Position numbers and translations under genes: made by a program. Below are positions 1-64,000 of a stretch of DNA of 64,000 nucleotides, in pieces (the stretch's first letter is position 1; each line of letters opens with the position of its first letter). Location of the stretch: contig JANQKF010000019.1 in the NCBI GenBank assembly GCA_028281285.1, forward strand, positions 186,001-250,000, written 5' to 3'. This DNA comes from Cyclobacteriaceae bacterium. GTDB taxonomy: Bacteria > Bacteroidota > Bacteroidia > Cytophagales > Cyclobacteriaceae. A model generated the notes under the pieces. The model was not told where the DNA came from, searched no databases, and worked only from the letters and a program-made list of their open reading frames with translations.

Positions 1-729
1 ATTCCAGAAGCCATCTCCATTTTATCGGAGGTCGTGAAACAGCCAATAGGGAAGCATAGAGTGGTTGCCGAGGCTAAAATGGATCTCGCTGATATTTATT
101 TACTCAATAAAGAACCTTGGGAGTCAATCTTGTTATATGCTCAAGTTGAGAAAATGTTCAAAGATGAACCTCTGGGTTATCAGGCAAAATTGAAAAGTGC
201 AAAGTTGTCCTACTTCAAGGGCGAATTTGAACTGGCCCAAGGGCATCTTGATATCCTGAAGCTGGCTACATCACGACAAATTGCCAATGATGCTCTTGAT
301 TTGAGTATCCTTATAAAGAATAATACTGTATTTGATTCTACAGATGTGGTAATGAAGGAGTACGCGAATATTGAGCTACTTATTTTCCAGAACCAACCCA
401 TGCTTGCAATCATTGAACTAAAAACGATGCTGGTGAAATATCCCGATCACAGTATCCAGGATGAGATCTACTATTTAATGGCACAAACAATGCGAAAATT
501 GGGTGATTTTGAAGGTGCCCTTGAGGCCCTGAATGAAATAAATCAGGGACATTATTTTGAAATTCTGGGTGATGATGCGTTGTTTCTTACAGCAGTCATC
601 AATGAAGAAGATTTGAAAAATGAAGATAAAGCGATGGAACTATACACCGATCTACTCAAAAAATTTCCAGGTAGTATTTACGTTGCCGAATCCAGAAAAC
701 GCTTCCGGGAATTGAGGGGTGACTTTTAA
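1..729 (+). CDS. Tetratricopeptide-repeat protein, 3' part only
   Basis: The reading frame is open from the first base, so the true start lies outside the window; the GTG at 34 is probably internal. The 242 visible residues are almost entirely paired amphipathic helices with TPR-like spacing (for example the segments around DIYLLNKEPWESILLYAQ and the C-terminal AMELYTDLLKKFPGS, which is a typical final TPR). Such proteins act as scaffolds. In Bacteroidota long TPR proteins of this kind are often exported, but the N-terminus that would show this is missing. No catalytic motif is visible. The polysaccharide genes begin about 400 bp downstream and there is no sign that this gene belongs to them. 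Confidence 0.75.
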   Translation: MPEAISILSEVVKQPIGKHRVVAEAKMDLADIYLLNKEPWESILLYAQVEKMFKDEPLGYQAKLKSAKLSYFKGEFELAQGHLDILKLATSRQIANDALDLSILIKNNTVFDSTDVVMKEYANIELLIFQNQPMLAIIELKTMLVKYPDHSIQDEIYYLMAQTMRKLGDFEGALEALNEINQGHYFEILGDDALFLTAVINEEDLKNEDKAMELYTDLLKKFPGSIYVAESRKRFRELRGDF

Positions 730-770
730 TTCACATTTCCTGCGTTACTCATTTTCTTTATTCACTTAAC

Positions 771-974
771 ATGTCCAAATCTTTTAATAATCTGAGAGTC
801 GGCAAGAAGTTCCGATTGACAAATTTTGGTGAAGTGTCGGATTTCGAGGTTGTCGAAATATTAGGCAATGGAGATTGTCGACTGAAAGATATCCATACCT
901 TGGAAAATTATAAGCTTTTTGATCTGATCAGATACGGTAAGGGCGAAGATTTTGAGGTCTTTGAAATCGGCTGA
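771..974 (+). CDS. Small uncharacterised protein, 67 aa
   Basis: ATG start 41 bp after the TPR gene on the same strand, so probably co-transcribed with it. The protein is short, charged, and predicted mostly beta (LRVGKKFRLTNFG, then FEVVEILGNGDCRLKDIHT, then a closing FEVFEIG), which suggests a small barrel or SH3-like fold. It has no signal peptide or membrane segment. I believe similar small proteins occur in Cytophagales genomes, but I do not know a function. Coding character is good: no rare-looking stretches and a sensible amino-acid composition. Confidence 0.6.
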   Translation: MSKSFNNLRVGKKFRLTNFGEVSDFEVVEILGNGDCRLKDIHTLENYKLFDLIRYGKGEDFEVFEIG

Positions 975-1054
975 CACTATGACTTGAGCCCAACAAAACT
1001 TTCAACGGCAATTTCTTTTTGTTGTTCCAAGGATGATGTTTTCAAAAAACAAAA

Positions 1055-1174
1055 ATGTTAATTGGAAATCAGACCTTTTTGATAGCCCTCTTGCTGTTAA
1101 TTGTGATTATATTATCGCTGAAATCACCAATAGATAGAAATGTCCTACTTCTCTCACGAAACTGCAGTTATTGA
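1055..1174 (+). CDS. Possible 39-aa hydrophobic peptide
   Basis: An ATG at 1055 opens a short frame that codes for a peptide with one strongly hydrophobic stretch (about residues 8-23, FLIALLLLIVIILSL), followed by a short polar tail. The last third overlaps the start of the wbpD-like gene in another frame. It could be a one-helix membrane peptide or a leader ORF coupled to wbpD, but AT-rich spacer DNA can give such frames by chance. No homology is recognised. Confidence 0.2.
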   Translation: MLIGNQTFLIALLLLIVIILSLKSPIDRNVLLLSRNCSY

Positions 1175-1712
1175 CGATGGTTGTCGAATAGGTGAAGGAA
1201 CAAAGATTTGGCACTTTTCGCATATTATGAATGATTGTGTAATTGGAGCTAAATGTAATATCGGGCAGAATGTTGTAGTGAGTCCCCAGGTGGTTTTGGG
1301 GGATAATGTCAAGGTTCAAAACAATGTTAGCATATACACAGGAGTTATCTGTGAAGATGATGTGTTTCTTGGGCCTTCGATGGTATTTACAAATGTGATC
1401 AACCCGAGAAGTCATGTAAATCGAAGAAATGAATATCAGAAAACCGTAGTATCCAAAGGAGCTACGATTGGGGCCAATGCCACGATAATTTGTGGAAATC
1501 AAATAGGAAGATTTTCAATGATAGGGGCAGGAGCTGTCATAACCAGGGAAGTATTGCCATATGCGCTTGTGATAGGCAACCCGGGTAGGCAGGTAGGCTG
1601 GGTAAGTGAATATGGTCATCGACTGAAATTCGATGAAAGTGGCAATGCCACCTGCCCTGAGTCCGGAGAGGTTTATGAGAACATTGACGGGAAAGTAAAT
1701 AGAATTAAATGA
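1140..1712 (+). CDS. wbpD: UDP-2-acetamido-3-amino-glucuronate N-acetyltransferase (WbpD/WlbB-like)
   Basis: A left-handed parallel beta-helix acetyltransferase of 190 aa. Hexapeptide repeats run through about residues 10-145 (for example IGEGTKIWHFSHI, IGAKCNIGQNVVV, IGANATIICG, IGAGAVI), ending in the usual GNPGRQVGW loop. Known members acetylate the 3-amino group of UDP-GlcNAc3NA in the UDP-ManNAc3NAcA pathway, using acetyl-CoA in the cytoplasm. The start is fixed by an in-frame TAG at 1131. The stop overlaps the next gene's start (ATGA at 1709), so the two are coupled. The pairing with a WlbA-type oxidase supports this substrate over a generic serine/sugar acetyltransferase. Confidence 0.85.
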   Translation: MSYFSHETAVIDDGCRIGEGTKIWHFSHIMNDCVIGAKCNIGQNVVVSPQVVLGDNVKVQNNVSIYTGVICEDDVFLGPSMVFTNVINPRSHVNRRNEYQKTVVSKGATIGANATIICGNQIGRFSMIGAGAVITREVLPYALVIGNPGRQVGWVSEYGHRLKFDESGNATCPESGEVYENIDGKVNRIK

Positions 1713-2695
1713 AGAACTTTGCATTGATCGGAGCTTCAGGGTACATCGCACCTCGTCATCTTAAGGCTATAAAGGAGACCAACAACAACCTCGTGGCGGC
1801 CCTGGACAGATTTGATAGTGTTGGGATCATAGACTCGTATTTTCCAAAAGCAGATTTTTTCGTGGAGTTCGAGCGGTTTGACAGACACATAGCAAAATTG
1901 AAATTCGAACGTGACATAGGAGTAGACTATACAAGTATTTGTACCCCCAACTACTTGCACGATGCTCATATTAGAATGGCACTTAGAGCTGGATCGAACG
2001 TGATTTGTGAAAAACCCTTGGTGCTTAATCCCTGGAATATCGACTCACTCAGAAAGATTGAGGAAATAACGGGAAATAGAATCTGGAATGTCCTACAGTT
2101 GAGACTGCATCCAAGTATTGTTGCATTTAAGAAGATGGTTGATGACGGTCCGAAAGACAAGGTATATGATTTGGATCTGACTTATTTGACTTCTCGAGGG
2201 CATTGGTACTATACGTCCTGGAAAGGAGACGTGCAAAAGTCGGGCGGGATAGCGACAAATATCGGAGTCCATTTTTTTGATATGCTTTGCTGGATTTTCG
2301 GAGGGGTTAAATCAAATGTAGTGCATATACACGAGCACGACAGAGCTTCTGGATATTTAGAACTCGACCGCTGCAATGTGCGGTGGTTCCTTTCGATTAA
2401 TGAGGAACTATTGCCCGAAGAACTGAAAGAAAAGGGGCAAAGGACATACAGGTCCTTTTTGCTTGAAGGGAATGAGGTCGAATTCAGTGATGGTTTTACG
2501 GATCTTCATACAGAAGTGTATAAACAAATACTTAATGGCAGTGGATTTGGAATTGACGAAGCTTCCAATGCTATCGATATTGTTCACAACATAAGACATG
2601 CTAAACCTGTAGGTGTGGTAGGGGATTATCATCCATTGGCAAAAAGGCCACTTGATGAGCATCCATTTACCAAAAACAACAAAAATTCTGTTTGA
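1709..2695 (+). CDS. wbpB: UDP-N-acetyl-2-amino-2-deoxyglucuronate oxidase (WbpB/WlbA-like)
   Basis: A Gfo/Idh/MocA-family dehydrogenase of 328 aa that closely resembles Bordetella WlbA from end to end. It has an N-terminal Rossmann motif (FALIGASGYIAPRHLKAI), ICTPNYLHDAHI before strand 4, the family Glu-Lys-Pro at 101-103, and a TSRGHWYYTSWKGD / ATNIGVHFFDML substrate-domain signature. WlbA/WbpB oxidises the C3 hydroxyl of UDP-GlcNAcA with NAD+, before transamination by WbpE and acetylation by WbpD. It overlaps wbpD by 4 bp. The 6-dehydrogenase (WbpA), aminotransferase (WbpE) and epimerase (WbpI) are not in the window. It ends 34 bp from the convergent sugar-transferase gene, and no clear terminator lies between them. 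Confidence 0.88.
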   Translation: MKNFALIGASGYIAPRHLKAIKETNNNLVAALDRFDSVGIIDSYFPKADFFVEFERFDRHIAKLKFERDIGVDYTSICTPNYLHDAHIRMALRAGSNVICEKPLVLNPWNIDSLRKIEEITGNRIWNVLQLRLHPSIVAFKKMVDDGPKDKVYDLDLTYLTSRGHWYYTSWKGDVQKSGGIATNIGVHFFDMLCWIFGGVKSNVVHIHEHDRASGYLELDRCNVRWFLSINEELLPEELKEKGQRTYRSFLLEGNEVEFSDGFTDLHTEVYKQILNGSGFGIDEASNAIDIVHNIRHAKPVGVVGDYHPLAKRPLDEHPFTKNNKNSV

Positions 2696-2729
2696 TTAAT
2701 CAGACTTTAGAGGCGTTAATCCAAGGCAT

Positions 2730-3881
2730 TTATTTACTTCTCGCTCTCCTAAACAGAATATTTCGAAACGCCTTCAATAAATAAATGAAATCCGTTTTAA
2801 AGGGTGCAACTTCATACGAATCCAGGTATTTCTTTTCAGATGCCTGAATTTCTTCCAACGTCTTAGGCATGTCTACATAATAGGGGGGCACGAGTCCTGG
2901 TTTATGTTTCAAGCGCTGCGCTTGGAATTCCGAGTCATATAAACTGAAATACTGATTGCTCAACGGCCTGACCCCAACAAGTTTCAGGTCTCCTTTGATC
3001 AAATTCAACAACATAGGAATTTCATCAAGAAAGTACTTTCTGAAAAATCGTCCTACGAGTGAAATGCGAAAGTCATCTTGGAATTTACCACCTTCTTTAA
3101 GGTTGTTGGTTTTATGAATGTAGTTCTGGATATATTCCGCATAAGGAAACATCGTTCTCAGCTTGTACACCTTAATCTGTTTTCCGTTTTTTCCCTTTCG
3201 AGGGAGTCTCAGAAAAATTCTATAAGACTTTTCGGTTATACTATCAGGGCTGAATTCCTTTCTTGCAACAAAGTACATTAGATTTTCATCGATTAAGGTA
3301 TCCAGAATTTCAAAACCGCAATAGTTTAGCCGGCCCAAGGTTTCGGTTCTGGAAATTGCCCTGTTTCTTCCTGCAGTAACAAAAAAATAGAGTTTATCCA
3401 GAAGTATGATTTTTGGAAATACTCGTTTAAAAATATAGTCGAAGAAATAGTAAATATAATTCAGCACTCTCGGGTACTTCCTCAGTAATCTGGCTTTTCG
3501 AAGCTGGTAGGTCTCAACACAGCCCATAAATATTCCTCCTGATTTCAGCTTCTTGTTGAATGACAGGAATAGATTGTTGACGTGAAGGGTATCATTAATA
3601 TGCTTAAGGTTGAACATAAAATTGTACCGGTTGGAAGGCTCTCGGCAAGAAGGAAAATTATCAACGTTAAACGATGTGGAGGTTTTCAGAACAGCACAAC
3701 TAGCATCTGAATAATCTAGATAATATTGTCTGGCGAATTTTTCAGCCTTGGGTGAGAGCTCTTTCCTAAGAATTTGACCTGTGGAGAAATCGACTTCCTT
3801 TTGGTCAACCAACAACTTCTCAAGAACGAAGTTTTCTTCGGAAAGGTCAATGGTGCCATATTGCTCGTCAAAAAGGGTCAA
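2730..3881 (-). CDS. Sugar-phosphate transferase with methyltransferase-like N-terminal part
   Basis: Residues about 220-383 match the bacterial sugar transferase (polyprenyl-phosphate glycosyl-1-phosphate transferase) core: KVYKLRTM at 237-244, DEIP at 286-289, GDLKLVGVRPLS at 297-308 and KPGLVPP. The N-terminal hydrophobic re-entrant helix normally preceding this core is absent. Instead, residues about 50-210 look like the C-terminal half of a SAM methyltransferase (LKSGGIFMGCVET; LGRLNYCGFEI), with a hydrophobic patch at 139-169. I recall this architecture in other Bacteroidota polysaccharide loci. It probably starts repeat-unit synthesis on undecaprenyl phosphate, but that is inference. 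The start is a TTG at 3881, because an in-frame stop lies five codons upstream and the next ATG is far inside. It is the last gene of the long - strand run. Confidence 0.75.
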   Translation of the reverse strand: MTLFDEQYGTIDLSEENFVLEKLLVDQKEVDFSTGQILRKELSPKAEKFARQYYLDYSDASCAVLKTSTSFNVDNFPSCREPSNRYNFMFNLKHINDTLHVNNLFLSFNKKLKSGGIFMGCVETYQLRKARLLRKYPRVLNYIYYFFDYIFKRVFPKIILLDKLYFFVTAGRNRAISRTETLGRLNYCGFEILDTLIDENLMYFVARKEFSPDSITEKSYRIFLRLPRKGKNGKQIKVYKLRTMFPYAEYIQNYIHKTNNLKEGGKFQDDFRISLVGRFFRKYFLDEIPMLLNLIKGDLKLVGVRPLSNQYFSLYDSEFQAQRLKHKPGLVPPYYVDMPKTLEEIQASEKKYLDSYEVAPFKTDFIYLLKAFRNILFRRARSK

Positions 3882-4087
3882 GTTTTTCGGTTTCTAACTA
3901 TTTGGCGAAGGTCGAACTAACAATTAAACAAGATTTTTTAAAGATTCAGAGTTATTCATGCGTTAATTTTATTTATGTATGGTACATATTCATGGGGGTG
4001 AACATCGTCTTTCTGATCAAATCAACATGCAGCTAGAGATATCACATGCCTTCGAAACCGCCATCCACGAGGTTGGAGATCACAGAT

Positions 4088-5206
4088 CTATTGAAATTGG
4101 TATTGAAATTCCGGGTCCTTTCTTATGACTTCAATGCTCTGAGGATAATTTTCAATTAGCCAGATTGTAAGGCGTGTCAGATCCACCTTCTCTTTGAACA
4201 AGCGGGTCTTTTTTTGAGACCAGGTTGCTTTATAATCCGGGGTAGAAAATAACTCTTTCATTATTGAAAAGATCCTTTCCGGCTCGTTCGTTTTTACCCC
4301 CCAACCCAAATTATAGTTAGACTCTAAATCGTTCAAGTATTCGATTTTGCCAACAAAATCATTGAATCGAATAAAAGGAGTTCCCAATATACCCGCCTCA
4401 GCACACATGGTTTGGCTGTCTCCGATAAACAACGCAGCAAAGAACATCAAGTCTTGCATCTTGTTTGGAGGTATTCTAACCTGATATTTTAGAAGATCTT
4501 CGGAGAGTTGATCTTCGGATGTAATAAAGACCCTTCCCCTGGGTTCCAGAAAATCAATTATGCGATTTAGCAGTGATTTATGAATGCCTCTGTGTTTCCC
4601 TTCAATGTCATGGCCTGCGGTAAGGCTGACTAGCCGAACTATGAAAAAAGTATCGTGCTCGAATAGGTCAAGTTCTTTCAGGATCGACTTGTCTGGCGAA
4701 AAGTAACTGGGATTGAGATAAGCCATCTTCTGGATACCATTATAGGCGATTTTTTTATGGGAGTACGGGCCAACGGAGGTATATTCCGGAGCTACGATGA
4801 AGCTGGCAAAAGGATAGGTTGCTTTACAAAAAAGCCTGTTTATTTCGAAATCGTCTTCATTAAAAATAAAGGAGGGTATGCGTTTTAATCGACCAATGTG
4901 TGCGATGGAAATGTCTGTTCCTAAAAGAAAGTCGGGCTTCTCTTTCCGAATTTCTTTATAGAGGTTAATGTCCTGTGTGATCAGCTCACCAATACCCTTG
5001 GAGATGATGGATAGGATATTTTTTCTTCGACTCTTTTTTTCACTGATTTTTGTATACACCTCCTTTTCGCTTTGAAGTAGGTTTTCAAGAATGTCCTTTT
5101 GCCGGATTACGATTTTTGTCTCGTATCCCTTTTCGCGCAGCCCTCTTATCACATACTTGAACAAGTAATAATGAGCGGGATGATTAAGGGAGAACAGTAC
5201 TTTCAT
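4088..5206 (-). CDS. DUF354-family protein (GT-B-like)
   Basis: 372 aa with the features of the DUF354 family: an N-terminal FSLNHPAHYYLFKYVI segment, DISIAHIGRLKRIPSFIFNEDDFE around residue 115, and a C-terminal GDSQTMCAEAGILGTPFI nucleotide-binding-like loop. The fold is that of GT-B glycosyltransferases (MurG/UDP-GlcNAc 2-epimerase-like). Members sit in capsule and O-antigen loci, but their exact reaction is not known to me. It overlaps hisF2 by 1 bp, so it is probably translated with the acetamidino-sugar genes and may act on that sugar. No signal peptide. A 206-bp gap separates it from the sugar transferase gene downstream. Confidence 0.75.
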   Translation of the reverse strand: MKVLFSLNHPAHYYLFKYVIRGLREKGYETKIVIRQKDILENLLQSEKEVYTKISEKKSRRKNILSIISKGIGELITQDINLYKEIRKEKPDFLLGTDISIAHIGRLKRIPSFIFNEDDFEINRLFCKATYPFASFIVAPEYTSVGPYSHKKIAYNGIQKMAYLNPSYFSPDKSILKELDLFEHDTFFIVRLVSLTAGHDIEGKHRGIHKSLLNRIIDFLEPRGRVFITSEDQLSEDLLKYQVRIPPNKMQDLMFFAALFIGDSQTMCAEAGILGTPFIRFNDFVGKIEYLNDLESNYNLGWGVKTNEPERIFSIMKELFSTPDYKATWSQKKTRLFKEKVDLTRLTIWLIENYPQSIEVIRKDPEFQYQFQ

Positions 5207-5961
5207 TAGAACATTACTTTCAAATCGGCCGGATCGGGATAGTTGATCAAAACGGCCTTACGAGGGCCATGATAAACGAACATTGAACCTGCAGCAACAG
5301 CCGATGCATAGGAGTCGACTGCAGCCCTGAAATCATCATGATTGGAAGCTCCACCTGACGCCACGACTGGAATTGTGACAGCCGAGGCCACCGAATTGAC
5401 CAATTCTAGATCATAACCCGACATCGTACCATCTTTGTCGATCGAATTGATTAGTATTTCTCCTGCTCCCATGTCTTCAATCAGTCGAGCGAAATTGACC
5501 GGATCCAGGCCTGTCGATTTACGCCCTCCAAAGGCGTAGACCTGTTTTTTACCAAAAACTTTCTTTTTGACATCAATGGATACTACAATCGTAGAACTTC
5601 CAAAGACCTCAGCGGCCTCCTTTATAAAATCGGGTCTTTCCGTAGCGCAAGTATTGATAACGACCTTCTCGGCTCCGGCCTTTATGATTTGTTCGATGTC
5701 CTCAATACGGCTGATACCACCTCCTACAGCAAACGGCATATTTGCCTCGTTACCCACTTTGTCAACGAAGTCGAGTGAAATAGTTCTGTTTTCCTTACTG
5801 GCCAGAATGTCCAGAAAGACAAGTTCATCGGCCTTTAAATCATTGAAAAGCTTAACGGCATTAATAGGGTCTCCTATGTACCGAAAGTCCTTGAACTTTA
5901 CTGATTTTACCAGACCGTTGTTCTTTAGAAGGAGAACAGGTATGACTCTTGGCCTAAACAC
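5206..5961 (-). CDS. hisF2: HisF2/WbuZ-type cyclase-like subunit for sugar amidination
   Basis: A TIM-barrel protein of the HisF superfamily, 251 aa. It is not the histidine enzyme: catalytic Asp11 of HisF is replaced by Leu (PVLLLKNNGLVKS, residues 8-20) while Asp130 is kept, a pattern I associate with the AglZ/HisF2/WbuZ acetamidino-modification subfamily. Known role by family: with HisH2 it forms an ammonia channel that feeds the WbpG amidotransferase, which converts an N-acetyl group of a UDP-sugar to an acetamidino group. GTG start 3 bp after the hisH2 stop; the other three flanking junctions also overlap or touch, so DUF354, hisF2, hisH2 and wbpG form one unit. Confidence 0.88.
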   Translation of the reverse strand: MFRPRVIPVLLLKNNGLVKSVKFKDFRYIGDPINAVKLFNDLKADELVFLDILASKENRTISLDFVDKVGNEANMPFAVGGGISRIEDIEQIIKAGAEKVVINTCATERPDFIKEAAEVFGSSTIVVSIDVKKKVFGKKQVYAFGGRKSTGLDPVNFARLIEDMGAGEILINSIDKDGTMSGYDLELVNSVASAVTIPVVASGGASNHDDFRAAVDSYASAVAAGSMFVYHGPRKAVLINYPDPADLKVMF

Positions 5962-5964
5962 ACT

Positions 5965-6588
5965 TTAAGTTAACTCTACAAAATTCTTTATCAACTTTTC
6001 TCCGACATCGTGGCTCTTCTCTGGGTGAAACTGTGTACCCCAAATGTTGTCTCTTTGAATGGCTGAGGTAAAAGTATACTCATAGTCAGTAGTTGCCAAA
6101 ACGTCCTCTGGATCATTGCAAACAATATGATAGGCATGAACAAAGTAGAAACTTGAGTCATTAGATATTCCCTGACTAAATTGAGTATCTCTGGTAAATG
6201 CCGCATTATTCCAGCCGGTATGAGGGACCTTATGTTGAAGCCGGTCTTGAATGTTGAATTTAACCACCTCAGCATCAAACCAACCCAACCCTTCGGCATT
6301 TCCTTCTGTACTTGTCTTCGCCATAAGCTGCATTCCAAGACAAATACCCAGAACAGGAGTTTTGTCGTTAAGCACTCGTTGGTTCAATACATCCCAAATG
6401 TCAAATTCCTTTAACTTGCTACAAGCTTGAGAAAAATGACCAACACCTGGTAATACCAATTTCTCCGCCTTGGCAATCTGGGACGGCTCTCTGGTTATCC
6501 TGGACTTCGCACCAATTCGTTCAAATTTCTTTTGAACTGAGCGGAGATTACCCATTCCATAGTCAATAATTACGATATCACCGAGCAT
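5965..6588 (-). CDS. hisH2: HisH2/WbuY-type glutamine amidotransferase subunit
   Basis: Class I glutamine amidotransferase of 207 aa. The nucleophile elbow GICLGMQ places Cys at 83, and the catalytic His188 and Glu190 lie in QFHPEKS; PGVGHF and YFVHAYHI are also conserved. It would hydrolyse glutamine and pass ammonia to HisF2. Close similarity to histidine-pathway HisH is expected, but no other his gene is present, and the position between hisF2 and wbpG indicates the acetamidino-sugar role. Its start overlaps the end of wbpG by 11 bp, consistent with translational coupling. Confidence 0.88.
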   Translation of the reverse strand: MLGDIVIIDYGMGNLRSVQKKFERIGAKSRITREPSQIAKAEKLVLPGVGHFSQACSKLKEFDIWDVLNQRVLNDKTPVLGICLGMQLMAKTSTEGNAEGLGWFDAEVVKFNIQDRLQHKVPHTGWNNAAFTRDTQFSQGISNDSSFYFVHAYHIVCNDPEDVLATTDYEYTFTSAIQRDNIWGTQFHPEKSHDVGEKLIKNFVELT

Positions 6589-7714
6589 ACTTCAAGTAAA
6601 GGATTTTTGGCAAAGCCTTCATTTGAGTAGCCATTTTTATTGGCCATCTCAAGATCCGCATAAGGGGAAGAAGTGTTTTATAATCGTCATGCGACTTGAT
6701 CGGCATATTCATGATTTCTTCCCATTCCTTTGACGAAATTCCCAATTTATTAACCGCGTAGTCCACTGTCTCTTGCTCATAAATGTATGGGCTGGATTCG
6801 ATTTCTGATAGTGCTTCGGCCCTTGTGCACTGTCCGGAACGAATCAAGGCTGAAAGTTCCGTTTTACGCTTATCAATATTGAATTTCTGTGGCAGATAAT
6901 ACGATTGAAAGAATTTTGTAAAGTGGTTTTCATGATGGTGTCCACCGTAATACTCCCAATCCAATTCCTGTTTCAATATTTGGTCCACTTCCGTCTTATT
7001 GTAGTCGATGAACTCCATCAATCGAAATTCACGAATGCCTTTTACCCAGATATAGAATTGCAGCTTCGCAACGCTCATATGAGGAAAACTTTTGATTCGC
7101 CTTATTTTTCCAAATTTTTTGTGAACGTCCTTGACGTATAAGGGGTCCATATAGGTCCAGCTGATCGGAGAGGTTCCCTCTGTTCTGAAAGAATGGCCGT
7201 TGAGGATATATTTGAGACCTTCTTTGCTGGCCACGTGATAGAGCACGGAATAAATGGCATAATCCGTAGGAATGTCGGCATCGGGTGTGGAGGATTTCAA
7301 AAAGGCGACCTGGAGATCCTTGAACTCCTCCCAATCCGCCACGATTGTATAGAGTTCAACATCCAATTTTTGACAGGCGTTTTTAATGTTCCTCACCGAA
7401 ATGTCAGAATTCCAACCATTGTCAAAGTGTACAGCCAATGGCCGGAGGCCCAACCTTTTTGCGGTAAGAAGTGTATATGTGCTGTCCCGGCCTCCGCTTA
7501 CACCCACTATGCAATCGTACTTTTTGTTGCGACCGGCTTTTTTAATTCGAGCAATCATTTGTTGTAGCTCGACTTCCAGAGTAGGGCCTAAGGGATGGGC
7601 CTTTTCAAGTTCATCATGAATCTTGCAATATTTGCATTCACCGAATTCATCGTACCAGATATCTTCTATGGTATCATCCAAAATGCATCGACTACATATC
7701 TGCTCCTTATGCAT
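6578..7714 (-). CDS. wbpG: N-acetyl sugar amidotransferase (WbpG/PseA/WbuX-like)
   Basis: 378 aa. The N-terminus carries a Cys cluster (CSRC at 7-10 and CKYC at 27-30), probably a zinc site. It is followed by the ATP-pyrophosphatase P-loop GVSGGRDSTY (71-80) and the family-typical NGHSFRTEGTSPISWTYMDP. The enzyme adenylates the amide oxygen of an N-acetyl sugar and replaces it with ammonia from HisH2/HisF2, giving an acetamidino (amidine) group. In Pseudomonas aeruginosa O5 the substrate is the ManNAc3NAcA made by WbpA-B-E-D-I, and wbpB and wbpD homologues lie 4 kb away here, so the same product is plausible. It overlaps the preceding gene by 8 bp. Confidence 0.9.
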   Translation of the reverse strand: MHKEQICSRCILDDTIEDIWYDEFGECKYCKIHDELEKAHPLGPTLEVELQQMIARIKKAGRNKKYDCIVGVSGGRDSTYTLLTAKRLGLRPLAVHFDNGWNSDISVRNIKNACQKLDVELYTIVADWEEFKDLQVAFLKSSTPDADIPTDYAIYSVLYHVASKEGLKYILNGHSFRTEGTSPISWTYMDPLYVKDVHKKFGKIRRIKSFPHMSVAKLQFYIWVKGIREFRLMEFIDYNKTEVDQILKQELDWEYYGGHHHENHFTKFFQSYYLPQKFNIDKRKTELSALIRSGQCTRAEALSEIESSPYIYEQETVDYAVNKLGISSKEWEEIMNMPIKSHDDYKTLLPLMRILRWPIKMATQMKALPKILYLKYAR

Positions 7715-8882
7715 TTTGCGCCTCTTTTGAGTTCAAGAAAATAGTAAAGGCCATTAACATCCATGCCTGACCCCAACGCATATAGGGTGTTTTATGAGTA
7801 AGATACTTGTACTTCTTATAATAGAAATAGCCTTTTCTTGGGTGTTGCATATTGGTGATGGTCCATTCAAGTATTTTTTTGGCAAAGTCAGAATATTGAC
7901 TATTACCCTTGCCTAAGAAGGCAAATGTAATGACTCCTTGTGATTGATTATGAATATCGACTGGCCATACCCTGGGAAGCCTCCACTTTGACACTCCTTC
8001 TTTAAAAAATTGATGCTTAAAATAAAAGTCCAGCCCTCTGTCAATGGCAATGTTATAAGTTTCCTTGTCTTTGGGCTCGATCAAGTCCACAATGGACCTG
8101 ACTGACATTAGCACATAACCCTGATGAAAATCGATTTGCTCTCTCTGTTTCCCGGTCTTCCTGTTGATGCTATAATTCCACTTACCATTGGGAGCTTGAT
8201 GCGATACGACCCACTTCATTGCTTTCAGAGACAATTCTCGATGAGTTTCTATCTGATTGATCTTAGCGTTGATGGCCAGCGCCTCTGCTGCCAGAAGGCT
8301 GGCATTGAAACATAAGTCCGGCCAAAGAGGGGTATAGCTTATGCAAATGCCGTCATCAAATTGAGTGTGTTTTAAATCGTTGACAAGGAAATTACATGCA
8401 CTGGAAATCACCTCTTTTACTTCCTCTTTCCGAGCTATTAAATAGTATTCGTAAAGACCTTGTACAACAAAGCCTGTGGCTACGGCTGTGGGTGTATATT
8501 TGTGAACAAATTCACCGGGACTGGCCCATGGAAAATTATAACCCCAACAAAGTCCGGAATAGCCCTCGGAAGGGTGCTCCTTTAAATACTTGTAGAAATA
8601 ATCAGCTTTTTCGAGATATTCCTTTTTCCCGTATTGCCGGTATAGCAGGCTATAAGCCTTTAAAAAAAGGCCAAAGGCCTTTGGGTTAATCTCTTTATTA
8701 ATACCGATAAAGGGCCTGACATTTATGGGGTTTCTTTTTTGAATCTGGGTGGCAATCACAGGCCCCCATTGACCCAACCAATGGAATGGAACCCATGAAT
8801 TGAGAGTATCATATGGGTCATATCCCTTAAAATTCTCTTTTTCTATATAGCTCAGTAAGCGGTGAAAGCTCTGATCTATCAT
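7707..8882 (-). CDS. Alpha/alpha-toroid (six-hairpin glycosidase-like) protein
   Basis: 391 aa, cytoplasmic by the lack of a signal peptide, and rich in aromatic helical hairpins (YGKKEYLEKADYFYKYLKE, FLVNDLKHT, GKWNYSINRKTGKQREQIDFHQGY, a C-terminal MRWGQAWMLMAF). This is typical of six-hairpin/terpenoid-cyclase-like toroids that include uronate epimerases and lyases. Homologues in polysaccharide loci are sometimes mislabelled delta-aminolevulinic acid dehydratase. The reaction is unknown. It overlaps the bi-domain oxidoreductase by 4 bp and the wbpG start by 8 bp, so it is embedded in the operon and may modify a uronic acid or the growing glycan. Confidence 0.6.
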   Translation of the reverse strand: MIDQSFHRLLSYIEKENFKGYDPYDTLNSWVPFHWLGQWGPVIATQIQKRNPINVRPFIGINKEINPKAFGLFLKAYSLLYRQYGKKEYLEKADYFYKYLKEHPSEGYSGLCWGYNFPWASPGEFVHKYTPTAVATGFVVQGLYEYYLIARKEEVKEVISSACNFLVNDLKHTQFDDGICISYTPLWPDLCFNASLLAAEALAINAKINQIETHRELSLKAMKWVVSHQAPNGKWNYSINRKTGKQREQIDFHQGYVLMSVRSIVDLIEPKDKETYNIAIDRGLDFYFKHQFFKEGVSKWRLPRVWPVDIHNQSQGVITFAFLGKGNSQYSDFAKKILEWTITNMQHPRKGYFYYKKYKYLTHKTPYMRWGQAWMLMAFTIFLNSKEAQNA

Positions 8883-11005
8883 AAGACTATTTTTCTATTT
8901 TCCATGATGCTCTGTAGCACTTTGAAAGTGGCCAATGTGCTCAGATGGGACTCCTCAAAAGGAATAGGGCAAGGAGTGCCCTCTTTGATAGATTTTAAAA
9001 AGGCCCTGACTCCATTTGCATGGCCTTTGTCCTTACCCTTATAGGTGAATTTCTGTGTTCTGTTCCCAAATACCTTCAAGGTTTTAAAGTCGTCCATCTG
9101 AGCAATTGTGCCTCCTGAAAAAACTTCTAAGTACTCTTTGGGAACAGTCTTGTTGCCGTTCGCGAAGTAATTGATGGAAGCTATGCTGCCGTTTTCCATT
9201 TTGAGGTTGATCACCACGGTGTTATTAAGATCATTAGGATCTGGCATATTTTCTGCCGATACTGAAACTATCGGACTATCAGCTAAGAACATGGCAAGGT
9301 CTATAAAGTGGCAAGCCTCACCGATTATTCTTCCACCTCCCAAAATCGGGTCGTTCACCCAATGATCTGGAGGTACTACACCTGAGTTTATCCGGATAAC
9401 AATCGATTTGGGCTGTTCCGGAAGGAAGAGTTTTTTTAATTCCTGAATTGCAGGGGCAAACCTTCTGTTGAAGCCCACCATAATATGCTTGGATTTTGTC
9501 TGTTCATAGGTCTTCTTTATGTCAAGGAGTTCGTCTTCATTCATTGCCAGTGGTTTTTCAACGAAAACATGCTTATTACTTTGAACAGATTTTATAACGT
9601 TCTCAGCATGAAGATTATGTCTGGTTGTGATGAATACTGTGTTGACACTGTCATCCGCAACAATCTCATCACCGGTGGATGCCAAATAGTTAAAACCATA
9701 CTTATCACCAACATGCTTGGCGGTATTGCCCCGGCCGGTGGCTATTCCAACAAAGTTGCAGTACCCCTTCATATTGGGGAGTAATGAAGCCTGAGCAAAG
9801 GCACCCGCACCAATAAAACCAACGTTGGCCTCTTCGGGGAGGTAATTATGGCTGTTTAGCTCGACCTTCTTCCGTAGTTCTGAACCGTCATCGTATTGAA
9901 TCACAATTCCGGCAAAAGGCTCGTCCTTCGCCAATATCAAATCATAGGCATGTGGCGATTCTTCTAAGGGGAATGTATGTGTTATCAGCCCTGAAATGTC
10001 AAGTCTCTTTGAGGTCAGGAAATCAATATAGCTCTGCATATTGCGATTTTCGGTCCACCTCACGTAGGCAATAGGGTAGTCAATACCTTTTTCTTCGTAG
10101 TTGCCATCGTAACGGCCGGGGCCATAAGAGGACGACATTCTCAGATCAAGTTCCTTCCTATAATAATTTGGCCTGCTGAAGCCTGTGGGTACTGCACCTA
10201 CAATTACCACCTTGCCTTTCTTTCTTGCCATTGCCCCGGCATACTCAACAGGGTCCAATGAACTGGTACCCGCAGTGATAATCACCGCATCAGCGCCTTG
10301 CCCTTTAGTGAATTCTAATATGGTCGCGTCCAGACCGTTCTGATTGCGATTATAGACATGATTTATTCCGGCCGATTTTGACAACCTGACCTGATCTTCA
10401 GAGAGATCAATGCCAATGGGTTTCATTCCGGAAAGTTCCAGGATTTTATAGGTGATCTGCCCGATGATTCCCATGCCTATTATGAGGCAATTTTCACCCA
10501 TTCTAAGGTCTGCCTGTCTGATGCCTTGTATAGCAATTGCCGCAATTGTCGAAAATGCAGCCTGTTTTAGGTCAACGGTTTGCGGAACTTTAACTGCCAG
10601 ATTAGTGGGCACCGAAACTACATCAGCATGGGAGGCCGTGCTGCCACCGCAGGCTACCCAATCACCTACTTGAAATCCAGTGACTCCCTCTCCAATTGCA
10701 ATCACTTCACCGGCACAACTGTATCCCAGAGACGAAGGAGCTTCCAGCTTATTCATTACGAGCTTATAAGTGGGTAAGAGGCCATTGGATTTCACCATTT
10801 GAATGACCTGTCGCACTTCCTTTTGACGGCTTTTCGCCTTGGCAAGATAGTTCTTACGAGCCTCGGTGACCGTCTTTCCTTCGGTGCCCGTACTGATCAC
10901 GGAATAATGATTCCTGACCATTATATATCCTTTGTTCAAAGCAGGAAAAGGAACTTCCAATATTTCCATTTTTCCAGATTTAAGCTGTTGAGTTAGTTGT
11001 TTCAT
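8879..11005 (-). CDS. Bi-domain oxidoreductase: zinc-type alcohol dehydrogenase fused to Gfo/Idh/MocA dehydrogenase
   Basis: 708 aa. Residues 1 to about 365 are a medium-chain dehydrogenase (SLGYSCAGEVIAIGEGV, then CLIIGMGIIGQITYKIL for NAD(P) binding); the structural-zinc cysteine cluster is not evident. Residues about 390-708 are a Gfo/Idh/MocA unit (VGFIGAGAFAQASLLPN, then FVEKPLAMNEDE, then MVGFNRRFAPAI). The same fusion is common in Bacteroidota and proteobacterial polysaccharide clusters, often beside heparinase II/III-like genes as in this operon. The substrate is not established; successive oxidation and reduction of a nucleotide or lipid-linked sugar is a reasonable guess. Confidence 0.82.
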   Translation of the reverse strand: MKQLTQQLKSGKMEILEVPFPALNKGYIMVRNHYSVISTGTEGKTVTEARKNYLAKAKSRQKEVRQVIQMVKSNGLLPTYKLVMNKLEAPSSLGYSCAGEVIAIGEGVTGFQVGDWVACGGSTASHADVVSVPTNLAVKVPQTVDLKQAAFSTIAAIAIQGIRQADLRMGENCLIIGMGIIGQITYKILELSGMKPIGIDLSEDQVRLSKSAGINHVYNRNQNGLDATILEFTKGQGADAVIITAGTSSLDPVEYAGAMARKKGKVVIVGAVPTGFSRPNYYRKELDLRMSSSYGPGRYDGNYEEKGIDYPIAYVRWTENRNMQSYIDFLTSKRLDISGLITHTFPLEESPHAYDLILAKDEPFAGIVIQYDDGSELRKKVELNSHNYLPEEANVGFIGAGAFAQASLLPNMKGYCNFVGIATGRGNTAKHVGDKYGFNYLASTGDEIVADDSVNTVFITTRHNLHAENVIKSVQSNKHVFVEKPLAMNEDELLDIKKTYEQTKSKHIMVGFNRRFAPAIQELKKLFLPEQPKSIVIRINSGVVPPDHWVNDPILGGGRIIGEACHFIDLAMFLADSPIVSVSAENMPDPNDLNNTVVINLKMENGSIASINYFANGNKTVPKEYLEVFSGGTIAQMDDFKTLKVFGNRTQKFTYKGKDKGHANGVRAFLKSIKEGTPCPIPFEESHLSTLATFKVLQSIMENRKIVL

Positions 11006-11089
11006 TGCTTGGGTTCTATTGCCAATTTACTAGATAAAGGGCAAAGCCTTAACGACAAGGCAGGAGTATATTTTCAAAATAGCATAAAT

Positions 11090-12283
11090 TCAGAATGTCC
11101 GGTAAATGTCTAGGATCTTCTTTTCTTCGTTTTCCCAATTCAGCCGATTATGGGCCAGTTTCAACGCGTTGGGTTTAAGTTTTTCGTACTTCTTTTGATC
11201 AAGCAGTTTCCTCATGGCTCCTTCGATTGAGGCAACGGATTTTATGTCAAATGTTTCGCCAACCTGCCCGTGGCTATTGTTATAGATGATAGTATTCAGA
11301 TTATCGTAATTCGTACTCAGTAAAGGCAAACCAGCCATTAGATATTCCGAAACCTTGTTAAGGGCTGATAACCTCGTATTTACCGAGCTTCCCATAAGTG
11401 GAATAATTCCAATATCGGCAGCGGATGCATAATTCATGAGTTCCTTGTTTGGCACTGGTGGAAGGATGAACACCCGTTCAGACAGGTTGAGCGACCGAAT
11501 AATATCGTCAAATTTTAATCTAATTTCATTATTCATGAAACCTACGATTATGAAGTTCAGTGATGGAAAGGCCTTCATAGATTTGAGGGTGTTCTCAAAA
11601 CCGTAAAACCGATCCATATAGATGCCGCCTGAATAGAACAACAATGGAGAATCATGGTCCAGATTGAGCTTACTTTTTATGAAATTATCAGTTGTTGCCG
11701 GAACATGTTTCAAGGGTACGTAATTGTTTATTACATGTGGTTTAGGGATGTTGTACTTTGTGGCAATGAAATCGGCTCGCTCGTCAGAAGCTTGAATAAA
11801 AGCGTGGCACCTTTTCAATACTAGTTTTTCAGTGAGCATATTCAACCGATTCTTGAGCCGGTTTTTTGCTGAGGTGTTTTCATAGTGCTCGGAGTGCAGT
11901 TCATGAGCGTCATACACAAACTTTGCTCTATGAAGAATGGCTGATAGAAAAGAAGGTAGCAAAAATTTCATGTTATGCGCATGATAGACTTCTGCTTTAT
12001 GCATCACGATCCATAGGTTAACCCGGAGAAGGAAAAATAAGGCCTCTGCATATTTTTTCGCCTTTCCCCATTTTGTAGCATCAGATCGTCTGTTCTTAAA
12101 TGGGTATTCGTAGAATTTGATATTTGAATCCTGACGGATTTTCTTTTTGTCAATTGAAGTATTGTACATGTGAAGGTGCACGTGAAATCCGTTTTCAGAA
12201 AGAGAGTGTGCCTCTTTCAAGACCCTGGCATCGTATCGAACATCCGAAAACTCAGCCATAATCACTCTGGGAAGCTTTTTCAT
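11090..12283 (-). CDS. Glycosyltransferase family 4 protein
   Basis: 397 aa GT-B enzyme. The N-terminal domain contains EFSDVRYDARVLKEAHSL and VYHAHNMKFLLPSFL; the C-terminal nucleotide-sugar domain has LLFYSGGIYMDRFYGFENT and the GT4 hallmark region ADIGIIPLMGSSVNTRLSALNKVSEYLMAGLP. The conserved Glu of the EX7E motif is replaced by an S/N-rich stretch ending in KVSEYL, which is common in this subgroup. It would add one sugar of the repeat unit at the cytoplasmic membrane; donor and acceptor cannot be read from sequence. Its ATG overlaps the stop of a possible small ORF upstream (12280-12453). Confidence 0.8.
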   Translation of the reverse strand: MKKLPRVIMAEFSDVRYDARVLKEAHSLSENGFHVHLHMYNTSIDKKKIRQDSNIKFYEYPFKNRRSDATKWGKAKKYAEALFFLLRVNLWIVMHKAEVYHAHNMKFLLPSFLSAILHRAKFVYDAHELHSEHYENTSAKNRLKNRLNMLTEKLVLKRCHAFIQASDERADFIATKYNIPKPHVINNYVPLKHVPATTDNFIKSKLNLDHDSPLLFYSGGIYMDRFYGFENTLKSMKAFPSLNFIIVGFMNNEIRLKFDDIIRSLNLSERVFILPPVPNKELMNYASAADIGIIPLMGSSVNTRLSALNKVSEYLMAGLPLLSTNYDNLNTIIYNNSHGQVGETFDIKSVASIEGAMRKLLDQKKYEKLKPNALKLAHNRLNWENEEKKILDIYRTF

Positions 12284-12453
12284 GTCCTGAAGGTGATTTT
12301 TATAGAGTTGTGGTGTTCATTTCGGGGGGCATGAATCATAGAATACTTTTGATTGAGTAGCCGAAAATAGTCCTTTTGAGATGAAATAGATAGTGAAAAT
12401 AAGGCATGTCTATAGAATTCATTCACCTCCCGTTCCAATATAACCTTAAGCAT
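12280..12453 (-). CDS. Possible small ORF, 57 aa, coupled to the GT4 gene
   Basis: This frame fills much of the roughly 300-bp gap between the TagF-like gene and the GT4 gene. It starts with ATG at 12453 and its TGA overlaps the GT4 ATG in an ATGA arrangement, the same junction used by many gene pairs in this operon. The peptide is charged and shows no signal peptide, transmembrane helix or recognisable motif (N-terminal MLKVILEREVNEFYRHAL). It could be a real small gene, a remnant of a larger one, or chance. I assign no function. The rest of the gap (12454-12579) shows nothing. Confidence 0.3.
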   Translation of the reverse strand: MLKVILEREVNEFYRHALFSLSISSQKDYFRLLNQKYSMIHAPRNEHHNSIKITFRT

Positions 12454-12579
12454 GACTTCTCATCCGTTAAGGAAAAGGAGGTCTGGTGATCAGTAATTTT
12501 TTTGAGATAAGTTGAGGATGGATAATAACTCTGGGTTACCAGAGATGATGATGGGTCTGTGTATGATCGACCTACACGA

Positions 12580-13665
12580 TTAGTTTTGCGATGTAGTGGT
12601 TTTGCCCTGAGCTTCGATTTGCTCAATAATAGCATCCCATTCTTTACCCCCATCGGGATAGGCGATCTTCATGACTTCGCTATACATGTATTTTAGTACT
12701 TTGAGCCCCAACTCCTTGATGGAACGAGTCCTGGAGTACTTTACTTTGACCAATACGTTCACTTCTCCTTGTTCAGAGATGCTTTCGAGATGTTTGAGAA
12801 CCGTTTTGGTGTAAGATCCGCCCGGCTTCATGTATTTTTTAACCCCAGCTGGTGCATAAGTAACTAAAGGTTTGGAGGGATCGAGGCCCAGCTCAGTACA
12901 AACGTCCAGTTTATTTTGAGAGGTATTACAGTTTAAATAGTCATCGGCCTTTGGATAACCGCCAATGACAACTCTTTCATGATTTTTTGCTAAGAGATAT
13001 TGGGTTCGGATTTTTCCGGCCTTTCCTGCGGCAATGTGCAAATGAATATTTTCAAAATACCCATTCCTTTTATAGTCTCTTTTAGCTTTGGCAATGTTGG
13101 CCGTGGACGGTCCTTTCAGATCGTGATCAATATGGACCGTATAGCCTTGCTCAATCTTCTTGATATCGTTAAAATGAGCTCCAATAAAGATCGTTTCTTT
13201 TCTATAGCTGTTGCCAGGTATATATTTATGGATGAGCTCAACCGACAAGTGCCTTTGTTGTATTTGTGCAATTAAGGGTTGCAGGTTGGTTTTTCGCACC
13301 GCATTGTTTCCATCAATCAACACAAAGTCAGGATTCAAAAATCCGGATCTTTCAATAGAGAGATCAATGCAGAACTTGTTAGCACCTCCTTCTGGTAGAA
13401 ACATAGTCTGATCTACCCAGAATTTCCTGTGATCACCAAATTCAGAAGGGTTATTCAAAGATCGGTGAATCGCATTGGCCAGCCCTTCAAGATTCGTTTT
13501 GATTCCAATTTCAGGGAAGTGCCGAGTCACCCAATCATTAGCCAACAAAATTACGGGCCTGTCGAACAACAGAAATTCATAGTTGATATTCGACATATCA
13601 CCAATCAAGACGTCTGAGGCTGCCAGGTATTTGGGCTCCGCACTTCCTAGTATTGTAAACCCCAT
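12580..13665 (-). CDS. CDP-glycerol glycerophosphotransferase (TagF)-like protein with permuted domain order
   Basis: 361 aa. The family's late motif comes first: SDVLIGDMSNINYEFLLFD at 18-35 then RPVIL, corresponding to the DxxITDYSS motif, with the usual C-terminal GANKF..DLSIE at 94-105. The normally earlier elements follow: an N-domain-like segment (about 112-185, with VHIDHDLKG in place of LWHGTPLK), VVIGGYPKADDY at 232-243, the KPLVTYAPAG strand at 265-274, and VNVLVKVKYSR. The protein stops where the late motif would normally begin. An in-frame stop lies two codons upstream of the ATG, so no N-terminus is missing. It overlaps the phosphonoacetaldehyde reductase gene by 19 bp. Family members transfer a polyol phosphate from a CDP-linked donor; here a CMP-phosphonate donor is likely (inference). 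Confidence 0.65.
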   Translation of the reverse strand: MGFTILGSAEPKYLAASDVLIGDMSNINYEFLLFDRPVILLANDWVTRHFPEIGIKTNLEGLANAIHRSLNNPSEFGDHRKFWVDQTMFLPEGGANKFCIDLSIERSGFLNPDFVLIDGNNAVRKTNLQPLIAQIQQRHLSVELIHKYIPGNSYRKETIFIGAHFNDIKKIEQGYTVHIDHDLKGPSTANIAKAKRDYKRNGYFENIHLHIAAGKAGKIRTQYLLAKNHERVVIGGYPKADDYLNCNTSQNKLDVCTELGLDPSKPLVTYAPAGVKKYMKPGGSYTKTVLKHLESISEQGEVNVLVKVKYSRTRSIKELGLKVLKYMYSEVMKIAYPDGGKEWDAIIEQIEAQGKTTTSQN

Positions 13666-14762
13666 TTTTTACTCCAGTATTCGGTAAATTTTGATAAGCT
13701 GAAAAAGTTCTTCGCTCTTTGATTTTCCAGGACCTGTTCCTTTATCTGCTGGAAATCGAATTTTTCCAGAGAATAGGTGCTCAAATCGGGACTCACACTG
13801 CAAATACGAAAAAGATTCAATAGCCGAGTATGAAGATCTTTAGAAAAGAGCTGCTCGAGTTTTTCAGCCATTTCAGTCTCTTCGGCTTCGATAAATTCCA
13901 CGATTAATGGTAAAGGTGCGCTACTAGCGATTCCGTGCGGTGTTCCCTTCTCAAGTGTTAGGTAGTAGGATATGGCATGGGCCATGGCGGTTCGAGTATT
14001 GGAGAAAGCCAAACCGGCATTTAATGAAGCGAAGAGTAGTTGAGATCGGTATTCAATATTTTCAGGATCGCTCAGGAGTTTTGGTAGGAATTCAAAAATT
14101 CTGGCAACCGCCATCGAGGCATAGTGCTCAGAAATCGGATTCGAATTCACGTTCCACACAGATTCTAAGGAATGCGACAAAGCGTCCAAGCCAGATTGGA
14201 TGGTAAAATCAAGTGGCAATGACAGTTGAGTTCTTGGATCACAAATGGCCCGTTCTGCCCAAAGGTCTGGTAAATGCAACGAGAATTTTTTTTGATTTAC
14301 ATCATCCCAAACGGTAGCCCATGGGGTCACCTCACTGCCAGAACCAGCAGTAGTAGGTACCAAGATAAAAGGCTTTCGGACATAGGTTTGATCCTGATTT
14401 CCCTTAATCAATGCCTCAACCACATCGGTGTCATTTTTATAAAGTGATAATGCCTTTGCTGTATCCAGTACGCTGCCTCCGCCATAGCCTACGATCAGGT
14501 CAATTTCCATATTTCTCATTGTAGAGAGATACGCTCCAATAGTTCGAAAGGTGGGGTTAGGTGTTACGTCATCGATTAAATGCACAATCGATGATTGGGC
14601 ATGTTTGTTCAACGATTGAAAGACTGGGTTTTTTGCGTTTGACTTCGAAGTCACTACAAGAGTCTTGCGATCCCCAATTATCTTCGGAAGTTTATTCAAT
14701 ACTCCTTCACCGAATTCTATTTTAACAGGATTATAATATGTAAAACCGTCTTTAGCCGTCAT
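13647..14762 (-). CDS. Phosphonoacetaldehyde reductase (iron-dependent alcohol dehydrogenase, PhpC-like)
   Basis: 371 aa group III alcohol dehydrogenase. The NAD(P)-binding GGGSVLDTAKA lies at 94-104, PTTAGSGSEVT follows at 136-146, and the metal ligands are Asp193, His197 (GLDALSHSLE), His262 and His276 (TPHG). In phosphonate clusters this enzyme reduces phosphonoacetaldehyde to 2-hydroxyethylphosphonate. The adjacency to decarboxylase and PEP mutase genes (2-bp gap to the decarboxylase) makes this assignment strong, although sequence alone would only say Fe-ADH. There is no AEP transaminase of the PhnW type in the cassette. Confidence 0.85.
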   Translation of the reverse strand: MTAKDGFTYYNPVKIEFGEGVLNKLPKIIGDRKTLVVTSKSNAKNPVFQSLNKHAQSSIVHLIDDVTPNPTFRTIGAYLSTMRNMEIDLIVGYGGGSVLDTAKALSLYKNDTDVVEALIKGNQDQTYVRKPFILVPTTAGSGSEVTPWATVWDDVNQKKFSLHLPDLWAERAICDPRTQLSLPLDFTIQSGLDALSHSLESVWNVNSNPISEHYASMAVARIFEFLPKLLSDPENIEYRSQLLFASLNAGLAFSNTRTAMAHAISYYLTLEKGTPHGIASSAPLPLIVEFIEAEETEMAEKLEQLFSKDLHTRLLNLFRICSVSPDLSTYSLEKFDFQQIKEQVLENQRAKNFFSLSKFTEYWSKKWGLQY

Positions 14763-14764
14763 AC

Positions 14765-15898
14765 TTACCTATTCCGTAATTTGTTCATGAAGGCCCTTTT
14801 ATTGTCATGCGTTGAGGTGGTCGGCCTTCCAAGGTTTGCCCTGGCGCCCTGATTAATCATTACTTCAATTAAAGCGGGCCCGTTTAATTTTTTGACCTCT
14901 AAAAGCGTGTCGACTATTTCTTCCCTGGTGATCACCCTGCGAAGCTCCTTGTATCCGGAGGCTTTGGCAATCTGTAAAAAATCGGTGTTATAACCTACTG
15001 TTGGTTGACCTCCAACGGATTCGTGCGATCCGTTGTTGAAGATGATGTGAATGAAATTTCCCGGTTGCACATTGCCAATAATAGGCAGAGATCCCATATG
15101 CATAAGCACGGCCCCATCGCCATCAAAACAGTAAATCGTAGTATTGGGTTTGTTAATCGCAATGCCAAGTGCGATTTGATTGGCATGTCCCATAGAACCA
15201 ACGGTTAGAAAATCGTTTTCATGGGGCTGGCCCAATTCTTTTCGATATTCAAATAGTTCTCTTGATGTCTTTCCGGTGGTCGAGACGATCATATCTTCCT
15301 CACCCAATTGGTCAACAATCAGTTTGATGGCTTCCTCCCGTTTCAAAGCGTATTTGGGTCTTTCAGACTGCTGCATCTCATAATCCTTGAAAATTCCTTT
15401 CGGAACAACAAGAAAATGGGGACTGCTATTCTGCTCGATTGAGGAAAGAATATCAGCCATTTGAGTAGTCAAGTCTTCACTCTCTGAATCTTCAAGTACT
15501 TTGTAGGGCATGTCCATTGCGTCCAGTAAATCCAGTGTTGATTTGCCCTGAGTGATGTGTTGAGGTTCATCGTGGAGACCAGGTTGACCCCTCCATCCAA
15601 CAACAATCAGAACCGGGATGGAATACACATTTTTATCGGTTAGTGATAGCAAAGGATTGATAAGGTTTCCAAGGCCAGAATTCTGAAGATAAACCAGAGG
15701 TGTTTTTCCTGTAGCCAGATGATACCCTGCGGCTAGTGCCAGGGCAGCTCCTTCATTGGCGGCTATGATATGATTAGAAGCTTCAACATGGTCATATAAA
15801 CAACTCAGAAAGGGTTTGAGCAGGGAATCGGGCACCCCGCTGTAGAACTCCACGTTCTGGCCGGATAAAATTTGGTAAAACTGGTGCGGGTCGATCAC
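14765..15898 (-). CDS. aepY: Phosphonopyruvate decarboxylase
   Basis: 377 aa thiamine-diphosphate enzyme of the Ppd/sulfopyruvate decarboxylase type. The N-terminal PYR domain carries YSGVPDSLLKPF and the catalytic Glu49 (AANEGAALALAAGY). The C-terminal PP domain has the cofactor motif from GDG at 260-262 to NN at 288-289. It decarboxylates phosphonopyruvate to phosphonoacetaldehyde, the irreversible step that pulls the unfavourable PEP mutase equilibrium forward. It is single-chain, unlike two-subunit sulfopyruvate decarboxylases. Gaps to its neighbours are 6 bp and 2 bp, so the cassette is a tight operon. Confidence 0.92.
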   Translation of the reverse strand: MIDPHQFYQILSGQNVEFYSGVPDSLLKPFLSCLYDHVEASNHIIAANEGAALALAAGYHLATGKTPLVYLQNSGLGNLINPLLSLTDKNVYSIPVLIVVGWRGQPGLHDEPQHITQGKSTLDLLDAMDMPYKVLEDSESEDLTTQMADILSSIEQNSSPHFLVVPKGIFKDYEMQQSERPKYALKREEAIKLIVDQLGEEDMIVSTTGKTSRELFEYRKELGQPHENDFLTVGSMGHANQIALGIAINKPNTTIYCFDGDGAVLMHMGSLPIIGNVQPGNFIHIIFNNGSHESVGGQPTVGYNTDFLQIAKASGYKELRRVITREEIVDTLLEVKKLNGPALIEVMINQGARANLGRPTTSTHDNKRAFMNKLRNR

Positions 15899-15904
15899 TT
15901 TGGT

Positions 15905-17203
15905 TTATTTGGTGCCTGGAATCAGTTCGAGTATTTCTTTTATTGGCATACATTGGTCATTGGCTTCATACGATCGCCCATGGGAAAGTATGGATTTTGC
16001 CACTTTAACCATTGCCGGATACGAGCTTCTTAGCATGTGATTGGCATAAATAACGACATTAACTCCTAGTTCAACCAGCTCGCTCTCGGAGATTTTGTTG
16101 TAGGAACTTGGAACAGCCACCAAGGGCCTGCGTTCTTCGAAATTTTGATATGCCTTGCAAAAAGCAACGATTTCATTTGTTGTTTTCTTTTTGCTATGGA
16201 TCATAATGCCGTCTGCTCCTGCATCAATATAGGCTTTGGCCCTTTCAACAGCATCTTCTACCGGATTTCCCATGATGAAGCTTTCGATTCGGGCAATGAT
16301 CATGAAATCGTCCGTGATCTGTGCGTTTTTGCCCGCCTTAATTTTATGGCAAAAATTTTCAATCGAATCCTGTTTCTGCTCGACATCGGTGCCAAACAGT
16401 GAATTCTTTTTGAGTCCAATTTTGTCCTCAATTATGATGGCCGAGACACCGAGTCGCTCAAGAGTTCTGACGGTAAATACGAAATGTTCGGGTTTTCCAC
16501 CGGTATCGCCATCGTATATAATTGGCTTGGACGTGCTTTCCAGTGCGTCATTCAGATTTTGTAATCGGGTAGTTAGATCTACAGCTTCAATGTCTGGCTT
16601 GCCTCTCAAAGTGGAATCAGTCAGGCTGGAAGCCCACATGCCGTCAAATTCACGGGGCATATTGTCAACATCAACTTTAAGGTTCTCAACAATGAGACTC
16701 GTTAACCCGCTGTGAGACTCCAGAATCCTCACAATGTTTTTAGCATCGATCAGCCTTTTCAGCTTCTTTCGTCTTACATCCGGTGTGATGCCAATCTCTT
16801 TAAGAGCACTTTGTAAACTGGATGAAGAAATGCCCTGGGTATAGGGTACCTCGACAAGTTCACCTCCCCATTGTGCCAAAGTGTTAATGACTTTTTCTCG
16901 GGTACTTTTTTGGGGACCTTCCTTCCAATCATCTCCATGTACCACGAAATCAGGCTTCAGCTTTTCAAGGTTAGGGGTATAGTCCAAGGTTTCCTGTGGA
17001 ATTACTTTAGCCACCCCGCTTATATTTTCAACAACAATTTTTCGTTGTTCAAAGGTCATATAGGGTAATCTCTTGTAGCTGGCAATCGCTTTATCCGTCA
17101 GAAGTCCAATAGTCACTGCTCCTAGTTTTTTGGCTTCATTGATAATGTTCAAATGGCCCGGATGAACCAAGTCGGCACTCATTCCGACATATACCTCTTT
17201 CAT
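15905..17203 (-). CDS. aepX: Phosphoenolpyruvate mutase with N-terminal nucleotidyltransferase domain
   Basis: 432 aa. Residues 1 to about 140 are a glycerol-3-phosphate cytidylyltransferase-like domain: HPGH at 14-17 and GISSSSLQ at 124-131, corresponding to the family's HxGH and ISTT motifs. Residues about 145-432 are a PEP mutase of the isocitrate lyase superfamily: [18 protein letters not shown] at 231-236, and the diagnostic EDK-x5-NS at 259-268, which separates true mutases from lyases. It forms the C-P bond of phosphonopyruvate. The attached nucleotidyltransferase could later load the finished phosphonate onto CMP for transfer to a glycan. Fusions of this kind are known for PEP mutases in phosphonoglycan clusters, as far as I recall. 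Confidence 0.92.
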
Positions 17204-17215
17204 TTCGCAATTATT

Positions 17216-19066
17216 TTAGTTGACCAAATACCGAATGGTCGTGATAATTCTTACCTGTTCTGTAAAACTTAAACCCAGATTTAAGTGATAAGAAGGTTCT
17301 CTATTCATAAAGGCCTGGCTCACATAACCTTCTTTAACATTGAATCTACCTTGATCATTGGACATCTCAAACGTTTCGTATTCATTAGTGAAAATGTATT
17401 TGTCGTCTGCTATGTTCAACTGCCATCCCATTTTCTGGATATGATAGTTGAGGACAGCTTCATGGCTTCCTTTTCCACTAAGTTCATCGATGATAGTCAA
17501 CACTCTCTGGGAACGCTCGTACCGGAAATTTCTTTGATGGAATTGACGGCCGTTCTTTAAGCTTCGGTATCCAGAATGAGACATGCTGACACTCCAATCA
17601 GAGTCGCTAGAACTAATGTCTTGAATGCTGACATCAATATTTTTCATCATTTCGAAGATCCTGCTTTTATCAAATTCCACCATTTCTATTCCATTGATCT
17701 GGACAGTATTATGCCGTTCTGTGGCACGGTCGCTATTTCGCAAAGTAGGATCACCGGTATAACAATAAGACCAAGGGTCTACAATAAATGGACATTTTCC
17801 ATAGAGCTCGAAAGAGAGAAAGTCATTGTGCTGATGATTGCCTTTGCCATGAGTACCAATCTCGTTGCCGCAAATTATGAGGCTAAGACTCCTGTCCTTA
17901 AAATAAACATAGTCACTGGCTCTTCCCGCATCTGAGCCATTAGTCAAAAAACCCCTCATCTCCGGAATGTCAGAAAACATGATGGTCTCGAAAAACTCCG
18001 CGTTCGACTGGCCTTTAAACCATTGGAGATACTCGAGACTGTTGAAGTCTGGTAGTGTGTTAAAGTCAGGGAGAAATTTTCCTCCATCACTGTCCCCAAA
18101 GCGAGATATCATTTGATTGGAGTGCGTCAAGCTGCAAAGGCTGTTTCCGATTCGCCTGATTGAATCTTCCAGGGATGGATCGATTTGAAGATTTTGTCGA
18201 TAGAACACGGACAATAAAAAGATCAGGAGTTCAAAGACAAATCGATGATAGTTTACTGACGACTCAAAATTTACTCCATCTGCTGAGAATTGGTTTTTCA
18301 TTGCCCTCTTGAGTGCACGAATTCCCAGGTTATGCCATTTTGTAGAATTGGGATGTTCGGGAAATAGCAATGATGCGTATACCAGCCCTACGGCACAAGA
18401 CAAGCCATGGTTGGATTCCAGTCCATACCAGGTAATGTCATAATTCCGATAGGTGTAGTCGGCATGGAAAATGAGGGCGACTATCAATTCATTTCGAATT
18501 TCGGGGGTATAGTGTTCGGAATCCTTTAGCAAGGGATCGAGCAGGGCAAGGTTCATCAACCTAAGGGCTGATTCCATTCCGTTGTATCTCATTTTCGGAT
18601 TTGTTGCAGGACTATAGGCTTTCCAGTCCTTTAGGTATTCGGTCAGGGATGAGGCGTAATTTTCATCTTTTGTTAGTTGGTAGGCCAATCCGATATTGAA
18701 TAAAAATCGGCCCCGATAAATTTCCCATTGAAAGCGTATCTCGCGATTATGAAGCTCGCTCCGAGTCCTGTTAAAATGGAACTTGTCAATAGTGTATTCA
18801 TCCAATGCCACTGTGTTTCCATAAATGTTCACCAGGCCATTGGTGAAATTGGTGGCGGTTGCAAGAAGTTGTGCTTTCCTGTCAGGGTCGTCAAAAAAAC
18901 CAGATTGTGCAATGAAATTCCGGGCGATCTGCGATTGGTCGATCATTTCAGAAACAGGGAGTTCTGAATACCCTCTTTTCTTAAGGGATTTTCTCCGTAA
19001 ACGGTGATAAATACCCAATAGAATATTCACCCGGAAAAGGATTCTTATTTGATAATACAGTCTCAA
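17216..19066 (-). CDS. Heparinase II/III-like (alginate lyase family) protein
   Basis: 616 aa. An N-terminal helical toroid (FNRTRSELHNREIRFQWEI, NGMESALRLMNLALL, WYGLESNHGLSCAVG) is followed by the heparinase II/III beta domain (HGKGNHQHNDFLSFELYG, then FIVDPWSYCYTGD, ERHNTVQINGIE). The residues typical of the lyase active site (Asn-His in ESNHG, Tyr and His in HQHND) are present. There is no clear signal peptide; residues 1-30 are basic with hydrophobic patches, so location is uncertain. Such genes are frequent in O-antigen/EPS loci, where they may act on uronic-acid-containing intermediates or edit polymer. It lies 12 bp from the PEP mutase gene and 3 bp from a GT4 gene. Confidence 0.8.
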   Translation of the reverse strand: MRLYYQIRILFRVNILLGIYHRLRRKSLKKRGYSELPVSEMIDQSQIARNFIAQSGFFDDPDRKAQLLATATNFTNGLVNIYGNTVALDEYTIDKFHFNRTRSELHNREIRFQWEIYRGRFLFNIGLAYQLTKDENYASSLTEYLKDWKAYSPATNPKMRYNGMESALRLMNLALLDPLLKDSEHYTPEIRNELIVALIFHADYTYRNYDITWYGLESNHGLSCAVGLVYASLLFPEHPNSTKWHNLGIRALKRAMKNQFSADGVNFESSVNYHRFVFELLIFLLSVFYRQNLQIDPSLEDSIRRIGNSLCSLTHSNQMISRFGDSDGGKFLPDFNTLPDFNSLEYLQWFKGQSNAEFFETIMFSDIPEMRGFLTNGSDAGRASDYVYFKDRSLSLIICGNEIGTHGKGNHQHNDFLSFELYGKCPFIVDPWSYCYTGDPTLRNSDRATERHNTVQINGIEMVEFDKSRIFEMMKNIDVSIQDISSSDSDWSVSMSHSGYRSLKNGRQFHQRNFRYERSQRVLTIIDELSGKGSHEAVLNYHIQKMGWQLNIADDKYIFTNEYETFEMSNDQGRFNVKEGYVSQAFMNREPSYHLNLGLSFTEQVRIITTIRYLVN

Positions 19067-19069
19067 AAC

Positions 19070-20203
19070 TCAGACAATTACTTTTCGATAAAGGTCTTCC
19101 AGATTATCATTCAGTAGTTTTTGATCGGCATGATTTTCTACCCAGCTAAATCCTCTTTCAAGTTTTTTGGAAATGTGGTTACCGGCTTCTATCGAACTGA
19201 TAATAGATTCGGAAGTAGAATTGGGGTCTCTCAATTCGGTCATAGATACGAAGTCAGAAAATACTTCTTGGTAAATCGGAATATTGGAAAGCACCTGAGG
19301 TTTCTTCATGGCCAGCACCTCAAGAACTGTGGCGGGCATTCCGTCCGAGGACAGAAGGGAAACTACAACGTCCGAAATTGCATAGTAGTTGTACATTTCA
19401 TCGCTTTTTACCTCGTCCATAAACAGACAATGATCATTCACATTTAGCTCGTCAGCTAACAGTTTAAGTTTTGAGAAGTAGCTATCAACACCTAGATGGC
19501 AAAGGAATATGAACTTCACATTAGGATATACCTGTGCCACCTGAGGGATACTCTTGATAACGATATCAATATTCGAGTTGGAATTGAACATTCTTGGGCT
19601 AAAGACTATTTTGCTCTGACCCAGGCCTAATTCCTCTTTCAACCCTTGGGGCATCTGGTGCCCTTTCATAACCTCGAAATCAACCCCTTGAAAATACTTG
19701 AAAGTTTGTCTTGGCTTTGCCCACTCATGGATTGCTTTCAACATGGTCTGGTTTCCAAAAGTTATTATTTTGGCATTCTTTATGGTATTCACTCTTAACC
19801 ACTGATCAATAAATGATTTTTTTAGCCACCGTTTGAAAAAAGTAAGATGGAAATAGTCTCTTTCTTTGACCATGACATCACCCCCTTGCGGTGTGACGAT
19901 TACAGTATCGAATTTGCTTAACACCGCAAGCCAGCCAGCCTTTCTGATGTTTATGGCATGTACTATATCGGGCTTTACTTGATGAATGAGCTTTCGGAAC
20001 TTGAAGTAAATTATTACTGTCCATAGTACCTTCTTGATATAAGATTGGTCTTTCGTAACCAAAGCATCATAAATATTTACACCCTCTACATAAAATTTAG
20101 GTGTGTTCAAGGGAATCCAACAGACTTCATGTCCCCGATTCACCATGTCCTTCATGAGCTTGAATACTCTGGGGGCATTTCCACTCACATAACATATTTT
20201 CAT
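19070..20203 (-). CDS. Glycosyltransferase family 4 protein
   Basis: 377 aa GT-B enzyme. The start at 20203 (ATG, MKICYVSGNAPRVFKLM) is preferred over an upstream TTG at 20221, because the first beta-strand of the fold begins right there. N-domain: IVHAINIRKAGWLAVL and VTPQGGDVMVKERDYF. C-domain: IVFSPRMFNSNSNIDIVIKSI, then the sugar-nucleotide loop ISDVVVSLLSSDGMPATVLEVLAM. The EX7E-like spacing is altered to DGMPATVLE. Probably acts at the inner face of the membrane on the lipid-linked repeat unit; specificity is unknown. Confidence 0.82.
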   Translation of the reverse strand: MKICYVSGNAPRVFKLMKDMVNRGHEVCWIPLNTPKFYVEGVNIYDALVTKDQSYIKKVLWTVIIYFKFRKLIHQVKPDIVHAINIRKAGWLAVLSKFDTVIVTPQGGDVMVKERDYFHLTFFKRWLKKSFIDQWLRVNTIKNAKIITFGNQTMLKAIHEWAKPRQTFKYFQGVDFEVMKGHQMPQGLKEELGLGQSKIVFSPRMFNSNSNIDIVIKSIPQVAQVYPNVKFIFLCHLGVDSYFSKLKLLADELNVNDHCLFMDEVKSDEMYNYYAISDVVVSLLSSDGMPATVLEVLAMKKPQVLSNIPIYQEVFSDFVSMTELRDPNSTSESIISSIEAGNHISKKLERGFSWVENHADQKLLNDNLEDLYRKVIV

Positions 20204-20224
20204 TCTCTTTGACAAAACCAATAC

Positions 20225-22135
20225 CTAATTATCGATATGTCTGTTGTACCAGATTTGAAAAACCACGAGTAAAAATATGTGATTGTGAAGCGTGTCTTTA
20301 GTGCCAAGCGAAGCCCCCTTTTTTTGCAAATCCTTCAGGCGGTTCACGTAATCGATATTAAAAAACCCATGTTTGTTCAGTTCTTTCTCTGACAGAATTT
20401 CATCGACAAAGTCACTCAGTTGATTTTGGAACCAATGATCTATCGGAATGCTGAATCCACTTTTTTTTCTATAAAGAATATCGGACGGCAACTCTTTTTC
20501 AAGAGCTTTCTTAAATATCATTTTGCCATTATGTCGGTCGTGCAATTTGAATTTGCTGTTAATATTGATGGCATAATTAACCAATTCATGATCCAGTATC
20601 GGAGTTCTTGCCTCGAGACCACTCGACATTGCCATTCTATCGACTTTGGTTAACATTTCGTCTTGCAATCTTGTTTTTATTTCTCCATATAGTCTTCGCT
20701 GAAGATTGTCCTGAAAGTCATGCTTCTTATAATATTCTTCGAATACATGACTAATAGATTTCAATTGCGAACCCTCCAAAAACTTTTCAGAGAATAAGAA
20801 CCTCTTGTCAGCCTCATTATAAACGGAAATGGAGTCATAGTAAGCCTGATCAGGAGAGAGTGCCAGATAGTTCAGAAACTTTCGAAGCCTCATCACTTTC
20901 GAAGCCTTCTTATTTGTGAATTGCAGGTACCGGTTGATAACTGATACGCCAATTTTGGGGATAGTTTTGGGAATCCATTTTAACTTATTGAGGAGCTCGT
21001 CTCTCCCATATTTGGTGCTATATCCAGCAAATATTTCATCTCCTCCATCCCCAGATAACACAACTGACACGTCCTTTTTTGTCAACCCTGATAAAAAAAA
21101 TAATGCAAAAGAAGAGGCTATGGCAAAGGGTTCATCGAAGAAGGCCACACACTCTTTAAAACTGGTAAACAAATTTGATTGGAGATCGAAAACTTTATGA
21201 TCAGTTGAGTACCGGTCTGAGACTAATTTGGCATAAGTCGTTTCATCGTATTTAGCATATTCTGACAGCCCTATAGAATAAGTGCTCAACCTTTCGCTAC
21301 TTTTGGCCATCATGGCTACGACTCCACTCGAGTCAACCCCACCACTTAAAAAAGCGCCAATTGGAACGTCAGAAATCATTCTCCTTTGTACTGCATCGTG
21401 AAACCTCTGGTTGACTTCTTTAGCCGTATCTGCTTCAGTATCTGAGTGAAATTTCTTCACATCGAGATCCCAATATTCCTTGATTTCGATATCCTGGTTT
21501 TGAATGGTGATATAATGGCCAGGCTTTAACTTTTGAATATCCTTAAAGGCAGTAGAAGGTGATGGGACGGTCTTGAGACTAAAGTAATCGTATATGGCCT
21601 GCTTGTTGATTTCTCTGGAAACTTTGCCTGAAGCCAAAATGGCCTTCATTTCTGAAGCGAAGATCAGAGATTGGGAACTCTGACTATAGAATAGTGGCTT
21701 GATTCCAAGGCGATCTCGGCAAATGAACATTTTACCCACCCTGCTGTCCCATAGGGCGAAGGCAAACATGCCATTGATTTTTCGCAATGTTTCTGAAATT
21801 CCATACTCTTGATATAAATGTATAATCACTTCTGTATCGGAATTGGACTTAAACAGATATCCCTTTTCAATTAGGTCAGGTTTGAAATCCTGGAAATTAT
21901 AGAACTCACCATTATAGGTAATCCAAACAGATTCGTCCTCATTACACATTGGTTGTTTGCCATTTTGAGAGGTATCAATTATAGATAACCTTCTATGGGC
22001 TAGCCCAACGCTCTCATCGACCATTATTCCAGAGCCATCAGGCCCTCGATGTTTAATGGAATCTCTCATTTTGAGCAAAAGATTCTCATCTACATGTTCC
22101 CCTGAATAATTATATATACCTACTATACCACACAT
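20225..22135 (-). CDS. asnB: Asparagine synthase (glutamine-hydrolysing)
   Basis: 636 aa. Cys2 (MCGIVGIYNY) is the Ntn glutaminase nucleophile; RGPDG and YNGEFYNF complete the glutaminase domain (1 to about 210). The synthetase domain has the ATP-pyrophosphatase loop SGGVDSS at 264-270 and SGDGGDEIFAGY further on. In O-antigen clusters AsnB homologues (for example WbpS-like) are thought to amidate uronic acid carboxylates or attach amino acids rather than make free asparagine; which applies here cannot be told. The uronate pathway genes in the same locus make sugar amidation plausible. 21 residues longer than the B. subtilis type, as is usual in this subfamily. Confidence 0.87.
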   Translation of the reverse strand: MCGIVGIYNYSGEHVDENLLLKMRDSIKHRGPDGSGIMVDESVGLAHRRLSIIDTSQNGKQPMCNEDESVWITYNGEFYNFQDFKPDLIEKGYLFKSNSDTEVIIHLYQEYGISETLRKINGMFAFALWDSRVGKMFICRDRLGIKPLFYSQSSQSLIFASEMKAILASGKVSREINKQAIYDYFSLKTVPSPSTAFKDIQKLKPGHYITIQNQDIEIKEYWDLDVKKFHSDTEADTAKEVNQRFHDAVQRRMISDVPIGAFLSGGVDSSGVVAMMAKSSERLSTYSIGLSEYAKYDETTYAKLVSDRYSTDHKVFDLQSNLFTSFKECVAFFDEPFAIASSFALFFLSGLTKKDVSVVLSGDGGDEIFAGYSTKYGRDELLNKLKWIPKTIPKIGVSVINRYLQFTNKKASKVMRLRKFLNYLALSPDQAYYDSISVYNEADKRFLFSEKFLEGSQLKSISHVFEEYYKKHDFQDNLQRRLYGEIKTRLQDEMLTKVDRMAMSSGLEARTPILDHELVNYAININSKFKLHDRHNGKMIFKKALEKELPSDILYRKKSGFSIPIDHWFQNQLSDFVDEILSEKELNKHGFFNIDYVNRLKDLQKKGASLGTKDTLHNHIFLLVVFQIWYNRHIDN

Positions 22136-22241
22136 AATTAATTCATGGCTATGAAAGGGAGATCTTTCATGATGGGCGATAAAAGAAGCTTACTTGTGAA
22201 CAACATTTTCAGAATAAATGAGTATGATCATTGTGAAAGAA

Positions 22242-23513
22242 TTAGACAATCTTTTTATCTAACTCTTCGTGTCTCATCAGGGTAGAAAAAAACACGAAAA
22301 CAAACAGAAAATAGTATTCATAAAACTTAGCATCCCAAATGGCTGGGAGCATATATGAAATAAGGCCACAATAAATGAGCAAGTATTTGCTTTTTTTCAT
22401 ACTCAGGTAAACCTTTCGGAAGTAAAAAACAAAAAAGATCAACATTAGACCTAGCAATGGGTAGCCTCCGGTAATTGCTATGCTTCCTATCAAACCAGTG
22501 GCATATGCATATTCCGTTTTGTATTCGATATCACCAAAGGGATAGTCCTTAATTCTATCGAAATACACTTGATTTCGCTCGGTTCGGTTAGTCAAGTTGC
22601 TACTTGTGCTTTTGCCTATTATCGCCTCCTGTGTGGAAAAGGTGTTTGTATATTCATAAAATTTATAGGCGCCAAAACTAATTGCCACTAGCAATATGAA
22701 ACCTATTAATCTGGTCCTGGCCAGCCTTCTACCACTATAGTTGTTGTTAATTCTAAAAAAGAAATAGAAGATGAGTCCACCAAACAAACCGAAAAAATTT
22801 GCCACGGAAAAAGTGAGCAGATAGGCCAGCAATATGGTGAACAATATTATGCTGTCCTGCAATTTCTTTTGACCCGTTTTGTGACCGAACACCTTATGTG
22901 CTGCAATAAACAAGGGCAAATTCAAAAACTGACCAAAATTGGTTGGTTCAGAAAAGAAACTCTGGTTTCTGCTTTCAATCCCGAATACTCCACCAAACTC
23001 GAGGTAATGATAAAACCCCCCAAGTCCCACGTAAGTATTCTCCATTGAGGAACGCAAGGTTGCAGGTTCTAAACTCACTAAGCCCAATGGAACTCCAAAA
23101 TACTGGACTAATGATAGAAGTGATAAAATAAAGGAGACAATAAGAAAGTACCTGATGAATTTTTGCAAATCGAACAATGAATCATTAAAAATGATCATGA
23201 GCAAAGGAGCAGCCAACAAGACTTTAAAAATATTGCGTTGACTTCCTGCAGGGATAATATCTACATTCCAAATAACCAGAAGATAAGAGAGAAGTACGAT
23301 CAGAAAAAGCTGAATACCTCTTTGAAAGCTGGTGAGATAGGTGTTCTTACAGAACAATAGGGCAACAGACAGAAGGCTTCCAAGAATGAAGATGTCGAAA
23401 ACTGTGGAGCTGAATCCTATTTGTGATAATACAAATGCAACCAGAAGAGAAGGAGATGACAGTACTAGAGCCAATACGATAATGTATCTGAAGTTCTCTC
23501 TTCGCAAATGCAT
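22242..23513 (-). CDS. O-antigen polymerase (Wzy-like) membrane protein
   Basis: 423 aa integral membrane protein with about ten to twelve hydrophobic helices and a larger periplasmic loop in the middle (about residues 145-195, including LRSSMENTYVGLGGFYHY and IESRNQSFFSEPTNFGQFL). That loop pattern, with E-PTNF-Q, is characteristic of O-antigen ligase/polymerase families. In this locus it is the only polytopic protein besides Wzx, so Wzy is the best assignment. It would polymerise undecaprenyl-linked repeat units on the periplasmic side. A 106-bp gap separates it from asnB. Confidence 0.75.
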   Translation of the reverse strand: MHLRRENFRYIIVLALVLSSPSLLVAFVLSQIGFSSTVFDIFILGSLLSVALLFCKNTYLTSFQRGIQLFLIVLLSYLLVIWNVDIIPAGSQRNIFKVLLAAPLLMIIFNDSLFDLQKFIRYFLIVSFILSLLSLVQYFGVPLGLVSLEPATLRSSMENTYVGLGGFYHYLEFGGVFGIESRNQSFFSEPTNFGQFLNLPLFIAAHKVFGHKTGQKKLQDSIILFTILLAYLLTFSVANFFGLFGGLIFYFFFRINNNYSGRRLARTRLIGFILLVAISFGAYKFYEYTNTFSTQEAIIGKSTSSNLTNRTERNQVYFDRIKDYPFGDIEYKTEYAYATGLIGSIAITGGYPLLGLMLIFFVFYFRKVYLSMKKSKYLLIYCGLISYMLPAIWDAKFYEYYFLFVFVFFSTLMRHEELDKKIV

Positions 23514-23530
23514 GAGTCAGTAGCGTTGTA

Positions 23531-24439
23531 CTAAGTTCTTCTTACTATTCTGTTTCTAAAATAGGAGGGCAAATAGCATATCAATAGTCCTGAAAGAATT
23601 TTCATTAATCTGGAGTTTTTCCAATATACATGGCCCAACGAAATGATAAAATGCTTCTTTGCTTCTCCCAATTTATTATTCCCCAACGATATTTTACCTA
23701 TTCTATAGTGAATTAGCTGGTACAGATTTTTTCGTAACTGGGTGCTTAGCTGTTTTTCATATCTTTTGATTACTGCCAGGCTATTTTTCTTTTGTTGAAT
23801 TCCGGAGTTCCGGTTGAGCGTATTTACCCTGTAAAGCACCAGGGACTGGCCCAGTCGCAAAATGGCTTTTCCGGAGTCCTTGGTCAGTCTTAATTGAAAG
23901 TCAAAATCCTCTACCGCAAAGAAAGCATCACTTTCTTCAAATAATAGACCTGTGCTGCGAACAAGCAATGATGAGAGCGGGACATTATTGAACTGGATGA
24001 GCCTATGAAAATCCAGGGCCAAGTCGTTGCCTTCACCTCTTCTTTCAACAACTTCAGAATTGTTATCAACCAGATCGATATCGCTCCCAACCCCGATAAT
24101 ATCATCATTGAGAGAAGCTATTTGGAGTTCTAATTTTTCAGGTAGCCACAGATCGTCATCATCACAGAAAGCGATAAATTCTCCTTTGGACTGCCCGATG
24201 CCGAAATTCCGGTTGACAGCGATGTTGCCTCCGTTTTGATTTTGGAAGGCTTTGATCCGTGAATCGTTGAAAGAGCGGATATGTTCGGAAAAGTCGTAGC
24301 TGGAGTAATTGTCAACAACGATTAGTTCAAAATTCTGATAAGTCTGATTCAGAATCGAAGAGATGGTTTCCTTCAAAAGCTCCTTTCTATTGAAGGTAGT
24401 AACGACCACAGAAACAAAAGGACGATTTTCAGGAGCCAT
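23531..24439 (-). CDS. Glycosyltransferase family 2 protein
   Basis: 302 aa when started at ATG 24439 (MAPENRPFVSVVVTTFNR). An earlier ATG at 24478 would add 13 residues lying inside the epimerase gene and is less likely, since the GT2 fold begins at PFVSVVV. The GT-A core is clear: SVVVTTFNRKELLKETI, LIVVDNYSSYD, and a DDDD metal/nucleotide motif in FCDDDDLWLPEKL. The C-terminal half is helical and basic, probably for membrane association. It overlaps the NAD-dependent epimerase gene by 11 bp. Confidence 0.8.
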   Translation of the reverse strand: MAPENRPFVSVVVTTFNRKELLKETISSILNQTYQNFELIVVDNYSSYDFSEHIRSFNDSRIKAFQNQNGGNIAVNRNFGIGQSKGEFIAFCDDDDLWLPEKLELQIASLNDDIIGVGSDIDLVDNNSEVVERRGEGNDLALDFHRLIQFNNVPLSSLLVRSTGLLFEESDAFFAVEDFDFQLRLTKDSGKAILRLGQSLVLYRVNTLNRNSGIQQKKNSLAVIKRYEKQLSTQLRKNLYQLIHYRIGKISLGNNKLGEAKKHFIISLGHVYWKNSRLMKILSGLLICYLPSYFRNRIVRRT

Positions 24440-25397
24440 ACTGCTTTTCCAGGTAGTCGAATATTTCTTCAATCCCACTTAACAAATCCATTTTAGGAGC
24501 AAAGCCAAGCGCTCTTAACCTTGAGTTATCCACTTTGTATTTATCGCTTTCAGACTTCTGGTTCTTTTCTGTCGATTTCGATCCACCTTTCAAAAATATA
24601 TCCAGGTCAGCACCAAACTTCTTTTGGTAAATGGATTTCACATGATGTGCCAACTCCAAGATGGTATAAGTCTCCCCGGACGACAGATTATAAATGTTTT
24701 GAGCTTCTTTTTGACCATGGTTGATCAGTGTTTCTATTGCCCGAAAAATATCGGAACTATGAATGAAGTCGCGTTGCGGAGAGCCATCGGAGAGCAATTG
24801 AATTTTCTTTTCGAGAAAGGCAGTTTTGCAAAGATCATTAATGACAAGCCACCAGCAGTTGTTTTCCTGGAAAACCGGGCTACCATAAGAATTGGAGAGA
24901 CGAACGTTGATACAATCGATCGCTGTTTTTGAATGGTAATAGTTAAGAATCTCTTCACTCAACAAATGAGTCAGCCCATACGCATTTTGGGGCGATGGGT
25001 TGACTTCTTCGGTGATTTCCTTCAGCTGAATTTTTCCATAAACCTGAAATGTGGAAAAGTAAATGAACTTACCGTTCATTCCATTTTTTGAAAACTTCTC
25101 TAATAGATTCCATGTCGGAGTTACATTGACGGAGGCCACCAGATCAGGGGCCAACTCAGATTGATGATGATCCAAAGAAACGAGATGAATCACGGTATCA
25201 TACTCTGCTGAGGTGAGCTCGTCAAGAAATGCCTGGTCTCGCAGGTCGCCCGCCAAAAAATTGGCCATGGTATTTCTCCAGGTATGATTTTCCGGGATTT
25301 CCGGATAGCAATGGGCCGTCACCTCATGATTATTGGAAAGTAAAAAAGACAGCCTGGCACCAATGTACCCATTCGCTCCTGTGATGAGTACCTTCAT
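24429..25397 (-). CDS. NAD-dependent epimerase/dehydratase (extended SDR)
   Basis: 322 aa. TGANGYIG at 6-13 binds NAD(P); the catalytic-strand segment FIYFSTFQVYG lies at 111-121; a C-terminal substrate domain follows. The active-site YxxxK is YGLTH here (Tyr140, His144), so the usual lysine is missing. Similar YxxxH forms occur in some SDR sugar enzymes, as far as I recall, so it is not necessarily dead. As the fourth enzyme after rfbF, rfbG and a cupin epimerase, it probably reduces the 4-keto group of a CDP-6-deoxysugar. It is ATGA-coupled to a possible small ORF upstream. Confidence 0.8.
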   Translation of the reverse strand: MKVLITGANGYIGARLSFLLSNNHEVTAHCYPEIPENHTWRNTMANFLAGDLRDQAFLDELTSAEYDTVIHLVSLDHHQSELAPDLVASVNVTPTWNLLEKFSKNGMNGKFIYFSTFQVYGKIQLKEITEEVNPSPQNAYGLTHLLSEEILNYYHSKTAIDCINVRLSNSYGSPVFQENNCWWLVINDLCKTAFLEKKIQLLSDGSPQRDFIHSSDIFRAIETLINHGQKEAQNIYNLSSGETYTILELAHHVKSIYQKKFGADLDIFLKGGSKSTEKNQKSESDKYKVDNSRLRALGFAPKMDLLSGIEEIFDYLEKQYGS

Positions 25398-25513
25398 TTC
25401 ATTTTATCTATTTCTTCCAAAATCTGATTTCTGCATTCTTCCCAGCCGAGTAACCTCTGGTCACACGGGAGACCTGGTGAAATGACTTTATTTATGGACA
25501 ATCCCCCAGTCAT
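25394..25513 (-). CDS. Possible 39-aa ORF between cupin and epimerase genes
   Basis: This frame begins with ATG at 25513 inside the last codons of the cupin gene, crosses the 90-bp gap and ends in an ATGA overlap with the epimerase start. The part in the gap has a plausible coding composition (CDQRLLGWEECRNQILEEID, a probable helix). The junction style matches the surrounding real gene junctions. A larger in-frame ORF (to 25600) exists, but its first part is antisense-like shadow of the cupin gene. It may be a true small protein or the tail of a lost gene; no function can be given. Confidence 0.3.
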   Translation of the reverse strand: MTGGLSINKVISPGLPCDQRLLGWEECRNQILEEIDKMK

Positions 25514-25937
25514 AGGGAATACTTGAATCAAAGGCTGGTTTTCGCTCAATTTCATCCGGATCATGCGGAATAGTAGCCAAATTGGCAACGATTGATACAT
25601 TTGAGCCTATCCCTTTGAATCCGTTCCAAACCAGCGGAGGCACGGTGACCAGGCAATAGTTTTCAGGTGACAGGAATAATTCGTCAATCTGCCCTCTGGT
25701 TTTGCTTTCGGGGCGATCGTCAAAAAGCACACATTTAATTTGACCGTGAATAACTGCATAATTTAAGGTCATGCGCTGATGCAAATGCCACGCTTTTATC
25801 GCGCCAGGATTAGTGCAGGAAAAGTAAATTTCTCCAAAGCGTGTAAACGTATCAGAATCTTCGCGTACCATATGCATTACCTTGCCTCGCTCATCGAAGA
25901 TCTGCTTTAAGGGTGTGATTTTAACTCCTTCTATCAT
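25488..25937 (-). CDS. dTDP-4-dehydrorhamnose 3,5-epimerase-like cupin
   Basis: 149 aa RmlC-like cupin. The start is ATG at 25937 (MIEGVKITPLKQIFDERG), which overlaps the rfbG stop as ATGA; an upstream extension of 27 codons lies inside rfbG and is rejected. The RmlC-type features are DERGKVMHM, the catalytic-His segment AIKAWHLHQRMTLNYAV, GQIKCVLFDDR and a closing IPYDWG. It is shorter than classical RmlC (about 180 aa), like other family members in CDP-sugar operons. It probably epimerises C3 and/or C5 of CDP-4-keto-6-deoxyglucose. Confidence 0.8.
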   Translation of the reverse strand: MIEGVKITPLKQIFDERGKVMHMVREDSDTFTRFGEIYFSCTNPGAIKAWHLHQRMTLNYAVIHGQIKCVLFDDRPESKTRGQIDELFLSPENYCLVTVPPLVWNGFKGIGSNVSIVANLATIPHDPDEIERKPAFDSSIPYDWGIVHK

Positions 25938-27019
25938 AGCGTTTGATTGAAATATGATTGGATCTGTGAACGTGTAATCGCCCGGATTTCCTGCCCTTCC
26001 AACTGAGCTTTGTACCACTCGGCAGTCGCTTGAAGGGTTTTATCTACCTTCCATCTGGGATGCCAGTCTAAAAGTTGATGGGCCTTATCACAATTGAGCT
26101 GGAGTAAGTTCGCTTCGTGTGGTTGATCCAGTGATTTTGCCACTTCAATAGACCCTTTGCCCAGATGCGTCACAATTTTCTCTGCCACTTCATGAACAGT
26201 TCGGACTTCGGAACTTTCAGGCCCAAAATTCCATGCTCCCGAATACTTTAGAGGCTCATCGTGTAATTTGGCGGCTAATAGAAGATATCCTGATATCGGC
26301 TCCAGCACGTGTTGCCAGGGGCGAGTTGCCTGAGGATTTCGTAGCACGATAGGTGTGTCATTTTCAATGGCTCGAATACAATCGGGTACTATCCGGTCAG
26401 CTGCCCAATCCCCGCCACCAATGACATTGCCTGCTCTGGTGGAGGCCACTCCCAGCTCTGGCATAGAGGCAAAAAATGATCGGGTATATGCCGAGAAGGC
26501 AATCTCCGCGGCTGCTTTAGAGGCACTATAAGGATCATGTCCGCCAAGACGATCGTTTTCACGATATCCCCAAATCCACTCAACATTTTCGTAGCATTTG
26601 TCGGAGGTAATGAAAACCAAAGAGCGTACCGAATCACACTTTCTTATGGCTTCCAATAGATTTACTGAACCCATAAGGTTGGTCGAGAAGGTCTCCGCAG
26701 GATCTTGATATGATCTTTTCACCAATGCCTGGGCAGCCATGTGAATAACGAATTCGGGCCGGAATGAATGCAGAGCAGTTTCAAGCTGGTTCACATCTCG
26801 AATATCTCCAACCACATGGCTGAGCCTGTCTTCAAGCCCGAGCATCGCAAAATGGCTGGGTGCCCCGGCTTCCGGTTCCAAAGCATATCCCATTACCTCA
26901 GCGCCAATTTCTGTCAGTAAGAACGACAGCCATGATCCTTTAAATCCGGTATGACCGGTGACCAGGACTTTCTTGCCCTTAAAGGCGTCAAACATGTTTT
27001 GAGTGTTTATTTTATCCAA
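25934..27019 (-). CDS. rfbG: CDP-glucose 4,6-dehydratase
   Basis: 361 aa extended SDR. TGHTGFKGSWLSFLL near the N-terminus is the RfbG-type NAD motif, MAAQALVKRSYQDP and ITSDKCYEN are family signatures, and the catalytic YSASK sits in GGHDPYSASKAAAE. It converts CDP-D-glucose to CDP-4-keto-6-deoxy-D-glucose. It overlaps rfbF by 13 bp on one side and the cupin gene by 4 bp on the other. No CDP-6-deoxy-4-keto-glucose 3-dehydratase (RfbH/E1) is present in the window, so a 3,6-dideoxysugar is unlikely. Confidence 0.93.
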   Translation of the reverse strand: MDKINTQNMFDAFKGKKVLVTGHTGFKGSWLSFLLTEIGAEVMGYALEPEAGAPSHFAMLGLEDRLSHVVGDIRDVNQLETALHSFRPEFVIHMAAQALVKRSYQDPAETFSTNLMGSVNLLEAIRKCDSVRSLVFITSDKCYENVEWIWGYRENDRLGGHDPYSASKAAAEIAFSAYTRSFFASMPELGVASTRAGNVIGGGDWAADRIVPDCIRAIENDTPIVLRNPQATRPWQHVLEPISGYLLLAAKLHDEPLKYSGAWNFGPESSEVRTVHEVAEKIVTHLGKGSIEVAKSLDQPHEANLLQLNCDKAHQLLDWHPRWKVDKTLQATAEWYKAQLEGQEIRAITRSQIQSYFNQTL

Positions 27020-27780
27020 GGGGCGTTACCTTTTTCGTATAGGGAATTTAGCAATCTGTACTCTCTATGGGTATCCATAGGCTGCCAAAAGCCATCGTGT
27101 TTATACATCATTAATTCGCCTTTTGCTACAAGATTTCGCATTGGCTCCTGTTCAAAGACGAGGGATTCTTCATCAGGAAGATAATTAAAGATTTCAGGGT
27201 TTGCGATAAAAAAACCTCCGGATATCCTTCCTTCGGTGGCTTGAGGTTTCTCGTTGAATTCCAGAATTTGATTGTTTTCATCGCCCACCATTTCACCAAA
27301 ACGACCGGGGGGCCTTACACCGGTAACTGTCAAGGTTTTTCCATGTGATTTATGAAAATCCAAAAGTGCATTGAGGTCGATATCGCTGATTCCATCTCCA
27401 TAGGTCAGCATAAAATCTTGGTCTTGAACGTATTTTTGAATTCTTGCAATTCGACCACCCGTCATAGTATGCAGTCCGGTGTCGGCAAGGGTGACTTTCC
27501 AATCTGATTCGTCATGATCGTTATGATAAATTACTTCTCCGGAACCGAATTTGATCGTGATGTCTCGGGTATACGCTTCATAGTTCAGAAAGAAGTCTTT
27601 GATGACTTTGCCTTTATAGCCAAGGCAGATAATAAATTCATTAAAACCATGGCGGGCGTATAATTTCATGATATGCCAAAGAATAGGGTATGGACCTATG
27701 GGAATCATCGGTTTTGGGATATCATCGGCCACGTCTCTGATTCGTGTTCCAAAGCCTCCGGCTAGGATTACTACTTTCAT
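27007..27780 (-). CDS. rfbF: Glucose-1-phosphate cytidylyltransferase
   Basis: 257 aa nucleotidyltransferase: the N-terminal LAGGFGTRIRDV pyrophosphorylase motif, PKPMIPIGPYPILWHIMK, TYGDGISDIDLN for metal binding, and NEKPQATEGRISGGFF near the sugar site, all as in RfbF. It makes CDP-glucose from CTP and glucose-1-phosphate and commits carbon to the CDP-sugar branch. It overlaps rfbG by 13 bp. A 107-bp spacer separates it from the Gfo/Idh gene upstream. Confidence 0.93.
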   Translation of the reverse strand: MKVVILAGGFGTRIRDVADDIPKPMIPIGPYPILWHIMKLYARHGFNEFIICLGYKGKVIKDFFLNYEAYTRDITIKFGSGEVIYHNDHDESDWKVTLADTGLHTMTGGRIARIQKYVQDQDFMLTYGDGISDIDLNALLDFHKSHGKTLTVTGVRPPGRFGEMVGDENNQILEFNEKPQATEGRISGGFFIANPEIFNYLPDEESLVFEQEPMRNLVAKGELMMYKHDGFWQPMDTHREYRLLNSLYEKGNAPWIK

Positions 27781-27887
27781 TTATCGGTTTTTAGGTCAAA
27801 CATACAGAATGAGAATGGATTGCTCTTGTCGTATCCTTTTTCACTTTTTGACAATTCATGCTGCACACAGACTGTCGGGAACAAGGT

Positions 27888-28832
27888 TTAAATTATCTGA
27901 AATTTGGTTTTTTTCTCTATCTCCAGCCATAATTTTATGGTCGAATCATACCAACCGTAAACGTCATCATTATTCCATAAGCTTTGGCACAGTGCTGTAA
28001 GGAGTGGAATGCGCGAATCTGGAGCCCCAGGTTTATTGGCATATGAAACTGCGAATGGATCGGTTTGATTGGCATAGGTTTGTATTGGCACCTGGCTGAT
28101 ATCAGAAGTGTGTTCAACCGAAAAACGATTGATTGCCGAATTGGAGTCAATTCGAACCTTGAAAGTGGGTAGTTCAGGCCCGGTAAACATTGCTGTCCAT
28201 TTTTCAATTTCATTGGCTGATAGACCAGATGTATTGGAAGTATTCACCGTCTCATACCCTAATTCGGCCAGTAGAGCTATCATGTGTATGCCATAGAACC
28301 TGATGACCCCACCCCCTTCTTCATTCGAGCGTTTCCAATTGAGGAGATTATGACGAAAATGATGGGCCATGAATTGCCAATCAATGGAGATTACATCATC
28401 CGAAGAGATTGTTTTAATGGCTGATAAGAGTTCCTTGCCCCAGTGAGTGTACCTGAAGGTATAACCGATACGAAAAGCTTTATCCGAGTCAGTTAGTTTG
28501 CTGAATACTTCCTGCGCAAATTCCGGAGAATGGGCAAGTGGTTTTTCGATGATGAGCCGTTCTATATTGGAAGCTTTCAGCAACTGGGGGATTATTCTAT
28601 AATGATCAGAGGGTCGCAACGCGATGACTAGCCCTTTGACTGAAGCAAAAATAGCATCCTCATCTTCCCACTGAATGTTCTTGACAAAACCTTGTAGTTC
28701 AGGGCGTTCTTCGAAACGTTGGCGGTAACGAGAAGGAAGAACAACATTTTGTCCACAGCCATCCACCAAAGCGGGAAGGTACCCGTAGAGCCCGAAACCG
28801 GATCCCAGGATGGCAATAGAATTAGGGTTCAT
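27888..28832 (-). CDS. Gfo/Idh/MocA-family oxidoreductase-like protein
   Basis: 314 aa. The N-terminus (IAILGSGFGLYGYLPALVD) is a Rossmann NAD motif, followed by LVIALRPSDHYRIIPQLL and the family Glu-Lys-Pro in LIIEKPLAHSPEF, then IGYTFRYTHWGKELL. The C-terminal domain is shorter than usual. It shares one base with the methyltransferase gene upstream, so the two are coupled; the likely job is reduction or oxidation of the methylated keto-sugar, linked to CDP. No signal peptide. Confidence 0.75.
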   Translation of the reverse strand: MNPNSIAILGSGFGLYGYLPALVDGCGQNVVLPSRYRQRFEERPELQGFVKNIQWEDEDAIFASVKGLVIALRPSDHYRIIPQLLKASNIERLIIEKPLAHSPEFAQEVFSKLTDSDKAFRIGYTFRYTHWGKELLSAIKTISSDDVISIDWQFMAHHFRHNLLNWKRSNEEGGGVIRFYGIHMIALLAELGYETVNTSNTSGLSANEIEKWTAMFTGPELPTFKVRIDSNSAINRFSVEHTSDISQVPIQTYANQTDPFAVSYANKPGAPDSRIPLLTALCQSLWNNDDVYGWYDSTIKLWLEIEKKTKFQII

Positions 28833-30058
28833 TAAGTAAAATCGTCAGCATTCAAAATGTCCACAATTGGACCTGTATGGCCATTTCCTCTTAAATATTG
28901 ATGAATTTCACTCGAAATATGCCATGCGAGGTTTAATAGCGGTTTTGTTTTATCACGGAAGTCATCATCAGACAAAATGGGTATTCTGGTACCAGGTAAA
29001 TAATGACCAATTTTCATTGAGCCTGGCTTTTCATAAACCGCTGAGATGGAGTTTTCGTCAAGATCAAGAAGCTTGATCAGAATTGCTGCGCGGCCCGGAA
29101 ATGCCTTTGCAGCAATTTTGCCATGTGTTTTAACAAGTTCCTCAATCTCCTTTGACTTATTGCTTTTCCATTTCGAAATGTTGGCGTTCATGAGGTTAAA
29201 CTTGTCGAGAAACCGGCTTTCCTTTTGCTCAAGTTCGCCCTGATTGAAGGTATCAGCGACCTTCGAATCATGGTTGCCAATAAACACTCGTATATTTCCT
29301 CCATAGCGTGATGGGAACTCCACGTTCAGCAGGGACGACTCCAATGATTGAGCGATACGTACAAAGGACTTATAACTATAGGTTCTTGGGTGTTCGTGAT
29401 AGAAAGTATCGAACTGGTTGCCTTCCAGTACAGCGCCCAGATAATGGTTTTCGATAACAAGTAATGTATCAGGAGACATTAGGATTTTTAGGGACGCCAC
29501 CACCTCATGTAAGTCTTCAATATGGGCGAATACATTGGTAAAGGTGATGATGTGAGGCTGTCCGTATTGAGCAACCAGGTGCTCAGATACTTTAGGCGAC
29601 AAGTAGTCATTTACCACATCATGACCATTTTCCCGGGCATCGCTATAAGCCCCGGTGGGCTCCACCCCAATCGTTTTTGCCCCTTTCTCTTTGAAAAAGG
29701 AGAGAAGGCTCCCGTCATTACACCCAATGTCCAATACTGTTTTACCCTCTATTTTCCCATATTGACTTTCGCATGATTTCACCAACTCTTTCATTCCATT
29801 CAGAACATCGGCCGTAAAACGCGCCCGATAATGGTATGATGTAGGGAATAAATCCTGTTTTGGAACCTGATACTGTTGATGCGCAGTATAACAATTGGTA
29901 CAGTACAAGATCTCTATGGGATATTGGCGGCAGTGCCGCTGATTCTCTATTTCGACCAGATCGTCACACATAGGGTGCAAGCCCAGATTAAGAACTTTGG
30001 CCAGTTGTTTGTTCCCGCAAACTTCGCAACCATGGATTTCATGAACTTCAGCTTCCAT
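28832..30058 (-). CDS. Sugar C-methyltransferase (TylC/NovU-like class I SAM enzyme)
   Basis: 408 aa with the three-part architecture of sugar C-methyltransferases. First is an N-terminal zinc-binding domain (CEVCGNKQLAKVLNLG and CTNCYTAHQQYQ, residues about 10-65). Next is a SAM-binding domain (TVLDIGCNDGSLLSFFKEKG around 108-127, with GVEP). Last is a C-terminal domain (EHPRTYSYKSF, GGNIRVFIG, KAFPGRAAILI). TylC3-type enzymes methylate C3 of 4-keto sugars. Next to rfbF/rfbG and an epimerase this points to a branched CDP-6-deoxyhexose (inference). Confidence 0.85.
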   Translation of the reverse strand: MEAEVHEIHGCEVCGNKQLAKVLNLGLHPMCDDLVEIENQRHCRQYPIEILYCTNCYTAHQQYQVPKQDLFPTSYHYRARFTADVLNGMKELVKSCESQYGKIEGKTVLDIGCNDGSLLSFFKEKGAKTIGVEPTGAYSDARENGHDVVNDYLSPKVSEHLVAQYGQPHIITFTNVFAHIEDLHEVVASLKILMSPDTLLVIENHYLGAVLEGNQFDTFYHEHPRTYSYKSFVRIAQSLESSLLNVEFPSRYGGNIRVFIGNHDSKVADTFNQGELEQKESRFLDKFNLMNANISKWKSNKSKEIEELVKTHGKIAAKAFPGRAAILIKLLDLDENSISAVYEKPGSMKIGHYLPGTRIPILSDDDFRDKTKPLLNLAWHISSEIHQYLRGNGHTGPIVDILNADDFT

Positions 30059-30177
30059 AAGTATTTTTAAGGAATTTGGATCTTTTAGAAGATAGATTAT
30101 TGGAAATCAGTACAAGTGTACCGGATGCTGTTAGTGTTGTCAACATAAGTTTAAATTGGGTGAGCTCTCCTGAACCT

Positions 30178-31194
30178 CTATCTGATGAATCTTTTTGTCA
30201 ATTTTTTGGTCTTTCTGATAAGGAGCCGAACAGCCGAAAAGTAGAAGTTCGGATAAAGGCAGTACTCCAATATTAAGTTAATCGGTTTTATATAATAATA
30301 GCCCGAATGCTCCCTGTTAATATAGATGGTATAAAAGTCTGACACAAAGTTTCGGAGTGCATTGTTCTTGTATTTCAAGTACCTGAAATGAGGTAAGCCG
30401 TTCTTTTTGTACTCTTTCAAAGCTTCGATGAGCCGCACCAGGCGAATGAATCGATACTTGGGTGCCCAATCTCGTGCCCCTGATAAACAAACAGTCAGTG
30501 ATTCAGAATGGAAATAGGCACTCGATTTTGCGAACGCGTTGGCGAATATCTTGATATGGGGAAAGGTGTTATCAAAGTGTGAAAACTGATTTTCATCAGC
30601 GATGATCTCTTGATCTAAAACATCCACGTTTTCCATCCACAATTCTTTTCTAAACACAGATAAGAAAATACCTCCAAGATAATCGAAAGAGATTCTTGGA
30701 TTGATCAAGTCTAAGAAGTTCAACTTACCATCAACTCTCCGAGGTGAAAAGGATTGCATTTCTGCTGGCAATTGAGAGGTTTGAAAGGGGCGAGGAAACG
30801 ATAGTACATAATCGGAGGTGAGGTGGAACGAATTAATAAAGAAAAAATCGACATCCGGGGAATTGTCAATCAATTTTAATGCCTTCGTCAAAGCGTCTGG
30901 CAGAAATAGATCGTCATCGCCAACGAGCCATATGAACTCACTGTCCGCCATTTCAACCGCCTTGAGAAAATTCCGTGCGATCCCAATGTTCTCTTTATTT
31001 TTTGAGTAGTTGATGGGTATTTTTTCCTGTGCAGCCCTAACAATATCCGCTGTTTCGTCAGTCGAGCAATTATCAGATACGCATACCTGAACATCGAGCT
31101 GATGGATCTGCTCATTAGAAATAATTGACTGCAGGCAGTTTTCCAGATGCCGCGAGCGATTATAAGTGGGAATACAGATCGATAATTTATGCAC
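30178..31194 (-). CDS. Glycosyltransferase family 2 protein
   Basis: 338 aa GT-A enzyme: SICIPTYNRSRHLENCLQSI at the N-terminus, VCVSDNCSTDETADIV, and GDDDLFLPDAL containing the metal-binding Asp cluster. The C-terminal 100 residues are basic and aromatic and may lie on the membrane. It probably adds a sugar to the lipid-linked repeat. It is separated from the C-methyltransferase gene by about 120 bp and from the LIC12162-like gene by 10 bp. Confidence 0.82.
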   Translation of the reverse strand: MHKLSICIPTYNRSRHLENCLQSIISNEQIHQLDVQVCVSDNCSTDETADIVRAAQEKIPINYSKNKENIGIARNFLKAVEMADSEFIWLVGDDDLFLPDALTKALKLIDNSPDVDFFFINSFHLTSDYVLSFPRPFQTSQLPAEMQSFSPRRVDGKLNFLDLINPRISFDYLGGIFLSVFRKELWMENVDVLDQEIIADENQFSHFDNTFPHIKIFANAFAKSSAYFHSESLTVCLSGARDWAPKYRFIRLVRLIEALKEYKKNGLPHFRYLKYKNNALRNFVSDFYTIYINREHSGYYYIKPINLILEYCLYPNFYFSAVRLLIRKTKKLTKRFIR

Positions 31195-31204
31195 TGAGCC
31201 CTGA

Positions 31205-33067
31205 CTAATTTGATGGGTTGACTTTGGCTTTCCTCTTATAATCAGCCCTGCTATTCTCCAGAAGAATGTGTTTAAGCTCTTTTACCGGGTGCATGGATCT
31301 GCGCGAGAAGTGATTACAGAAAAGCACCCTGGCCGTTTGCACAACCTCGCTATTCCACCATTCCGAGATATTATTCCATACCTCATTCGTCTTTTGTGAG
31401 ATGGCCTTAGGTGAAAAGTGCAAAATTTCCGCTTCCACCAATTTCATGAAGAAAGGTCTTGCATTCTCTCGGATATCGTTTAATTCACTGTGCCAAAAAC
31501 AAAGAACAGGAACATTCATCGCCAAAAGCTCCAGAATGACGGTTGAGTTATAGGACACCACCGTCAACCTGCTTTCAGTGATCCATTGAGACAAGTTTTT
31601 TACGCCTTGATCAACCTGAATATCAGGATATCGGTCAGCCCATCTCAGATTTTCAAACCAGGGAGCCATTTTGAACCCATGATGCAATCGCACAATCAAT
31701 GATTGCTGAATTTCTCCGGAGAGATGTTCCACAAATGAAAACTGGTCTTCCTGATACTTATTATAATCGGGATATACGTCCCACGGTTCAATTGGCTGAG
31801 GTAAATGAACTTCAACCAGGAGCAACCTCCCTCGAGGATTATTTTTTAGAGGTTTTTGATTCGAAATTATAAAATTGAACCCTTCCACCAATTTTGGGTT
31901 GCTATTGCCCCATCCCCAGGTGATGAATTTATCACTGGTTGCCAAACACTCGTCTTCTGAATAAATGTATTTATAGGACCCGAAATTGTTTCCATGTTGG
32001 CCCGCATAGTACGTGCTCCCCGATTCCACCTTTTCTGCGATATAGGCCTTGCAGACTTCATCGGTATCAAAAGAGCTGCTGGTGAAAATAAATCTGGGAG
32101 AACTTGGCCAGGGCAAGTTTTTTGTCCGTGTTAAAAGATCCTGGTAACCTTCTAGATAGCATACAGGCAGTAGTTGGAAAAACAATGTTCTGACGCATTG
32201 CTCAAAACCTTCCATTCCCATATTCCCATATTTTTCCGAGAGCAGGTTTCTTTCTTCGCGATTCGGATCACTCGGACTTACTCGAGGTGAAGACCAGGTT
32301 ATAGGCGATTGACGAAGACTTAGTTTCAGTCTAGCTTCAATTTTTTTTGGGAGGTAACTCTTAATTATGAAGGCGTCATTGGCTTGGCTGAAAGTCTCGG
32401 AAATTGCATTCAATTTTCCATAGAAATATTGCAAAATACGCTTTTTTAAAGGCTTACGTTGCCTTAAATGAGGCGCTCCTTTGACTGAAATATTTTGTCG
32501 GAGATCAGTGGCATTTTCGTCTAGTCCAACACGATCAATTTCGAGGGTAATGTTCTTTTGCAATGAAAGAATCTTACCAAAGAGAATATTGTTCCACACT
32601 TCACCCTGCGAATCCCAAATCAATTGCTCTGAATCGGCACCGCAGAGATTCGTGCTTTCTTCAGCAAACAAAGTCAGGCTTGAAATCTTATAGGAGTTTA
32701 AGCATTGAAGTAAGGTACAATAGCGATTATAAACGGTTGCAATATACCTGTGTAACCAGTGCCCCAATAATATGCGCCAATATCTTGAGCTGTGATTGGT
32801 TTTATGGTAATCATTAAGGAATTTGGAAATTTCTACCAGAATCTCCTCTTTAAGCCGGTTGACATAGGCATAATCGCGGTCTTTTTGCTCGGTTTCCACA
32901 CCATAGGGTTTGGCAACAATGGCATCCATAGTAGACCAGACCTCCTTGCGATCGTATCTTTTGCACCAATCACCCAGAAAAATGACCGATCTGTCAAACT
33001 TCCACGTTCTTTCATCTGCCGTAAGAATCAGGTGCCTCGCCTTATCATTGTTGGTTTCCACTGCCAT
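31205..33067 (-). CDS. LIC12162-family putative transferase
   Basis: 620 aa. The N-terminal TADERTWKFDRSVIFLGDWCKRYDR, and SRYWRILLGHWLHRYIA about 95 residues later, are hallmarks of the LIC12162 family named from Leptospira. The C-terminal half has a GT-B-like look: TYYAGQHGNNFG, FITWGWGNSN, IVRLHHGFKMAPWFENL, and VVSYNSTVILELLAMNVPVLCFW, which resembles the sugar-nucleotide loop of glycosyl/Kdo-like transferases. It is placed 24 bp downstream of wzx. The function is not established; transfer of the product of the NeuB-like fusion encoded 3 kb away is a reasonable guess, since the two occur together elsewhere as far as I recall. Confidence 0.78.
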   Translation of the reverse strand: MAVETNNDKARHLILTADERTWKFDRSVIFLGDWCKRYDRKEVWSTMDAIVAKPYGVETEQKDRDYAYVNRLKEEILVEISKFLNDYHKTNHSSRYWRILLGHWLHRYIATVYNRYCTLLQCLNSYKISSLTLFAEESTNLCGADSEQLIWDSQGEVWNNILFGKILSLQKNITLEIDRVGLDENATDLRQNISVKGAPHLRQRKPLKKRILQYFYGKLNAISETFSQANDAFIIKSYLPKKIEARLKLSLRQSPITWSSPRVSPSDPNREERNLLSEKYGNMGMEGFEQCVRTLFFQLLPVCYLEGYQDLLTRTKNLPWPSSPRFIFTSSSFDTDEVCKAYIAEKVESGSTYYAGQHGNNFGSYKYIYSEDECLATSDKFITWGWGNSNPKLVEGFNFIISNQKPLKNNPRGRLLLVEVHLPQPIEPWDVYPDYNKYQEDQFSFVEHLSGEIQQSLIVRLHHGFKMAPWFENLRWADRYPDIQVDQGVKNLSQWITESRLTVVSYNSTVILELLAMNVPVLCFWHSELNDIRENARPFFMKLVEAEILHFSPKAISQKTNEVWNNISEWWNSEVVQTARVLFCNHFSRRSMHPVKELKHILLENSRADYKRKAKVNPSN

Positions 33068-33090
33068 GGTTCGATTTACAACCGTTTGAT

Positions 33091-34638
33091 TTATTTCCGG
33101 ACCAAAATTTTGGAAAGGTATTCTTTGTATTGAGATTTATAGTAGGAGGAAGTGAGGTAAAGACTGACAAAGCCTAGAAGTGTTGCCACGCCTCCAGCCG
33201 CTACTACAGTTAATAGATTGATTTGACTTTTGACCTCTGGTAAATATCCTACAATGGCCAGTAAAAAGAGGACTTGAATGATGACCGGTGTGATGAGTCT
33301 CAAAACAGTCCTTTTAAGGAATTCTGGCAAGTTGATTTCCATAACCTCCAGAAGAACCTTTAAGTAAAACAGCATGGCCGCGGTTCCTGCAATGAGCTTA
33401 AAAATTGCGAATGAATTGATTCCCCAATAATCTTTAGTCGTAAAAACACCTGTCCAGAAAATCAACACCATTACGAAGTTGATTTTATACATTTCCTTGA
33501 TCTTCAGCTTTACTGTCAACATACTGGCCCCGGGAATCACGATGAAGGAGTACATAAAATTGCAGGCCAAAAGAGCCAGTATAATCCAGGAGTCGAAGTA
33601 TTCAATTCCTGCCCAACTCAAAATGAGCTTTTTGCTTAGAACTACAATGCTGATAACGATCAGGACAAAAATTGGCATGGAGAACTGGACAACTCGTTGC
33701 AACAAAGCGATCATTCCCTTATTGTCATTGAGGCCAATAAAATGGTTATAACGACTATCAAAAGGACTAAAAATAACAGATGATAGTGATCTTAGAAATT
33801 TCATTGAAGTAAAGGACAAAGCAAAGATGGCTACGGCTGAGGCACCCAGTAATTTCCCGATGACGATTATATCGAGTTCATAATACAATATCCACATCAC
33901 AGTGGCGAACAAAGAACTGAATGCCAAGCCCTTGGTCTTGTTATAAACTGCCTTGTCGAACCGGAACGCTTTGAAGTACCCAAGCACAGGGATTTTGTAT
34001 CGGGTCGATATAGTCCATAAACTATAAAGCAGGGCGGAAAGGGTTACTGCTTTGTGGAACAAGAAATAGCCGACTATGTCATATTTTCCAGGGCTGAAAA
34101 AGTAGAAAACCGAGGCTATTTTGATCAAGGATGCGACAATGTTGATGCGTTGGTAGATATACTGATCTATCCTGACCTGGAACACGGCAGAGACGAATCT
34201 ATGCAGGATGGTATTGTACGAAAATATAGCCTGAATCAAGAGTAGCTTCGAGGCTATGGACAAAACTTCGGGGCTACTGATGTCCTTAATCAGAAGGGAG
34301 GGATTATAGGAGAATAGGAGATAAAAGGCGACAATTAATGTAATAAATAGGAAAAGGATAAAACCTGTAAAGCCATGTAATTTCAGCTCGTCTTTATGTT
34401 CTCCCTTGGCATAACTTTCAGCGGCAAACTTGGTGCCGGCCGAAACAAAACCGAGATCGGCATAACCCAAAAACATGGCGGTGGAAATACAAATGGAATA
34501 CACCCCATAGATGACCTGATTATTGGTGATCAATGGAATGACCACCACCATTGATATCAGATTTAAAAGTATCGCTATACTCTTCCAGAAATAAGTTTTA
34601 AAGTACTGACTGAAATATGACTTATCAGCGATACTCAC
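33091..34638 (-). CDS. Oligosaccharide flippase (Wzx, MATE-like)
   Basis: 515 aa with about 12-14 hydrophobic helices spread over the full length and short charged loops, as in polysaccharide flippases (ISMVVVIPLITNNQVIYGVYSI, FLGYADLGFVSAGTKFAAE with the family's conserved DLG, and IVIGKLLGASAVAIFALSF). It would move undecaprenyl-linked repeat units across the inner membrane. The start is GTG at 34638 (MSIADKSYFSQYFKTYFWKS), with no better ATG nearby. The 187 bp upstream hold an imperfect palindrome (34722-34738) but no gene. Confidence 0.85.
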   Translation of the reverse strand: MSIADKSYFSQYFKTYFWKSIAILLNLISMVVVIPLITNNQVIYGVYSICISTAMFLGYADLGFVSAGTKFAAESYAKGEHKDELKLHGFTGFILFLFITLIVAFYLLFSYNPSLLIKDISSPEVLSIASKLLLIQAIFSYNTILHRFVSAVFQVRIDQYIYQRINIVASLIKIASVFYFFSPGKYDIVGYFLFHKAVTLSALLYSLWTISTRYKIPVLGYFKAFRFDKAVYNKTKGLAFSSLFATVMWILYYELDIIVIGKLLGASAVAIFALSFTSMKFLRSLSSVIFSPFDSRYNHFIGLNDNKGMIALLQRVVQFSMPIFVLIVISIVVLSKKLILSWAGIEYFDSWIILALLACNFMYSFIVIPGASMLTVKLKIKEMYKINFVMVLIFWTGVFTTKDYWGINSFAIFKLIAGTAAMLFYLKVLLEVMEINLPEFLKRTVLRLITPVIIQVLFLLAIVGYLPEVKSQINLLTVVAAGGVATLLGFVSLYLTSSYYKSQYKEYLSKILVRK

Positions 34639-34825
34639 TAATTATCATTGATTTGAGAGCGCGGAGATAATGATTGAATCCGGGTGTTTTCCGTTTTCGA
34701 AGCAATTATCCCTTAATTGTCCAAACTTTTAAAATTTGATAGGTAAAGAAATCTTTGTCGTCAAAGCGGTTTTCACCTATTCCAGATACACAATTCGGCT
34801 TATTCCGATAACCAGAATTTTCATG

Positions 34826-36154
34826 TTAGGTTAGCCTTTTGAACCCAGAATGACAGACCGGCCCCTTTAATAAAGACGAGGTATTACCCTTTTTTTCTGC
34901 ATCGGAAAGAATGTTGAAAACATCATTGGTTGCATTCAGGTATTGCTCAACATGATCCGTTGAATGGGCATAAGAAGCATAAAATGCCGTTGTGGCAAGA
35001 AAACCTCTTTCAAGCATAAGCTGAGTAAAGAGGGTCTTGAGTTCGAGATGGTTGTTTTTGAACCGAAAATGACTCAACGGATATATTCCTCCAACTTCAA
35101 TCTCAAGTTGATGATTGGCTGCTACTTTCTTCCAGCCTTCTTGTATCGATCGCCCAATGGTGATAAGGTGAGACCATACCTTTTTTTCTTCCATTTTTCG
35201 GATTGAAGCAATTGCGGCAGTTGGGCCAATGCCCTCGGTCCAATAAGTACTGCTAATAAATGAGTCCTGACTTGCCTGCATTACCTCCTTATTCCCGATT
35301 ATGGCTGACATGGCATAGCCATTGCCTAATCCTTTTCCAAATACCGCAATGTCTGGTACCAAATGATAGCGTAGGTGGGCACCGCCCAGATTTAATCGCC
35401 ATCCGCTGGAGACTTCATCCATAATAAGGACAAACCCATATTTCTCCCTGGCCTCCTGAATGGCGTTGAAGAAATCCGGATCGGGTTCAAAGTTTCTAAG
35501 CGTTTCAAGTACAACAACACCGAGCTCATTTCCATGTTCTGCAATCCGCGCCTGAAATTCATCGGTGTTGTTATAGGTAAAAGGAATGGATGTACCCAAC
35601 AACTCCTTTGGTACACCAACCGGACTTAAGCCGGGTAGTAAATGCCCTTTGAGTGATTCGTCACCAACCAGGTTGGCAGACAAGTACCAATCATGCCAAC
35701 CATGATAACCACAAAATAAGGTGACACTTCTCCTTGACTTTGCTCTGGCAATACGTACCGCAATGGCAAGAGCCTCGCCTCCGGTTCTGGCATACCTTAC
35801 CATATCTGCCCAGGGATGAAGGTCGATAAGAAGCTGGGCAAGCTCCACTTCCTCAGGTACGTTCAGGGTGCTCATATTACCCCTCTGAATTGCTGATTTA
35901 ACGGCTTCATCCACATCCACATCGGCATAGCCAAGAATATTGGCTCCGATCCCCATATAGCTCATGTCCAAATATTCCCGATCATCTAGGTCCCAAAGCT
36001 TACATCCCTGGGCTTTTGAATAATAGGATGGCCATTGGTCAGGCAAGAACATTTCAGGTCTTTTGGACAGCAATTGGGTTCCACCGGGAATCAGTGTTTT
36101 AGCTTTTTTGTATAAAGCCTGAGATCGGTGGGGTCCGTTGTTGTCAGCATTCAT
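34826..36154 (-). CDS. Class III PLP aminotransferase (glutamate-1-semialdehyde aminomutase-like)
   Basis: 442 aa. PLP-enzyme features: YARTGGEALAIAVRIARA for phosphate binding, CGYHGWHDWY, DEVSSG at 246-251, and the Schiff-base Lys274 in VFGKGLGNGYAMSA. It resembles glutamate-1-semialdehyde 2,1-aminomutase, but the housekeeping HemL role is unlikely in this position. Homologues near NeuB/SpsF genes are thought to aminate or isomerise a small precursor. It lies 28 bp downstream of the NeuB-like fusion gene. An AEP-type transaminase for the phosphonate pathway is a less likely alternative. Confidence 0.8.
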   Translation of the reverse strand: MNADNNGPHRSQALYKKAKTLIPGGTQLLSKRPEMFLPDQWPSYYSKAQGCKLWDLDDREYLDMSYMGIGANILGYADVDVDEAVKSAIQRGNMSTLNVPEEVELAQLLIDLHPWADMVRYARTGGEALAIAVRIARAKSRRSVTLFCGYHGWHDWYLSANLVGDESLKGHLLPGLSPVGVPKELLGTSIPFTYNNTDEFQARIAEHGNELGVVVLETLRNFEPDPDFFNAIQEAREKYGFVLIMDEVSSGWRLNLGGAHLRYHLVPDIAVFGKGLGNGYAMSAIIGNKEVMQASQDSFISSTYWTEGIGPTAAIASIRKMEEKKVWSHLITIGRSIQEGWKKVAANHQLEIEVGGIYPLSHFRFKNNHLELKTLFTQLMLERGFLATTAFYASYAHSTDHVEQYLNATNDVFNILSDAEKKGNTSSLLKGPVCHSGFKRLT

Positions 36155-36182
36155 TGTTTTCTAATTCTGATAATTTGAAGTC

Positions 36183-37919
36183 TCAGATCAACACACTTAC
36201 ATCCAGGTCTTCCCTGGCCAGTTTTGGCTCAATAGTCTCATTGACTTTTGCAATGGCGGGATTGTTGTCTAAAAACTCAAGGACCGAAAGCAAGTCGATT
36301 GGTTTACCCTCACTGTACAAAGCAGAATAAACTTTGTCCAATAGTTCAAGATCTTCAATAGTGTCCAAAGTCAGTCGATAATCCCTCCAGTACTTTTTAT
36401 CGACTACCATTTTATTGCAAACAAAGGCACTCTCATCATCGAGATACCAGGTCAAATATTCCGTATTCTTAAGCACGTTGGCCCTTTCTCCTATGGTTTC
36501 CAATGCTCTTACACTGATTATTTCTGAATCGCAACTATAGACCACTCCTTCCATATAAGTATAGTCGGCATGGGATTCCAAGTGAGAAATCAATGCACTG
36601 TCAATCAGGTTTATATCTCTGAGTATGTCGTCACCCGTAACTCTTACTATATGATCCAGTCCGAATTCTTTGCTTGCTAGTAAAAGGCGAAGCGCCACAT
36701 TTTTCTCCGGACCACGGAAAACCTCAATACCTTCTCTTTTGGCAATCTCTATTAAAATGTCGTCCTCTTTTTTCTCAGTTGTACACAAAATGATCTTGTG
36801 ATTTCCTGTACAGAACTTCATACGTTCGATCAATAAGGCAATGGTCTCTTTTCCGCAGATCTTTTTAAGTGCCTTTTGAGGTAACCTTGCCGATTGTGTT
36901 CTGCAATTAATCAATATACCGACTGTTTGATCTACGTCAGTACCTTTAATCATAGAATCACGCTCCAAACCTTTGCCAAGTTTCTTGTTCGAGATGAAGC
37001 CGTACGGTATCGGATTTGTAAATTCTGTTGGTCTAAGGAATTTCAGGTGATCATCGGAGAGTGAGGATTTCTCTTCCATTTTTGAAACGGAAAAAAAGGA
37101 CTTTACGGATTTTTCTCTATACACTTGCCGCCCCTCGGTCCACACGGGAAATGGTGAGAATTTCACATCAAGGGCGCGAACCATGGATGTTAGTGTTTTA
37201 AAGCTATCGGGCTCAATAGCAGATTCGTAATCCTCCCATTTGTCAGTTCTCCGAATCGTTAAATGTTTCTCAATGAATCGGGCTCCTGCACCTACTGCTG
37301 CCACTGGGAAGGACAGCGCAGCTGGGTCATCACCATCAATATGGTCGGCACAGCCAACCGCAACGTCCATATCTCTGTATGCTTTGGAAAACCAGGCAAT
37401 TTCCTCAAGACTGTGTTCTGCCACCGGGGTTGGAAATAATTGATGTCCTGGCATCAATACAATTTGTGCTTGGCTTGACACCTCGCGTATTCTTTTGAGA
37501 GACTGGTATATTTCGATTCGCTTATGACCTCCGGTGCCCAGAAAGATCGTCTTGCTTATCTTAGCCACAGATTCGACAAGTGGCACGTTATCGAGATCTG
37601 CCGAATGCAATTTGAATCCATCGACAGCCAACGTTGTGGCTTCTTGAAAGGAATCAGAGCCAAAAATATCGGCATATATCAATAGCCCATCTAACCGTAC
37701 CTGTTCGAATATGGTTTGCCATTCTTCAATGCTAAATTCCAGACTTTTAAACAACTCATAATCGGAATGACTTTTTTCACAAAGCTCATCTGCTTTATAG
37801 AATTGAAATTTAACGGCATCAGCGTCTCCGTGTTTAGCTGCTTTTACAAGGTCTAAACAACGAGAGAGGTCGCCCATGTGCCCTCCGGCAATTTCAGCGA
37901 TGACTTGGATTTTTTGCAT
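36183..37919 (-). CDS. NeuB-like sugar acid synthase fused to SpsF-like cytidylyltransferase
   Basis: 578 aa. Residues 1 to about 255 form a NeuB-type TIM barrel: VIAEIAGGHMGD, DAVKFQFYKADEL, and the metal-binding pair His193 (GCADHIDG) and His219 (FIEKHLT). Residues about 265-330 look like a degenerate SAF/antifreeze-like domain. Residues about 332-578 are a cytidylyltransferase (ILINCRTQSARLPQKAL, CTTEKKEDD, HIVRVTGDDILRD, YRLTLDTIEDLELL). One chain would thus condense PEP with a sugar and activate the product as CMP-sugar. The nonulosonate cannot be named, because no 2-epimerase, dehydratase or acetyltransferase of a known Neu/Leg/Pse route is intact here. Confidence 0.85.
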   Translation of the reverse strand: MQKIQVIAEIAGGHMGDLSRCLDLVKAAKHGDADAVKFQFYKADELCEKSHSDYELFKSLEFSIEEWQTIFEQVRLDGLLIYADIFGSDSFQEATTLAVDGFKLHSADLDNVPLVESVAKISKTIFLGTGGHKRIEIYQSLKRIREVSSQAQIVLMPGHQLFPTPVAEHSLEEIAWFSKAYRDMDVAVGCADHIDGDDPAALSFPVAAVGAGARFIEKHLTIRRTDKWEDYESAIEPDSFKTLTSMVRALDVKFSPFPVWTEGRQVYREKSVKSFFSVSKMEEKSSLSDDHLKFLRPTEFTNPIPYGFISNKKLGKGLERDSMIKGTDVDQTVGILINCRTQSARLPQKALKKICGKETIALLIERMKFCTGNHKIILCTTEKKEDDILIEIAKREGIEVFRGPEKNVALRLLLASKEFGLDHIVRVTGDDILRDINLIDSALISHLESHADYTYMEGVVYSCDSEIISVRALETIGERANVLKNTEYLTWYLDDESAFVCNKMVVDKKYWRDYRLTLDTIEDLELLDKVYSALYSEGKPIDLLSVLEFLDNNPAIAKVNETIEPKLAREDLDVSVLI

Positions 37920-38036
37920 TGATGAAGTTTGGTTTTATTCTGATGCCGCCTTCGTGAAATACTCTTAATATAACTAGAAGAAAACCGGCCGTGTTTTTAT
38001 ACTTATTGATTTCCCTTCGTCATTTAGACTTAGCTA

Positions 38037-38222
38037 CTACTTACTATCAAATAGCGCAATTGGCGGATATTTCACCGGAGCCAAAGCAATTTGCTCAAGG
38101 TTATCAGAAGAATAGATAACCAGTCGCCTGAAATCAGGGTATCGTTCAAGGATAATTTTAGCAAATTTCTCAACAAATGATCTTGTTCTGCCGGTTATTA
38201 ATATAGACCTGTTATTGAACAT
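38037..38222 (-). pseudogene. pseB: pseB (UDP-GlcNAc 4,6-dehydratase) N-terminal remnant
   Basis: The 61-aa frame matches the first 45 or so residues of PseB/FlaA1-type inverting dehydratases: MFNNRSILITG, then ILERYPDFRRLVIYSSDNL against the family's MFNNKSILITGGTGSFG...ILERYPDIKRLVIYSRDEL. The NAD-binding GGTGSFG is changed to GRTRSFV and the protein ends where the next 270 residues should follow. No continuation is seen in 37920-38036. It is best read as a decayed 5' fragment, left from a pseudaminic- or related pathway next to the NeuB-like fusion gene. The 90 bp upstream to wzz hold nothing else. Confidence 0.75.
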
Positions 38223-38309
38223 TATATGTCTGGAGCAGTATTGTAGAATTTTGTTGAGGAGGGCTACATCCCAAGGAAAAGTGACCTTTAAAGTCTATGG
38301 ATTCACAAA

Positions 38310-39389
38310 TCATGTAGTCGACTTCCACTCCTCTCTTAGTATGATATACTGTTGTTTTGCGAAAATATATCCGACACCCACCACGAGCCCAAGAAAAAGA
38401 GCGGTGAGTACGATCTTTTTTCTTTTCGGTTTGTATCGCTCAGTAGGTACAATCACAGGTTGAAGCACAGTAAAGGAAGGTGTGTTTTCTTTTACTTTGA
38501 TTTTCATGCTTTCCAGTTGCTGAGCGATTCCATTATAAATGCTCTGTGACAAGAGATAGTCTGCCTCAAGTCTCTCCAGCTCATTCCTGGCCACGGCAGT
38601 GCTGATATTGCGGTGTTGATCTCTGAATCTCGCCAAGGCATTTTGATGAGAAAGAAATTCTGCTTTTCTCTCTTCGTACAGGTCGTTGGTAAATTCGAAC
38701 TGTTCTTTGGCCTTTTTAATTTTGAAATCTGTAATGGCAACTTGTAGTAGTTTTTGTGCATTTGAGGCCATTTGAGCCGCAGCAATTGCCTCTGGCATCA
38801 CGATGGAGAGCGCAATAATGCCGTCCTTTTCATCAACGCTGAGGTCCAGAATCCCCGACAGGGATTCCATTAAAACCCTTTCTTGATTGCTGATTCTAAA
38901 AAGGCTGTCTGAAACTTCTACCGAACCGGCCTCTGCTGTTTTTTTTGTGAGACTGTTGTAAATAGTGCCTGGAAGGCCAATGGTGTACTTTTTTATAGTG
39001 CCTAAAACATTGGTTCCGCCATATTCCGATTGATACTCCTCGAAGGTGATCGGACTGTCCGCCTTCGAAGTGGTCAGGATAGTCTTTAGCATATCCAGTT
39101 GAAATGGTGCGGCCGTAACGATTTGGGGATATAAGGTCGGAGGTATTTCATCGACAGACCGATTACCCAAAGTAATTCCGGCAAGGGAAGCCAACCCACC
39201 AAGATCCTGTTGAATCCCGGACCCTGATTCTGTTTGTGGAATCATGGTTGTGGTTACCCTATATTCGTTAGGTGCGATGAACGCATTAATGATACCGAGA
39301 AAAACGAAAATGGCTGTAATTTTCAGAACCAGGACCTTCTTGAGCCAAATGGTTTTCAGGATTTTAAGAATATTGATTGAATCTGTCAT
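38310..39389 (-). CDS. Wzz/chain length determinant protein
   Basis: 359 aa with the classical two-helix topology: TM1 at about residues 18-38 (LVLKITAIFVFLGIINAFI) after a short cytoplasmic N-terminus, a long periplasmic region rich in coiled coil (about 205-290, AKEQFEFTNDLYEERKAEFL), and TM2 at about 325-345, preceded by a proline-rich IVPTERYKPKRKK. No cytoplasmic tyrosine-kinase domain follows, so this is Wzz-like rather than Wzc-like. It sets chain length with Wzy. First gene of the - strand run, divergent from the wza-like gene. Confidence 0.88.
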   Translation of the reverse strand: MTDSINILKILKTIWLKKVLVLKITAIFVFLGIINAFIAPNEYRVTTTMIPQTESGSGIQQDLGGLASLAGITLGNRSVDEIPPTLYPQIVTAAPFQLDMLKTILTTSKADSPITFEEYQSEYGGTNVLGTIKKYTIGLPGTIYNSLTKKTAEAGSVEVSDSLFRISNQERVLMESLSGILDLSVDEKDGIIALSIVMPEAIAAAQMASNAQKLLQVAITDFKIKKAKEQFEFTNDLYEERKAEFLSHQNALARFRDQHRNISTAVARNELERLEADYLLSQSIYNGIAQQLESMKIKVKENTPSFTVLQPVIVPTERYKPKRKKIVLTALFLGLVVGVGYIFAKQQYIILREEWKSTT

Positions 39390-39944
39390 GTTGTTCTTTT
39401 TTCAATATTGTCTGTGACGATTCTGTATTCCTCAAGCAAGCGATTAATAAAATTGGTCTTTAAGTTAATTCAATTCCACAGCTTCGCTACGTAAGTCCCA
39501 TCAGGGGACTTATTTATATTAAAAGGTCAGTGATTCATGTAAAGAGTTAAACCAAGCCCGGCTCTCAAATCTGTAGCTTCGAAGTCACCTCGTTCTTTTG
39601 AGAATACCTAAACCTGAGAGCCTTCAAATAACGTAAGATGCAATTTATGACAGAATTATGAAACTAAATGAAGCACTTACTTTTTTCCTGAAAATCACAA
39701 AGAAGCTTCGTAGTCTGTTAACTATTTATAAATCAAGGCCATTTTAATGAGATTGAATGCCGATATTTCCGCGATTAATCAAAGTCCGCTTTTACGCGTA
39801 TTGCGAGTGCCGCTTGATAATACTACAGGATAGTTGGAATATCCTCTATTCGAGTTATGCTTAAAAATGTTAATTTTAGGCCGATATAAGCTATTCAGGC
39901 TGCGGCAGACTGAACTATTCATAACAAACATTCCGATTTTGAAG
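39390..39944. promoter_or_regulatory. Divergent regulatory region between wzz and the wza-like gene
   Basis: A 555-bp spacer with no supported gene; the frame upstream of the wza start (39834-39944) is not coding-like and precedes the signal peptide. It must hold promoters for both the 36-kb - strand operon and the export gene. No full Bacteroidota consensus (TAnnTTTG preceded by TTTG at about 20 nt) was found. It contains a perfect hairpin (39492-39512), an 8-bp inverted repeat with 47-nt spacer (39560-39567 and 39615-39622) and three copies of AGCTTCG (39480, 39575, 39704). Confidence 0.5.
39492..39512. repeat. Perfect 8-bp hairpin with 5-nt loop
   Basis: Arms TAAGTCCC and GGGACTTA enclose ATCAG. 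On + it is followed by the T-rich run TTTATATT, giving a weak terminator look, but no + strand gene ends here. On - it lies in the likely 5' leader of the wzz operon about 100 nt before the start, so it could be an attenuator or protein-binding site. Function is inferred from position only. Confidence 0.5.
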
Positions 39945-42614
39945 ATGAGAAAAACTGTTCTTGGATTATTTTTTTGCTTGGTTCTTAGTTGTTCAATGAG
40001 CCTTTGTCTCATGGGACAAACAGAAGAGCAAATCAGTCGGGAATTGGACAAAAGGGGAATCACTACCCTCGAACAAATTCAAGCCGAATTGAGAAAGAGA
40101 GGAATGACAGAGGCCGATGCCAGAAGGCAGGCGAGGTTGTACGGCCTTGACTACGATGAATATATCCGCAGATACATCACCAATCAACAGGACACCACCA
40201 TAATCCGCCCTCAATCATTACAGTCAATTAGTATAGACAGTACGCGTTATACGCTCGAGGTTCCAAATCCTACTCCTGAGGTGATCCCTACTGTGAATAC
40301 TCCAGCAGCAAACGATGTTTTGCCTTATTTTGGTTATGACATATTCAATAACAACCCTTTTGCCGACCAAAAATCGCTAATCGGAAATATAGATCCAGGC
40401 TATCTAATTGGTCCTGGAGACGAATTGCGGGTGTATTTATGGGGTGAGGCGGAATTTCAGTTTGAAGGAGTTGTTGATATTAATGGCAACCTGTTTATCC
40501 CGAATGTAGGTCAGGTCTTTGTGGCGGGTTCTTCCTACGAGAACCTGAACACTAGAATGAGGCAATATCTCTCAAGATTCTATGTTGGATTGACCTCTAG
40601 TCCGGCAAAGGTATTCTTGGATGTTTCCCTGACTAAATTACGCCCAATTCGGCTTGTGGTTATGGGAGAATCCAACAGACCGGGGAGCCATATGATTAAT
40701 GCATTTGCGACCACCTTGAATGCCTTATATGTTTCGGGAGGAATTAAGACTTCTGGCTCACTTAGGGTGATAAAGGTTTTTAGAAACAACAAGGAAGTTT
40801 CAACAATTGATTTGTACGACTATTTAACAAAAGGCGCCCTGAGTGAAGATGTCAGATTGGTCAGTAATGATGTGGTATTCATACCATCAAGATTAAACAG
40901 TGTCACTATTGCAGGTGAAGTAAATAAAGCGGGAGTATTCGAATTGAAAAGCAATGAAGGGTTAATTGACATTATAGGATTTGCCGGAGGGCTCAAAGCA
41001 ACTGCATATTCAAAGGCCATTACCATAAGGAGGATAAGATCAATCGGCCAAAGAAATGGTGGATCATTTGACCGGGAGATACTGACTCTTGATTATGACG
41101 AAATGATCGAGAAGGGTGAGAATTTTAAATTGCAGAATGGAGATGAGATCTTCTTTTCCAAGGTTCTTGATCAGTATAGCAACTTAGTCACTGCCTCGGG
41201 TTCGGTTTTCCGGCCAGGCAATTACGAGATGAAGCCGGGGTCGAAAGTAAAAGACTTGATAGACAGGGCTGGCGGACTCAGGCCAAACACGTACTTGAAT
41301 AAGGCAGATCTTTTCAGAAAGGATCAAAACGGGGATTTAAAATTTAGAACCTTCTCTTTAAACACGATACTGGATAATGAATCATCAATTGATAATATTT
41401 CATTGCAAGCCAATGATTCACTTCGACTTTATAACGAAGACGAACTCAAATCGCTGGAGACAGTCTCGATAGAGGGCTTTGTTTCAGAACCAAAGACCAT
41501 TCTATGGAGAGATAGTCTGACCCTTTACGACTTAATTTTTATGTCGAGCAATGTAGAGGATCTAGAATATAATAACAGAGTGCTAACTAGTAGGGCGGAT
41601 TTGCTGCGTTACAATGACGGTTCAAATTCGTATGATGTCACACCATTCAATTTGGATGAAGTTCTTGACGGTCGTTATAATGATGAGCTAAGGCCTAAGG
41701 ACAGAGTAATTCTATACAGTAAAGACATTACCGAGACTTTGGATAAGTATGTTTTTCTTATCGGTGCGGTCAAAAGAGAAGGTAGATATTTGATGACAGA
41801 CAGCATGACTGTTGAGGATCTTATTGCACAGGCTGGTGGATTTGTCAGGACTTCGTATAGGGATTCAGCTTCGGTAACAAGAGAAAAATTTGATTTTGAA
41901 GGTAATGAAATATCAGACGTATTCAGAATATCGCTGGATCAGGATTACATGATAGGTGTGAACAGCTCACCCTCCTCAGATTTTCTTCTACAGCACAATG
42001 ATCGTGTCGTGGTGAATTTTATACCCGGCTCTTCCAATTCCAGGGTGGTGACACTAGAAGGGGAAGTAAAATTTCCGGGTAACTACTTTTTAGAATCGAA
42101 AGGGGAGCAGCTGAGCCAAGTGGTAGAAAGAGCCGGAGGTTTTTCGCCTAACGTAAACCTGGATGGAGCTAAACTTTATAGGAGCGGACAACTATTGGCC
42201 CTGGACTTCAATAAACTCTTTGCGGATAAGAATCGAAATTTTGACATTATCTTATTAGACGGAGATAGAATTGTTTTTCCTGAATCTGAGTTTACAATTT
42301 CAGTTGAGGGAGAGGTTTCTAACCCATCACTTCAGAAATTCAATGGTGGAGATAGGGTAAGGTCATACCTAAAAAATGCAGGAGGCAAAACCAAAAACGG
42401 CAGAAGAATATTTCTTACAGATGCTAATGGCTTTACACGGAGAATTGGCTTTCTTTCTAATCCCCATGTTAAAGACGGCTCCATCATCACGGTAGCCTCC
42501 AAACCGGTGAGAGAAAAACCTGAACCTGGTAAATTCCTTGAGAATTTTGGAACCATTGCGGCAATTGTCAGTAGTACGTTAACAACAATATTCTTGATTG
42601 ACAGATTGAATTAG
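39945..42614 (+). CDS. Multi-SLBB polysaccharide export protein (Wza-like, Bacteroidota type)
   Basis: 889 aa from the ATG at 39945, which puts a hydrophobic signal peptide (KTVLGLFFCLVLSCSMSLCLMGQ) at the very N-terminus; longer upstream frames are rejected. A polysaccharide-export domain (DPGYLIGPGDELRVYLWGEA, VDINGNLFIPNVG) is followed by about seven SLBB units, each recognisable by a GEV-x-PG-Y and AGG pattern (for example VTIAGEVNKAGVFEL, VTASGSVFRPGNYEM, VTLEGEVKFPGNYFL). A C-terminal hydrophobic helix (TIAAIVSSTLTTIFLI) probably crosses a membrane. It would form the outer-membrane/periplasmic conduit for the polymer made by this locus. Confidence 0.88.
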   Translation: MRKTVLGLFFCLVLSCSMSLCLMGQTEEQISRELDKRGITTLEQIQAELRKRGMTEADARRQARLYGLDYDEYIRRYITNQQDTTIIRPQSLQSISIDSTRYTLEVPNPTPEVIPTVNTPAANDVLPYFGYDIFNNNPFADQKSLIGNIDPGYLIGPGDELRVYLWGEAEFQFEGVVDINGNLFIPNVGQVFVAGSSYENLNTRMRQYLSRFYVGLTSSPAKVFLDVSLTKLRPIRLVVMGESNRPGSHMINAFATTLNALYVSGGIKTSGSLRVIKVFRNNKEVSTIDLYDYLTKGALSEDVRLVSNDVVFIPSRLNSVTIAGEVNKAGVFELKSNEGLIDIIGFAGGLKATAYSKAITIRRIRSIGQRNGGSFDREILTLDYDEMIEKGENFKLQNGDEIFFSKVLDQYSNLVTASGSVFRPGNYEMKPGSKVKDLIDRAGGLRPNTYLNKADLFRKDQNGDLKFRTFSLNTILDNESSIDNISLQANDSLRLYNEDELKSLETVSIEGFVSEPKTILWRDSLTLYDLIFMSSNVEDLEYNNRVLTSRADLLRYNDGSNSYDVTPFNLDEVLDGRYNDELRPKDRVILYSKDITETLDKYVFLIGAVKREGRYLMTDSMTVEDLIAQAGGFVRTSYRDSASVTREKFDFEGNEISDVFRISLDQDYMIGVNSSPSSDFLLQHNDRVVVNFIPGSSNSRVVTLEGEVKFPGNYFLESKGEQLSQVVERAGGFSPNVNLDGAKLYRSGQLLALDFNKLFADKNRNFDIILLDGDRIVFPESEFTISVEGEVSNPSLQKFNGGDRVRSYLKNAGGKTKNGRRIFLTDANGFTRRIGFLSNPHVKDGSIITVASKPVREKPEPGKFLENFGTIAAIVSSTLTTIFLIDRLN

Positions 42615-42848
42615 AAGAAGAGTAGCGAGGGAGAAATCATGATGGACTAAGACTGCCTTGTTGGCTGTTTGGCTCAATTTGTTACCATTCTGGTTATTTT
42701 TATCATCCTATGCTTTGGAGACTCACTTCATTTCCAATCTCCTGCACTTTTCCACGCCCGAACTCTAATAGCATAGAGATCGGTAAGAATATCCTGACCG
42801 GCCATTTATCATAATGTTGAAATTGATCAGACCAGTTTAATAAAATAG

Positions 42849-42860
42849 TATGCATGCATA
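42849..42860. promoter_or_regulatory. 12-bp palindrome, probable MarR operator
   Basis: A perfect palindrome TATGCATGCATA ends 38 bp before the marR ATG. A TATATTCG at 42873-42880 differs in one base from the Bacteroidota -7 element, so the palindrome would lie around the -30 region. MarR regulators commonly bind such palindromes in their own promoter, which would let fatty acyl-CoA or a related ligand induce the operon. Not tested. Confidence 0.55.
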
Positions 42861-42898
42861 ACAAATTTTACATATATTCGTAGTCCTTATACCGAACT

Positions 42899-43333
42899 AT
42901 GAAAAGAGAAGAAACCGTAGATCACCAAATAAAAATGTGTTGGCATGCCATCTATCGCATGTACAATCAGCAGGCGGTTCAGCATGAGAGTACTACTTCC
43001 ATGGCATTTGTTCTTCTCAATATTGATCCCAAAGAAGGAACTCCTGCCACGAAAATTGCCCCCTTAATGGGCCTTGAATCACGAAGTCTTACCCGCATGC
43101 TCAAAAATATGGAAGAGAAGGGCTTTATATGCAGGAAACCTGACCCGAACGATGGTAGGTCGGTCAGGATATTGCTGACTCCCTTGGGTCAGGAGAAGCG
43201 AAAGTTATCACGCGAAAAAGTGATTCGATTCAATCAAGTGGTACGTGAATCGATTCATGGGGATAAGCTCGATACCTTTTTTGAGGTAGTGGAAAAAATC
43301 AATCATTTAATAGAATCAAAATCAATTTTCTAG
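42899..43333 (+). CDS. MarR-family transcriptional regulator
   Basis: 144 aa winged-helix protein. TPATKIAPLMGLESRSLTRMLKNMEEKGFICRKPDPNDGRSVRILLTPLGQEKR (shown here only to mark the region; residues about 58-102) is the HTH plus the DxR wing (DGRSVRILLT). Terminal helices would form the dimer. First gene of the beta-oxidation operon, only 3 bp from fadN, so it probably represses its own operon, relieved by acyl-CoA; in Bacteroidota this gene order is common. A palindrome lies upstream. Confidence 0.88.
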   Translation: MKREETVDHQIKMCWHAIYRMYNQQAVQHESTTSMAFVLLNIDPKEGTPATKIAPLMGLESRSLTRMLKNMEEKGFICRKPDPNDGRSVRILLTPLGQEKRKLSREKVIRFNQVVRESIHGDKLDTFFEVVEKINHLIESKSIF

Positions 43334-43336
43334 ACT

Positions 43337-45721
43337 ATGAATCGGAAAATTAGAAAGGTTGCTGTACTGGGTTCTGGAGTCATGGGTTCCAGAATAGCAT
43401 GTCATTTTGCTAATATCGGAGTGGAAGTCTTATTACTTGATATTGTACCCAGGGATTTGGATGAAAATCAAAAATCTGATCCAAAACTTAGGAATAAGAT
43501 TGTAAATGATGCGCTGGCGTTTGCTTTGAAGTCAAAGCCTTCTCCGATTTACAAAGCGGATTTTGCAAAACGCATTTCTACCGGAAATTTTGAGGACGAT
43601 ATGTCTAAGATTTCTGATGTTGACTGGATCATCGAAGTGGTGGTAGAACGTTTAGATATCAAAAAAATAGTTTTTGATCAAGTTGAACAATATAGAAAGC
43701 TGGGGACTCTTATCACTTCAAATACTTCAGGAATTCCAATGCACCTAATGTGTGATGGTAGAAGTGAAGATTTCAGAAAACACTTTTGCGGTACCCACTT
43801 CTTTAATCCGCCAAGATATTTAAGACTTCTGGAAATTATACCAGGTCCAGAGACTGATCAGGAAATCATTGATTTCTTGATGCACTATGGTGATTTATAC
43901 CTGGGCAAGGAAACCGTGCTTTGTAAGGATACACCGGCCTTTATTGCCAATCGCATAGGCATTTATGCTATCATGTCTGCAATGCATACGATAGAAAACA
44001 TGGGTTTGACCGTAGGTGAGGTTGATCGAATGACCGGACCAATCATTGGCCGGGCAAAATCAGCCACTTTCCGAACCATGGATGTTGTTGGTCTCGACAC
44101 TACTGTGAATGTCGCCAATGGTCTGTACAACGGCCTGCCAAATGACGAGTCAAAAGAGGCTTTTGTTTTACCCAACATCGTGAAGCAGGTACATGAAAAT
44201 GGTTGGTTTGGGGATAAATCCGGTCAAGGTTATTTCAAAAAGACCAAGGATGAAAATGGAAAGAGAGTAATTCTTGAACTTGATCTCAAGACATTTGAGT
44301 ACGGAGAGCGCACCAGAGCAAAGTTCAAAGCGCTGGAAGCAGTCAAGGACGAAGAAGACCTCAAGGTTAGAATCAAAACGCTTGTCAATTTTGATGACAA
44401 GGCCGGTGAATTCTACCGGAAGACATTCTTTGATACCTTCAGATATGTGACCTATCGAATCCCTGAGATTTCAGACGAGTTGTTCAGAATAGATCAGGCT
44501 GTATGTGCCGGGTTTGCTTGGCAGATGGGTCCATTTGATACCTGGGATTTGCTAGGTGTAAAGAAGGTACTTGCGCAAATGGAAGAGATGGACTTGAAAC
44601 CGGCTCCTTGGGTTTATGACATGCTCGAAGCTGGAAACGAGTCCTTCTATATTATCGAAAACGGAATTAAGAAATATTACGATATCCCTTCCAAGACATA
44701 TAAAGCCATACCGGGCACCGAAGGACTGGTCATTTTGGAGAATATCCGAGAAACCCATAAAGTATGGGGGAATCCGGGAGCTTCTCTATTCGATATTGGA
44801 GATGGGGTGCTATGTCTTGAGTTTCATACTAAGATGAATTCCATGGGACAGGAAGTCATCGAAGGAATTGAAACTGCCATTTCAATTGCTGAGAAGGGGT
44901 ACAAAGGATTGGTTATTGGAAATGAAGGGGAGAATTTTAGTGCAGGTGCGAATCTCGCGATGCTCTTCATGTTCGCTGGAGATCAGGAGTATGATGAGAT
45001 CAATCTAATGGTAGCCCAATTCCAGAACACCATGAAACGTGCTAAATTTTCGAGTATTCCAGTGGTTGCAGCACCCGCTGGCTTAGCACTCGGAGGAGGA
45101 TGTGAGCTGTCTTTGCATTGCGATGCTATTCAGGCGCATGCAGAAACTTATATTGGCTTAGTAGAGGTGGGCGTTGGCTTGATTCCGGGAGGAGGAGGAA
45201 CAAAAGAATTGACACTTCGAGTGGCCGATTCGCTGACCGGAGGAGATCCAGAGTTGAACCGCCTTCAGGAAGCCTTTATGAACATTGCCACCGCCAAAGT
45301 GGCGACTTCTGCCGAGGAGGCTCGCGATATGAACATCCTTCGACCTCAAGATGAAATCACATTGAATCGAAAAAGACTTTTGACGGATGCCAAAGAAAAG
45401 GTGCTCGAGCTTTATGATGCCGGCTATACACAACCTGTAGAGCGCAAGGACATCAAAGTACAAGGTAGAACAGGCTTGGCACTTTTCGAAGCAGGAGTAA
45501 ATGGAATGTTACTTGGAAACTACATTTCGGAACACGATGCAAAAATTGCCAAGAAATTAGCTTGGATCATGTGTGGAGGAGATTTGACTTACCCACAGGA
45601 AGTCACTGAGAAATATCTCCTCGATTTAGAACGACAAATGTTTGTGGAGTTGACAGCGGAACCCAAAACACTGGAAAGAATCCACAGCATTTTATTCAAA
45701 GGTAAACCACTAAGAAACTAA
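43337..45721 (+). CDS. fadN: 3-hydroxyacyl-CoA dehydrogenase/enoyl-CoA hydratase (FadN-like)
   Basis: 794 aa bifunctional beta-oxidation enzyme with the dehydrogenase first: NAD motif VAVLGSGVMGSRIACHFA at residues 8-25, SNTSGIPMHLM, HFFNPPRYLRLLEI and the C-terminal dehydrogenase domain. The crotonase domain follows in the last 300 residues (NFSAGANLAMLFMF for the oxyanion hole, GLALGGGCELSLHCD, VGLIPGGGGTKEL). This order is that of Bacillus FadN, the reverse of E. coli FadB. It hydrates enoyl-CoA and oxidises the 3-hydroxy product. Gaps to marR and fadA are 3 and 5 bp. Confidence 0.93.
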   Translation: MNRKIRKVAVLGSGVMGSRIACHFANIGVEVLLLDIVPRDLDENQKSDPKLRNKIVNDALAFALKSKPSPIYKADFAKRISTGNFEDDMSKISDVDWIIEVVVERLDIKKIVFDQVEQYRKLGTLITSNTSGIPMHLMCDGRSEDFRKHFCGTHFFNPPRYLRLLEIIPGPETDQEIIDFLMHYGDLYLGKETVLCKDTPAFIANRIGIYAIMSAMHTIENMGLTVGEVDRMTGPIIGRAKSATFRTMDVVGLDTTVNVANGLYNGLPNDESKEAFVLPNIVKQVHENGWFGDKSGQGYFKKTKDENGKRVILELDLKTFEYGERTRAKFKALEAVKDEEDLKVRIKTLVNFDDKAGEFYRKTFFDTFRYVTYRIPEISDELFRIDQAVCAGFAWQMGPFDTWDLLGVKKVLAQMEEMDLKPAPWVYDMLEAGNESFYIIENGIKKYYDIPSKTYKAIPGTEGLVILENIRETHKVWGNPGASLFDIGDGVLCLEFHTKMNSMGQEVIEGIETAISIAEKGYKGLVIGNEGENFSAGANLAMLFMFAGDQEYDEINLMVAQFQNTMKRAKFSSIPVVAAPAGLALGGGCELSLHCDAIQAHAETYIGLVEVGVGLIPGGGGTKELTLRVADSLTGGDPELNRLQEAFMNIATAKVATSAEEARDMNILRPQDEITLNRKRLLTDAKEKVLELYDAGYTQPVERKDIKVQGRTGLALFEAGVNGMLLGNYISEHDAKIAKKLAWIMCGGDLTYPQEVTEKYLLDLERQMFVELTAEPKTLERIHSILFKGKPLRN

Positions 45722-45726
45722 GAAAT

Positions 45727-46905
45727 ATGGACGCTTATATAGTTGCAGGATATAGAACAGCAGTAGGTAGGGGAAAGAGAAGCGTGCTTAAAACGGTACG
45801 TCCGGATGATATGGCCGCAGATGTCATTAAACATTTGGTGAGCCAAGTTGACGGCTTTGATGCGAAACGAGTAGACGACCTCATTGTTGGTAACGCTGTT
45901 CCGGAAGCGGAACAAGGGATGCAAATGGCACGTATGATTTCCCTTTTATCATTGCCGATTGAAGTGCCGGGGGTTACGGTTAATCGTTATTGTGGTTCAG
46001 GACTTGAGGCTATTGCCCTGGCGTCTGCCAGGGTTCATGCCGGTACTGCTGATTGCATCATTGCCGGAGGCACTGAGTCAATGAGTATGGTACCGGTAAT
46101 GGGCTACAAAACTGCCTTGAACTACAAACTCGCTACCGAGCATAGTGATTACTATTTAAGTATGGGTTTGACGGCTGAGCAGGTTGCCAAGAAATTCGAT
46201 ATTTCAAGAGATGAGGCAGATCAATTCGCATTGGATTCCCATCTCAAAGCTGTTGCAGCTCAAGAAGCAGGTAAGTTCGATGACGAAATTGTACCCATCA
46301 ATGTCATAGACAAAGTGGTTGGTCCTGATGGCCAGATTAAAGAAAAGTCATACACAGTTGATAAGGACGAAGGCCCAAGGGCCGATACTTCATTGGAAGT
46401 TTTGGGTGGATTGAAACCTGTATTTGCCCAAGGTGGTCAGGTTACGGCAGGAAATTCTTCACCGGTTTCGGATGGTGCTTCATTTGTAATGGTCATGTCA
46501 GAGCGAATGGTCAAAGAATTGAATTTAGAGCCAATTGCTCGTATGGTGACCTATGCTGCTGTAGGAGTTCATCCGAGAATTATGGGAATTGGCCCCGTGG
46601 AAGCAGTTCCTAAAGCATTAAAGCAGGCTGGATTGAAACAAAGCGATTTGGATTTGTTGGAATTGAATGAGGCTTTTGCAGCTCAATCACTAGCTGTGAT
46701 CAAGCAATTGGATCTGGATACTTCAATTTTGAATGTTAATGGTGGAGCAATTGCCTTGGGTCACCCACTTGGATGTTCAGGTGCAAAGTTGTCCGTTCAG
46801 CTTTTCAATGAAATGAGAAGAAGAGGTAATGCCAAACATGGCATGGTAACCGCATGCGTTGGTGGTGGCCAGGGTGTGGCAGGGATTTATGAGTTTTTGA
46901 ATTAA
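45727..46905 (+). CDS. fadA: Acetyl-CoA C-acyltransferase (3-ketoacyl-CoA thiolase)
   Basis: 392 aa thiolase with the acylated Cys89 in VNRYCGSGLEAIALA, the catalytic His in NGGAIALGHPLGCSGAKL and the C-terminal general-base Cys in VTACVGGGQGVAG. It performs the last beta-oxidation step, cleaving 3-ketoacyl-CoA with CoA. Length and motifs are standard. It sits between fadN and the acyl-CoA dehydrogenase gene in one operon. Confidence 0.95.
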   Translation: MDAYIVAGYRTAVGRGKRSVLKTVRPDDMAADVIKHLVSQVDGFDAKRVDDLIVGNAVPEAEQGMQMARMISLLSLPIEVPGVTVNRYCGSGLEAIALASARVHAGTADCIIAGGTESMSMVPVMGYKTALNYKLATEHSDYYLSMGLTAEQVAKKFDISRDEADQFALDSHLKAVAAQEAGKFDDEIVPINVIDKVVGPDGQIKEKSYTVDKDEGPRADTSLEVLGGLKPVFAQGGQVTAGNSSPVSDGASFVMVMSERMVKELNLEPIARMVTYAAVGVHPRIMGIGPVEAVPKALKQAGLKQSDLDLLELNEAFAAQSLAVIKQLDLDTSILNVNGGAIALGHPLGCSGAKLSVQLFNEMRRRGNAKHGMVTACVGGGQGVAGIYEFLN

Positions 46906-46924
46906 GATTTTAAAGAATACGAAT

Positions 46925-48733
46925 ATGTCAGTTGTAACTAAATCAGCAATAAAGGGAGGAGAGTTTCTTATTAGGGAAACCGATGCCCAGGAAATCTTTA
47001 TTCCTGAGGAGTTCAGTGAAGAGCAAAAGATGATGGCTCAGGCTTGTCAGGATTTTATCGATACGGAAATCACACCAAATGCCGATCGAATTGACAGCAT
47101 GCAAGAACCTGATTTGGTACCGAGTATTTTTAAGAAAGCGGGCGAATTAGGGTTGTTGGGAATTTCCGTACCGGAGAATTATGGTGGACTGGGTATGAGT
47201 TTTAATACCAGTATGCTTATGGCCGACATCATTGGTGCTGCGGGATCATTTTCGACCACATATGGTGCTCATACGGGTATTGGTACCCTTCCAATTTTAT
47301 ATTATGGCAATGAAGAGCAAAAACAAAAGTACCTTCCCAAACTTGCAACAGGTGAATGGGCGGCTTGCTATTGTCTGACTGAACCTGATGCGGGTTCTGA
47401 TGCGAATTCAGGAAAAACGAAGGCAGTTCTTTCAGAAGACGGCTCACATTATAAGATCACAGGACAGAAGATGTGGATTTCGAATGCTGGATTTGCTGAT
47501 TTGTTTATTGTGTTTGCAAAAATTGAAGATGACGAGAACCTAACGGCCTTTATTGTAGAGAAAACATTCGATGGAATTACCATGAATGATGAGGAAAAGA
47601 AACTAGGAATCAAGGGGTCTTCCACTCGTCAGGTATTCTTCAATGATTGTCCGGTTCCCGTAGAAAATATGCTCTCCGATAGACAAAATGGCTTCAAGAT
47701 TGCTGTCAACATTCTGAATATTGGTCGTGTAAAATTGGGTGCTGGCGTACTTGGTGGATGTAGAACAGTGATTTCTCAAGCCACCCAATATGCCAATGAG
47801 CGGAAACAATTCGGCACCTCAATCTCGAGTTTTGGTGCGATAAAGCACAAATTGGCTGAAATGGCGATCCGAACTTATGTCACCGAATCTCTTGACTATA
47901 GAGCGGGTCAAAATATTGAAGATAAAATCGATGGCCTGATTGCTGAAGGAATGGATGATGCCCAAGCCAAGCTGAAAGGTGTGGAGCAGTTTGCCATAGA
48001 ATGTGCGATTGCCAAAATCCACAGCTCTGAAGTGCTGGACTTTGTAGTTGATGAGGGACTACAGGTTTATGGCGGAATGGGTTATTCAGCAGAGGCTCCC
48101 ATGGAAAGGGCATACCGCGATGCCAGAATTGCCAGAATTTATGAAGGAACGAACGAAATCAATAGGATGCTGATGATCGGCATGCTTTTGAAACGTGCCA
48201 TGAAAGGTGAGCTCAACATTTTTGATCCCGCGATGGCAGTATCTAAGGAATTGACTTCTGTGCCATCGTTTACCACAATTGATAAATCCGTCCTATTCAA
48301 CTCGGAGAAGGAGGTGATTAAAAATCTTAAGAAGGTTTTCTTAATGGTTGGCGGCAAAGCGGCAATGGCCTTACAGGATAAGATCGAGGATGAGCAGGAA
48401 GTAATGATGAGTCTTGCTGATATTCTAATTGAAATTTATGCATGTGAGTCGGCCATGTTAAGGACTGAGAAGCTTGTTAGCCAACGCGGTGAGGAAGCTT
48501 GTCAAGATTACATTGCAATGACGCAAGTCTATATGGCAAGCGCAATTGATAAGGTTATTGCTGCTGCCAAAGAAGCAATTGCTTCTTTTACAAAGGGAGA
48601 CGAACAAAAAGTCATGCTGATGGGATTAAAAAGATTCACGAAAATGGATCTTGTTAACTCGAAAGAGTTGAGAAGACAAATAGCAGATACGCTGATTGCA
48701 AAAGGCGAGTACGCCTATTATTTCGGTCAGTAG
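46925..48733 (+). CDS. fadE: Acyl-CoA dehydrogenase, long form
   Basis: 602 aa. The first 400 residues are a typical acyl-CoA dehydrogenase: CLTEPDAGSDANSG for FAD/substrate binding, MWISNAGFADLF, GRVKLGAGVLGG, and QVYGGMGYSAEAPMERAYRD followed by YEGTNEINRMLM, which carries the catalytic Glu. The extra C-terminal domain of about 180 residues is helical, as in the VLCAD-like forms usual in Bacteroidota. It performs the first, FAD-dependent step of beta-oxidation. Last gene of the operon, followed by a strong terminator. Confidence 0.93.
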   Translation: MSVVTKSAIKGGEFLIRETDAQEIFIPEEFSEEQKMMAQACQDFIDTEITPNADRIDSMQEPDLVPSIFKKAGELGLLGISVPENYGGLGMSFNTSMLMADIIGAAGSFSTTYGAHTGIGTLPILYYGNEEQKQKYLPKLATGEWAACYCLTEPDAGSDANSGKTKAVLSEDGSHYKITGQKMWISNAGFADLFIVFAKIEDDENLTAFIVEKTFDGITMNDEEKKLGIKGSSTRQVFFNDCPVPVENMLSDRQNGFKIAVNILNIGRVKLGAGVLGGCRTVISQATQYANERKQFGTSISSFGAIKHKLAEMAIRTYVTESLDYRAGQNIEDKIDGLIAEGMDDAQAKLKGVEQFAIECAIAKIHSSEVLDFVVDEGLQVYGGMGYSAEAPMERAYRDARIARIYEGTNEINRMLMIGMLLKRAMKGELNIFDPAMAVSKELTSVPSFTTIDKSVLFNSEKEVIKNLKKVFLMVGGKAAMALQDKIEDEQEVMMSLADILIEIYACESAMLRTEKLVSQRGEEACQDYIAMTQVYMASAIDKVIAAAKEAIASFTKGDEQKVMLMGLKRFTKMDLVNSKELRRQIADTLIAKGEYAYYFGQ

Positions 48734-48754
48734 GTCTTAATAGAGGAATACGAA

Positions 48755-48784
48755 AAGCGGACCCCTTAGGGGTTCGCTTTTTTA
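48755..48784 (+). terminator. Rho-independent terminator of the fad operon
   Basis: An 11-bp stem (AAGCGGACCCC with GGGGTTCGCTT, one G-T pair) and loop TTA is followed by TTTTTT. It begins 22 bp after the fadE stop. On the opposite strand the A-run before the stem gives a U-tract too, so it may also serve the - strand yccF operon that ends at 48813. Confidence 0.9.
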
Positions 48785-48812
48785 TTTGAGTGATATTGAA
48801 AAATACAATCTA

Positions 48813-49181
48813 CTATGAAATACTCCTCCCAAATGGCATCAAAGCAAGATTGGCGAGTTTGAAGTGCTGAACTCCAAAGGGTATACCGATGATTGTGATA
48901 CAAAAAAGAAATCCAAAAATAAAATGCGTGAGCATAATCCAGAATCCTCCGAATAAAAGCCAGATGATGTTTAGAGGGAGTGCTATACAGCCGTCAAGGC
49001 TTCTACCTGCTTCAATATGTTGACCAAATGGAGCGAAACCCAAAATGGCCAACTTGAAACATTGTATTCCAAAAGGTATCCCAATTACGGTCAGGCACAG
49101 GGCGATGCCCCCAACAACATATTCCAGTGCAATGAGCCATCCGCCAAAGACGATCCAGATAATATTTCCAATCAGATTCAA
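48813..49181 (-). CDS. yccF: YccF-domain membrane protein
   Basis: 122 aa made of two related halves, each a hydrophobic segment plus IGIPFG..(C/H)FKLA (residues about 33-45 and 97-109), which is the YccF duplication. About four membrane segments in all (NIIWIVFGGWLIALEYVVGGI and NIIWLLFGGFWIMLTHFIFG). Function in bacteria is unknown. It is the last of three - strand genes with a 4-bp gap to the 214-aa gene. Confidence 0.9.
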   Translation of the reverse strand: MNLIGNIIWIVFGGWLIALEYVVGGIALCLTVIGIPFGIQCFKLAILGFAPFGQHIEAGRSLDGCIALPLNIIWLLFGGFWIMLTHFIFGFLFCITIIGIPFGVQHFKLANLALMPFGRSIS

Positions 49182-49185
49182 GAGT

Positions 49186-49830
49186 CTATATTTCCTTGTA
49201 GGAAATCACCTCCCTTGAACCTGTAGACAATTCAAACACGGCTAGATGTTCGGAAACATGATTTTCCTTTTGTAATTCAAAGGAATGCAGGTAAGAAATA
49301 CTTTCTGTTTTATCGAAGTCGATATTGTAAATCGAGAGATTAAAAAGGTCCAACACTTCATTCAAATTTGTAATTCTAGAGTTCATCACCATCTCCTCGC
49401 GATTTAACGCTTGCATGATTTCTTCATCAATATTGTGCCTCGAAAATTCCTTTTTTAATTGAATATCCATTAGCAAATAATCGGCAGTGTTATCCAGTCG
49501 CAAAGCGGCTAACTGTTCCCTGGCCTCAGAGAGTTTTTCGCTGAGAAGTAGGGCTTGTTGGCTGGCCGATATTAGATCAAGTTGGTTGCTGATCGAATCC
49601 TTCAACTGCATAAAGTTGCTGAGTATGGCATCCTGAGAGAGCAAGAAGGCCTCATTGATTTCGTAAAATGCTTTCCCACGATAATCGACACCGTTTTCAA
49701 GATTGGATATAATAAACGCTCGAATTTCCTCCTGATAGCTGGAGTTTTTTGGTGAAAAATCAATCAATGTGAGTCCAAGAATAATTGCCAGACCTACTAA
49801 AATCAAATTGCCTTTTTTCTTTTTATTCAT
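49186..49830 (-). CDS. Uncharacterised membrane-anchored coiled-coil protein
   Basis: 214 aa. Basic N-terminus (MNKKKKGN), one transmembrane helix at about residues 9-24, then a periplasmic, largely helical domain with a heptad-like region (LSEKLSEAREQLAALRLDN) and a beta-rich C-terminus ending in SREVISYKEI. No family is recognised. Its start overlaps the ABC permease gene by 8 bp, so it may be an accessory to that permease. Confidence 0.6.
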   Translation of the reverse strand: MNKKKKGNLILVGLAIILGLTLIDFSPKNSSYQEEIRAFIISNLENGVDYRGKAFYEINEAFLLSQDAILSNFMQLKDSISNQLDLISASQQALLLSEKLSEAREQLAALRLDNTADYLLMDIQLKKEFSRHNIDEEIMQALNREEMVMNSRITNLNEVLDLFNLSIYNIDFDKTESISYLHSFELQKENHVSEHLAVFELSTGSREVISYKEI

Positions 49831-52246
49831 ATCTCAGAGTATTGGACGGATTAGCACGTGCGCTTCTCAATGTTTGATAGCTCACTGTTAACAACGCCAC
49901 TACGAATACCAACGCAGCAGCCATTGCAAAGATTACCCATCCTATATTGGTTCTATAGGCGAAGTTACTCAACCAATTGTCCATAATCCAGTAAGTGAGA
50001 GGAACTCCAATAACAACTGAAATTACGATTAACCAGATATACTCTCTGGAAAGCAACAACAAGATGTTGGGAACACTCGCTCCTAGTACCTTTCTAATTC
50101 CTATTTCTTTGGTTCTCTGAAGTGCACTAAATGCTGATAAACCAAAAAGGCCCAGGCAGGAAATGAAGATGGCTAGCCCTGAAAAGATGCTGAAAACAGA
50201 TCCGAATTGATCTTCTTTTGCATACTGGCGATTAAAGAAGCTGTCCAGAAAGAAATAGTCCATTGGGTTCCCGGGAAAAAACCTTTGCCAAACATTTTTG
50301 ACTTCTTCCACAGCCCTTGTCGCGTTCCCCCCTTGTAGCTTTAGGGAAAAGAAGCGGCTGTTGATCTCCTGAGGGAAATAGATGATAGGTGAAACGTTGT
50401 CTTTCAGGGACATTTGGTTGTAATTATCGAGAACTCCTACCACCTCTTTATCTATTCCGGCATGAGTCACTTTTTTACCAATTGCATCTTCGGCATTAGT
50501 GAAGCCCAGGTATTGTGCTCCCGCCAGATTCAAAATAACGGCTGCTGTGTCAGTTCTAAATTCCTTCTGAAAATTTCTGCCTGCAAGCAAGTGGATTCCA
50601 TAATTGGGGATGTACTCATAATCCATCGCCACGTTGTACATTGTCTTGAATGCTGACTCTGGCTCTTCGGCTCTCTTTGAACCCCTGGTAAAGTAAATTT
50701 CATTGCCCGGTACATTGGTGGAAGTCGTAAAACCCGCAATATTGGACAAATTCATGGATTCATTCTTGAAGCCCAAAACGTAATTGTTATAGAGAGAATC
50801 AATAGGTACGACACTTGGTCCTTTGATCACCAATGTTTCACTCATCTCAAACCCGAGGTCTTGTGCTTTTAGGAATTTGAGCTGTTTGTAAACGATCAAT
50901 GTTCCTGCAATGAGAAAAACTGAAGCGAGAAATTGAAAAACTACCAATCCCTTGCGCAAATAGGCGCCTCCACCGGAACCTGTCAATTTACCCTTTAGCA
51001 CCACGATTGGTTTAAAGGACGACATAACGAATGCCGGGTAGATGCCAGAGAGGAAAGCACCGGAAAGAAATACAGCAATTATGAGTATCCAGGTTCCGGA
51101 ATTGAAAATTAAGGCCAGCGAAAGAGGAGAATTGGTCAGATTATTGAAATATGGAAGTACAATGGCCACAATTCCCAGAGAAACTGCCGCAGCCAATAAA
51201 TTGACCAAGACTGATTCGACAATAAATTGTTTTACCAATTGGTTTTTGTATGCACCAAGTACCTTTCTTACACCCACTTCTTTAGCGCGTTCCATTGATT
51301 TAGCGGACGCCAAATTGATATAATTGACCCAGGCAATGACTAAGATAAATATGGCCAGAATGCCTAGAAAGTAGACAGATTGAGCATCTCCGTTTTCCTC
51401 AGGTTCTGATTCTTGAAGGAGGTTGGAGTTCAGATGGATATCTACAATGGCTTGCAAAGGAAATTCTTGTCGATAGTCTCGATCAGTAAACTCCTGACCT
51501 CTTATTTCGTGAAGATATAGGTCAAATTTTCGATCAAATTCTTCAGGATTTGTGCCAGGCGCCAGACTTACGTAGGTGTTATGATCATACCATCCCCAGG
51601 CCGTTTCAGAGGCGCCATCGGAAGGCTCTCTTAGGCTAGAGTGAGAAGCCAACATAGAGAATTTAACATGAGAATTATCTGGAACGTCTTTTACGATCCC
51701 TGTGACAAGGTATTCATTATCAAACCAGCCATTGCTCCAATGAATATATTTCCCTAAAGGATCTTCGGTACCGAAGTACTTTTTTGCTGCCGATTCGGTG
51801 AGGACCATTTTATTTGGACCGTCAAGTACTGTATTGATGTCACCACGAACCAATTGCCAATCAAACATGGTGAGCCACGATGGAGTTGCCAACTGAATTT
51901 TCTCCTCACGAAAGTTCTTTTCTTTGTAGGTAACAATGCCAGAAGTTGGATAGGCTATGGCATAATCCATCACTTCAGGAAAATTTTCTTTCATAGCTTT
52001 ACCTACAGCAGGTACTGCAGCGGCACATTCGAATATGTTCTGTCCATTTTTGTAATAGTTATACTGAACCCTGTATAGATTTTCATAATTCTCATGAAAC
52101 TTGTCGTAGCTTTTTTCATAGGTCACGTACTGAAATATGATCATACAACAAGCCATTCCTATGGCAAGGCCAAGTATGTTGAGTAGAGAAAATATCTTGT
52201 TTTTAAGCAGGCTGCGAAGTGCGGTACGGAAATAGCTGTAGAGCAT
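49823..52246 (-). CDS. FtsX/MacB-like ABC transporter permease, duplicated form
   Basis: 807 aa with the Bacteroidota layout: N-terminal helix (FSLLNILGLAIGMACCMIIF), a MacB periplasmic core (ENYENLYRVQYNY to about residue 250), three helices around 290-415 with the coupling motif AKEVGVRKVLGAYKNQLVKQF, then a second transmembrane/periplasmic/FtsX unit ending with RTKEIGIRKVLGASVPNILLLL. No ATPase gene is adjacent; the partner must be encoded elsewhere. Such permeases usually handle extrusion or mechanotransmission of antimicrobials or lipoproteins. Upstream 52272-52294 is a 9-bp hairpin. Confidence 0.9.
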   Translation of the reverse strand: MLYSYFRTALRSLLKNKIFSLLNILGLAIGMACCMIIFQYVTYEKSYDKFHENYENLYRVQYNYYKNGQNIFECAAAVPAVGKAMKENFPEVMDYAIAYPTSGIVTYKEKNFREEKIQLATPSWLTMFDWQLVRGDINTVLDGPNKMVLTESAAKKYFGTEDPLGKYIHWSNGWFDNEYLVTGIVKDVPDNSHVKFSMLASHSSLREPSDGASETAWGWYDHNTYVSLAPGTNPEEFDRKFDLYLHEIRGQEFTDRDYRQEFPLQAIVDIHLNSNLLQESEPEENGDAQSVYFLGILAIFILVIAWVNYINLASAKSMERAKEVGVRKVLGAYKNQLVKQFIVESVLVNLLAAAVSLGIVAIVLPYFNNLTNSPLSLALIFNSGTWILIIAVFLSGAFLSGIYPAFVMSSFKPIVVLKGKLTGSGGGAYLRKGLVVFQFLASVFLIAGTLIVYKQLKFLKAQDLGFEMSETLVIKGPSVVPIDSLYNNYVLGFKNESMNLSNIAGFTTSTNVPGNEIYFTRGSKRAEEPESAFKTMYNVAMDYEYIPNYGIHLLAGRNFQKEFRTDTAAVILNLAGAQYLGFTNAEDAIGKKVTHAGIDKEVVGVLDNYNQMSLKDNVSPIIYFPQEINSRFFSLKLQGGNATRAVEEVKNVWQRFFPGNPMDYFFLDSFFNRQYAKEDQFGSVFSIFSGLAIFISCLGLFGLSAFSALQRTKEIGIRKVLGASVPNILLLLSREYIWLIVISVVIGVPLTYWIMDNWLSNFAYRTNIGWVIFAMAAALVFVVALLTVSYQTLRSARANPSNTLRYE

Positions 52247-52271
52247 GGCGAATTCAGGTTCGTTTTGAGTT

Positions 52272-52294
52272 TATCCTTTGATATTCAAAGGATA
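52272..52294. repeat. Perfect 9-bp inverted repeat upstream of the ABC permease
   Basis: Arms TATCCTTTG and CAAAGGATA around ATATT, 26 bp upstream of the - strand ABC permease start. Each arm ends in TTTG after TA with 3 nt between, close to but not matching the Bacteroidota -7 element. It may be an operator. The rest of 52247-52497 shows no other structure. Confidence 0.5.
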
Positions 52295-52497
52295 CGTAGT
52301 GAATAATCAGGAGTTTCCTTATTTCCATAAAGACCTTGATTAATGCGCCAGGTTGCAATTTTGCATCGATGGATTTTCGATTCTGATTGGTTGACACAAA
52401 TATTCATTTTGCCATACAGTTCGAAAGACTGAATATAGATTGACTAATGGTGCAGTTAATAACAGCCTGATTTTATAACTTCCGTGAAATTGAGGAT

Positions 52498-53475
52498 ATG
52501 AGTAATCGGAGAAAGTTTATCAAGTCGAGCATATACGGTGGTTTGGCGGTCAGTACCGCAAGCCTTTCTTCTGTAGCCTGTGCTACTCAGACCGAGGTAG
52601 GTGAGAAGCCTATTGTAGTCTCGACCTGGAAGCACGGTATGGAAGCGAACGATGGGGCATGGAAAATTCTGTCAAAGGGAGGAAAAGCCGTGGATGCCGT
52701 TGAGCAAGGGGTGATGGTCACTGAAGCGGATCCTACAAATACAACAGTAGGTATCGGTGGTGCACCTGACCGAGATGGCAATGTGACTTTGGATGCCTGC
52801 ATAATGGATGAGAATGACAATTGTGGGTCTGTGGCATTTTTGCAGAACTTCAAGCACCCAGTGGCTGTGGCAAGGAAAGTGATGGACGAGACACCACATG
52901 TAATGTTGGTGGGAGAAGGGGCCAAGAGGTTTGCTAATGAGCAGGGTTTCAAAGAGGAGAACTTACTTACTCCACAATCTGAGGCGGCTTGGAAAAAATG
53001 GTTAGAGAAGGGAAATTATCAACCTGAAATCAATGTTGAGAATCATGATACCATAGGAATGGTGGCATTGGATTCTAATGGAAATCTTTCCGGAGCCTGT
53101 ACGACTAGTGGTGCTGCCTATAAAATGCATGGAAGGGTTGGTGACTCACCAATTATTGGTGCGGGATTATTTGTAGATAATGAGGTAGGTGCCGCCACCG
53201 CTACAGGATTGGGAGAGTTTGTGATTAAAATATGTGGGGCCCATATGATCGTTGAACTCATGAGACAGGGAAAGAGCCCAATGCAAGCCTGCCGGGAAGC
53301 GGTCGAAAGAATCGTCAGAAAGTATCCTAATGATTATAAAAATTTGCAAGTCGGGTTTTTAGCTATCAATAAAGCGGGGGCCTATGGAGCATACTCAATT
53401 CATCAGGGCTTTGATTATGCGGTGAGATCAAATACTACGAATGAACTAATTGATGCTCAATTTTTTGGATCCTAA
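52498..53475 (+). CDS. Tat-exported glycosylasparaginase/isoaspartyl peptidase-like enzyme
   Basis: 325 aa Ntn-hydrolase. N-terminus NRRKFIKSSIYGGLAV is a twin-arginine signal, followed by LSSVAC, a possible lipobox. The precursor should self-cleave before Thr in NHDTIGMVALD (around residue 182-187), where the HDTIG motif is that of N4-(beta-N-acetylglucosaminyl)-L-asparaginase. GAACTTSGAAYKMHGRVGDSPIIGAGLFVD-type features follow (SGACTTSGAAYK and GRVGDSPIIGAG). It would act on glycoasparagine-like substrates in the periplasm. It stands alone between divergent genes. Confidence 0.88.
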   Translation: MSNRRKFIKSSIYGGLAVSTASLSSVACATQTEVGEKPIVVSTWKHGMEANDGAWKILSKGGKAVDAVEQGVMVTEADPTNTTVGIGGAPDRDGNVTLDACIMDENDNCGSVAFLQNFKHPVAVARKVMDETPHVMLVGEGAKRFANEQGFKEENLLTPQSEAAWKKWLEKGNYQPEINVENHDTIGMVALDSNGNLSGACTTSGAAYKMHGRVGDSPIIGAGLFVDNEVGAATATGLGEFVIKICGAHMIVELMRQGKSPMQACREAVERIVRKYPNDYKNLQVGFLAINKAGAYGAYSIHQGFDYAVRSNTTNELIDAQFFGS

Positions 53476-53476
53476 C

Positions 53477-54709
53477 CTACCGTGCTAATGGCTGAATTTT
53501 TCCATAAGACAAGGATCTCCATAACCACTCAAATGGTCCGTATTTGAAATAACCCAACCAAAAAGAAGAGAAGACAAGCAGAAAAACCCAAATAATTAGA
53601 ACTGCAAAAGCTTGTGCTGCTCGGTCTAAATCTCCAAACATGCCCATGCCATGCCCATAGAAGATGTAGGTGGCGATGATTGACTGAAGGAGATAATTCG
53701 TCAATGCCATTTGACCTGTTCTTGCTAGCGCAGTACTCAGAAATCCGGAACGAGCGCTCTTCATAATGTACATGATGACGCCAATGTAGCCGATTGCCAT
53801 TAAGATACTGCCCCAATAGTTTAATTGTGAAATGAAGAAAAACGAAAGTTCGAATTTCCAATCAGTTGTGAAATGCAAGTAGGTTTCAGCTGCAACTAAG
53901 GGCAAACCAACACCAAACCCATATACTATCATTTTAGTATAGTATTTCTTAGACTGTTTTGCCTTAAAGACCCTCTTGCGATAAAAGCCCATCCCCAACA
54001 AAATTAAGCCTGAAACCCTCCAGAAAGTGGAGGTGATAAAAACACGCGTCTCCATTTCAAATGCCTGTCCGGCTCTGTAAAGTATTTGTCTTTCCCAGCT
54101 TCCTCTATAAAACTCTATTTCTTGAGCAATTGCTTCACTACTTGGTTGCCAATATTCTTGAGTCGCATTTTGAAGCTCCCCTGGTTCCCATAGGGGAATC
54201 GTATAGCCAATAATCAGACTAATTGCGGAACCTATGGCAAGAAATACAACTCCTGCTGTGAATAACCCCTTTGTTTTTCTTCTTCGAAAAACGAACATCA
54301 CAAAACCGCATATTGCATATGGAACCAGAATGTCTCCATACCAGATGAAATAGGCATGAATTAGCCCAAGGATTAAAAGCCAAAAGAAACGTCTGCGTTG
54401 CAAATCTCCGGAATTCACATGTTCCCTTCTCGCTTTATTGGACAACATGATGATACTTGCTCCAAAAAGCATGGAGAAAATGGCCATGAATTTACCATCA
54501 GCGAAAATGTGGCTGACCAGATAAACGTTGAGATCCATCCCGCTAAGATTCTCATAGACAGTCGGGTTGAGATATGCTGCGCTGGGCATTGAAAAACTCT
54601 GGATATTCATGATAAGGATACCCAGAACAGCGAATCCTCGTAGCACATCAAGTGAAAGAATACGATCGCTTTGCTCAGTCGGAGATAATATGAGAGACGC
54701 TGCAGCCAA
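53477..54709 (-). CDS. DUF418-domain membrane protein (YeiB-like)
   Basis: 410 aa with about ten helices. The N-terminal SLDVLRGFAVLGILIMNIQSF matches the DUF418/YeiB start, and the conserved IISTYIFYGHGMG-type segment near the C-terminus (about residues 345-360) and FGPFEWLWRSLSYG are family features. The function is unknown; related acyltransferase-like folds suggest membrane acylation. Convergent with the glycosylasparaginase gene, 1 bp apart. Confidence 0.85.
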   Translation of the reverse strand: MAAASLILSPTEQSDRILSLDVLRGFAVLGILIMNIQSFSMPSAAYLNPTVYENLSGMDLNVYLVSHIFADGKFMAIFSMLFGASIIMLSNKARREHVNSGDLQRRRFFWLLILGLIHAYFIWYGDILVPYAICGFVMFVFRRRKTKGLFTAGVVFLAIGSAISLIIGYTIPLWEPGELQNATQEYWQPSSEAIAQEIEFYRGSWERQILYRAGQAFEMETRVFITSTFWRVSGLILLGMGFYRKRVFKAKQSKKYYTKMIVYGFGVGLPLVAAETYLHFTTDWKFELSFFFISQLNYWGSILMAIGYIGVIMYIMKSARSGFLSTALARTGQMALTNYLLQSIIATYIFYGHGMGMFGDLDRAAQAFAVLIIWVFLLVFSSFWLGYFKYGPFEWLWRSLSYGKIQPLAR

Positions 54710-54748
54710 TCAACAGGGAAAATAGGGATTCTGGACGAATTGAAAAAA

Positions 54749-55078
54749 TCAGTCGATCAATAGTAAAAAGGCCCCCCCTTCTGAAACCTCCAATTTATGG
54801 AGTTGAAGGTCCTGTGTTCTCATTTCACATTCTCTACCATCCAGAAGGCTAAACCGATAACCATGCAAAGGACAAACGATTTCATTGAAGGCATTAATTT
54901 GTCCTTCCAGAAGTGAGTGGCCGCTGTGAGGGCATAGGTTGTCAAAGACTTTGTATCCTGATTCGTGGTGAAAGACGCATATACGCCTTTCACCAATTCT
55001 CAGCATTTTCTTGGTACCCAACGGAATTGCAGTTTTCAATTTCTCTTCCGATGGAAATAGTTTGTATCGCTTTACCAA
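54749..55078 (-). CDS. Rieske [2Fe-2S] protein
   Basis: 109 aa. The Rieske motif is complete: Cys49 and His51 in NLCPHSGH, Cys69 and His72 in VCPLHGYRF, with 17 residues between the two pairs. It resembles NirD/biphenyl-dioxygenase-type ferredoxins. It lies 5 bp downstream of the tricorn-like protease gene and has no signal peptide, so it is a cytoplasmic electron carrier, partner unknown. Confidence 0.88.
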   Translation of the reverse strand: MVKRYKLFPSEEKLKTAIPLGTKKMLRIGERRICVFHHESGYKVFDNLCPHSGHSLLEGQINAFNEIVCPLHGYRFSLLDGRECEMRTQDLQLHKLEVSEGGAFLLLID

Positions 55079-55083
55079 TGACT

Positions 55084-58000
55084 CTAATTCTTTAATTGAT
55101 TCATTACCTCCTTAATTGCCCTGTCAAGCTGTGGATCTCGACCATTCACTCGATCAGAAAAATTCGTTTCAACATAAATGTCTGGGGCAACACCCTCTTT
55201 TTCAAGATTTTTACCGTCAAGCGTATAGCAGCCCCAGGATGGCAAACGATAAAATGAGCCGTCTACAAGACCTGCACCACTGGTAAAAATGATCCATCGA
55301 TAAGTTTCAGTACCAATGATTTTACCCAGTCCCAATTGTTTAAATCCCTGGGCGGTCATTTCTGCATCGCTCAGACTTTGCTCATTAATTAGTAGTACTG
55401 TGGGCTTTGCTCCAGCACCAAAATTGGCCTGAGAAGTAAGGCTTCCCTCTCTGAATTTCCATTGCAAATAGGGTTTTTGAGACAAGAATTTGAGCACCTC
55501 ATCATGAACATTTCCTCCTGTATTATACCTCAAATCCAGGATCAACCCATCTCTGTTATATGCCTCAGATGTCATCTCAATCAGAAATTGATTTAAGGAC
55601 CCACCACCCATATTCTTCATATGTACATAGGCAATTTTCTTGTCGGTAGCTTCATCCACTTTGCGCTGGTTATCTGCTATCCATTCATCATATAAATTCA
55701 CCCGCAATGCCCCCATGCTTCTTGGATGAACTTTTACCTCTATGGATTCACTGCCTCTTCGGACTCCTAGAGTCACCTCCTCATCTATTGAAGGCGAATT
55801 GAGGTATTGTTCGCGATTCTCATTTTGATTCAATTCTTGTCCGTTGATTGAAGTCAGGATATCGCCTGGCATCAAGTTTTTGTCCGGATAATCTACAGGA
55901 CCTTCTGAGATAATTCGCTCAATTTGATAGGGATTGTCATTTGAAAAAACCACACCAAGATTCAGGCTTTGTGAGGAATAAAACGTGCCTTCTTCTCTTC
56001 CAAAAGTTCGGAAGCCCATGTGTGAAGAATTAAGTTCTCCGAGAAGGTCGTTCAGCATTAACCGGAGATTGGCCCTTGATTTTATATAAGGTAAGTATTT
56101 GGCATATTGCGAACGCAGTTTCTCCCAGTTCTCACCATGGAATGTCTCATTGTAGAAGTTCTCTTCCACTCCGGCCCATGTCTCATAGTACATCTGATCA
56201 AATTCATTTCGCATTGACTTTCTAAAAGTGAAGTCAGTTTCTATTTTCGTTAGTTTTTTGCTATTGAGATTGATCTTGTTGATTGACCCACCCTGTATGA
56301 CGTAATAGCTGTTTTTTACCTTCTGTAGAAAAGAACCGATCCGGTTGGAACCGTTGATTTTTTCAGTCTTGTTTCTTTCGAAAGGTGCCAATGTGGTGAC
56401 CCAAAGAGAGGTTCTTCCTTCATCGTGATTGGAACCGTACACAACCAGTGTTTTATCACCGCTTTTGGTAACGTAGGGATTGAACTGGGATCCAAAATTT
56501 GGGCTTATGCGCTGTAAATTGCGCATGATATCCATTTCCAGATCAATTGAGATGCTTTCCTCCTTGTCATCAGACTCGGTTTCCTCTTCCTTATCCTCCT
56601 TTTTCTCTTCCTCAAAAACTTTTGCCAGCTTATCTGATTTGAATTCCGCTTCATGTCGATTTAACGGTATTCTATAAATGTGGCCATCGCGCAAACCGAA
56701 TGGGTAGCTGGGAGTGGTGCGGTTAGAAACAAAATAAATGTACTTGCCATCAGGGCCCCAGAATGGATTCAATTCCGTTACACCTGTTCGAGTGTAGTTC
56801 GTTAGGTTTTTGTTTTCGATGTCATAGATATAGATGTCATCTTCAAAATCGTTCTTTACATTGAATGCAAGATGTTTGTCGTCTGGCGAGAATCTGGGCT
56901 GTGCATTGTAGAGCCCCCATAACTCCTCATTGGCGATGGTTTCGCTTTTGAAATTATCTAAATCCAATAACCTCACCTCATTAATTCCACTGAGATAAGC
57001 AGCATGGGTCATTTTCCCGTTAAGCTCAATATTCCGATTAGATTGATCATCCTTGGTGAGTTGCTGCTCTCCCGTTCCGGTGGCTGCATCAATCACAAAT
57101 AGGTTGGTGTATCCTTTTATAGTCTGAGTATAGAGCAATCGCTTATTGTCCTTTAGCCATTTTACCTCTGTGACACGTTCTTTGGGATTAGTTTTAATCT
57201 GTTTGATGAATTTTCCACTGATATCAGAAACAAAGAGCTCGCCCCTTGAAATAAAAGCGATCTTCTTTTCATCGCTGGAAATATCAAATCCGGATACGTT
57301 ATTCTTTGTATTAAAATTTAAGTTTTGTTCCAATGTAGAGTTGTCATAAACCTGAATCTCGACCTTTGAAGAACGCTTGCGGCTTACATTGTAGAGGTGT
57401 AGCTGGTAATCTTTTTCGAAAATAACGAAGCCTCCGTTTGCATTGACCTGAGGTCTCATAATTGATGTAGAAAAATTGGTCAATCTCTTCGATGTATCAT
57501 TGTCCAATTGATACAGGTTATACTGACCGTTGGATTGGTCGGAAACAAAATAGACATTACCAGCCCTGTCAATTGTTGCAAACATGTCTTTGCCATTATA
57601 GGAAGTATGTTTTGTAAACTCGTTGTTGGCAGCATGGTATGATTTAATATCAGGATTGAATGCTCCCTTATATCTTTTGCGGGCTACCTGGTTACTACTT
57701 TCCCAGCTTTCGTTGAAATAAATGGAACCATCGGGATGGATGGCCAAATTATGCGGCCAATTGAAATAATGTCCGAATAGTCGTTTTGGGGTTCCTCCGT
57801 TCCTGTTTACAGAATAGGCAGATCTGCTATTGTAGCGATTAGATTGGAAGTAAATCGTATTCGAATCCCATGACCAAGTTTCTACCTGATCAAATGATGA
57901 GTTAAAAGTAAGGCGTTTTATATCACCCCCTTCATATGGCATCACATAGATGTCTGAATTGCCATATTGTGAAGATGAGAAAGCAATCCACCGGCCGTCA

Positions 58001-58218
58001 GGACTTATTCGGGGGAAACTTTCATTACCGTCCATAGCTGTTAAGCGTGTTGCCGTACCACCACTGGATGGTACTTTCCATAAGTCACCTTCGTAGGAGA
58101 ATACTATTTCAGAACCATCAGGATTCAAGGATGGTGTTGAGGTGAAGTAAATACCCTCTTGTGCTTGAACAAAAAGTGGAGATAAAAGAATGAGAATAAA
58201 CAATTTGACCTTTTTCAT
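55084..58218 (-). CDS. Tricorn-like S41 peptidase
   Basis: 1044 aa. A signal peptide (KLFILILLSPLFVQAQ) is followed by a WD40/PD40 propeller region (about 30-520; repeated ISPDGRWIAFSSSQYG-type blades), an acidic linker (FEEEKKEDKEEETESDD), a second beta region, a PDZ domain (about 755-845) and an S41 core with the nucleophile Ser950 in NEQSLSDAEM and a helix GFKQLGLGKIIG. Bacteroidota tricorn homologues are periplasmic or exported peptidases. It is divergent from the CHU_C protein gene, sharing an intergenic region with a palindrome. Rieske gene follows. Confidence 0.9.
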   Translation of the reverse strand: MKKVKLFILILLSPLFVQAQEGIYFTSTPSLNPDGSEIVFSYEGDLWKVPSSGGTATRLTAMDGNESFPRISPDGRWIAFSSSQYGNSDIYVMPYEGGDIKRLTFNSSFDQVETWSWDSNTIYFQSNRYNSRSAYSVNRNGGTPKRLFGHYFNWPHNLAIHPDGSIYFNESWESSNQVARKRYKGAFNPDIKSYHAANNEFTKHTSYNGKDMFATIDRAGNVYFVSDQSNGQYNLYQLDNDTSKRLTNFSTSIMRPQVNANGGFVIFEKDYQLHLYNVSRKRSSKVEIQVYDNSTLEQNLNFNTKNNVSGFDISSDEKKIAFISRGELFVSDISGKFIKQIKTNPKERVTEVKWLKDNKRLLYTQTIKGYTNLFVIDAATGTGEQQLTKDDQSNRNIELNGKMTHAAYLSGINEVRLLDLDNFKSETIANEELWGLYNAQPRFSPDDKHLAFNVKNDFEDDIYIYDIENKNLTNYTRTGVTELNPFWGPDGKYIYFVSNRTTPSYPFGLRDGHIYRIPLNRHEAEFKSDKLAKVFEEEKKEDKEEETESDDKEESISIDLEMDIMRNLQRISPNFGSQFNPYVTKSGDKTLVVYGSNHDEGRTSLWVTTLAPFERNKTEKINGSNRIGSFLQKVKNSYYVIQGGSINKINLNSKKLTKIETDFTFRKSMRNEFDQMYYETWAGVEENFYNETFHGENWEKLRSQYAKYLPYIKSRANLRLMLNDLLGELNSSHMGFRTFGREEGTFYSSQSLNLGVVFSNDNPYQIERIISEGPVDYPDKNLMPGDILTSINGQELNQNENREQYLNSPSIDEEVTLGVRRGSESIEVKVHPRSMGALRVNLYDEWIADNQRKVDEATDKKIAYVHMKNMGGGSLNQFLIEMTSEAYNRDGLILDLRYNTGGNVHDEVLKFLSQKPYLQWKFREGSLTSQANFGAGAKPTVLLINEQSLSDAEMTAQGFKQLGLGKIIGTETYRWIIFTSGAGLVDGSFYRLPSWGCYTLDGKNLEKEGVAPDIYVETNFSDRVNGRDPQLDRAIKEVMNQLKN

Positions 58219-58250
58219 ATCATAAACATTAGTGTAGTAAACTAATAATC

Positions 58251-58267
58251 TTTTAGCTCAGCTAAAA
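58251..58267. repeat. 17-bp palindrome between divergent genes
   Basis: Arms TTTTAGCT and AGCTAAAA flank a single C. It lies 33 bp upstream of the tricorn-like start and 137 bp upstream of the + strand secreted protein. A nearby ATTAGTGTAGTAAACTAAT (58238-58256) adds a second dyad. A regulator site for the divergent pair is possible; no regulator is identified. Confidence 0.45.
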
Positions 58268-58403
58268 GGCCAACCTTGCGATGTAGATTATTGTGATTGT
58301 GGCCGGTGGGATATGGCAACTTCTGAGGGTAGTAGACAAAAATTAGTATATTGTCCGTTACCTCAACCTTTTTTCTGTACAGAGACCTGTAATTCTGTGT
58401 GTT

Positions 58404-60776
58404 ATGGTAAGAAAAAATGGTTTGCTGTTGGGCCTCTTCATGGCCTTAACATTAAGTTTTTCCTCTTTAGCTCAAATCAACCAACCCATAAAGGTTTGGG
58501 ACTTTCGATATGGAGGTAATTCAAGAGATACTGATGTCAATTCTATAAAGACTTCGGATGGTGGCTTTTTACTCACCGCCAGTTCCTTATCCCCAATAAG
58601 TGGAAATAAGGCTGTGGGCACCAGTGGAAACGATGATTGGTGGTTAGTCCGCCTAACTTCTGCTGGAGATGTTCTATGGCAATTGAGTATTGGAGGAAGT
58701 CTCGAAGAGGGCTTCGAGGGTGGTGCGATTGAGACTTCCGATGGTGATTTTGTTCTTGCTGGCCGAACACGTTCTGGGATTTCTGGTGACCTTACTTCTG
58801 CTCATAGAGGCCGAAATGACATTTTAGTAGTCAAAATTCATGGAGATGGTTCTGGAATTCTGTGGCAAACGCGTCTAGGAGGAAATAAGGAAGATGTGGC
58901 TTACGATATCATTGAAACTTCCGATGGTGCGGTGGTTGTGGGCGGATACACGACTTCTACTGATATTGAGAATAATCCAAATATGGGATCATTAGATGCC
59001 TACCTAGCGAAGTTAGATCAATATGGCAACTTGCTTTGGGAACGGACTTTCGGTGGTTCGGGCTTCGAATCAGCCGACCAGCTTTTACCTGATTCAGAAG
59101 GTGGTGTCACTATTGGGGGCTACTCTGCTTCAACGGATCTGTCAACTCCTAATAAAGGAAGTTTTGACTTTTGGTTATTTAATGTGGATGATCAGGGAAA
59201 CCAGCTCTGGGAAAATACCTATGGAGGAAATGGTCTCGATGCTGTGAGAGCATTTGTCGGTACGAATGACGGTGGTTATTTGATGGGAGGTCAATCGTCT
59301 TCAGGAATTTCTGGTGATAAAACAGAACCCAATCAGGGAGCTGACGATATATGGTTGGTCAAGACTGATGATCAAGGGAATCTACTTTGGGAGAAGAATT
59401 TTGGTGGTAATGGATATGATTGGTGTGAGAGCATTTATGCTCTTACTGATGACACATTTGTGATTGGTGGGTTTTCCAATTCTGATGCGGTTGGTGATAA
59501 GAACTCGAATGCAATCAATGGATCATTAGATGCCTGGTTCTTGAAAATTCGATCAAATGGCGATCAACAATGGCAGGGACTGTTTGGAGGACCAAGTGAT
59601 GAAGCCAATGTGAACATTCCGTTCTATGATGAGATCAATCAGGAAATGTACCTCTCAGGAACCACTAACTCTGGATTGGGAGCCTTTCTCTCTACAGAGA
59701 ATTTTGGGTCTCAAGGAGATATCTGGTTTTCTAAGTTTCGAGTCAATACCCTTCCTGAAATGGTGCGAGGATGTAATGCTGGTGAGGCTATAGTCACTGT
59801 CGAGCATACGATTGAGACAGCCACATATGAACTACGAGAGACCGATGGTAGTGCTCTTAGTACGCCAGTTTCTGGAAATGGAAGTGACATTCAGCTAATT
59901 GCAGGGCCAATAGAACAAGTCCAGCTTCTTGATGTCTACGCTTACAGAAGTCTAACCGATGGCTCGATTCTGGAAGAGTATTTGGGCCAGGTTGCGATTG
60001 AACCAGATAATAGTCTTGAAGGAGCACTTTCGACCGCAATCAACTTTAGGAGTGACATCTGCTATAATCGTTCTTCCAAAGTTTGGATAAGTCAGTCTGA
60101 ACAAGGTCTGATCTATGAGTTGCTAAACAATGAGGGAAATGTAGTGGCAGAAAGAACAGGCAATGGTAATAAGATCCATTTGAAAACACCGCGACTAAAA
60201 GAGTCATCGGCATTTTCATTAAGAATAAGCAATGAAACATGCTCTGCGCTGCATTCAGAAAATATAGCCATTAATGTGTCAGACAGGCTGAGATTTAAAA
60301 TTCAAGTGGAGCAAAATGATGATGAGCTCACATTTAGCACTGAGGACAGTGGGGATATTGTTGATTGGACCTGGATTTTTGACTATCGGGTAAAAAAGAA
60401 GGGTCCTTCGGTAGTTCATAGTTTCCGAAGGCCTGGATTCCATTTCATTAAGCTCAGGGTTACCAATAGCAGCGGATGTACAAAGGAGCGATTTAAGAGA
60501 ATTTTTGTCAAGGATAATGTATTCATCGGGGTTCCCGGCCTTTACAAACCTCACGCTACTCATGGTCCATTCAAAGTTCGACTAAAAAATGTGAGCCGCG
60601 AGTATTTGAAGATTTTTGACAAATACGGTCGCCCGGTTTACTCAGGTAAGAACAGTTGGAATGGCAGAAAAAAGGGTCGTGTTGTCAAAGAAGGAGTTTA
60701 TGTTTACTACATTCAGGCCCGAAGGCAGGATGGAACCTTATTTCGAAAAAGAGGTTCTTTCTATGTAGAACATTAA
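58404..60776 (+). CDS. Secreted repeat protein with CHU_C-type (T9SS) C-terminus
   Basis: 790 aa. Signal peptide (GLLLGLFMALTLSFSSLAQ). Residues about 30-410 are roughly seven propeller-like repeats of about 55 residues, each with D-WLVK-D-GN-LWE and FGG/GGY features (for example WLVKTDDQGNLLWEKNFGG, VKIHGDGSGILWQTRLGG). After a middle region there is a PKD-like domain (VDWTWIFDYRVKKKGPSVVHSF, about 655-700) and a CHU_C/gliding-motility-associated domain (LKIFDKYGRPVYSG, GVYVYYIQARRQDG). This C-terminus marks type IX secretion cargo of the type B kind. Its role on the surface is not known. Confidence 0.88.
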   Translation: MVRKNGLLLGLFMALTLSFSSLAQINQPIKVWDFRYGGNSRDTDVNSIKTSDGGFLLTASSLSPISGNKAVGTSGNDDWWLVRLTSAGDVLWQLSIGGSLEEGFEGGAIETSDGDFVLAGRTRSGISGDLTSAHRGRNDILVVKIHGDGSGILWQTRLGGNKEDVAYDIIETSDGAVVVGGYTTSTDIENNPNMGSLDAYLAKLDQYGNLLWERTFGGSGFESADQLLPDSEGGVTIGGYSASTDLSTPNKGSFDFWLFNVDDQGNQLWENTYGGNGLDAVRAFVGTNDGGYLMGGQSSSGISGDKTEPNQGADDIWLVKTDDQGNLLWEKNFGGNGYDWCESIYALTDDTFVIGGFSNSDAVGDKNSNAINGSLDAWFLKIRSNGDQQWQGLFGGPSDEANVNIPFYDEINQEMYLSGTTNSGLGAFLSTENFGSQGDIWFSKFRVNTLPEMVRGCNAGEAIVTVEHTIETATYELRETDGSALSTPVSGNGSDIQLIAGPIEQVQLLDVYAYRSLTDGSILEEYLGQVAIEPDNSLEGALSTAINFRSDICYNRSSKVWISQSEQGLIYELLNNEGNVVAERTGNGNKIHLKTPRLKESSAFSLRISNETCSALHSENIAINVSDRLRFKIQVEQNDDELTFSTEDSGDIVDWTWIFDYRVKKKGPSVVHSFRRPGFHFIKLRVTNSSGCTKERFKRIFVKDNVFIGVPGLYKPHATHGPFKVRLKNVSREYLKIFDKYGRPVYSGKNSWNGRKKGRVVKEGVYVYYIQARRQDGTLFRKRGSFYVEH

Positions 60777-60790
60777 CCGGATCATAACCA

Positions 60791-63049
60791 ATGATGATAA
60801 AGTTTCGGTTAGCCATTGCGATGTCAATGGCTTTTCTGATTGTAACACCCCTGGTTCATGCACAGACTAACATTAGGGTGTTGAACGAAAGCCTGGAACC
60901 GCTAGTTGGGGCCCATGTACAGGCCATAGATGAGGCAACCCTGTATGTCACTGATTCCCTGGGTGCAATCACCCTGGAAATCACGTCTTCAAAAACATTC
61001 TTAATTCAACATATTGGTTTTCAAGACCAAAGTATTGTGTTGGGTCCTGGAGAATCGAAAGTGGTGGTGATGGTTCAACGGACGGATCAACTCAATGCTG
61101 TTGAAGTGGAGGGCTTTCTTTCAGACACACAATTGAACAAACAGGCAGGTGCAATTTCACTAATACGGCCAGCTCAGTTCAATCGATTTAATCAAATTTC
61201 TCTGGTCAATGGAATAAATACGGTTCCGGGGATCAGGTTTGAAGAACGTGCAAGTGGCAGCTATCGGGTTTCGATACGAGGAAGCTCAATTCGCTCTCCT
61301 TTTGGGGTTAGAAATGTGAAGGTTTACTGGAATGGTATACCGTTTACAGAGCCTGGAGGTAATACTTTTATCAATTTACTTGATCTGGTCAACGTTGGGA
61401 ATGTGGAGGTAATAAAGGGGCCTGCCGGAAGCCTATACGGAGCAGGAACCGGAGGCGTAATGAAAATTAATAGCACCAACTTGGGTCAATTTAATAATGG
61501 ATATCTGCTAAAATCGACATTTGGATCCTACGGACTTAGAAAATTGAGCAGTCAGTTTAATATGCTTGATGATAAAAGAAGTTTGACGCTGAAATTTGCA
61601 AGTCAGGTTTCAGATGGTTACCGTGACCATAACGCGCTCGACAGGAAGAGTTTTGAAATGGACTTCGTGTCCTTTACAAGTGCCAAGAGCACTTTCACGG
61701 CAAACATACTTTACAGCGACTTGTTTTATGAAATACCGGGAGGCCTCAACCCCGATCAACTAGAGGTCAATCGCAAACAAGCTCGACCAGGAAGCGAATC
61801 TCAGAACTCATCGGTATCCAACGAATTGTTTTTGCTCAAACTTGGTCAGGAATACAAGATTTCAGACCGTGTTTCAAATGAAACGCATGTTTATGGCAGC
61901 TTCAACCAATTTACAAACCCATTCATTTTGGATTTCAAAAGAGATAATCAGCAGGTATTTGGTGGAAGGAGTATTTTCCAGCTTGACCTTAGTGACCATA
62001 CTTTGAATGTTGGGGTGGAACATCAGAATTCTTTTTTTGATGGAAAGAACTTCGGCAATATTGGCGGAGAATCTGATACGATCCGGTTTGCTGATGAAGT
62101 GAAAATTTCCTCAACAAATCTATTTTCTCAGCTCGACATTCAGTTAGGGCTTGGTCTGAACGTCAGTGCTGGTATAAGTATTAATAGTTTAAGCTATAAT
62201 ATTAATCGGCTTATTGATGCATTCGATGGAATGCCTGAAGAGTTCGAAAAGGATTTCGAAACAGTTTTTGCCCCCAGAATTGCGATATCCAAGGAGTTCA
62301 GTAAAGAGTTTTCTGCCCATCTCAGTATAAGTAGAGGTTTTTCCCCTCCCACAACTACCGAAATCAGAACAAATGAAGGAACGATTAGTTTGGATCTTGA
62401 GCCCGAGAAGGGAACTAATTACGAATTAAACTTCAGGGGTGCTACCAGTAGTGGTAAACTTTCTTTCGATATGGCGTTGTTCTATTTCCGTTTGAGTGAA
62501 ACCATCGTTTCGAATCCCAATGAACAGGGCGTAGTGCTATTTCAGAATGCTGGTAGAACGGATCAAAAAGGAGCTGAACTACAGATCAATGCGACTTTGC
62601 TGGAGCGATCGTCTGGATTTACCAGAAATATCAATTCCTCGCTGTCCTACACATACCATAATTTCTCTTTTAGGGACTATGTCAAAAGGGGGAATGATTT
62701 CAGTGGGAATGCCCTTCCGGGTACGGCTCCTTCAACCCTAAACTGGACCTTGGATGTTGAATTCATGAATTCAATGAACCTAAACTTTACTTACCACTAT
62801 GTCGATCCGATTCCCTTGAATGATGCGAATACGTTTTCATCCCAGGCTTACAGTCTGCTGAATTTAAGACTGGCCTATCAGCTACCACTATCGAACTCGT
62901 TGTTGGAGTTCTTTACTGGTATTGATAATATGACGAATGCATCATATAGTTTAGGTAATGATCTCAACGCTTTTGGTCGAAGGTACTTTCAGCCGGCTCC
63001 TGAGGTCAACTATTATTTTGGAATCAGTCTAAGATTGAATAACAAATGA
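60791..63049 (+). CDS. TonB-dependent receptor
   Basis: 752 aa outer-membrane receptor. Signal peptide (LAIAMSMAFLIVTPLVHAQ), then a CarboxypepD_reg-like domain (IRVLNESLEPLVGAHVQAIDE), the plug (YRVSIRGSSIRSPFGVRNVKVYWNGIP, VEVIKGPAGSLYGAG) and a 22-strand barrel, ending with an aromatic terminal strand (NYYFGISLRLNNK). It probably imports a metal chelate or small ligand; the substrate cannot be predicted. Not a SusC type, since no SusD-like gene follows. It overlaps the nitroreductase gene by 4 bp. Confidence 0.92.
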   Translation: MMIKFRLAIAMSMAFLIVTPLVHAQTNIRVLNESLEPLVGAHVQAIDEATLYVTDSLGAITLEITSSKTFLIQHIGFQDQSIVLGPGESKVVVMVQRTDQLNAVEVEGFLSDTQLNKQAGAISLIRPAQFNRFNQISLVNGINTVPGIRFEERASGSYRVSIRGSSIRSPFGVRNVKVYWNGIPFTEPGGNTFINLLDLVNVGNVEVIKGPAGSLYGAGTGGVMKINSTNLGQFNNGYLLKSTFGSYGLRKLSSQFNMLDDKRSLTLKFASQVSDGYRDHNALDRKSFEMDFVSFTSAKSTFTANILYSDLFYEIPGGLNPDQLEVNRKQARPGSESQNSSVSNELFLLKLGQEYKISDRVSNETHVYGSFNQFTNPFILDFKRDNQQVFGGRSIFQLDLSDHTLNVGVEHQNSFFDGKNFGNIGGESDTIRFADEVKISSTNLFSQLDIQLGLGLNVSAGISINSLSYNINRLIDAFDGMPEEFEKDFETVFAPRIAISKEFSKEFSAHLSISRGFSPPTTTEIRTNEGTISLDLEPEKGTNYELNFRGATSSGKLSFDMALFYFRLSETIVSNPNEQGVVLFQNAGRTDQKGAELQINATLLERSSGFTRNINSSLSYTYHNFSFRDYVKRGNDFSGNALPGTAPSTLNWTLDVEFMNSMNLNFTYHYVDPIPLNDANTFSSQAYSLLNLRLAYQLPLSNSLLEFFTGIDNMTNASYSLGNDLNAFGRRYFQPAPEVNYYFGISLRLNNK

Positions 63050-63642
63050 GAGATTATAACATTGATGAAGTAGATCATTTGATCCGGAACAGGCGATCAA
63101 TCTACCCTAACATGTATTCGGGAGAAGAAGTATCAGACGAAGTGATCAAATCCATGCTTGAAAATGCAAATTGGGCACCGACTCATCGGCTTACAGAACC
63201 GTGGCGATTTGTGGTATTTAAGGGTGAGGGGATCAAGAAATTGGCGACTTTTCAATCGGAGTTGTACAAGAAGCTCACCACTGAAGATGGAACTTTTGAT
63301 AAGTCGAAATATGAAAAGCTGGCCCAAAGGCCTTTGTTATGTTCACATATCATTGCTATCGGTCTTAAACGTGATCCTAAGAAAAGCGTCCCAGAAGTGG
63401 AGGAAATTGCTTCTGTGGCTGCGGCCGTACAGAATATGTATTTGACGGCCACGTCAAACGGTGTGGGTTGCTATTGGGGGTCTGGTGGCGTTACGTATAA
63501 GGAAGAAGCCAAAGGATTTTTTAATCTGGGGTCAGAGGACAAACTATTAGGGTTTCTTTATATCGGTATGCCTAAGGGGAAATGGCCACAGGGTCGAAGA
63601 AAACCAATTGAAGAAAAGGTAACCTGGGTGATTGATCAATAG
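63046..63642 (+). CDS. Nitroreductase-family FMN oxidoreductase
   Basis: 198 aa. NRRSIYPNMYSGEEV and ANWAPTHRLTEPWRFVVF carry the FMN-binding residues of the nitroreductase family, followed by VAAAVQNMYLTATSNGVGCYWGSG and LGFLYIGMPKG. It reduces nitro or quinone-like substrates with NAD(P)H in the cytoplasm. It is ATGA-coupled to the TonB receptor gene, so the two could share a ligand, but that is inference. It converges on the next gene with a 7-bp overlap. Confidence 0.92.
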   Translation: MRDYNIDEVDHLIRNRRSIYPNMYSGEEVSDEVIKSMLENANWAPTHRLTEPWRFVVFKGEGIKKLATFQSELYKKLTTEDGTFDKSKYEKLAQRPLLCSHIIAIGLKRDPKKSVPEVEEIASVAAAVQNMYLTATSNGVGCYWGSGGVTYKEEAKGFFNLGSEDKLLGFLYIGMPKGKWPQGRRKPIEEKVTWVIDQ

Positions 63643-64000
63643 ATCAGTTGCCACCTAAATGCCCACATCCATCGTAATGTGTAATTGTTAATCCCCGCAT
63701 TTTTCACAATCATCTTCAGCTCTGCTTTCTTGAAGGCTCTTCGCACAGAAAGTGGGCCATCATATTTTACCATTTCAGATTTTGAAAATAGTTGTGTAAG
63801 CAACTTAATTGAATAATAAGCCAACCAATGACGGTGAAGGTCATTGATGATGACTCCCAATTTGGCTTGTTGTCTAAACTGACGGAACATTACTTCAAGA
63901 GTTGCCTCGTCAAAGTGGTGAGTGAACAGGGTGCAAAGAATAATATCAAATTGCTCATCTTTAAATTCTACTGAGAAAATGTCTTTGGTTTCGAACGAGA
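63636..64000 (-). CDS. Class I SAM-dependent methyltransferase, 5' truncated by the window edge
   Basis: The frame is open to the end of the window. The visible 121 or so residues include FDIILCTLFTHHFDEATLEVMFRQF and GVIINDLHRHWLAYYSIKLL, typical of the motif II and post-motif II region of Methyltransf_11-like enzymes; the SAM-binding glycine loop lies outside. The C-terminus ends with WMWAFRWQLIY. Substrate unknown; close relatives occur beside chalcone/stilbene synthase-like genes in Cytophagales, which cannot be checked here. Confidence 0.75.
   Translation of the reverse strand, partial: SFETKDIFSVEFKDEQFDIILCTLFTHHFDEATLEVMFRQFRQQAKLGVIINDLHRHWLAYYSIKLLTQLFSKSEMVKYDGPLSVRRAFKKAELKMIVKNAGINNYTLRWMWAFRWQLIY

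Follow-up and report, generated by a model that had tools for sequence, protein, structure and literature searches.

The window, a stretch of 64,000 nucleotides of Cyclobacteriaceae DNA, contains a TagF-family gene whose two segments stand in inverted order: the C-terminal part of the standard protein comes first and the N-terminal part comes last (Table 1). The inverted order of this 361-residue open reading frame is real in this assembly. The source is a genome of 5.16 Mb in 40 contigs, with the window on contig C20. As far as comparison of sequences allows, the gene is probably a natural circular permutation of a TagF-family GT-B phosphotransferase that still makes an enzyme. More tentatively, and with somewhat less than even confidence, we suggest that it may be a working enzyme, which would make it the first naturally permuted GT-B phosphotransferase known from the TagF family, and that it would add hydroxyethylphosphonate to a surface glycan with a lysine in place of the usual pyrophosphate-binding histidine.

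Table 1. Features of the permuted gene and its upstream neighbors (positions within the window)
Feature	Position	Strand	Basis
Permuted TagF-family (PF04464) gene, 361 aa	12580..13665	-	ORF, Pfam/HMM order, codon usage
In-frame TAA, two codons 5' of ATG (TAA-AAA-ATG)	13669..13671	-	Sequence
GGAG Shine-Dalgarno-like site, 6 nt 5' of ATG	13672..13675	-	By eye, without genome-wide control
Segment B, residues 1-108: TagF C-terminal part, now N-terminal	13342..13665	-	Profile and alignment
Segment A, residues 112-354: N-terminal Rossmann domain and first part of C-terminal domain, now last	12604..13332	-	Profile (residues 162-310), otherwise inspection
C-terminal tail KTTTSQN, seven residues	12583..12603	-	Sequence; codon score drops about here
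Terminator-like hairpin 3' of permuted gene	12529..12544	-	1 found vs 1.8 expected in shuffles, weak
SDVLIGDMSN, residues 17-26, (S/T)DYSS equivalent	13588..13617	-	Profile columns 268-277
His181, WHG-motif His equivalent	13123..13125	-	Column 108, H in 50/71 relatives
GYPK motif, residues 236-239	12949..12960	-	Profile columns 160-163
TYAPAG motif, residues 269-274	12844..12861	-	Profile alignment
Lys309, where 66/71 relatives have His	12739..12741	-	Column 230
PsrA-like Fe-alcohol dehydrogenase, phosphonoacetaldehyde reductase-like	13647..14762	-	TIGR03405, 354.8 bits, below cut-off 423.7
Phosphonopyruvate decarboxylase	14765..15898	-	TIGR03297, 491.6 bits, above cut-off
Cytidylyltransferase (PF01467)-PEP mutase fusion	15905..17203	-	TIGR02320, 412.3 bits, above cut-off

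Two TagF segments in inverted order

The whole protein matches PF04464 at 44.8 bits (E = 1.1e-11), above the gathering score of 22.1, with residues 14-45 on profile positions 265-296. When the halves were searched separately, residues 1-110 matched positions 265-296 (E = 1.2e-6) and residues 111-361 matched positions 156-244 (E = 0.00048; 19.6 bits, below the cut-off of 22.1). A genome-wide PF04464 search returned the same two places in the gene with the same inversion. We also built a standard-order profile from 71 relatives, with E-values set for 5000 sequences. Residues 12-93 correspond to its columns 263-356 (34.2 bits, E = 4e-9) and residues 162-310 to columns 86-231 (32.2 bits, E = 1.6e-8), so that columns 263-356 precede 86-231 and the standard succession of N-domain and C-domain is reversed. 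Reordering the same residues by script to the standard arrangement yielded a single domain of 67.4 bits, and the best whole-sequence E-value among 2000 shuffles of the native protein was 0.095. Against the broad family profile the protein reaches only about 69 bits. The set of 71 sequences is without L047 (epimerase-like by eye) and L016 (identical to L015); the profile std.hmm is without the partial L062 but still contains L047 and L016.

An earlier note, made from the letters of the DNA, had proposed a permuted motif order, and the domain-order comparison upholds it in both Pfam and our own profile, which favors reading the gene as a permutation. The same note took roughly the first 105 residues for the TagF C-terminal segment; the opposite idea, that segment B is unrelated to TagF, is ruled out by its matches to PF04464 and to our profile. 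In the standard TagF fold, segment B corresponds to the stretch that opens shortly ahead of the D-x-S motif and closes with the final helix, and residues 1-108 align along their length with C-terminal fragments of 20 relatives. The profile places residues 12-93 of segment B; for residues 1-11 and 94-108 the assignment comes solely from inspecting this alignment. Similarly, residues 162-310 of segment A are placed by profile and residues 112-161 and 311-354 by inspection only. The cyclic shift is demonstrated for columns 263-356 and 86-231, with columns 1-85 and 232-262 placed by inspection only. The short tail that follows segment A has no evident homology.

Reading frame and codon signal

The codon score of the permuted gene is positive in frame from about residue 10 to about residue 350 and runs unbroken through the B-A junction. 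Its mean is 0.11, compared with 0.06-0.16 in 26 neighboring genes; GC3 is ordinary in both halves, and the GC content and codon usage of the gene agree with those of its neighbors. The in-frame stop upstream of the ATG that the earlier note reported is present. This stop, together with the onset of the codon signal, rules out a frameshift or a missed N terminus. The permutation reading is favored by the placement of both segments in one frame under an unbroken codon signal, and further by the GGAG site ahead of the ATG together with the upstream stop. A TTG at residue 110 (13336-13338, reverse strand) begins the stretch LNPDFVLIDGN (by eye). It resembles the start of the ancestral segment A, and internal initiation there could in principle occur.

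Motifs and conserved positions

SDVLIGDMSN does stand first in the chain, one residue earlier than the 18-27 given in the earlier note, and the GYP and TYAPAG motifs follow it as that note described. The WHG-type catalytic histidine (TagF H444) is represented by His181, in a local motif that reads DHD, not WHG. Lys309 stands in column 230, whose histidine we take as the counterpart of the second active-site histidine (TagF H584). PMC11666461 describes CDP-glycerol as the TagF donor, H444 as the likely base, and H584 as binding pyrophosphate. Either the lysine has taken over the pyrophosphate contact or activity has been lost. Of the 15 family columns with the strongest conservation, the permuted protein retains 10, against 6-15 in the 71 relatives. 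Among the retained residues are His181, Gly, Pro, and Asp in the GYPK region, and Asp and Ser around D-x-S. This retention argues for the permutation reading; the loss of the near-invariant histidine weakens it.

Phosphonate neighborhood and proposed donor

Reading along the operon, the cytidylyltransferase-PEP mutase fusion is followed by the decarboxylase, the dehydrogenase, and then the permuted gene, which shares its first 19 nt with the 3' end of the dehydrogenase gene. By eye, the dehydrogenase C terminus falls inside the range seen in 17 relatives. The gene set of a CMP-HEP locus is thus present and adjacent (PEP mutase, decarboxylase, reductase, and cytidylyltransferase), with the reductase below its NCBIfam cut-off. 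A scan for PEP mutase gave the loci of 231 relatives, of which we compared the best 80. A dehydrogenase match occurs in 72 of these best 80 loci, and 26 of them hold a total of 28 TagF-like ORFs. In 11 of the best 80 a TagF-like gene directly follows the dehydrogenase (e.g., L090, L071, L076, L064, L040, and L054), the slot that the permuted gene occupies; all 11 have the usual order, unlike the permuted gene. L047 was left out of both the 11 and the 28 and L016 was kept in the 28. The shared slot favors the permutation reading, as does the PF01467-PEP mutase fusion, since Fom1, with the same N-terminal PF01467 fusion, is described as making CMP-HEP (PMC6697681).

Because a Fom1-type fusion makes CMP-HEP and TagF uses CDP-glycerol, the simplest reading, by analogy, is that the permuted protein is a TagF relative that would act on CMP-HEP. 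The earlier note's idea of a phosphonate donor fits this neighborhood, but the donor itself is one that we infer. By analogy with TagF and CDP-glycerol, the enzyme would probably transfer 2-hydroxyethylphosphonate from CMP-hydroxyethylphosphonate, supplied by the three upstream genes, to a surface polysaccharide, with CMP leaving. If functional, it would be a candidate transferase acting after CMP-phosphonate formation. The later phosphonyl-tailoring steps are called enigmatic in the abstract of PMC6697681.

Search for relatives of the same order

Homologues of the same order, which the earlier note had suggested looking for in other phosphonate loci, did not emerge: 27 of the 28 TagF-like ORFs at PEP-mutase loci are of standard order and one (L062) is too partial to classify. 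A census of 198 Bacteroidota genomes matched PF04464 in 48, the source genome included. It gave 54 places besides the permuted gene; the standard profile scored ORFs at 49 of these, 52 in total. None of the 52 is inverted; 47 are standard and five too partial. Both motif regions are spanned in a single stretch by 45 of them, and L129 and L145 match in two stretches in standard order.

Protein searches with the permuted sequence point the same way. The source genome was the only match among 395 genomes of the phylum (E <= 1e-6) and among 98 of the family; among 390 genomes of the order, at 0.01, it was accompanied by one 42-residue match that contains a stop. Searches farther afield matched one of eight genomes with PEP-mutase loci and one of 200 genomes in the phylum of a Sulfurimonas locus (the same genome in both searches), three of 198 genomes in the phylum of a Desulfobacteraceae locus, and, weakly (E = 0.0025), one of 88 in the phylum of an Omnitrophota locus. 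The matches L094, L095, and L096 are of standard order, and no ORF match was found for L002 or L097. Octamer scans matched 22 stretches of genome contigs and 18 stretches of viral contigs, none confirmed as a close relative. Partial weak matches, four on plasmids and three on phages, with a Shinella protein among the seven, lie outside the order counts. Of six plasmid neighborhoods of PsrA-like dehydrogenases, the four with annotation list no TagF-like neighbor, and TIGR03405 at E <= 1e-70 matched the source genome alone among 395 genomes of the class.

The permuted protein thus appears unique within the material searched; it is divergent, so an unsampled sister of the same order may exist. 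That no same-order relative was found in the searches or among the readable ORFs weakens the permutation reading. Among the literature matches listed (titles and abstract openings, mostly without subscription journals), none describes a circularly permuted TagF, and none shows a TagF-family member with a phosphonate donor. Two Bacteroidota loci each carry two different TagF-like genes upstream of PEP mutase: L027 (8868-9995, forward, and 6199-7230, reverse) and L028 (8911-9999, forward, and 6127-7158, reverse).

Rejoined ends and predicted structure

According to the earlier note, the two ends of the protein could be joined to restore a normal chain. We added the C-terminal tail to the head, aligned the product to relatives, and compared the result with 300 shuffles. 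With the whole tail, 51 of 300 shuffles did as well against three short relatives and 68 of 300 against all 71; with residues 335-354 only, the counts were 24 and 103 of 300. The gain is not significant in any of the four versions, leaving the proposal unproven and weakening the permutation reading. Further, the spacing between the Lys/His position and the D of D-x-S after rejoining is 61 residues (hand count), outside the 30-57 of the family, which also counts against it.

Structure prediction of the native protein gave a pLDDT of 36.8 alone and 53.1 (pTM 0.44) with an alignment. This alignment consists of full-length rows, chosen because MAFFT misplaced segment A among the native sequence and fragments; it gives segment B no depth, misaligns residues 310-361 (by eye), and covers correctly, again by eye, only part of segment A. 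The best Foldseek matches of this weak model, itself guided by an alignment of TagF relatives, are TagF chains (3l7m_A; E = 1.5e-4, TM 0.38, rmsd 9.7), and other GT-B enzymes are also among the matches. Structure prediction of the native chain, one part of what the earlier note called for, leads back to TagF at its top matches, which favors the permutation reading, but with poor confidence, which weakens it.

Origin and alternative explanations

On the permutation reading, the chain would start within the C-terminal Rossmann domain, immediately ahead of D-x-S, and run to the old C terminus. A short linker would connect this to the old N terminus, and the chain would end at the opening point; the fold would probably be that of a usual GT-B enzyme. 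Such a gene could have arisen by tandem duplication, fusion in frame of the C-terminal half of one copy to the N-terminal half of the next, and loss of the outer halves. Recombination between tandem copies, as the earlier note proposed, is possible, but the genome has no second PF04464 match (E <= 1), no second copy by protein search (E <= 0.01), and no clear gene remnant either in its flanks or elsewhere in the window, where the best E-values were 0.087 and 0.12 and nothing was convincing. Nor do the junctions carry a direct repeat better than elsewhere: at the gene start, the B-A junction, and the gene end, 31, 15, and 31 of 50 control windows were as good. A 12-nt direct match of 92% (12066-12077 with 13660-13671) reaches the start of the gene. 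An inverted match of 17 nt at 94% (12119-12135 with 13327-13343) places one of its arms at the B-A junction and is the best among the windows compared in 11000-15000 (score 14; 1 of 50 windows as good); it was noticed after the fact, and we draw no inference from it.

The permutation may instead be old, with the whole phosphonate cassette acquired already permuted from an unsampled lineage. This is a question of origin that overlaps with the preferred reading, and we regard it as a plausible minority account. Among 19 genomes of the genus, only the source genome has PEP mutase; the permuted protein is very divergent; and the dehydrogenase matches a Sulfurimonas (278.6 bits) and an Omnitrophota (244.9) sequence better than the best Bacteroidota sequence in the 80 loci (204.5, L066). 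However, no permuted relative came from 200 genomes of the Sulfurimonas phylum and 88 of the Omnitrophota phylum (leaving aside the weak match at E = 0.0025), and the GC content and codon usage are like those of the neighbors.

The next-best reading, somewhat less probable again, is that the gene is a chimera that is dead or decaying: an in-frame fusion would have joined the C-terminal half of a TagF-like gene to the N-terminal half of an adjacent copy, and the product would be a nonfunctional relic in which stops have yet to appear. The singleton status of the gene, Lys309, the tail of seven residues, and the lack of statistical support for rejoining are all compatible with this. Yet its 361 codons are free of stops, its codon score lies inside the range of its neighbors, and the GGAG and ATG are in place; further, a relic permuted early enough to have diverged so far should, we would expect, have decayed. 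An assembly artefact, in which an ordinary A-B gene was rearranged into B-A during assembly, is very unlikely: this is a single assembly from one strain, and a sceptic could cite the inverted match at the B-A junction, the best short one of the 4-kb region, but the swap would require several separate breakpoints and yet leave one open frame, direct matches at the junctions do not exceed those elsewhere in the region, and the gene lies about 198 kb inside its contig.

Comparison with known systems

Of the explanations considered, we prefer a natural permutation whose product is still an enzyme. Both halves of the protein match the TagF/TarF/TagF-like family (PF04464, CDP-glycerol glycerophosphotransferase, GT-B), with which it has in common the WHG histidine and the GYP[RK], YAP, and D-x-S motifs. 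It differs in the inversion of its halves, in the lysine at the near-invariant histidine, and in YAPAG for YAPT[WF]. Natural precedent for circular permutation in a carbohydrate-active enzyme is provided by the GH70 glucansucrases, described as a permuted GH13 barrel (PMC11046441), although these have another fold and the permutation there marks a whole family, compared with a single gene here. The fusion at 15905-17203 has the same PF01467-PEP mutase domain order as Fom1 of fosfomycin biosynthesis. The fosfomycin pathway proceeds to a small molecule, whereas the fusion described here lies in a surface-polysaccharide locus.

If functional, the permuted protein would be evidence that the donor-binding domain of a GT-B enzyme can withstand a natural break, and it would allow the passage of a circular permutation through a two-domain enzyme to be studied in a single gene. 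Searches that assume a fixed domain order register such a protein only as two weak matches.

Other genes in the window

Several other genes on the reverse strand were noted. A 578-residue ORF (36183-37919) combines a NeuB-like synthase (residues 6-324) with a stretch resembling the CMP-Kdo synthase type of cytidylyltransferase (from residue 334), and adjoins a hemL-like aminotransferase gene (34826-36154). At 31205-33067 lies a LIC12162-family transferase (TIGR04331, 392.9 bits) with a Pfam match at chance level only. The sugar-phosphate transferase at 2730-3881 matches polyprenyl glycosylphosphotransferases only over about residues 217-379, and its first 216 residues have no NCBIfam match. 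Finally, genes of the WbuX, HisH, and AglZ/HisF2 types stand in a row at 5206-7714, forming an acetamidino-sugar modification set.
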